Positions 1 to 26,099 of a stretch of 26,099 bases of DNA are shown here, piece after piece. The position numbers and the translations under genes are program-made. Under the pieces are notes generated by a model. It made no database searches. It saw nothing but the letters and a program-made list of their open reading frames with translations, and had not been told where the DNA came from. The first letter of the stretch is position 1. Each line of letters begins with the position of its first letter. The stretch covers positions 1-26,099 of IMG/VR virus record IMGVR_UViG_3300032315_000500. One strand, 5' to 3'. Source of the stretch: a virus.

Positions 1-1199
1 GTGAACACACCTGTATTTGCAGTTATGTTAGCCGCAGTGATGTTACCATTCACACCTAATCCAGTTAGTGTACCCACTGAAGTAATATTTGGTTGCGCTG
101 CTGTTGTGACTGTACCTGCTGTAGTAGCAGTTGCGACAGTACCGGTGACATTAGCGCCGACGATAGAACTTAATCCATTGCCATTACCCGTGAATACTCC
201 CGTATTAGCTGTGAATGCAACCGCTGTTACTGTACCGTTTACATCTAGTGATGTTAATGTACCAACTGATGTTATGTTTGGTTGTGCTGCCGTAGTTACA
301 GTACCTGCTGTAGTGGCAGTACCTGCTGTTGCAACACTTAGATTTGCTACTTGGGTTGTACTCGTGACTACAAGAGGAGCAGTACCAGTTGCTATAGTAG
401 AGATAAGTTGAGTGCCCGAGATGTTTCCAGTCGCGATCACTTGTGCAGTACCTAAGTTTCCAACGTTCGCGTTACCAGTAACAGTTAATGATGTTAGTGT
501 ACCAACTGAAGTGATGTTTGGTTGTGCATTCGTAGTAAGAGTACCGGTTACGAAGTTTGCGCGTGCGAGATTTCCTAAATTCGCATTAGCTGATGTGAGA
601 TTGCCGGAGAAGTTAGCAGTTGTAGCCCCGATTGTTCCCGAATTGGCATATATATTACCGGCAGTTACGTTACCAGTGACAGATGCGGATCCGGTTAATG
701 TTGCGCCGGTAGCGCCGATATTGCCAACATTTGCATTGCCGATAACTGTCAATGTGGTATTACTAGTAAGGTTGGCGGCGATGAGATTTCCGATAAACCC
801 GGCAGTGTTACCATTAATGCTTGCATTAACATTTACGGTGTTTGCTGTTAATGTATCAGTGAGTTGTATATTGCTTAAGTTTGATATTGTACTAGGTAGG
901 TCGATAACAAGTATCTGAGACGAAGAGGTGATGAGTGCATTTTGTCCACCATTCGATCCTTGACCAATACTAAGGGTGCTAGTAGACACTCTAACACACG
1001 CGATGTTAGCCGTAACAACAATATTACCAGTCGGAGAGTTGACTGAAATACCAGAACCTCCCGTGACTGATGCAACTGTCTGTGCTCCTAAACTGGAATA
1101 CAATTCAGTGAAGTTTTGTTGCGCTTTTTCAAAAGCTGTTCTAATCGCATCCGCATCCGGATCGTCTGGAAATGTTCCGAAATCAATATTACGTTGCAT
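1..1199 (-). CDS. Long tail fibre protein, N-terminal part (runs off left edge)
   Basis: The minus-strand frame from the ATG at 1199 is open without a stop for 399 codons to the window edge, so this is a partial gene. It begins MQRNIDFGTFPDD and then has a region like that at the start of many phage fibres (DAIRTAFEKAQQNFTELY). The rest is low-complexity, beta-rich sequence dominated by G, N, T, A and V, with three copies of a motif of the type AQPNITSVGTLTSL. Such repeats are known from distal fibres of T4-like and uncultured aquatic phages and form trimeric beta-structured shafts. It probably takes part in host recognition, but the receptor-binding tip lies outside the window. A late promoter octamer stands 27 nt upstream. 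I am confident of fibre identity, less so of which fibre in the virion. Confidence 0.85.
   Translation of the reverse strand, partial: MQRNIDFGTFPDDPDADAIRTAFEKAQQNFTELYSSLGAQTVASVTGGSGISVNSPTGNIVVTANIACVRVSTSTLSIGQGSNGGQNALITSSSQILVIDLPSTISNLSNIQLTDTLTANTVNVNASINGNTAGFIGNLIAANLTSNTTLTVIGNANVGNIGATGATLTGSASVTGNVTAGNIYANSGTIGATTANFSGNLTSANANLGNLARANFVTGTLTTNAQPNITSVGTLTSLTVTGNANVGNLGTAQVIATGNISGTQLISTIATGTAPLVVTSTTQVANLSVATAGTATTAGTVTTAAQPNITSVGTLTSLDVNGTVTAVAFTANTGVFTGNGNGLSSIVGANVTGTVATATTAGTVTTAAQPNITSVGTLTGLGVNGNITAANITANTGVF
54..545 (-). repeat. Three imperfect repeats inside the fibre gene
   Basis: Copies near 54-116, 242-305 and 484-545 each encode a version of T-x-AQPNITSVGTLTSL followed by a short variable segment. 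Spacing is about 189 and 240 nt, a whole number of codons, so the repeats are in frame and are protein-level fibre repeats rather than a separate element. Confidence 0.75.
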
Positions 1200-1226
1200 G
1201 GTAGCCGTTACTCTCTCGTTATGATG

Positions 1227-1234
1227 TATTTATC
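1227..1234 (-). promoter_or_regulatory. T4-type late promoter octamer GATAAATA before tail fibre
   Basis: The minus strand reads GATAAATA followed by CATC, one base from the T4 late consensus TATAAATA. It lies in the 118-nt gap between the 914-aa gene and the fibre and leaves a leader of about 20 nt before the fibre start. Confidence 0.65.
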
Positions 1235-1257
1235 GTTTTGGAAACAAACAGCTTGCC

Positions 1258-1286
1258 AAAAAAATAGCCGGGTAACCCGGCTATTT
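1258..1286 (-). terminator. Intrinsic terminator after the 914-aa gene
   Basis: A perfect 11-bp stem (AAATAGCCGGG with CCCGGCTATTT) closes a 3-nt loop and on the minus strand runs into a tract of seven U, starting about 30 nt after the stop codon at 1318. This is the textbook shape of a rho-independent terminator and marks the end of the block that begins at the sheath gene. The next minus-strand gene, the fibre, has its own late promoter just beyond it. Confidence 0.88.
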
Positions 1287-1317
1287 CTATATTTTGTCGA
1301 AATTAATATTCGTTGGC

Positions 1318-4062
1318 CTAATAATCACCTGGATCATGAATTTTTCCCGATCGCATGCCGACTACTTCACCGTTCGGTCCGAATGCTGGAATGTCGAACT
1401 CCCCGCTGCCGCCCGATAACCGTTCAAAGACTCCAGCAGCTACTGATAGCCCAAATGCAAAAATAAGAGCCAGCAACGCCTTGACAATGCTTCGGCGGTC
1501 ACCTTCTGCGAGTACTTCCTCGTTCGCCGACTGAGCAGCGTTGATGAATTTTTCTTCAGCACCGATCATAGCAACAAGATCGACTAGTAACTGTATAACA
1601 GCCAGTGCAGCATTGCCGGCTCCTTCAGTAATCGCTTTCATGCGCTTACTTTCACGTATTTCATCAGATGTATAATAGTCGTAGCGTTCGCCTGTAACAG
1701 ACGATCCAGTAGGAACATACACTCTTTCATGTGGCTGAACGTAGCCAGATCCGCCGAGCGCCTGAACGATTTTGAGTGCTGCATTTCCTCCAATAGCTAT
1801 AGCTAAACCGAGAATAGCACCGACGATCATGTCGACTTTCCCACGACGTTCGTCGAGTTGCTGTTCATTCACCGTTGATGATTGGCCTTGTAATCTAGCA
1901 GCCAATACAGGAAGAACTTGATCCTTGAGTCCGAGTGCATTGACGATGTTAGCTAAGATTGTCGAGACGCTGTTAGCGTCTTCACGTAAGAAGTTTTTAC
2001 CTTCATTGAGTCCTGAAAGCCTCTTAAGATCGTTGATCGATTCGTTGATTTTGGAATAACCTATGCGATCATTCTGACTGGCAACAACGGGAACAGTAGC
2101 CTGACCAGTTGACTTCTGCTTGTTTAGTCCACCTGAAATGATATTGGTCATGAAATCAATATCTTGTTCAAATGTAGTTTTGGTGCCGTTCTTCCCGGCG
2201 TCGTTTGCCCACTCAGTGATTTTTTCTGACTCATAAAAATTTTGGGCTTGTAGCTGGTCTGCTTCTTCCGACAACATTGCTAACTTCTTATATAGGTTAA
2301 CAAATGATTCTTTTACATCTTTATCTTTCACATCATTTTCCTTTTCTTTGGGTTCGTTCTTGACTCTACGCAGAGCCGGCGGGAAAGTATCTTGCATGTA
2401 CTTATCATGTTTTTCCTTACGCAAGAATGCAGGTACTTCAACATTTTTCCCCATCCAAGGCTCGAGAGCTTCACTAGCTAACTTATCAGATGCTGTCTTT
2501 GCGCCTGCGTAACGATTGTCGACCGCATTGGCTTCGGCAACCTCGAATTCCATTTTTTCTTCTGATTCTTCTTCATCAACTACTTGTTTTCCACCGCAAC
2601 TATGCTCGGCTTCCATCATTCCACCGCACTCGTTGCAAGTTTCTTCGTTTTCACTGAGAAGTCTATTCAATTGTCTATCGAGTGCTTCAAATGCAAAGGC
2701 TGCATCAGGACGGGCGCCGATCGCCAGCCGGCGTTCGAACTCGTATGGATCATGTCGATTTAACAGATCACGAGGCTTAATTTTTCGTGACTTAGGAAGA
2801 AAATTTTCTTCGTCTCGGTCTGCACGATATCTTTCATGTGGCGAATAATCATCAATCTCATGATCTTCCATCTCATCGAGCGGAGTGTTTTCTAGTGAGT
2901 TTTGTGCCATAGCACGGGTAGAAACAGGCATACGAGCTTCTCTCTTAAGACCTACGATTGGAGCCATGCCGTAACATTCATCAAGACCTTCTTTGTAGCC
3001 TTCATGATATGCTCTGCTCTCTTCCATATCATCATAGTGCTTACCGTTGTGAGCGTGGCCCTTGAGACCGTGTGCTTTTCCCTCTAAGCGGGCGGCTTGC
3101 ATTCTATGACTCATGTTTTCTTTTACTGCTTTCTTTTTCTTATCGGCTGCTGCCTTCTTCATTGGTTCTTTCTTGTCGCCGTCTTTGTCTAGGTCTAAGA
3201 AATCTGGCTTAGACCTTGCTTCTAATGCTGTCATGCTTCTTGGTGACCCGCTAAGCGGACTACTGTTATCAATTCCCTGTGATGACGGGATATCAGCTTC
3301 TTTAACTTTTTTCTTATTCTTTTTGTCAAGCATACCGCGCTCATTAGCAGTCGCCCAGGCAATGTTCTCGGCTTCTTTTTTGCTCTTGCCTGATTTCTTT
3401 TCAGACTTTTCAATGTGCTTAACCATGCGATCAACTTTTGCACCTTCGTCAAGATCACCTTTATATTTCTTTCTAAACATGATGTTGTATGCAGCATCCT
3501 TAGCTTGTCTAGCTCTATTTTGCTTATGTGCATCACCTCGTTCGGCATTGCCAGATGCTCTCTTTAGCATATGCTCAAGTTCTTTAGCATTGTACTTGTT
3601 GAATTTTTTTTCAGCTTCATCGCCGGTGTTTGCTTCATCAAGATCATCTTCTTGCATAGTTTGATTGGGCTGATTACTAGCCTGCATAGGCTGAAGTGGG
3701 TTCTGCTGTGGTTGTCCGGAAGCTGCAGGCATTACGATCTGTGCTTTTCCCTGTGCAGCTAGATCACCTAGAGCTTTTTGCATCGCTTGCCCTGTAGGGG
3801 AAGGGTCAGTGATGTTCAAGAAACCTGTGCCAGTTTTTTGAGTATCGCCCTGTTTGCCAACTACGGGCATTGGTTTCTGGCCTGGCGCCATCGCTTCATG
3901 TAGTTGGTTGAACAAGTTGGTAAGAGAAGTCTCATGTCTTATACCAGCAGATGCTGATTCTTTGAGCAGTTTTTTCTTAGGGGCTGTTTGGGGAGCTGCC
4001 TTAGTAACTGATGCTTCTAACTGGGTCATTTTGTTTAGTAGGTTTTTCATATTCATATTCAT
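1318..4062 (-). CDS. Large 914-aa phage protein with charged repeats, Cys motif and C-terminal hydrophobic segments; function unknown
   Basis: Not recognised as a named family. Residues 1-150 are rich in Q, A, P and K. Residues 150-350 are highly charged and include a PDFLDLDKDGDKKEP segment that I associate with large virion or prohead-core-like proteins of aquatic T4-like phages. Around residues 474-490 is a cysteine cluster of the form CNECGG...CGG that could bind zinc. The last 200 residues hold three hydrophobic stretches (near VDMIVGAILGLAIAIGG, ALAVIQLLVDLVAMIGA and ALLALIFAFGLSVAAGVF) that could be membrane segments. The start MNMNMKN gives three candidate ATGs: AGGA lies only 1 nt before the first (4062) but 7 nt before the ATG at 4056, so translation may begin there. 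It follows the 208-aa gene with 5 nt between and ends at the terminator. A virion role is inferred only from context. Confidence 0.75.
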   Translation of the reverse strand: MNMNMKNLLNKMTQLEASVTKAAPQTAPKKKLLKESASAGIRHETSLTNLFNQLHEAMAPGQKPMPVVGKQGDTQKTGTGFLNITDPSPTGQAMQKALGDLAAQGKAQIVMPAASGQPQQNPLQPMQASNQPNQTMQEDDLDEANTGDEAEKKFNKYNAKELEHMLKRASGNAERGDAHKQNRARQAKDAAYNIMFRKKYKGDLDEGAKVDRMVKHIEKSEKKSGKSKKEAENIAWATANERGMLDKKNKKKVKEADIPSSQGIDNSSPLSGSPRSMTALEARSKPDFLDLDKDGDKKEPMKKAAADKKKKAVKENMSHRMQAARLEGKAHGLKGHAHNGKHYDDMEESRAYHEGYKEGLDECYGMAPIVGLKREARMPVSTRAMAQNSLENTPLDEMEDHEIDDYSPHERYRADRDEENFLPKSRKIKPRDLLNRHDPYEFERRLAIGARPDAAFAFEALDRQLNRLLSENEETCNECGGMMEAEHSCGGKQVVDEEESEEKMEFEVAEANAVDNRYAGAKTASDKLASEALEPWMGKNVEVPAFLRKEKHDKYMQDTFPPALRRVKNEPKEKENDVKDKDVKESFVNLYKKLAMLSEEADQLQAQNFYESEKITEWANDAGKNGTKTTFEQDIDFMTNIISGGLNKQKSTGQATVPVVASQNDRIGYSKINESINDLKRLSGLNEGKNFLREDANSVSTILANIVNALGLKDQVLPVLAARLQGQSSTVNEQQLDERRGKVDMIVGAILGLAIAIGGNAALKIVQALGGSGYVQPHERVYVPTGSSVTGERYDYYTSDEIRESKRMKAITEGAGNAALAVIQLLVDLVAMIGAEEKFINAAQSANEEVLAEGDRRSIVKALLALIFAFGLSVAAGVFERLSGGSGEFDIPAFGPNGEVVGMRSGKIHDPGDY

Positions 4063-4067
4063 GTCCT

Positions 4068-4694
4068 TTAATGACCTCTTGAACCGGTTTGTGGTTTTGC
4101 GGGCCTAGAAATTTTTGTCATAGGGCTTTTGTCCCCCAATTTCTTATCATCTAAGTATGGCTTGAATGGATCAAACGTATCGGGAGTCGTCTTGCCAGCA
4201 TAAGGAATATCAATCTTTGAATCTTTCCTTTGATCTTTAATGCTTGTTAGGTACGAATCGCCATATGCCTTTGATGCTTCTTTAGCTCCGGGTTGTTCTT
4301 CTAATTCAGTGTGGTTTAGCACTGGGCTGTGATCAGCTTCGTTAGCATAGCCTTCTGCTTCAGTTTGCAGACTGTCTGCATAGTCAGTGCTAGTCATTCT
4401 CACTAAATTTTCATCAATGCCCAATAGTTGTGCAAGCTGCCTTACCATTGGCTCTGTAGCAGGATACCGAAACTCTGCATCAATCGAGGTCACTCTTTCG
4501 TTTTCTACACCTGGAAAACCTGCTACTGTTTTTTGGATAGGAGTAGATTTGGGCTGACTGATTCGTACAGGGCTGAACTTCTGAAGGTTGTGGTGTAATA
4601 GATCCAACTTATTGTTGTCTATGTCACCCACCACGCGAATGCGATAATTGTAAGTGTGAATAGACTCAGAAATGTAATGCTTTAGGCTTTTCAT
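4068..4694 (-). CDS. 208-aa phage protein of unknown function
   Basis: Begins MKSLKHYISES, an N-terminus of the type shared by many T4-like phage proteins (M-K-x-L/F-x-x-Y-I-x-E). Residues 15-55 look like a small alpha/beta segment (YRIRVVGDIDNNKLDLL), followed by a stretch with I-DAEFRYPATEPMVRQLAQLLGI, and a polar, probably disordered C-terminus rich in K, D and P. No catalytic motif is visible. It has its own late promoter octamer 30 nt upstream and a GGTCACC-like leader, and its stop codon overlaps the ribosome binding site of the 914-aa gene, so the two are translated as a pair and are likely to act together. Virion-associated role inferred from the late promoter and neighbours. Confidence 0.75.
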   Translation of the reverse strand: MKSLKHYISESIHTYNYRIRVVGDIDNNKLDLLHHNLQKFSPVRISQPKSTPIQKTVAGFPGVENERVTSIDAEFRYPATEPMVRQLAQLLGIDENLVRMTSTDYADSLQTEAEGYANEADHSPVLNHTELEEQPGAKEASKAYGDSYLTSIKDQRKDSKIDIPYAGKTTPDTFDPFKPYLDDKKLGDKSPMTKISRPAKPQTGSRGH

Positions 4695-4724
4695 TAAGGT
4701 GACCTCTAGTGTATTATTATTGAG

Positions 4725-4732
4725 TATTTATC
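4725..4732 (-). promoter_or_regulatory. Late promoter octamer GATAAATA before the 208-aa gene
   Basis: Minus strand reads AAAAGATAAATACTC in the 86-nt gap after the gp16-like gene, 30 nt before the ATG. One base from TATAAATA; would give a short leader of roughly 25 nt. Confidence 0.65.
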
Positions 4733-4780
4733 TTTTCGGCAACATATTTGCAGTTCCAGAATTCCAAACTTCGATTGTTA

Positions 4781-5263
4781 TCATTCATCGTTTTTAGAGG
4801 TAAACATCTTGAGTAACTCATTGCGATCTAGTGATTTACCTTCGCCAAATGGAGTAGCTTCTACTTCCTCGTTCTTAGAAGCAAGCTTCATATCAAGTTG
4901 TGCTTTCTTAAGCTGTAAATCAAGCATCTTAAGTTTCTTATTGATTTTTGCAGTCTTAGCAGTGATGGCATGCCCTAACATTGTTCCGGCAGCAGAGAAT
5001 ATTTCACTAGAGAATCTAGCTTCGACTTGTAGGCCTAAATCTTGCAAATCTTTAAAGCTGTTAGTTGCTAGTTCTGCAAGAACATCTAATTCGTTATCCG
5101 CTTCTTCTAAATCTCGTACCAGGGGGAGTGCGGCCTCGATCTTTTCTAGATTGCTTAATGCAGTTTCTGTTACTTCACGAGTTGTTTCTGGCAACGGAAT
5201 AGTGAGTTCATTCTCTTCTGACGACGCCAAATCAAATAATTCTTCTAGTTTTTTGTTGCTCAT
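4781..5263 (-). CDS. 16: Terminase small subunit, gp16-like
   Basis: 160 aa, almost the length of T4 gp16 (164 aa). In T4 the small subunit forms a ring that binds DNA and stimulates the packaging motor gp17. The helical core, residues about 60-130, has the family layout: an A-x-L-A-x-x-S-x-x-DL helix, then EARFSSEIFSAAGTMLGHAI and KKLKMLDLQLKKA, which lines up with the R-x-x-EVF...GxM...KLxKxMxxL pattern of T4 gp16. The C-terminus (FGEGKSLDRNELLKMF) is a short charged tail that might contact gp17 or portal. It lies 12 nt after gp4 rather than beside gene 17, which is not in the window. There is no Shine-Dalgarno sequence; instead a late octamer ends 5 nt before the ATG. Identification rests on pattern, not a search. 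Confidence 0.65.
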   Translation of the reverse strand: MSNKKLEELFDLASSEENELTIPLPETTREVTETALSNLEKIEAALPLVRDLEEADNELDVLAELATNSFKDLQDLGLQVEARFSSEIFSAAGTMLGHAITAKTAKINKKLKMLDLQLKKAQLDMKLASKNEEVEATPFGEGKSLDRNELLKMFTSKNDE

Positions 5264-5268
5264 GCAAG

Positions 5269-5276
5269 TATTTAGC
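5269..5276 (-). promoter_or_regulatory. Late promoter-like octamer GCTAAATA 5 nt before gp16 start
   Basis: Directly after the gp4 stop codon the minus strand reads CTAAATACTTGC and then ATG. T4-type late transcription starts about 5-7 nt after the octamer, so the transcript would start at or next to the start codon. No AGGA-like site is seen upstream. Confidence 0.5.
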
Positions 5277-5710
5277 TACTTGCGCCCATTTCTGAACAAA
5301 TCGGACTCTGTGATTACTCGAAAAGAGAAGCCGTTGGCCTTGCAGTATGCTGCACAGGCCGCCCATTTGGCATGATTTATAGCTACGACCATTCTATCTT
5401 TTGCACTTGCTACTCTGCTTTCAATAACACTCTGCTTTTTTGGTTTAATCTCTACTATTTCTGCTAGCGTTCGTCCGTACTTATTTTGGTATACCACAAA
5501 GAAATCCGGAACATATATAGTGGGTTTGCCACTTAGTGGATGTTTATATGGAATTTTCATAGCTTCACTCGCCCAATGTAATATGTTATCGTTGCTGTCA
5601 AGAAATATCATCATTGACAATTCCCAAGAACTGCGATATCGTGGTGCGCGCTTTCCTATGTATTTCTCAGGATGTTTGGGAGTATATAACCCCTGCGCCC
5701 ACTTAGCCAT
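5276..5710 (-). CDS. 4: Head completion protein gp4, TnsA/PD-(D/E)XK nuclease fold
   Basis: 144 aa (T4 gp4 is about 150 aa). gp4 acts with gp50/65 on the packaged head before tail joining. The family pattern is clear: W-x-x-GLYTPKHPEKYIG, RYRSSWELSMMIFLD, WASEAMKIPYKHP, then YVPDF and VEIKPKK. These give a candidate nuclease triad of D69, E88 and K90, with E30 in the SSWE motif. The C-terminal NHAKWAACAAYCKANGFSFRVITE matches the conserved end of the family. The frame is open upstream to 5788, but the start at 5710 (MAKWAQG) has an AGAGGAAAT ribosome site and matches the family N-terminus, and the extension would overlap the previous gene. Stop codon abuts the gp16 late octamer. Confidence 0.9.
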   Translation of the reverse strand: MAKWAQGLYTPKHPEKYIGKRAPRYRSSWELSMMIFLDSNDNILHWASEAMKIPYKHPLSGKPTIYVPDFFVVYQNKYGRTLAEIVEIKPKKQSVIESRVASAKDRMVVAINHAKWAACAAYCKANGFSFRVITESDLFRNGRK

Positions 5711-5729
5711 ATTTCCTCTACTGTTGTTC

Positions 5730-6086
5730 TTACAAGACGACGTTACGTTGTACTGCTTCGTTAGGTTTAGGCAAGTTGCCGACTCCATACAGTGAAGCCT
5801 TTGACTTGTACGTATTCAGATAATAACAGATGATGCTATTCATTTGCAGCTTGTCGTCGGCACCTTTGATCGCTGATAATAGATTTTGTACATTATAATT
5901 TCCTTGCTGAGCGATTCTAAATAATATACTGGCTAAATTAGATGCGATCTGTTCAGTAGCAGATACTCCCTTGAAATACGAGAAAACGACATCGTATTCC
6001 GCAGCAGGAATTTCTAGCTTTAAACTGTAAAAGCTATCAAAGATTCGAATAGTTTGGTCGACTTGCTGTAATGATGTTATTGTCAT
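5730..6086 (-). CDS. 118-aa conserved phage protein of unknown function, likely virion-associated
   Basis: Helix-rich small protein with the pattern F-x-x-FYSLKLEIPAAEYDVVFSYFKG followed by QIASNLASILFRIAQQGNYNV and ICYYLNTYKSKASLYGVG, ending LPKPNEAVQRNVVL. I associate similar proteins with T4-like aquatic phages, next to structural genes, but cannot name a function. The frame extends to 6143, but the start at 6086 (MTITSLQQ) avoids overlap with the preceding gene and sits 5 nt after a late octamer. The 19 nt between the previous stop and this start contain no Shine-Dalgarno sequence. gp4 follows 19 nt downstream. Confidence 0.75.
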   Translation of the reverse strand: MTITSLQQVDQTIRIFDSFYSLKLEIPAAEYDVVFSYFKGVSATEQIASNLASILFRIAQQGNYNVQNLLSAIKGADDKLQMNSIICYYLNTYKSKASLYGVGNLPKPNEAVQRNVVL

Positions 6087-6091
6087 GTTAA

Positions 6092-6099
6092 TATTTATG
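6092..6099 (-). promoter_or_regulatory. Late promoter octamer CATAAATA 5 nt before the 118-aa gene
   Basis: Minus strand reads GAGCATAAATATTAAC then ATG. One base from TATAAATA, with exactly 5 nt to the start codon, the same geometry as at 5269 and 17141. No ribosome binding site is seen between the previous stop and the ATG. Confidence 0.55.
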
Positions 6100-6105
6100 C
6101 TCGGA

Positions 6106-7458
6106 CTAAATGAAGAACACGTCGTCAAACGGATCAGACGCATTACCGAATATATCAGGCTCGCCTGCTAATGAAGTACTATCGAATTCCTGAAAATTGC
6201 CAAAATCATTAGACGCATCTTCCCAGGCCCGATCGACATCTCCGAGAAACTCCGGTGTACTGCCATAATTTGGGTTACTGTAGAACGGATCGCTGAATAC
6301 CGAAGGGGGATTTCTTAACGCGTTTATTACTGGTGAATTCGCTAGCCCATGCGGTCCCGGAGATGATCCGGCGGACGGAAAAGAGAATGGACTATTTCTA
6401 CTAGTAGGAGTATTCCTTTCTGAATCTCTGAGCATAACGTTCAACCCACTTTCGTGGGACACATTTAGCCCAGGGAATTTTTCTGAATTATATGCAGTGC
6501 CTGATTTTAGAATATTGTTATAGTATTCTTCTTGTACTGGGCTTTCGAGTGATCCGCCGTCAGCATATACTAATCCACCTTTACCTAGTGTCATCGAATT
6601 AGATCCCGGAGGAGTGATAGGACTGAGTTCCCTGTCGTATGTGGCCGGATCTCCAAACCCAGCTACGACATTTTCTGGTTCTTGGCCATCTATGTTACCA
6701 TAATTATATACTACTGTTTCATAGTCTATAGTCATACTATTTTCCATGATGCCATTGCCCGAATCGTAGGTATAGGTGTCATGGCTAAAATTAGTTATGA
6801 CTGGATTAACTAACGTGTATGCTACAAAGCTATGCTGGTTAAATCCGAAAACAGTAATATTCTTAAAGAAAGGAACTTTTCTTGGAGTGTCAGTGTCCTG
6901 ATTAGTCTGGCCGCCGGCGAAGCCCCAATTCTCATCACCGCTTATAGATGGATTGTATAGATTGCTTTGATTGTAGTTGACAATTTCAGCTGGTGAGGAT
7001 CCCCTGGTGCCCTCAAACATGGTGCCAGACCTAGTACCGTCATTATAATAATAAGTGTAGTATGCTTCCCATAGTTTAGTCATCGTACTCTTGTTGTCGT
7101 CGTGAAATTTGATTTCAACCGTATCATATTTGATTTTTGATTGTGTAATTCTTTTTCTATTATACTGATTCATCGTATGAGTCTGAAGAGTGTATGATGG
7201 AAGTTTAACTTCTTTCACTAATAATCCAAAGTTTGCAGAGGTGTCTAATGTGCCTAAATTAGACATAGTATACGGAATAGCTGCTTCTGGGTTTATATTA
7301 AAATAAGTGTGAAAAAGAAATTTTAATTTAGGGGCATTGGCATAGGAATCTGACCTAAATGTTTTTGACGCATGAGTAAAATCTCTGAGGTAAGCGTTGC
7401 CGCTCCCGAAGGAGCCGGCAACGATATTTTGTAATATTTGTCCCCAATTACCTGACAT
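6106..7458 (-). CDS. Tail tube-like structural protein with Pro/Ser/Asn-rich C-terminal tail
   Basis: 450 aa. Residues about 40-150 carry the pattern LKFLFHTYFNINP ... LVKEVKLPSYTLQTHTMNQYNRKR ... KIKYDTVEIKFHDDNKSTM ... LWEAYYTYYYND, the signature I associate with gp19/gp54-type tube-fold proteins in T4-like phages, including the tube initiator at the baseplate. A second beta-rich part (residues 195-255, FGFNQHSFVAYTLVNPVITNFSHDTYTYDSG) completes the fold. From about residue 270 the chain becomes rich in P, S, N, G and D with no clear fold. It follows the gp19 tube gene by 23 nt, behind an AGGGA site, so it is probably co-transcribed. A gp54-like tube initiator or a neck/baseplate variant are both possible. 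Confidence 0.75.
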   Translation of the reverse strand: MSGNWGQILQNIVAGSFGSGNAYLRDFTHASKTFRSDSYANAPKLKFLFHTYFNINPEAAIPYTMSNLGTLDTSANFGLLVKEVKLPSYTLQTHTMNQYNRKRITQSKIKYDTVEIKFHDDNKSTMTKLWEAYYTYYYNDGTRSGTMFEGTRGSSPAEIVNYNQSNLYNPSISGDENWGFAGGQTNQDTDTPRKVPFFKNITVFGFNQHSFVAYTLVNPVITNFSHDTYTYDSGNGIMENSMTIDYETVVYNYGNIDGQEPENVVAGFGDPATYDRELSPITPPGSNSMTLGKGGLVYADGGSLESPVQEEYYNNILKSGTAYNSEKFPGLNVSHESGLNVMLRDSERNTPTSRNSPFSFPSAGSSPGPHGLANSPVINALRNPPSVFSDPFYSNPNYGSTPEFLGDVDRAWEDASNDFGNFQEFDSTSLAGEPDIFGNASDPFDDVFFI

Positions 7459-7481
7459 CTGATGTCCCTAAAATTTAAAAA

Positions 7482-8138
7482 TTAGAGACCGACACCCTGA
7501 GAAGCACCGATACCTGTTGCAGAACCGGTTGTGCCGCTAAGCACACGACCAACGTTAGCACCAACACCAGATCCAAGCGGCGCTTGAATTGCATTGTCAT
7601 ACCGAATTGATAGCGCAATCGAAACAGCCTCAGAGTTCGCGTAGTTGAGAGTTTGGTAGTTTGCTGACTTCAAGAAGCAACCATATAGTTCCCATGTTTC
7701 GAGTACAACTGGAGCATTAGCACCGTTACCACCATCAAGAATTTCGATGTTGGTTTGGAACTTGTAATCTTGACCAGTTGCAGCAGATGACTGCTCAACG
7801 AAGTCAAGTTGCTTTTGAAGTTGTTGCCCAACTGCTGCTGCAACGGTACCAGATGCATCGTCACGGATGTTGACGCTTAGCTCCTGCCAGGTATGCTTGC
7901 CCGCAAGATATATTCTTGAATTGTAAAGGTTCAATGTAACCTCATCGAACTGAACTTGTGGTCTTGCACAGTCTATGACTTGCTTAGTTAGACTAAGACC
8001 TGAAGCAGCGCCAATACCAAAGTTCAAGAAATTAACTCTAAATCTGAACTGTAATTTCGGCATCAACAGGCCTTGATTGCCGCCGGCATTATCAGATGCT
8101 ACGGTCATGTTGAATAAACTTTGGCTTGCTGTGGCCAT
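7482..8138 (-). CDS. 19: Tail tube protein gp19
   Basis: 218 aa (T4 gp19 is 163 aa). It is the major protein of the rigid inner tube through which DNA passes. The chain shows the expected start (FRVNFLNFGIG), the loop CARPQVQFDEVTLNLYNSRIY, then KHTWQELSVNIRDDASG, the YKFQTNIEILDG segment and VLETWELYGCFLKSANYQTLNYANSEAVSIALSIRYDNA in the last third, all in the order of T4-like tube proteins. A G/A/S-rich tail of about 25 residues follows. The start has a strong AGGAGATAT ribosome site. The late octamer is 33 nt upstream, and the sheath gene precedes it, as in T4 (18 then 19). Confidence 0.9.
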   Translation of the reverse strand: MATASQSLFNMTVASDNAGGNQGLLMPKLQFRFRVNFLNFGIGAASGLSLTKQVIDCARPQVQFDEVTLNLYNSRIYLAGKHTWQELSVNIRDDASGTVAAAVGQQLQKQLDFVEQSSAATGQDYKFQTNIEILDGGNGANAPVVLETWELYGCFLKSANYQTLNYANSEAVSIALSIRYDNAIQAPLGSGVGANVGRVLSGTTGSATGIGASQGVGL

Positions 8139-8171
8139 ATTATATATCTCCTGTTATGTGTTGTCGTAATG

Positions 8172-8179
8172 TATTTATC
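8172..8179 (-). promoter_or_regulatory. Late promoter octamer GATAAATA before tail tube gene
   Basis: Minus strand reads TTGATAAATACATT, 33 nt before the gp19 ATG and directly downstream of a 13-bp hairpin. Would give a leader of about 27 nt that includes the AGGAGA site. Confidence 0.65.
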
Positions 8180-8212
8180 AATGAAGTGAGTGATTTAGGC
8201 ACTCACTTCATT
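8180..8212 (-). terminator. Hairpin between sheath and tube genes, possible terminator
   Basis: A perfect 13-bp stem (AATGAAGTGAGTG with CACTCACTTCATT) with a 7-nt loop starts 5 nt after the sheath stop codon. It has no U-run, being followed at once by the GATAAATA octamer. It may be a weak terminator, an mRNA 3' end stabiliser or a processing signal that sets sheath to tube ratios. The hairpin is certain; its role is inference. Confidence 0.6.
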
Positions 8213-8217
8213 AATGG

Positions 8218-11200
8218 TTAACTTATTTGTGATGTGTTATTCAATACTATTCCTGTTGATCCTGCTTGATTCCCGATTTCGCCTGTGTTGAAAATACGAA
8301 CCGGAATGTAGATGAATTCAACTGCCTTAACGGGTTCAATCGCAACATCTACCCAGAGTTCATTTCTATCGATTCTTGCTGGGGTGTTATTAGATTCGTC
8401 ACACACCACCAAATAGTCGTAGACGCCTCTCTTAGCGACAAGATCAACTAGTAGAGTCTGTATAACACTACTGATCTGGCTTCTTGTATACGCGTCGTTT
8501 GGTTCAAACACGAAAGGTCTTGCTGCAATAGTTAACTGACGGCGAAGATATGCGACGAGTCTTGCTACGTTAACTCTGTCGAGAGCCGACTGTGAGTTGA
8601 AGCTTGACTTGTTGCCGTAATTTAACAATCCATTGCCAGTAAAGAAGACGATTGGGTTGATCTGGTTAGTATATAGTACGTCACGGATACCAATTCTCGT
8701 CTTGATAGAAATAAATTCGCCTGTAGTTGGGCTGATATAGCCGATGCTACTTGCGTTGTCGATGGTGCCCCGACGAGTACCAGCTGGAGCGAACCAAGGA
8801 TACGCAATCGCATCGTTTCTCAAGAAAGTTCTGATCATCATGTGTGATGGGGGAACTACAACTTGATTACCTTGGAGATCATTTGTGATGCCTGAAGGGT
8901 AGAACAACCCAAGATAAGAGTTGCGAGTGACCAGACCATCTTCACCGGTTTCAGAAGCACCGGCTGCGTTAGTTGCCCAGGCTTGAATTGCGGTCGCAGA
9001 ATCTGGAAGTCGCATTGGCGTATCACCGATGATAAATCCGGTTTCACCCCTATCTGCGTTGAGTGCGATCATATTTGGTTGTAGTTCAGGATAGTTAGGT
9101 GCAGCGATCAAGTTAAAGAAGTTGTCTTCATCACGTATCGCTGTATTACTATCAATCGCTGACTTCATCGCCTTGACGACCATTGCGCGTTGTGCTTTAC
9201 GACCCATATACGGGGCGCCGTTTGTTTGTAGTCCTGAATCACTGACCCATGCATCTTTTTCAGTAGGAAGAGATTCACCTGGGAAATTATCATTGTTAAA
9301 GTAATTTGCTTTAAATTTCTTTACGTTATAACCAGAACGTCGTGTGTTGAACAATAACATACCGACTGGGTATAGCGAGCTTTCAGGAGCATCGAGGTCG
9401 AGATAGTTGCTAGATAGTAAGCTTACGATGCTTGGGATCGGGTCGCTTGATGGATTTACTGTACCGCTAGTTGCCCATCGTGCGTCAGCGAACAACACGC
9501 CAGTTGAACTTGTCTGATCTGAATTGTTGATTAGTACCCAAGTACCAGTGCCATCAACAATTTGCCAGCGGTTGATAATCGGATAGTTATCTAGATCACT
9601 CGTGTCAATCCAGATATCGCCCGGAACTAAAGCAGTATCGTCTGACTGTACTGTGGGTGCAGTTGGACTTACTAATGGCCCTGCTGGATCAGTAGCGTTG
9701 ACACCTGTCGGAATAGGGAAACCGCTATTGTCGTAATTAGATATCTTATAGCCTCTCCAACCATTCGCGGTATTGACCATGATGTCAACTTCATCGATTA
9801 CTGAATAGAACCAATTAGTATCGTCTGCCGGGGCTTCAACTATAGCACCTTCATTGGCAGTCATATCAAATTGTGCCCAATTTGACAATTGCGTTGTATA
9901 ATTAGCAGGAGAAGATCCAGATATGTATGTTACTCCAGTCACAAATCCACCCGGATCGACTGAAGTAACTTCTACTACTAGGTTATTAGCCGGAGAAGTA
10001 CCACCGAACTGAGTTCCCGAGAAAGTTACCAGATTTCCAACTGTGTAGCCAGAACCTGCATTCACGAATGTATCTGGGTCTACGTAATATAGTTGATAGT
10101 CACTAATCACATTCAATACAAGACCGGTACCCGGACCCGAATTTACCGAAGTAGCAGTAGGAGTAAACGTTCCCGTAGCGAACGGACCATACTTGACACC
10201 CGTAGTAGTATTGATGACTAATCCAATCGCAGCACTTAAGCCATTGCTTACCCCATTGACGTAATCGTTGATAATGATCACGCCGCCTTCAGTGTGAGTG
10301 ATCGCGATGGCGCCGGTGTCAGTGACTGATGCAGTGGTGTACGGTATACCGGCAGCAGACCAAGCAGTCACAAACCCAGTCGCAGTCGCGTTGTCTGGAA
10401 CAGTCAATGTATACTCAGCACTTAACGATGAGCTTCCTGGAACCGACACTTGAACCTTTGACACATACGGTCCTGCTGTAAATGTAGGAGATGTATTAGT
10501 TCCGGTAACAGTTGTAGGCCCTTCCAAAAGTCGTTCCCAGTAATAAACAGGTCCTTGAGTCTGCCCATCGTATGCATATTGTGCATACACTGTTCCGGCG
10601 TCGATATTCTGTCCACCAGTAGAATCTATTGCTGCGGTGACTGCCCAGTCGCTATCAGCAACATTTACTGCTACCGGAAGCCAAACAGAAGAAAGGTTGT
10701 CCCACTGAGAGATTACCGGATCGAGTCCGTTGCCGGCGTTTCCGACCTTGAGCCAAACTGAACCTGTTGGACGAGCATAAGTTTGTCCTGCTTGCCACAA
10801 AGGCTGTTGTGCAGATGTACCATATGTAAATCCGGGTTGATAATAAGTACCAGCAGTGATTCCTAGATCAGCCAGTACAGTGTCAGTAGGATCGACATCT
10901 GCTGTAATAGTTAACGAGAGTGGTGTCGTTGACGTCGGACTCGCGCCAGCAGTTTGTTGTGAATAGATATTTAATTTACCACTTACTACTTCTGCGCTGA
11001 CATAAGTATAACCCAACGCATTGATCTGAGATGCGATATTTGCTACAGTGTTATTGGGGGATGAAGCAACTGTGATAGAGATATCGATATCGCCGTTGAT
11101 GCTGATGACAAAATTATCGCCTGTAGTGAGTGTTGGGTTGGCTTGTGTGCCTTGAATAGTTGGCCATGAGTTCAACCATGAACTGCTTCCTAGAACTACC

Positions 11201-11838
11201 CAAGTGTTAGAATTGTTTTTATAAAAATACTGACGAGCAGCGGGATCACTAGGTGCCGCATAACTAGGAATAGCGATTACTGCGTAATCACCAATTTGAC
11301 CTACGCTTTGTAACGGCGCGTTGCTCGAAATTAGAGCAGAATCGGTAATTACGATCGGCGACACTACACTGAACTTGCCAGTCGTCGCGTTGAATTCGTA
11401 AATACCCCATGCAGTTTGAGTAGTATCTAACCAATAGGTTCCATCAGCTGGATTACCAGAAGGGCGACCAGTTGATCCAACAAGTGAAGCAAGGTCGATG
11501 TCTGCTCTTAAGCAGTAAATAGTATTGGATGCACCCAATGCCGAATACGCCGCAAGAAGCCCGTATTCATTTAATTCATACCCTTGAATCGACGTACCGT
11601 TCGAAGTAGTATAAAAGAATGGATTGCCATATAAAGTAGTCAAGTCACGTTGACTAGTAACTCTGTACAACTTGCCAGCGTTTGCCGGAGTTGTTGCCGG
11701 TGCGATGCCTACCCCATTAGGGTCTGCTTTATTCGTTGCTGTTGCTAACACAACGAAGGGTATTGAATTTGTGGGTGCAGGGAGATACTGAGATTGATCA
11801 ATGATCGTTACCTCGACGCCCGGTGAAACTAATGCCAT
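8218..11838 (-). CDS. 18: Tail sheath protein gp18 with a ~650-residue insertion
   Basis: 1206 aa against 659 in T4. It forms the contractile outer sheath of the tail. Residues 1-125 match the family start (MALVSPGVEVTIIDQSQYLP ... PFVVLATATNKADPNG ... YELNEYGLLAAYSALGASN). The core resumes at about residue 780 and runs to the end: YPVGMLLFNTRRSGYNVKKF, FNLIAAPNYPELQPNMIALN, FEPNDAYTRSQISSVIQ, VAKRGVYDYLVVCDESNNTP and VEFIYIPVRIF. The insertion between is beta-rich and modular. It contains three W-centred segments (near residues 131, 356 and 740, e.g. PGDIWIDT) and GYTVGNLVTFSGTQFGG-type modules, probably displayed on the outside of the sheath. AGGA precedes the ATG by a suitable distance. 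A late octamer lies 69 nt upstream. Confidence 0.93.
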   Translation of the reverse strand: MALVSPGVEVTIIDQSQYLPAPTNSIPFVVLATATNKADPNGVGIAPATTPANAGKLYRVTSQRDLTTLYGNPFFYTTSNGTSIQGYELNEYGLLAAYSALGASNTIYCLRADIDLASLVGSTGRPSGNPADGTYWLDTTQTAWGIYEFNATTGKFSVVSPIVITDSALISSNAPLQSVGQIGDYAVIAIPSYAAPSDPAARQYFYKNNSNTWVVLGSSSWLNSWPTIQGTQANPTLTTGDNFVISINGDIDISITVASSPNNTVANIASQINALGYTYVSAEVVSGKLNIYSQQTAGASPTSTTPLSLTITADVDPTDTVLADLGITAGTYYQPGFTYGTSAQQPLWQAGQTYARPTGSVWLKVGNAGNGLDPVISQWDNLSSVWLPVAVNVADSDWAVTAAIDSTGGQNIDAGTVYAQYAYDGQTQGPVYYWERLLEGPTTVTGTNTSPTFTAGPYVSKVQVSVPGSSSLSAEYTLTVPDNATATGFVTAWSAAGIPYTTASVTDTGAIAITHTEGGVIIINDYVNGVSNGLSAAIGLVINTTTGVKYGPFATGTFTPTATSVNSGPGTGLVLNVISDYQLYYVDPDTFVNAGSGYTVGNLVTFSGTQFGGTSPANNLVVEVTSVDPGGFVTGVTYISGSSPANYTTQLSNWAQFDMTANEGAIVEAPADDTNWFYSVIDEVDIMVNTANGWRGYKISNYDNSGFPIPTGVNATDPAGPLVSPTAPTVQSDDTALVPGDIWIDTSDLDNYPIINRWQIVDGTGTWVLINNSDQTSSTGVLFADARWATSGTVNPSSDPIPSIVSLLSSNYLDLDAPESSLYPVGMLLFNTRRSGYNVKKFKANYFNNDNFPGESLPTEKDAWVSDSGLQTNGAPYMGRKAQRAMVVKAMKSAIDSNTAIRDEDNFFNLIAAPNYPELQPNMIALNADRGETGFIIGDTPMRLPDSATAIQAWATNAAGASETGEDGLVTRNSYLGLFYPSGITNDLQGNQVVVPPSHMMIRTFLRNDAIAYPWFAPAGTRRGTIDNASSIGYISPTTGEFISIKTRIGIRDVLYTNQINPIVFFTGNGLLNYGNKSSFNSQSALDRVNVARLVAYLRRQLTIAARPFVFEPNDAYTRSQISSVIQTLLVDLVAKRGVYDYLVVCDESNNTPARIDRNELWVDVAIEPVKAVEFIYIPVRIFNTGEIGNQAGSTGIVLNNTSQIS

Positions 11839-11907
11839 ATTCTTTTTCCTTTTGTAATATTCTAAGGTTTACCACCTGCCCTAGTACTGTACTAAGATTC
11901 TAATAAT

Positions 11908-11915
11908 TATTTAGC
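11908..11915 (-). promoter_or_regulatory. Late promoter octamer GCTAAATA before tail sheath gene
   Basis: Minus strand reads TTTTGCTAAATAATT, 69 nt before the sheath ATG. The predicted leader carries a 13-nt perfect palindrome (TAGTAC-N-GTACTA at 11882-11894) and an AAGGAAAAAG ribosome site. Confidence 0.55.
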
Positions 11916-11961
11916 AAAAGATATTAAAAAGTCGGCATAAGTACGCCTTCGAAGAGATTTT

Positions 11962-11969
11962 ACTAAATA
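11962..11969 (+). promoter_or_regulatory. Late promoter-like octamer ACTAAATA before the HNH-like gene
   Basis: Plus strand reads TTTTACTAAATAGTAT and then GTG. Only 4 nt separate the octamer from the start codon. It is divergent from the sheath octamer, with 46 nt between the two. Confidence 0.45.
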
Positions 11970-11973
11970 GTAT

Positions 11974-12330
11974 GTGAACCAAAGACCATTTTGTAAAAAA
12001 TGCAATAAAAATGCCTGTGCCATAAATTATACAAAAAACGGCATAGTACATTATCGCACCCATTGTCATAGGTGTGGAAAAAAAGAGCCTAATAAAAAAA
12101 CTTTGCCAAATAAATGGGAACAGTCTGGCTATAAAAAAAAATCCACATGCGATTGCTGTGGATTCAAAAGTACTTATGCAAGCCAAATGACAGTGTATTA
12201 TATAGACGGGAACTTAACCAACAACGCAGTGTCTAACCTCAAAACCATATGCCTCAATTGTGTCGAAGTTATAAAACGTCGAGAGGTCAAGTGGAAAAGA
12301 GGAGATTTAGTAGTAGATTGGCATACATAA
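11974..12330 (+). CDS. HNH-like zinc-binding phage protein
   Basis: 118 aa, GTG start (reads MNQRPFCKKC). Three zinc-knuckle pairs are visible, C7-x2-C10, C31-x2-C34 and C59-x2-C62, and a fourth, C93-x2-C96, near the end. The segment VYYIDGNLTNN...NLKTICLNC is the HNH endonuclease pattern (usually HHIDGxxxNN...NLxxLCxxCH), but the histidine before IDG is Tyr here (Y75/Y76), so nuclease activity is doubtful. Similar small proteins are frequent in T4-like aquatic phages with no proven role; DNA binding is a reasonable guess. It is on the opposite strand from its structural neighbours and its stop lies 4 nt from the convergent kinase stop. No Shine-Dalgarno sequence precedes it. Confidence 0.8.
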   Translation: MNQRPFCKKCNKNACAINYTKNGIVHYRTHCHRCGKKEPNKKTLPNKWEQSGYKKKSTCDCCGFKSTYASQMTVYYIDGNLTNNAVSNLKTICLNCVEVIKRREVKWKRGDLVVDWHT

Positions 12331-12334
12331 AATA

Positions 12335-12970
12335 TTACGATTGACCATTAAGCACAATCGCTTCTAATTGTCTATGTAATTCAGTTATTGTCTTGTTATT
12401 TGTTACTAAGAAGTCATGCGGTAGACCGACGCTGCTGTACTCGCTCTCATGTACATCAACTAGCTTCTCTAGGTACATTTCTCTCTGTACTATGCTTTCG
12501 GCCCTGTTGTACAATTCAGCATAGGGATACCATTCTGGATCAGGACCACGTTGTATTCTTATCGTTACCCCGCCGGCATTCTTGATCGCAGCAATTTCGT
12601 TGGGGAAGCGACAATCGGTTATCACGATATTATCCTTAATCTCCATCAATCGTCGGTTCAATGACATGACCCAAATAGAATCATGAAAACCTTTGCGGGC
12701 AACTTCTGTACCCCACTGCTGTAGTACCCAACGAGGGGTCAAGTGAGGAATACCCAACTGAGTAGCCCACCACTCATCTACTTGTTCCCGCCATTCTCTG
12801 CTTTCTTGAGTTTCTCCTTCTAATAGGATTCTATCCCAAGAAAAAATAACCGAAATAGCATCCTTCAATGTATCGGCAAATGCCATCTTTCGGAAACCAT
12901 AGTTTGTGGTTAAAATGTTGGCAACAGTAGATTTGCCAGAACCGATCAATCCGGTAACACCTATAATCAT
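12335..12970 (-). CDS. 1: Deoxynucleoside monophosphate kinase, T4 gp1-type
   Basis: 211 aa. This enzyme phosphorylates dNMPs to dNDPs with ATP to supply phage DNA synthesis. The Walker A loop GLIGSGKST is at residues 7-15, after a beta strand MIIGVT. A lid/acceptor region includes FADTLKDAISVIFSWDR and REWREQVDEWWA. LTPRWVLQQWGTEVARK is the conserved family segment around the acceptor site, and DNIVITDCRFPNEIAAIKNAGG holds the Walker B-like strand and the R/PNE motif shared with T4 gp1-like kinases. An AAAGGAG ribosome site is 6 nt upstream, and a sigma70-like promoter with an internal palindrome precedes it. Unlike nearby virion genes it lacks a minus-strand late octamer, consistent with early or middle expression. 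Confidence 0.88.
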   Translation of the reverse strand: MIIGVTGLIGSGKSTVANILTTNYGFRKMAFADTLKDAISVIFSWDRILLEGETQESREWREQVDEWWATQLGIPHLTPRWVLQQWGTEVARKGFHDSIWVMSLNRRLMEIKDNIVITDCRFPNEIAAIKNAGGVTIRIQRGPDPEWYPYAELYNRAESIVQREMYLEKLVDVHESEYSSVGLPHDFLVTNNKTITELHRQLEAIVLNGQS

Positions 12971-12988
12971 TAGTATCTCCTTTAGAAA

Positions 12989-13017
12989 AGCATACGTTAT
13001 TCAGCCGCTGAATGCAA
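12989..13017 (-). promoter_or_regulatory. Sigma70-like promoter of the dNMP kinase gene with a palindrome in the spacer
   Basis: Minus strand: -35 TTGCAT (13012-13017), 17-nt spacer, -10 TATGCT (12989-12994), about 18 nt before the kinase ATG. Most of the spacer is a perfect 13-nt inverted repeat TTCAGC-N-GCTGAA (13000-13012) that could be an operator. Confidence 0.5.
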
Positions 13018-13026
13018 GAGAAAAGG

Positions 13027-13034
13027 GATAAATA
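13027..13034 (+). promoter_or_regulatory. Late promoter octamer GATAAATA before the GIY-YIG gene
   Basis: Plus strand reads AAGGGATAAATAAAG, 60 nt before the GIY-YIG start at 13095; the leader includes a TGAGGAAC ribosome site. Confidence 0.5.
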
Positions 13035-13094
13035 AAGATGTAGTTCACGAGATTGGCGTCTCCAACTACTCTAATGCATTGAGGAACATCAGCA

Positions 13095-13715
13095 ATGATT
13101 ATTTATTTGTATAAGAAAACCCACAACAAAACCGGGCTACAATACCTCGGGAAAACCAAACTTGATCCTCTAAAATACCGCGGATCCGGCAAAGATTGGA
13201 CTCCCCATATTAAAGAACACGGGTATGATGTTTCTACTGAAATATTACGAGAATGCTTAACCAAAGAAGAACTAAGTTACTGGGGTAGGTATTATAGTAA
13301 GTTATGGAATATAGTTGAAGATCCGAACTGGGCTAATAAGATTCCAGAAACCGGTGGAGGCGGTGGGTCAGTAAAGGGTAACTTGCATCACATGAAACGC
13401 CCTGAAATGAGATTGGCTTTCGGTGATTCCCAAAGAGGAAAAAAGCATTCGCCAGAAAGATGTGCAGCAAATGCGGCCGGACAACGCGGGAAAACATACA
13501 CCAAAGAAGCAAAAAAGAAAAGATCGGATAAGCTCAAGGGAGCTAATCACCCCAACTATATAAAAACTCTATATAAGTTTGTTCATATCTCAGGGTTATC
13601 CGAAACTAGCACGATATATGATTTCTATACTAACCTAGGTCTTCCTCAGGGAAATGTGTGCCGGATGGTGCGTGGAGAGAGAAAGTCTGTTGCAGGATGG
13701 AGATTAGATTCGTAA
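13095..13715 (+). CDS. GIY-YIG family endonuclease, free-standing homing type
   Basis: 206 aa. The N-terminus IIYLYKKTHNKTGLQYLGKTK is a GIY-YIG nuclease core in which GIY is IYL and YIG is YLG (residues 17-19). It is followed by KYRGSGKDW with a candidate catalytic arginine at R29, and by the EELSYWGRYYSKLWN helix and a glycine run (PETGGGGGS). The middle (about 90-150) is basic and resembles NUMOD-like DNA-contacting segments (HHMKRPEMR, GKKHSPE, KRSDKLKG). The end (LPQGNVCRMVRGERKSVAGWRL) looks like a helix-turn-helix DNA-reading domain typical of Seg- or Mob-like enzymes. It sits on the plus strand between the minus-strand kinase and gp13 genes, as expected for a mobile intergenic endonuclease. 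Ribosome site GAGGAA is present. Confidence 0.8.
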   Translation: MIIYLYKKTHNKTGLQYLGKTKLDPLKYRGSGKDWTPHIKEHGYDVSTEILRECLTKEELSYWGRYYSKLWNIVEDPNWANKIPETGGGGGSVKGNLHHMKRPEMRLAFGDSQRGKKHSPERCAANAAGQRGKTYTKEAKKKRSDKLKGANHPNYIKTLYKFVHISGLSETSTIYDFYTNLGLPQGNVCRMVRGERKSVAGWRLDS

Positions 13716-13740
13716 CCTCATCCTCAAACTCAAGTTAGAT

Positions 13741-14526
13741 TTAGCCCTGTATCCATGTCAGGGGTTGCGATAGGTCCACATAATTCTTGAGGTCAAGCAA
13801 TAGTTGTTCTTGTGCCGCTTTAGATTCGGCTTTCATTGCAGTACCGTTCAATGTGGTTCCGCCGCCAGGACCTGCAATACTACCAAACTTTTCACGAGCT
13901 TCACCGATAATGCCCTTCAAGATTGCAATGATAAAGTCAGCAATCCAAACACCTGCGCCTGGGTCTTGGATAAGAACGGCTTCCGGGCGCTGAATGTCTG
14001 CCCAAATAAGAATTCTCTCGCCGGTGCCCTTGAAGTCACGGGTGATACGTAGAACCTTAGTGACTGGATCAAATGTATAGGTAAGATAGCCACCGAACAT
14101 TCTAGCCGCTAGTTCGACATACCCTGCATAAAAGTCATAGGTTGCCATACCACCTGTATAATTGTAATTCAATAGATAGGTGTTCAAAATTGCACTAGAA
14201 AACGGGTCGAATGAAGTTGATGACGGGCCTGTCTCAAGACCGACTGTTCGCCTAAACAATGCCCGCACGTTGATAAAGTCACTGGGAAGTGTATAGGTAT
14301 CCACATTTTTGACGACTGTCAATAGTGTATACGACTCCTGCACTGCGTTCTCAGCGCGCTGACGATAGACTTTGATCGCGTAATTATACGCTGCTTCATA
14401 GTGCTGAGGATCAATTTCTAAGTCGATGATATCACCGCCCAAACGAAGTCGGACGTTCTCGAACAGTGCTTCTTTAAGTTCTTCTAAATTATAATTCGTT
14501 GGCGTTGATAAGATGTTTGTTGACAT
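13741..14526 (-). CDS. 13: Neck protein gp13-like
   Basis: 261 aa (T4 gp13 is 309 aa). With gp14 it forms the neck that closes the head and binds the tail. It begins with a helix-rich domain (LKEALFENVRLRLGGDIIDLEIDPQHYEAAYNYAIKVYRQRAENA), then a beta-rich part, VQESYTLLTVVKNVDTYTLPSDFINVRALFRR, the usual order in this family. A segment with FAGYVELAARMFGGYLTYTFDP and GERILIWADIQRPEAVL follows. The C-terminal helical part (IADFIIAILKGIIGEAREKFG and AAQEQLLLDLKNYVDL) is also family-like. AGGAAAT lies before the ATG and a GATAAATA octamer is 19 nt upstream. Its usual partner gene gp14 is on the other strand 3 kb away. Confidence 0.72.
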   Translation of the reverse strand: MSTNILSTPTNYNLEELKEALFENVRLRLGGDIIDLEIDPQHYEAAYNYAIKVYRQRAENAVQESYTLLTVVKNVDTYTLPSDFINVRALFRRTVGLETGPSSTSFDPFSSAILNTYLLNYNYTGGMATYDFYAGYVELAARMFGGYLTYTFDPVTKVLRITRDFKGTGERILIWADIQRPEAVLIQDPGAGVWIADFIIAILKGIIGEAREKFGSIAGPGGGTTLNGTAMKAESKAAQEQLLLDLKNYVDLSQPLTWIQG

Positions 14527-14545
14527 AACATTTCCTCGATATGTT

Positions 14546-14553
14546 TATTTATC
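14546..14553 (-). promoter_or_regulatory. Late promoter octamer GATAAATA before gp13
   Basis: Minus strand reads CTTGATAAATAAAC, 19 nt before the gp13 ATG, leaving a short leader that carries GAGGAAAT. Confidence 0.6.
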
Positions 14554-14570
14554 AAGAAACACTATGACTC

Positions 14571-14765
14571 TTAGTTAGGCAAGATCATAGCGGGCGGGGG
14601 TCCGCAACGTTTGAACTCGAACTCACCGTTTTTTGGATTATACTGAGCAACGTCATGTTCGATAGCATCTATCTGTAAATTTGCAACAGTCATCCAACGA
14701 CCTAAAGTAAGTCCCAACGAAAGGCTGCACATACACAATGCAATAGTAAGTAGTGTCTTACTCAT
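14571..14765 (-). CDS. Small membrane-anchored protein, function unknown
   Basis: 64 aa. The first 24 residues (SKTLLTIALCMCSLSLGLTLG) are a hydrophobic signal-anchor-like segment with two cysteines. The rest is polar and includes DVAQYNPKNGEFEFK, a pattern I associate with many short phage proteins of unknown role. Its ATG overlaps the stop codon of the MazG gene as ATGA, so translation is coupled and it is very likely expressed. Could be an inner-membrane protein with a periplasmic tail; no function can be assigned. Confidence 0.7.
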   Translation of the reverse strand: MSKTLLTIALCMCSLSLGLTLGRWMTVANLQIDAIEHDVAQYNPKNGEFEFKRCGPPPAMILPN

Positions 14766-15169
14766 AGATCGCCTTCTTTACGGTTCTCGCTTTGAGTTAC
14801 ATCAAAAACGCCGCCCGGATATCGTGCTTCCAGCTTCTTGACGTTCTCTGTGATAACATCGCTAGGATCGAGCCCGAGTGCGTTACAGGCGTTCATCCAA
14901 TACCACATGATATCACCGAGTTCCCGCTTCAGATGGAAGATGTTTTCTTCGTTCAATGGCTTACCCTGGAATAAAATTTTCTTGACGATCTCCTGAAATT
15001 CTCCTCCTTCACTACCTAGCCCAGTCGATGCAGTCATGAGCAACGGAAGATTGACATTAGTAGTACTGTCAAGCTCCTTAAGATGGTCTACGAATGCTGC
15101 TAGGTCCCTGCTCTCTGGCGATGCTACTGCAAAAACAAAGTCGGCGTATTTGTTTAGATTGATATTCAT
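14762..15169 (-). CDS. MazG-like nucleotide pyrophosphohydrolase
   Basis: 135 aa. MazG-type enzymes hydrolyse NTPs or related nucleotides such as ppGpp to monophosphates; phages use them to shape host nucleotide pools. The metal-binding motif is E54-x2-E57-x2-E60 (GSEGGEFQE), with the second half E83-x2-D86 (RELGDIMWYW), the classic all-alpha NTP pyrophosphatase pattern. The C-terminus LDPSDVITENVKKLEARYPGGVFD is typical. AAAGGAAC precedes the ATG. A consensus-like sigma70 promoter lies just upstream. The ATGA overlap couples it to the small membrane protein. Confidence 0.9.
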   Translation of the reverse strand: MNINLNKYADFVFAVASPESRDLAAFVDHLKELDSTTNVNLPLLMTASTGLGSEGGEFQEIVKKILFQGKPLNEENIFHLKRELGDIMWYWMNACNALGLDPSDVITENVKKLEARYPGGVFDVTQSENRKEGDL

Positions 15170-15192
15170 TTTGGTTCCTTTAATATATCTAC

Positions 15193-15221
15193 ATCTTACA
15201 TGGTGAGTAGTTGAATGTCAA
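15193..15221 (-). promoter_or_regulatory. Sigma70-type promoter before mazG-like gene
   Basis: Minus strand: TTGACA (15216-15221), 17-nt spacer, TAAGAT (15193-15198), about 23 nt before the ATG. It starts about 13 nt after the stop codon of the 413-aa gene. Confidence 0.7.
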
Positions 15222-15234
15222 TAATTTTGGTCTC

Positions 15235-16476
15235 TTACCAAACTTTAAGAATTACCATATTCTGATTAAATCTACCATTCGGCACTGTAACTACAGACTT
15301 GATATCTCCGACCATTTTCCGAACAGCAGGGCGACTTGCCTTGTTAAACGCTGCCAAAAACTCGCCGGGCTTACGGATAGTTTTACTCATGCTCTTTTTC
15401 GTATCAAATCCTAGCACTGTGTTGCCCTTAACAAACAGACACTTGCTATAGTCATCTGCAACCAACCAGATAAGTTTACGCTTCTGCGTATCATATACAA
15501 AAGCCTCGGTCGAGTTATGCAGTTTTGTGGGATGTATACCGATCAGTTCCAGCTTGAGCGCAACGTCAGTGAACGACCTGCAGAACTTGAGCTTTGCTAC
15601 AGTACGCTCGACGGGAACGGGCTTCTTAACACGAACCTTCTTGACAGCTTTCTTGAGCGAAGCGTACCCGTTGAATTCAGCAATAATTTCTTCGACCAGC
15701 TTGATCGCATTCCTAAGTTGCATCTTCGAATAATTCGAATATGCTTCAGCAAGCTGCTCGCACTTGCCAGCCTGCACCTCGACGTACTCATCACGCAGCC
15801 TTTCCCAACGACGGATCATTGGAGAAAGATGTTGTGGCAGAATGTTGCGAGATTGTAGCTCACTAAGGACCCGGCGGGTTACCGAAAAATCTTTAGGTTT
15901 ATTTGAGATGAGGTATTCATCCCAGATAGCTTCGATTTCGCTACCTGCCTCATCTGCTTTTTCACGCATAATTTCTTGAATATTAGGACGATCAACTTTC
16001 TTGAAAGAAAGTACTTTTGCTTTCTGTTCTTGAGTAGTGACAGCATTGATTAGCTTGTCAACTTGTTGGTTGACGCGTTCAACTTCGCGCTCATTGAGTT
16101 CTAGTCCACGAACTGCCATGCGAGCAGTGAAGCCATGTGTTGGAATCATTTGATTGTCGGGGGCCCGACGAATGATTTTAGCTTTGTTTGGATCCTTCGC
16201 GTCAAGGTATTGGATCAAGAAATCTTTGGCTTCTTTGGGACCATAAAAGTGCGAGTACCAATTATATGCTAGGTTCAACGCAAACGCGCGCTTTTCTGGA
16301 TCAGGTTGACCATCAGAAAAATTAGGTTCGGTGCCATAATAGGTAAGGTCAGGGTCTTTAGGACACAAGTCTTTTACTAGAGTATTGGACGAGGCTGCTG
16401 CCTGACCCGGTCTACGAGGAGTTCTTGACTTCGGCGCCGCTTTGCGAGCGGTCGTTTTCTTGGCGCGATTAACCAT
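15235..16476 (-). CDS. 413-aa conserved T4-like phage protein of unknown function
   Basis: Starts with a basic, probably disordered tail (VNRAKKTTARKAAPKSRTPR). Residues 35-140 carry LTYYGTEPNF...AFALNLAYNWYSHFYGPKEAKDFLIQYL and HGFTARMAVRGLELNEREVERVNQQV, patterns I associate with proteins of several T4-like and Rhizobium phages, none characterised to my knowledge. The middle is helical and rich in charged residues, and the C-terminus (residues 300-413) looks like a separate mixed alpha/beta domain with KLKFCRSFTDVALKLELIGIHP and KLIWLVADDYSKCLFVKG. AGGAAGAC lies before the ATG. A sigma70 promoter with TTGACA and TATACT suggests early or middle expression. DNA or RNA binding is possible given the basic tail but not shown. 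Confidence 0.8.
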   Translation of the reverse strand: MVNRAKKTTARKAAPKSRTPRRPGQAAASSNTLVKDLCPKDPDLTYYGTEPNFSDGQPDPEKRAFALNLAYNWYSHFYGPKEAKDFLIQYLDAKDPNKAKIIRRAPDNQMIPTHGFTARMAVRGLELNEREVERVNQQVDKLINAVTTQEQKAKVLSFKKVDRPNIQEIMREKADEAGSEIEAIWDEYLISNKPKDFSVTRRVLSELQSRNILPQHLSPMIRRWERLRDEYVEVQAGKCEQLAEAYSNYSKMQLRNAIKLVEEIIAEFNGYASLKKAVKKVRVKKPVPVERTVAKLKFCRSFTDVALKLELIGIHPTKLHNSTEAFVYDTQKRKLIWLVADDYSKCLFVKGNTVLGFDTKKSMSKTIRKPGEFLAAFNKASRPAVRKMVGDIKSVVTVPNGRFNQNMVILKVW

Positions 16477-16507
16477 ATTAGTCTTCCTTTTCCGACTCTA
16501 CTTATGC

Positions 16508-16536
16508 AGTATACATAGTTGACAGCATAATGTCAA
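16508..16536 (-). promoter_or_regulatory. Sigma70-type promoter before the 413-aa gene
   Basis: Minus strand: TTGACA (16531-16536), exact 17-nt spacer, TATACT (16508-16513), about 31 nt before the ATG. The -35 box contains the TGA stop codon of the upstream 39-aa ORF. Confidence 0.8.
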
Positions 16537-16652
16537 GCCCTGATGCGATCCCCGTGCTTACCGAGAGGAATCATAATAACATAGAGTTGACCATCGATCT
16601 CGAACCCGCGATAATACATACCCTTGATAGTGACCAAACGATGCTTATTCAT
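16533..16652 (-). CDS. 39-aa small ORF, function unknown
   Basis: Reads MNKHRLVTIKGMYYRGFEID and then a second beta-like stretch (GQLYVIMIPLGKH) ending GDRIRA. The ATG lies 1 nt after the stop codon of the 133-aa gene (TGATATG), and a G-rich GGGGGT precedes it, as in coupled phage genes. No known family is recognised. The even, beta-strand-like hydrophobic pattern and tight coupling argue for a real small protein, but its short length leaves doubt. Confidence 0.5.
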   Translation of the reverse strand: MNKHRLVTIKGMYYRGFEIDGQLYVIMIPLGKHGDRIRA

Positions 16653-16653
16653 A

Positions 16654-17055
16654 TCAGACCCCCATCATCTTGGCAAGAGTGCCATACTTCAAGCCGAACG
16701 TATAGTCGGCATATTCGAGACCGTAATGGGCCAAATCTTCCTCTGAAATATTTTGTGCCTGCATCATGATGCGGATGACATCGATCTTACTAGCACGGGG
16801 CATAATAGACAAAATTTCCGCAACGCGCGCCTCGAACTGTTCCCGGGCTTCTTGTTGCTCGCGGATATTGCGATCCATAATAGAATCCAAATCAGCTTGT
16901 GCGCGCGCCCAAGCACGGTCGAAATCCGCCATATCAGCAAATTCGCAGGCGAGGCCGCGGGGGCGATATCCATAAGCATCCTTATGCAGGTCCGAATAGA
17001 CCGAACCTCTGAATTCACCCGGGAACATATCGTTGATTTCACGAAGAGTGATCAT
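16654..17055 (-). CDS. 133-aa conserved phage protein of unknown function
   Basis: Begins MITLREINDMFPGEFRGSVY and SDLHKDAYGYRPRGL, a pattern I recognise from many unrelated phage hypotheticals that carry a YSD-x-x-K-x-x-YGxRPRG-type segment. A coiled helical middle follows (FDRAWARAQADLDSIMDRNIREQQEAREQFEARVAEIL). The end (LEYADYTFGLKYGTLAKMMGV) is probably a short alpha/beta cap. No catalytic motif is visible. Start chosen at 17055 behind AAAGGCAG. It is the first gene behind a good sigma70 promoter and is followed by the 39-aa ORF. Confidence 0.78.
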   Translation of the reverse strand: MITLREINDMFPGEFRGSVYSDLHKDAYGYRPRGLACEFADMADFDRAWARAQADLDSIMDRNIREQQEAREQFEARVAEILSIMPRASKIDVIRIMMQAQNISEEDLAHYGLEYADYTFGLKYGTLAKMMGV

Positions 17056-17090
17056 GTGCTTGCTGCCTTTCGAGTCAATCTCTATAATTC

Positions 17091-17119
17091 AATATAACAA
17101 AACGGGTACCTAATGTCAA
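17091..17119 (-). promoter_or_regulatory. Sigma70-type promoter before the 133-aa gene
   Basis: Minus strand: TTGACA (17114-17119), 17-nt spacer, TATATT (17091-17096), about 35 nt before the ATG. It is divergent from the plus-strand late octamer of gp14 at 17141. Confidence 0.75.
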
Positions 17120-17140
17120 CTGTTATTATCCAAAAATAAC

Positions 17141-17148
17141 GATAAATA
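17141..17148 (+). promoter_or_regulatory. Late promoter octamer GATAAATA 5 nt before gp14-like start
   Basis: Plus strand reads AACGATAAATAAAGAT then ATG. Five nt separate octamer and start codon and no Shine-Dalgarno sequence is seen, the same arrangement as at 5269 and 6092. Confidence 0.6.
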
Positions 17149-17153
17149 AAGAT

Positions 17154-18878
17154 ATGCCTCGTTTATCACTTTACAGACCTAATAAGCAAGACGATTACAG
17201 ATTCCTAGATCGCACGATCTCAGAGATGCTGACGGTCGGCGGTACCGATTTGTATATCCACAAGTATGCGGGCATAACGAATCAAGGGCCATCTATTGAC
17301 GCTACGCAGCCGCAGTATTTAGAACCCGATCCTACTCAGATTCAGGACTTGTTGTTTCTTGAGAACAGAGACAGAAAGTATGATTCAAACATCTATCGCT
17401 TGCGCGGTCACTACTCCGTACAGAACCTCGATTTCGATCTAAGCCAGTTCGGCTTGTTCCTGAATAATGATATTATCTTTGTCACCGTACACTACAACGA
17501 CATGATTGACATCGTAGGTAGAAAATTAATGGTCGGTGATGTACTAGAACTACCGCACTTACTAGATTACAATCCGCTCAAAGAAACCATACCCACTGCA
17601 TTGAAAAGATTCTATCAGATAACTGATTCAAACTATGCGAGTGAAGGGTTCTCGAACACTTGGTATCCGCATCTATGGCGTATCAAATGTGAGCCTCTTG
17701 TTAACTCACAAGAGTTTACTGATATCCTTAAAGAACCAATCGAACAAGATAATTATCTCGGTGATTGGGACAAAGACAAAACTTATCCACCCGGATACAC
17801 TATCGCATACGGTGATAAGATTTATGAATCGATCAAAGATGTTCCTTCTGGAATCAATCCTCCTAATAGTGAATATTGGAGACCCATTGACAACGGAAGT
17901 CTTTCTGATATCCTGTCAGCATACAATACGAACATTTCAATCAATGATGCCGCGCTACAAGAAGCCGCTCGTCTCGTGCCTAAATCTGGTTATGATGTAA
18001 GCAAATTATACGTGGTTCCAACATATGGCGAATTTCAGGCAAATGGTATTCCTTCTGGAAAACTAAATCAGCCTGCTCCTCCTATCAATATCATAACTAA
18101 TGCTCCAGGCACTACTGTTCCTACAGGAACAGTAGTGTTCATGCGTAATCCTAAGTATAAAAACCCAAGCGCAGGGATTAAAGTTTCTAAAGAAGCACTC
18201 AAGAGTATCTGGGACATGACTGCCGATGACGATCATATATCAGATAAGATCGACAAGTTTGTTCAAGCAAGTTTACAAATAGTCGAAGAACTACCAGAGA
18301 TGACAGACAGCGGATCTGGCTCAGTAGAGACTACTAAAATGCTTTCGGTTCATTCATTGGGAATAGTTACCGGACCATATGGCACCGCTGACAATACATA
18401 TGCTACCGCTGATCAGAATCCAGAATTACCTGGCTTTACCGGAACACAACCGTACGGTCCAGACACTATGGATTATCGTGCAGACTGCGACCCTAGATAT
18501 CAATTTATCGCTCGCCAAAGTCCAAGATCATTTGGATATCTAACTGGTTACCTAACTGGTGATGGACAAGCTCCAAATGGTTATCCGACTGGTGCAGGAA
18601 TATCATTTCCTCAAAATCCACAAGTGGGTGACTACTTCTTGCGAATTGATTATATGCCGCAGATTTTATATCGGTGGGACGGAGTTCTTTGGGTAAGAAT
18701 TTCAGAAAATGTAAGAACTGAAACCGGATATGGATTAAACGACAAGTCATTGAAGTCGAGCTTTATTAATGATCAAGCCCAAATCTATCTAAATAACAGT
18801 GATAAGTTTGTATCGGAAGCGCAACCACTATCGTCTATACTACAGCCACCGAAACCAGTTCTTCCACCAAGAGTATAA
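17154..18878 (+). CDS. 14: Neck protein gp14-like, enlarged with extra modules
   Basis: 574 aa against 256 in T4. gp14 joins head and tail with gp13. Residues 1-190 resemble the family: TISEMLTVGGTDLYIHKYAG near the start, a segment SQFGLFLNNDIIFVTVHYN, then GRKLMVGDVLELPHLLDYN and LWRIKCEPLVNS, in the same order as T4 gp14 and its cyanophage relatives (GVEVYY...GDLIYFP...KCE). At residues 201-243 is a WDKDKTYPPGYTIAYGDKIY segment of the carbohydrate-binding-like (CBM5/12-type) pattern, ending NSEYW. Residues 245-480 are beta-poor linkers and at 489-518 is GDYFLRIDYMPQILYRWDG...W. Start at 17154 is directly behind the octamer. Next gene starts 1 nt after the stop. gp14 assignment is likely but not certain. 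Confidence 0.68.
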   Translation: MPRLSLYRPNKQDDYRFLDRTISEMLTVGGTDLYIHKYAGITNQGPSIDATQPQYLEPDPTQIQDLLFLENRDRKYDSNIYRLRGHYSVQNLDFDLSQFGLFLNNDIIFVTVHYNDMIDIVGRKLMVGDVLELPHLLDYNPLKETIPTALKRFYQITDSNYASEGFSNTWYPHLWRIKCEPLVNSQEFTDILKEPIEQDNYLGDWDKDKTYPPGYTIAYGDKIYESIKDVPSGINPPNSEYWRPIDNGSLSDILSAYNTNISINDAALQEAARLVPKSGYDVSKLYVVPTYGEFQANGIPSGKLNQPAPPINIITNAPGTTVPTGTVVFMRNPKYKNPSAGIKVSKEALKSIWDMTADDDHISDKIDKFVQASLQIVEELPEMTDSGSGSVETTKMLSVHSLGIVTGPYGTADNTYATADQNPELPGFTGTQPYGPDTMDYRADCDPRYQFIARQSPRSFGYLTGYLTGDGQAPNGYPTGAGISFPQNPQVGDYFLRIDYMPQILYRWDGVLWVRISENVRTETGYGLNDKSLKSSFINDQAQIYLNNSDKFVSEAQPLSSILQPPKPVLPPRV

Positions 18879-18879
18879 T

Positions 18880-20256
18880 ATGGCACAGTACCATTATGAT
18901 AATCAGATACGCAGGTTTCTAATTCAATTTGGTAAAATTTTTTCCAATTGGTATGTTACCAAAGGCAAAGATCCAAACGGAAATGATATACTGGTTCGTG
19001 TCCCTATCATGTATGGGGACTCTAGTCGTCAAGCAGCGACCATTATTGCCAACAATAGTGCGAGTAATTTACCATCTGCACCTATAATTACCTACTATAT
19101 TAGTGGGTTAGACTATGAGCAGAGTAGAACCCAAGAACCGTTCTTTGTTGATAAGATGCAGGTTAGACAACGTGCATTCAATCAAGAAACTCAGACATAC
19201 GAACAGACGCAAGGACAAGCATTCACTGTTGAACGGTTAATGCCAGTTCCATACCGACTAAGTATTACAGTAGATTTTTGGACTACAAATTATAATCAGA
19301 AACTAGAGATTATCGAACAATTAGGTGTGTTGTTCAATCCTGCACTAGAAATTCAAAGCACCGATAACTTCGTAGACTGGACTTCATTGTCGGTCGTGTA
19401 CCAGAATGGATTAACTTTCTCTAGTAGAAGTATTCCGCAAGGCACTGGAAATCCGATAGATGTCATGTCTTGGAAGTTCTATATGCCTATCTGGATCACA
19501 ACTTCCGCTAAACTTAAAAAGATGGGTGTTATACAAAAAGTTATTGCGTCTATTTTCAGGGGCAATGCACTCGACGACATGCAGGACGACGATCTATTAC
19601 TTGGCACAAGGCAAAAAATTACGCCATATGGATATAATGTATTATTAATCGGCAATTCGTTGCAATTGTTACCGGCTGATTCAGCATTTAATCCTCCTAA
19701 TGAATCGCTGGCGGAACCAGAAAATCCACCTACATCGTTGTATTGGTCTAGTTTACTAAATGTATACGGTGCGATCAAACCCGGAGTATCTCAAATTTGG
19801 TTACAGAATCCTTATCTAGAAAATGACATTGTAGGAACAATCGTACCTGATCCATTAGATGATCGATTCTTGATCTTTAACATAGATTCAGATACTCTAC
19901 CTCAAAATACATTATTACCTGTCGATAGCGTGATCAATCCACAGATTACTGGGCCCAATGCAGGGCTTCCTGGACCTACTCCGGGCAAAAGATATCTGAT
20001 CGTAGAAGATATCGGCAACGAAGGAGATTCATCGGTCGCGTGGGGATCCCTTATCGCACACGCAAACGATATCATTGAATATAATGCTTCACTAGCTACA
20101 TGGGAAGTGGTATTTGATAGCATGACTGACAATTCTGTTGAATTCGTAACGAACTTGACCACAAACGTACAGTATAGATTCGTTCCTTCTGAAGGAGTAT
20201 GGGTCAAATCATATGACGGTTTTGTGGCTCAGGGTGATTGGAGCGTGGTTATTTGA
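18880..20256 (+). CDS. 15: Tail completion and sheath stabiliser protein gp15-like
   Basis: 458 aa against 272 in T4. gp15 caps the head-proximal end of tube and sheath and binds the neck. The N-terminus YHYDNQIRRFLIQFGKIFSN then VRVPIMYGDSSRQAATI matches T4 gp15 (FRRYATLMGDLFSN ... IRVPITYASKEH). The pattern ITYYISGLDYEQSRTQEPFFVDK follows, and VPYRLSITVDFWTTNYNQKLEIIEQL corresponds to T4 MIYELSIFTRYEDDMFQIVEQI. Conserved SWKFYMPIWITTSAKLKKMG closes the core at about residue 210. The remaining 240 residues are extra and beta-like (KRYLIVEDIGN, W-containing segments). Start 18880 (MAQYHYDN) follows the gp14 stop by 1 nt; an upstream extension to 18799 would overlap gp14. Confidence 0.83.
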   Translation: MAQYHYDNQIRRFLIQFGKIFSNWYVTKGKDPNGNDILVRVPIMYGDSSRQAATIIANNSASNLPSAPIITYYISGLDYEQSRTQEPFFVDKMQVRQRAFNQETQTYEQTQGQAFTVERLMPVPYRLSITVDFWTTNYNQKLEIIEQLGVLFNPALEIQSTDNFVDWTSLSVVYQNGLTFSSRSIPQGTGNPIDVMSWKFYMPIWITTSAKLKKMGVIQKVIASIFRGNALDDMQDDDLLLGTRQKITPYGYNVLLIGNSLQLLPADSAFNPPNESLAEPENPPTSLYWSSLLNVYGAIKPGVSQIWLQNPYLENDIVGTIVPDPLDDRFLIFNIDSDTLPQNTLLPVDSVINPQITGPNAGLPGPTPGKRYLIVEDIGNEGDSSVAWGSLIAHANDIIEYNASLATWEVVFDSMTDNSVEFVTNLTTNVQYRFVPSEGVWVKSYDGFVAQGDWSVVI

Positions 20257-20275
20257 TAAAACGAGATGATCCAGA

Positions 20276-20677
20276 ATGAATTCCGCTGCCGGAGTGTTCT
20301 TTTATAGTACCTCAACAAATCGCTATCTTTATTTATTGAGATCAGACTCCAGAAGCCCAACTTGGAGTATTCCCGGTGGCGGGATCAATAAAGATGAAAC
20401 TCTATATGAGGGAATAGAACGTGAGTGTATAGAAGAGATGGGATTCTTTGATGCCGATTTAAAATTGATTCCTATACAGAAATTCGTAACCAATACGTTT
20501 ACGTATCATACATTTTTCTGTCAAGTCACCGAAGAATTCATTCCGTTATTAAACAACGAACATGTGGGGTATGCCTGGGTGCAAGAGGGTAATTACCCTA
20601 AACCATTGCACCCAGGACTATTTTCTACAGTTAATATTGATATCGTAATTGAAAAACTAAATTCTCTTACTAAGTAA
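20276..20677 (+). CDS. Nudix hydrolase
   Basis: 133 aa. Nudix enzymes cleave nucleoside diphosphates linked to another group, such as oxidised dNTPs, ADP-ribose or NAD-type compounds; the substrate here is unknown. The Nudix box is perfect: G35-x5-E41-x7-R49-E50-x2-E53-E54-x-G56 (GGINKDE then RECIEEMGF). A beta strand with WSIPGGG precedes the box and HTFFCQV follows. The ATG has only a weak ribosome site (ACGAGATG), 19 nt after gp15, so it probably shares the gp14-gp15 late transcript. A housekeeping nucleotide clean-up role is likely. Its stop abuts the stop of the convergent coiled-coil gene with no gap. Confidence 0.92.
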   Translation: MNSAAGVFFYSTSTNRYLYLLRSDSRSPTWSIPGGGINKDETLYEGIERECIEEMGFFDADLKLIPIQKFVTNTFTYHTFFCQVTEEFIPLLNNEHVGYAWVQEGNYPKPLHPGLFSTVNIDIVIEKLNSLTK

Positions 20678-20992
20678 TTACCCAAACAAGTTTTGGATTA
20701 ATGGAAATCCAGCAGAACCTGCTAACACACCTGCCCCCATCAACATCCATCTCCACTTTTCTAATGTAGAAATTTTAGTTTCTAGTGTTTTGTGAGCAGC
20801 CACGTTAGTTACCTGAAACTCTTTGATAAGGTCCTGGGTAGATTCAGCATGGGTATCTAGGTGAGTTCGCAAATCCTTCAGATCATTTTTTAATTCATCA
20901 ACTTTTTCTTCGATGTTTCTATATTGTACCTGAAGGATTGCGACCTCGGTCTCAGTCTGCTTCATTTTAGTAATGCTAGAAGGCTGGGCCAT
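20678..20992 (-). CDS. Coiled-coil protein with C-terminal membrane segment, holin/XhlA-like
   Basis: 104 aa. Residues about 10-75 are heptad-rich (TEVAILQVQYRNIEEKVDEL, then DLRTHLDTHAESTQDL) and should form a coiled coil. Residues 83-104 (WRWMLMGAGVLAGSAGFPLI) are one hydrophobic segment after a K-W-R-W boundary, at the extreme C-terminus. This layout is known from XhlA-type haemolysin-enhancing or holin-associated proteins of phages and from other small phage membrane proteins. AAGGAAAT precedes the ATG. It follows the 417-aa structural gene by 11 nt, so it is probably in the same transcript. A lysis role is plausible but no endolysin is in the window. Confidence 0.72.
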   Translation of the reverse strand: MAQPSSITKMKQTETEVAILQVQYRNIEEKVDELKNDLKDLRTHLDTHAESTQDLIKEFQVTNVAAHKTLETKISTLEKWRWMLMGAGVLAGSAGFPLIQNLFG

Positions 20993-21003
20993 TTTTTATT
21001 TCC

Positions 21004-22257
21004 TTATGCGTTGCCGATAGTTACTATCGGATAAGGCTGTGCATTTGCAACGTTTCCGTCAGCCGCAGCAGCACTGTTGAATGACGCAAATGCCGGATTA
21101 GCATTCTGCAATACAATATTTCCAGTTGCTACTGGCCCAGAGGTTGCAGTAAACAACTCGGCAGTGTGATCACTCAAACTTTGAACCTTAACAGTTGAGC
21201 TATTTGCATACGTTGCAGTGATAGTCATTTGGCCCGGAAGCATTGCGGTATTTGCAACGTTTGCAGTGTAGCACTGCCCAACTAGACCTGATGTACTACC
21301 TTGAACAAGATACTTCTGCTTGCCCTTTTGACGGACAATATATCCTGCTTCAGGGGTAGCATATACAAATGCTGCGCCGGCGATATTGGCTGTTGCGTTA
21401 GCAGTCAAGAGTGTAGTGTCTTGTGTTGCGTTGGGAGTACCTGTAGCATTGGATAGATCAACTTCAGCACCAGCAACGGTTGTCGAAACAGTGAATGCAG
21501 ATGCGTTAGCGATTGCCTTAACAAAATATGTAGTATTGGCTACTAAACCACCTAAGTTAGCACTGAATGCTACCGGAAGATTTGCATATAATGTTTGTGC
21601 ATTACCCGAAGTACGGATGATGTTTCCTGTGTTTTGTGTATTAGCTACTGCAACAGTAGTCACGCCTGTAGCAGTATCAACATATCCTAATGTAGTTGGG
21701 GTGCCGTCAGATGCAATATATTGTATTACACTGGCAGCGCCGATGTTTGCCAAATCAGTTCCTAGTCCACCGACGACATTGCTACCGTCTGAAGCATAAA
21801 GCGTGCCAGTACCAGTTTGACCCAATGCAACATTACAAAGTACTTGTTTACCATAGAGGGCAGTATTACCCCCGACTACCGAATACGTGTTTGCATTTGT
21901 TGCTGGCCATTCAGGACCAATTGGATTGTTGAAGTACATGTCAACCGGTGCAACAGTTGTTGCAATGGTTTGCCCTGAAGTAGCTGACAAATCAACTTTA
22001 GTTGAAGTTGGGTTAGCATTTAGTGGGGTAGCAGAAACAGTAAATGTGCTATTTGAACCAGCGTTTACTACTTCAAGAATCCAGTAGAGTGTACCGGCGA
22101 CTAATCCGCCGACATTAGATGCAGTTACAAATGGCATACCGGCAATGATGCCGAGATTAGTAAAGTTTGCTGATGTTGTTACGATGTCTGTTGCAGCAGC
22201 AGTAGCAGTGATGGTTATGACTGCTTGAGCCTTTGCGATTTTTAGTGGACGACCCAT
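21004..22257 (-). CDS. 417-aa beta-rich virion structural protein, unknown function
   Basis: Begins MGRPLKIAKAQAVITITATA, an N-terminus I associate with structural proteins in T4-like aquatic phages. The chain is rich in T, A, N, V and G and lacks catalytic motifs. It contains a duplicated module: VGGLVAGTLYWILEVVNAGS...FTVSAT...VDLSATSG near residues 45-95 and GGLVANTTYFVKAIANAS-AFTVSTT...VDLSNATG near 240-290, a fold of the kind used in fibre-like and decoration proteins. The frame is open to 22347, but the AGGAGA site 5 nt before MGRPLKI fixes the start at 22257. A perfect TATAAATA octamer lies 103 nt upstream. Confidence 0.78.
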   Translation of the reverse strand: MGRPLKIAKAQAVITITATAAATDIVTTSANFTNLGIIAGMPFVTASNVGGLVAGTLYWILEVVNAGSNSTFTVSATPLNANPTSTKVDLSATSGQTIATTVAPVDMYFNNPIGPEWPATNANTYSVVGGNTALYGKQVLCNVALGQTGTGTLYASDGSNVVGGLGTDLANIGAASVIQYIASDGTPTTLGYVDTATGVTTVAVANTQNTGNIIRTSGNAQTLYANLPVAFSANLGGLVANTTYFVKAIANASAFTVSTTVAGAEVDLSNATGTPNATQDTTLLTANATANIAGAAFVYATPEAGYIVRQKGKQKYLVQGSTSGLVGQCYTANVANTAMLPGQMTITATYANSSTVKVQSLSDHTAELFTATSGPVATGNIVLQNANPAFASFNSAAAADGNVANAQPYPIVTIGNA

Positions 22258-22360
22258 TTGGTTTCTCCTAAGTGGCGTTCTATGCCATACACGCCGGGTA
22301 GCGCGTAAACTCACGTTGATACAATGTGAACGACTTCCACACTGCAATAGTAAGCACTGT

Positions 22361-22368
22361 TATTTATA
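22361..22368 (-). promoter_or_regulatory. Perfect late promoter octamer TATAAATA before the 417-aa gene
   Basis: Minus strand reads AGTATAAATAACAG, the exact T4 consensus. It gives a 5' leader of nearly 100 nt, the longest in the window, with a short GGCGT/ACGCC pairing close to the AGGAGA site. Confidence 0.72.
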
Positions 22369-22418
22369 CTAAAGGTGATATTTTAGGTGACCAACAAAGA
22401 TATAGTACTATCGCAGCC

Positions 22419-22934
22419 CTACTCAGTGCCAGTATTTGCATGCGGCATGCCTAATTCAGTAATAGAAAAAGGTGATGAAGTAACGCCGGTAACTTCAACG
22501 AACGAAACAATGTTGCCTTGACCCACAATGATATTATTTTCTACGGTATTCGCAGGAATGATTGTACTATTCGCATTTGCGATAGTATACGGCACCCCGT
22601 ATGGATTGTATCTAGCAGTAGCACCTGAAATCGCAACAGCAGCGTTTGCAGTTAATGCTAGACTTGTATTATTAGCTATTGATGCTACGATACCAACAGT
22701 AGCTCCTGCTGTGTTTCCTATCCAGCTACCAACTTCAAGTTGAGTAGTAAATGATGTTCCTGAACCAGTAACGGTGTTACTGTTGGTGGCACAAGTTACT
22801 GTGCCAGTTAAAGCTACGTTGGGAAAACTTGTTGTATATTGAATAGCACTCGTTGTCGCGATTCTAATCTTGTCTGTGGCGATATTACCTGATGTCGCTA
22901 CTGCTGAACTTGCTGTATATACATATGATGACAT
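22419..22934 (-). CDS. 171-aa beta-rich structural protein, unknown function
   Basis: Starts MSSYVYTASSAVATSGNIATD and is rich in T, S, A, N, V. Residues about 40-110 hold a repeat-type module (GTVTCATNSNTVTGSGTSFT, then LEVGSWI and IVASIANNTSLALTANA), a beta-sandwich pattern common in phage tail and fibre-associated proteins. The last 60 residues (IIPANTVENNIIVGQGNIVS) look like a separate beta part. ACAGGAAAC precedes the ATG. A late octamer is 24 nt upstream. It lies between the tail assembly genes and the 417-aa protein, so it is probably another virion surface or tail protein, but no specific role can be given. Confidence 0.72.
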   Translation of the reverse strand: MSSYVYTASSAVATSGNIATDKIRIATTSAIQYTTSFPNVALTGTVTCATNSNTVTGSGTSFTTQLEVGSWIGNTAGATVGIVASIANNTSLALTANAAVAISGATARYNPYGVPYTIANANSTIIPANTVENNIIVGQGNIVSFVEVTGVTSSPFSITELGMPHANTGTE

Positions 22935-22958
22935 AATTGTTGTTTCCTGTTTATAATA

Positions 22959-22966
22959 TATTTAGT
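22959..22966 (-). promoter_or_regulatory. Late promoter-like octamer ACTAAATA before the 171-aa gene
   Basis: Minus strand reads AAGAACTAAATATATT, 24 nt before the ATG. Two bases from TATAAATA, in the 55-nt gap after the tail assembly gene. Confidence 0.45.
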
Positions 22967-22989
22967 TCTTATAATACCATTTCAGTGAT

Positions 22990-23430
22990 TTAATTAGGAA
23001 CATCCGGCCACACTACACTGAACGGATATGTTTGTGTTGTTATGTCTCGCAGAGATTGTCGATATATTGCCCACGCTTCAATGTCAACAGGGGCATCGCG
23101 GAGCTGTGTCCAATCTGAGTCTTTGAGCATTTGGTTGCGCATAAACCGAATTGAATCCCATTGTGTTTCAATTTCACTGTCTGTATAATTCCGAATTTCC
23201 CACATCTCATACCAAATACCGTCTACTAATTTAGGATGAGCGCGTACTACGTGTTGTCCAATTGGAGCAATTGGTCGTTCAGTTTCAATGACTGGATAAC
23301 AATAGAATTCATTGGCTGTTTGAGTGTCAATATGGCGCGACCACGTGACATTCGTGTGTTTATGTCGCAAGTCGGTTAATGTGAATGGATAAATCGGAGG
23401 TTCATCCGGCGGCATATAAACATAGTACAT
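22990..23430 (-). CDS. Phage tail assembly chaperone-like protein
   Basis: 146 aa. The C-terminal 60 residues show the pattern R-x-x-x-LKDSDWTQLRDAPVD followed by WAIYRQSLRDITTQ and FSVVWPDVPN, which is the conserved form of the phage tail assembly chaperone domain (Pfam family Phage_tail_APC); these help fold and attach fibres or tail proteins in several phage groups. The first 80 residues (IYPFTLTDLRHKHTNVTW and WYEMWEIRNYTD) look like a small beta-rich domain seen before this domain in fibre-assembly proteins. Its ATG overlaps the previous stop as TAATG. It lies 3' of the adhesin, consistent with an adhesin or fibre chaperone role. Confidence 0.78.
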   Translation of the reverse strand: MYYVYMPPDEPPIYPFTLTDLRHKHTNVTWSRHIDTQTANEFYCYPVIETERPIAPIGQHVVRAHPKLVDGIWYEMWEIRNYTDSEIETQWDSIRFMRNQMLKDSDWTQLRDAPVDIEAWAIYRQSLRDITTQTYPFSVVWPDVPN

Positions 23431-23687
23431 TAGTTTTCCCCTAATTGTTTAGCAATGACATCACGCATGATGATTTCTTTAGCTTGTTCAATCACTGAAG
23501 TGTCATGCAAATGCGTCAACCGTTTTTTAAATTCTGCCATATGCGGACAAGTTGGATGTTTTTCAGCAATTTCTTCAATAGCCAATTTATAATTATCAAT
23601 GTTGATTTGATGCTGCAATACTTCTTTTTTGCGATGCTCGAATGCATCTCGCAGGATCTGAAGTCGTTCTGAATTAAGGTCTGTCAT
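23430..23687 (-). CDS. 85-aa helical protein, possible fibre assembly accessory
   Basis: Mostly helical and charged, with a likely coiled coil over residues 5-45 (RLQILRDAFEHRKKEVLQHQ and INIDNYKLAIEEIAEK) and a C-terminal helix (QAKEIIMRDVIAKQLGEN). C47 lies in a short HPTCPHM turn. No named family is recognised. It is 18 nt after the adhesin gene and overlaps the tail assembly chaperone-like gene (TAATG), so it likely works with these two. AGAAAGAC may be its ribosome site. Confidence 0.65.
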   Translation of the reverse strand: MTDLNSERLQILRDAFEHRKKEVLQHQINIDNYKLAIEEIAEKHPTCPHMAEFKKRLTHLHDTSVIEQAKEIIMRDVIAKQLGEN

Positions 23688-23705
23688 AATGAGTCTTTCT
23701 ATTAA

Positions 23706-25610
23706 TCATTGAGGTATACCACCGAACGCTAACCCAAAAGTTCTACCGGAAATAGCGGTTGTAGGAGTAGCATATCTAGTTCCAAATCCACTACTACTCC
23801 ATGGATAAGCAGTAACAAACGGGCCGCCCTGGTGACCGACCAAAATTGCGTTGCTGCTGGGACTGAAAGCTACGCTACGGCCGACCTGAGCAGGAAGAAA
23901 AGATGGATTGGCATATTTAGTTCCAAATCCACTACTACTCCATGGATAAGCAGTGATAAACGGAGAAGTTTGGTGTGCAATTGCAATATTATCACCTGCC
24001 GGGCTAAAGGCTAACCCGAAGCTATCACTTGCCGGCAATGTCGCAGGATCGGTATATTTAGTTCCAAATCCACTACTACTCCATGGATAAGCAGTGATAA
24101 ACGGAGAAGTTTGGTGTGCAATTGCAATATTATCACCTGCTGGATTAAACGCAACACTTTGACCGTTACCTGTAGGTAACGTTACGGGATCGGTATATTT
24201 AGTTCCAAATCCACTACTACTCCATGTATAGGCAGTGACGTATGGTGAAGTATCATGCGCAAATACAAGAACATCACCTGTACCAGGTCTAAACGTAACG
24301 CTACGGCTGTTGACTGCCGGCAATGTCGCAGGATCGGTATATTTAGTTCCAAATCCACTACTACTCCATGGATAGACAGCGAGAGGCGGGATTGCCAAAG
24401 AGGCAACTGCGATGGCATCCCCGGCCGGGCTAAACGCAACGCCTTGACCATTGCCGGAAGGCAATGTCGCAGGATTGGTATATTTAGTTCCAAATCCACT
24501 ACTACTCCATGGATAGGCAGTGATGTACGGGGACGCATCGTGTGCGACCGCAATAGCATCGCTAGCCAAACTAACAGCTATTCCATTACCAACACCTGCA
24601 GGCAATGTCGCAGGATTGGTATATCTAGTGCCCCAACCGGATACACTCCAATTGTATACATCAACAAATGGTGTGTTCTCAGTAGAGCATGCCACAAATT
24701 CGAGGGTAGATGAGCCAACGTCTGTAGATGGAAACGACCTACCGGAACCCCAAATAATGCGCACTGCACCAGATCCTCCCGATGCCTGTTCGTTGGTAGT
24801 GCTATCCGCTGCACATCCTCCTCCGCCAAATAAGCCAGGGGTAGAAGGATTAGTAGTACCATATATGTTTACCGGTGAGATTGCGCTAGCGCCTGTTGCA
24901 TTGCCTCCTCCTGATCCACCAAATCCGCCGGCGCCATCATTAGCCGAACTGGCGCCACCTGAACCACTAGTCCCTTCGCCGTACAAACCAACTCCGCCTC
25001 CTGATCCACCGGAATCACTCTCGCCCGCTCGGCCGCCACCTCCACCTGCGCCTCCTAAACCGGAACCACCTGGGGTTCCGGTAGAGGCGTCGGCGGCGGC
25101 GCCGACGCCGCCGTTTCCGGAATAGCCGCCTGCGCCGCCTGCGCCCGCCGCTTGTGTAGTTGATGCGTTTCTGTTTCCGCCGTTACCGCCATTTCCGCCG
25201 CCGTCCCCTACATATCCTCCGCCAGCAGGATTACCGTCACCTGCTGCAATAGCACCTGCGCCGCCGTACCCAACAACTGTCGTAGTATCAATAAAATAAC
25301 TATTACCACCGGATGGTGCAGTACCTGATATTACTCTCGTGCCGCCGGCTCCAACTACCACCGTATACGATGAACCGGGGATAACCGTTATATTATTTTT
25401 CCATCCCAATCCGCCGCCGCCTGCTCCTGAACCGGAACTAACATTAGCTGCTGGGCCGCCGCCGCCGCCTACACACACTACACAGACAGATGTTACACCA
25501 GTCGGTGCAGTCCATGAATATGTGCCCGGTATATTATAAACATTTTCGCCGCGCGCAGATCCGGGTGCGCCAGAAGCAACTCCTAATAATGCATCAAGAA
25601 TTCCCGTCAT
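23706..25610 (-). CDS. Tail adhesin: glycine-rich domain fused to a seven-repeat beta-propeller
   Basis: 634 aa. Residues 1-20 are a short anchor region (MTGILDALLGVASGA). Residues 22-285 form a glycine-rich domain starting VYNIPGTYSWTAPTGVTSVC, then G-runs such as GGNGGNGG, GGAGGGGG and GGSGGG, as in the polyglycine sandwich adhesins of T-even relatives (gp38-type) and glycine-rich fibre tips. Residues 300-634 are seven 47-residue repeats of the type VAFSPAGDxIAVAHxxSPxITAYPWSSSGFGTKY plus TNPATLP. The last strand LAFGGIPQ is an eighth start that would close the ring with repeat one, as in WD40-like propellers. This is probably the receptor-binding part. It is coupled to the fibre end upstream by an ATGA overlap. 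Propeller fold is inferred from repeats. Confidence 0.85.
   Translation of the reverse strand: MTGILDALLGVASGAPGSARGENVYNIPGTYSWTAPTGVTSVCVVCVGGGGGPAANVSSGSGAGGGGLGWKNNITVIPGSSYTVVVGAGGTRVISGTAPSGGNSYFIDTTTVVGYGGAGAIAAGDGNPAGGGYVGDGGGNGGNGGNRNASTTQAAGAGGAGGYSGNGGVGAAADASTGTPGGSGLGGAGGGGGRAGESDSGGSGGGVGLYGEGTSGSGGASSANDGAGGFGGSGGGNATGASAISPVNIYGTTNPSTPGLFGGGGCAADSTTNEQASGGSGAVRIIWGSGRSFPSTDVGSSTLEFVACSTENTPFVDVYNWSVSGWGTRYTNPATLPAGVGNGIAVSLASDAIAVAHDASPYITAYPWSSSGFGTKYTNPATLPSGNGQGVAFSPAGDAIAVASLAIPPLAVYPWSSSGFGTKYTDPATLPAVNSRSVTFRPGTGDVLVFAHDTSPYVTAYTWSSSGFGTKYTDPVTLPTGNGQSVAFNPAGDNIAIAHQTSPFITAYPWSSSGFGTKYTDPATLPASDSFGLAFSPAGDNIAIAHQTSPFITAYPWSSSGFGTKYANPSFLPAQVGRSVAFSPSSNAILVGHQGGPFVTAYPWSSSGFGTRYATPTTAISGRTFGLAFGGIPQ
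23765..24715 (-). repeat. Seven tandem 141-nt coding repeats (propeller blades)
   Basis: A conserved block beginning ATATTTAGTTCCAAATCC (plus-strand view) recurs at about 23772, 23913, 24054, 24195, 24339, 24480 and 24621, spaced 141 nt except one gap of 144. The copies at 23913 and 24054 share an exact 87-nt stretch, the sign of a recent duplication or gene conversion. All spacing keeps frame, so blade number could change by recombination. Confidence 0.9.
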
Positions 25611-26099
25611 GTTACACTACCTGTTGCTACCCACACAGTAGATGCCACTTTAATTAGTGTGCTGACACCATATGAAGATAACGTTCTTGTGCCTGTACTA
25701 GTTGATCCGCCCAAACGCAAAGTATCAGTAGTGATAAAAATTGATTTGGTGGTTGCAGCATTGTTATATATAACGACAGTAGAACCAACAGGAAATGCCA
25801 CTGACCCGTTAGCCGGAATAGTGATGTTTCCAGATGATATACTGATATGCTTGCCCATGTCAGTTAAGGCTAACGTGTAGTCGCTGCCACGAGAATTTTG
25901 CGGAAGACCTTTATAACCTACAGCATCGGTTAAATTTCCAGATGTCAGTGCTCCGGTAAAATTAACTGTACCTGCTACGTTGACACCTGTACCAGTCACA
26001 ACAAGAATATTAGCATTACCTACAGCACTAATGTTGACATTGCCATTTGCAGCTGGAATATTAACATTTGAGTTGCCATTGGATACATTTGACACCGAA
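25607..26099 (-). CDS. Tail fibre C-terminal part (runs off right edge)
   Basis: The frame is open to the right edge, so the true start is outside the window. The N-terminal visible part is a fibre-like repeat rich in N, V and G (NSNVNIPAANGNVNI), and the last 110 residues carry GYKGLPQNSRGSDYTLALTD and DMGKHISISSGNITIPAN followed by VAFPVGSTVVIYNNA, ending LIKVASTVWVATGSVT. This is the C-terminal cap I associate with tail fibres of many aquatic phages. Its TGA overlaps the adhesin ATG as ATGA, so the shaft and the adhesin tip are made together, as in T-even gp37/gp38 pairs. A short GTG start at 26095 could be mistaken for the gene start but the frame continues. Confidence 0.8.
   Translation of the reverse strand, partial: SVSNVSNGNSNVNIPAANGNVNISAVGNANILVVTGTGVNVAGTVNFTGALTSGNLTDAVGYKGLPQNSRGSDYTLALTDMGKHISISSGNITIPANGSVAFPVGSTVVIYNNAATTKSIFITTDTLRLGGSTSTGTRTLSSYGVSTLIKVASTVWVATGSVT

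Follow-up and report, generated by a model that had tools for sequence, protein, structure and literature searches.

The window, meaning the whole stretch of DNA that was analysed, is a 26,099-base IMG/VR record. It is a fragment of a T4-like jumbo phage, with a tail sheath closest to those of Phosso, Munch and RaK2-type phages, and the gp55 gene lies outside its span. Four putative late-promoter octamers lie 4 or 5 nt before the start codons of genes predicted to be leaderless, and further late-promoter cores precede genes with a leader and a Shine-Dalgarno (SD) sequence.

5276-5269, minus strand: putative late-promoter octamer GCTAAATA, then CTTGC and the ATG at 5263 (5 nt spacing)
4781..5263, minus strand: 160-aa gene, phrog_16202 (function not assigned), predicted leaderless, opened by GCTAAATA
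6099-6092, minus strand: putative late-promoter octamer CATAAATA, then TTAAC and the ATG at 6086 (5 nt spacing)
5730..6086, minus strand: 118-aa gene without a family match, predicted leaderless, opened by CATAAATA
11962-11969, plus strand: putative late-promoter octamer ACTAAATA, then GTAT and the GTG at 11974 (4 nt spacing)
11974..12330, plus strand: predicted leaderless HNH endonuclease-like gene (phrog_10822) that starts with GTG and diverges from the tail sheath gene
17141-17148, plus strand: putative late-promoter octamer GATAAATA, then AAGAT and the ATG at 17154 (5 nt spacing)
17154..18878, plus strand: gene for a 574-aa virion structural protein (phrog_11591) that heads a plus-strand unit, predicted leaderless (the 17154 gene)
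17091..17119, minus strand: sigma-70-like promoter TTGACA-17-TATATT, predicted to serve the gene at 16654-17055, divergent from the 17154 gene
4725..4730, minus strand: leadered late-promoter core, 30 nt and an SD before the ATG at 4694 (208-aa gene, 4068-4694)
8172..8177, minus strand: leadered late-promoter core of the tail tube gene (7482-8138), 33 nt and an SD before the ATG at 8138
14546..14551, minus strand: leadered late-promoter core, with SD, of the head-tail adaptor gene (13741-14526)
22959..22964, minus strand: leadered late-promoter core, with SD, of the gene at 22419-22934
near 1200: gene with a further leadered octamer and an SD

The first-pass annotation had described the four octamers as lying 4-5 nt before start codons that lack an SD. 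The coordinates and the spacings of 5, 5, 4 and 5 nt were verified, none of these genes (0/4) has an SD-like sequence immediately before its start, and the other octamers of the window are leadered with an SD. Two of its gene labels fared less well. The 160-aa gene, called gp16-like, has a profile match only to phrog_16202 and lacks a Pfam match. The 17154 gene, called gp14-like, does occupy the gp14 position, directly upstream of a gp15 homologue (PF16724), and the resemblance ends with position. TAAATA itself is not over-represented in the window (25 copies, 24 expected), so the non-random feature is its placement: it occurs 4 or 5 nt before the start of 4 of the 27 genes, where 0.026 would be expected (p = 2e-8).

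The T4 late octamer spans -13 to -6 (PMC2988020). With T4 geometry, +1 is the sixth nucleotide after the octamer, which at 5-nt spacing is the A of the ATG, in agreement with the earlier proposal that late transcription, beginning just past the octamer, would begin at the start codon. Consistent with this geometry, the base before the ATG at 5-nt sites is a pyrimidine in 44/49 cases, compared with 313/727 (43%) in the background (p = 1e-11), a pattern that fits an initiator whose +1 purine is the A of the ATG. In leadered genes, pyrimidine-purine steps are commonest at bases 4|5, 5|6 and 6|7 after the core, and spacings of 4 and 5 nt would thus both put +1 on or adjoining the start codon.

The context (G)(A)TAAATA(C) is common to leaderless-type and leadered sites; the T at the first position of the T4 octamer is usually replaced in sites of this uncultured clade. 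Upstream conservation in the family of the 17154 gene is high across the octamer and at -1, and a T-tract spanning -20 to -16 is conserved more weakly; over the 50 nt before the start, the octamer dominates this conservation. All four relatives larger than 200 kb (G001-G004) encode a late sigma factor of the gp55 family (phrog_234; E 5e-23 to 3e-22). The T4 family profile for the gp45 sliding clamp (phrog_223) matched nowhere, in a search run without a positive control. The TAAATA core, the lack of -35 conservation and the gp55 gene of the large relatives identify the four octamers, at the level of sequence, as probable T4-type late promoters.

The spacing was then profiled in four large relatives (360, 259, 244 and 100 kb; 1085 predicted ORFs). 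TAAATA-to-ATG distances fall into two modes: 49 genes have 5 nt and 14 have 4 nt, few have 6-16 nt, and a broad hump of genes with an SD lies at 17-26 nt. About 3.7 genes are expected per position, giving P = 5e-37 for 49 at 5 nt. When all hexamers were scored at all offsets, TAAATA at 5 nt ranked first in the clade (p = 5e-27), above the SD words, and the same unbiased scoring of five isolates returned only SD-like words at the top. A chance match in an A+T-rich genome was rejected because permuted hexamers give no comparable spike except ATAAAT, whose spike at 6 nt, like a smaller rise of AAATAT at 4 nt, overlaps the TAAATA motif. A plain pattern count gave 28 matches in the relative G001 and 2 for the reversed control, and no consistent excess over their controls in the isolates.

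The spike is not a general trait of T4-like jumbo phages. In cultured PA5oct, Phosso, T4, Munch and Atu_ph07, 4 of 1379 genes have the core at 4-5 nt and 117 have it at 16-30 nt; among the 1085 ORFs of the clade these counts are 63 and 120. In T4 (160 kb examined), an ATG at 4-6 nt from the core was found in 0/207 genes.

An SD is present in 82/115 leadered genes, compared with 5/49 genes at 5-nt and 0/14 at 4-nt sites. The missing SD is not independent evidence, because one would scarcely fit alongside an octamer at -13 to -6. The four genomes have 63 ATG starts at 4-5 nt, with GTG and TTG at chance level, in line with the strong preference of leaderless mRNA for AUG; GTG is a poor start for such mRNA. 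The HNH site of the window might be dismissed for its GTG, but this was rejected: 29/30 HNH relatives of the leaderless type place an ATG at the same 4-5 nt spacing, so the GTG site is homologous and real. Besides the window, the HNH gene of the record L004 also has GTG.

The state of a gene, leaderless or leadered, is gene-specific and conserved. Loci of relatives were gathered from IMG/VR and upstream regions were compared after removal of duplicates. TAAATA lies 4-5 nt before the start in 71/80 unique upstreams of the 17154-type gene (46/50 in a first set) and before the ATG in 43/52 of the 160-aa gene; the HNH gene keeps this spacing in 30/35 unique relatives. For the large terminase, whose gene the window does not include, TAAATA stands at 4-6 nt in 59/66 unique upstreams. 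The 118-aa gene is more variable, with leaderless spacing in 29/56 unique relatives, a leader in 12 and no element in 15, and an SD accompanies 11 of the 12 leadered forms. A spacing of 4-5 nt without an SD is thus kept by most relatives for three of the window's four genes, and by about half for the 118-aa gene. Varied spacing together with an SD, named beforehand as the observation that would count against a leaderless mode, is found in the exceptions, which usually have a longer spacer plus an SD; the spacing is otherwise mostly kept. Such switching would be expected if a gene can be expressed in either a leaderless or a leadered mode.

The opposite holds for three leadered genes in the window. 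The 4-5 nt spacing is seen in 0/52 unique relatives for the tail tube gene, 0/36 for the head-tail adaptor gene and 0/46 for the 208-aa gene; all are leadered (52/52, with SD, 36/36 and 46/46). Comparison of ortholog pairs across the four profiled genomes gave 41 pairs with both members leaderless, 69 with both leadered and 5 mixed. Leaderless-mode genes include the large terminase, HNH and homing endonucleases, virion structural proteins (phrog_11591, phrog_12928) and a baseplate wedge protein resembling gp25 (weak Pfam match), and the portal, a large baseplate wedge protein and the tail tube are leadered in the clade.

The directly observed spacing, its bimodality, its gene-by-gene conservation, its absence from the five cultured genomes and a -1 base of the kind found at initiators are best explained by gp55-type late promoters that are fused to start codons and yield leaderless late mRNAs; we put the probability of this reading at roughly 0.85. 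The proposal of the first-pass annotation that the phage uses a leaderless mode for some late genes gains strong support from the spike, the -1 pyrimidine and the lack of a spike in the cultured genomes, with 5' ends predicted from promoter geometry. T4-type late promoters, with -10-like elements presumably read by the gp55-family sigma, would sit 4-5 bp before the start codon, and host RNA polymerase would start RNA at, or within one nucleotide of, the first start-codon base. The late mRNAs of leaderless-type genes would carry neither leader nor SD, and ribosomes would presumably begin on the 5'-terminal start codon without SD pairing (70S or 5'-AUG initiation), a mode of initiation established for leaderless mRNA elsewhere. 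Other late genes of the same phage would have this promoter element farther from the start, typically by 17-33 nt, along with an SD.

Gene order bears on whether such transcripts would be the main templates. In the four genomes, the upstream neighbour of a leaderless-type gene is on the same strand in 43/63 cases, and the 160-aa gene of the window begins 13 nt after the stop of the preceding gene. Leaderless-type transcripts could then be minor, with translation mainly by coupling on polycistronic mRNA initiated upstream and the promoter only boosting RNA of downstream genes. We consider this highly improbable, because the neighbour is on the opposite strand in 15/63 cases, and likewise for the window's 17154 and HNH genes. 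These two lack a co-directional gene immediately upstream and rank near the top in conservation of spacing (71/80 and 30/35). For genes inside operons, read-through mRNA from upstream could supply an extra leadered copy; such a transcript is less likely for the 17154 and HNH genes because their neighbours are on the opposite strand.

The same gene order, with clade leaderless-type genes often 20-36 nt behind a same-strand gene, makes longer mRNAs possible for many of them, and TAAATA near the start could act on such ordinary longer mRNAs as a translation element (an A/U-rich, unstructured site for the ribosome or S1) rather than as a promoter, in keeping with the missing SD. This is very improbable, since the sites have the same context as leadered late promoters, their spacing equals the promoter-to-start distance and a pyrimidine occupies -1. 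In addition, the octamer dominates conservation in the 50 nt before the 17154 gene, which diverges from its neighbour, and isolates have the same core upstream of the 17154-type gene as a leadered promoter.

Chance or mis-called starts, with true starts downstream behind their own SD and normal leaders, would fit a window that alone offers four sites, one of them GTG, but are scarcely credible given the p values of 2e-8 in the window and 5e-37 in the relatives, protein similarity that begins at or within a few residues of the predicted leaderless start codons, and the start of the 17154 gene, which is correct because the same aligned ATG serves in most of its leadered relatives and isolates.

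Fusing promoter and start codon in this way departs from T4, the textbook case of separate promoter and ribosome site. The clade sites resemble T4 late promoters (TATAAATA; gp55/gp33/gp45-dependent) in having the same -10-like TAAATA core with no other upstream element apparent, in the gp55-family sigma of the large relatives and in serving late structural and packaging genes. Unlike T4, whose late genes have leaders, a set of clade genes has the core 4-5 nt (terminase up to 6) from the ATG, and the first two bases of the octamer are often GA or other non-TA pairs. Bacterial leaderless genes called 'TA-led', a published sequence criterion (Zheng et al. 2011, PMC3160421; mycobacteria, PMC4633059), likewise have a TA-like element about 10 bp before the start and no SD. 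That element is a -10 box of host sigma, whereas the clade would use a phage late promoter and confines the mode to some late genes, conserved gene by gene.

Cultured PA5oct (Pseudomonas), Phosso (Sinorhizobium), Atu_ph07 (Agrobacterium), Munch (Salmonella), GAP32 (Cronobacter) and XaC1 (Xanthomonas) have a homologous 17154-type gene with TAAATA upstream, and PA5oct, Phosso and Munch, those searched, also encode a gp55 homologue. Unlike the clade, these six jumbo phages have TAAATA about 19-31 nt before the ATG, usually with a recognisable SD, and those profiled lack the 4-5 nt spike. Leaderless phage transcripts are known from lambda cI and Thermus P23-45, and the RNA polymerases or sigma factors of the other systems differ from those of the clade. 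The existence of leaderless transcripts in other phages is stated, with a reference, in the AR9 paper (PMC5312081). A search largely confined to the open literature yielded no paper describing leaderless T4-type late genes. Leaderless mRNA and T4 late promoters being already known, the evidence supports as new a leaderless expression built on a T4-type late promoter. A common environmental T4-like group would fuse promoter and start for packaging, neck, baseplate and endonuclease genes, in at least five gene families and in many relatives, and retain leader and SD on the tail tube, portal and other genes. A clear sequence criterion, a matched internal control (leadered genes that share the promoter) and naturally occurring switches of mode make the phage's choice of leaderless translation a testable question. 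Gene finders that reward SD sites may mis-call such starts.

In a protein tree of the 17154-type gene, the uncultured clade stands apart from cultured phages (support 100/97), which are leadered or without a close element. Leaderless is the majority state inside the clade (73/81). Several relatives without a leaderless site have an SD and an AUU start codon instead, apparently in at least two lineages. Leadered or AUU forms are scattered inside the clade, where inner forks are often weak, and this scatter suggests several later switches. AUU starts and leaderless mRNAs are both discriminated against by IF3. It is conceivable, although we regard it as unlikely, that leaderless late genes form a translational class needing a late-infection ribosome state (e.g. 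low IF3 activity, free 70S ribosomes), and that selection may keep the 17154 gene under IF3-sensitive initiation, which would then act as a second, translational timer or output control atop the late promoter. Phage-encoded bS21 or IF3, as a possible helper, was not found in the clade records searched, and host factors are therefore presumed; no relative that would point to the host turned up in a bacterial and archaeal genome collection. PA5oct and Phosso do encode bS21.

Among relatives of the virion structural protein gene at 17154..18878 (plus strand; phrog_11591), five loci (L086:3001, L163:3001, L289, L291 and L293) carry a strong Shine-Dalgarno sequence (GGAG) followed by AUU at the aligned start. 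In these relatives the leaderless site, namely a TAAATA core 4-5 nt before the start codon, is lost. Another relative, L290, has TTG at the aligned start. AUU start codons are rare and IF3-sensitive. Ribosomal protein bS21 (PF01165) is encoded by two cultured relatives, PA5oct (170985-171143) and Phosso (389762-389905); it was not found among the records searched from the uncultured clade.

Four further features of the window are as follows.
11944-11956, plus strand: degenerate copy of a palindrome, CGCCTTCGAAGAG
5276-5788, minus strand: gene preceding the 160-aa gene, matching PF08722 (TnsA-like endonuclease N terminal) and phrog_218
13095-13715, plus strand: homing-endonuclease-like gene, phrog_314
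23914-24486, minus strand: five TAAATA matches in one open reading frame (gene 23706-25610), spaced about 141-144 nt

The spacing of the TAAATA matches suggests that a coding unit of about 47 codons is repeated in tandem, and the matches are probably not promoters.

The palindrome, ACCTTCGAAGGT, is kept in relatives a short way 5' of the HNH late promoter, between this promoter and the divergent tail sheath gene, with ACCTTTAAAGGT and ACCTTCAAAGGT as variants. Phrog_218 is a head closure family. The homing-endonuclease-like gene is flanked by a deoxynucleoside monophosphate kinase gene on one side and a head-tail adaptor gene on the other.
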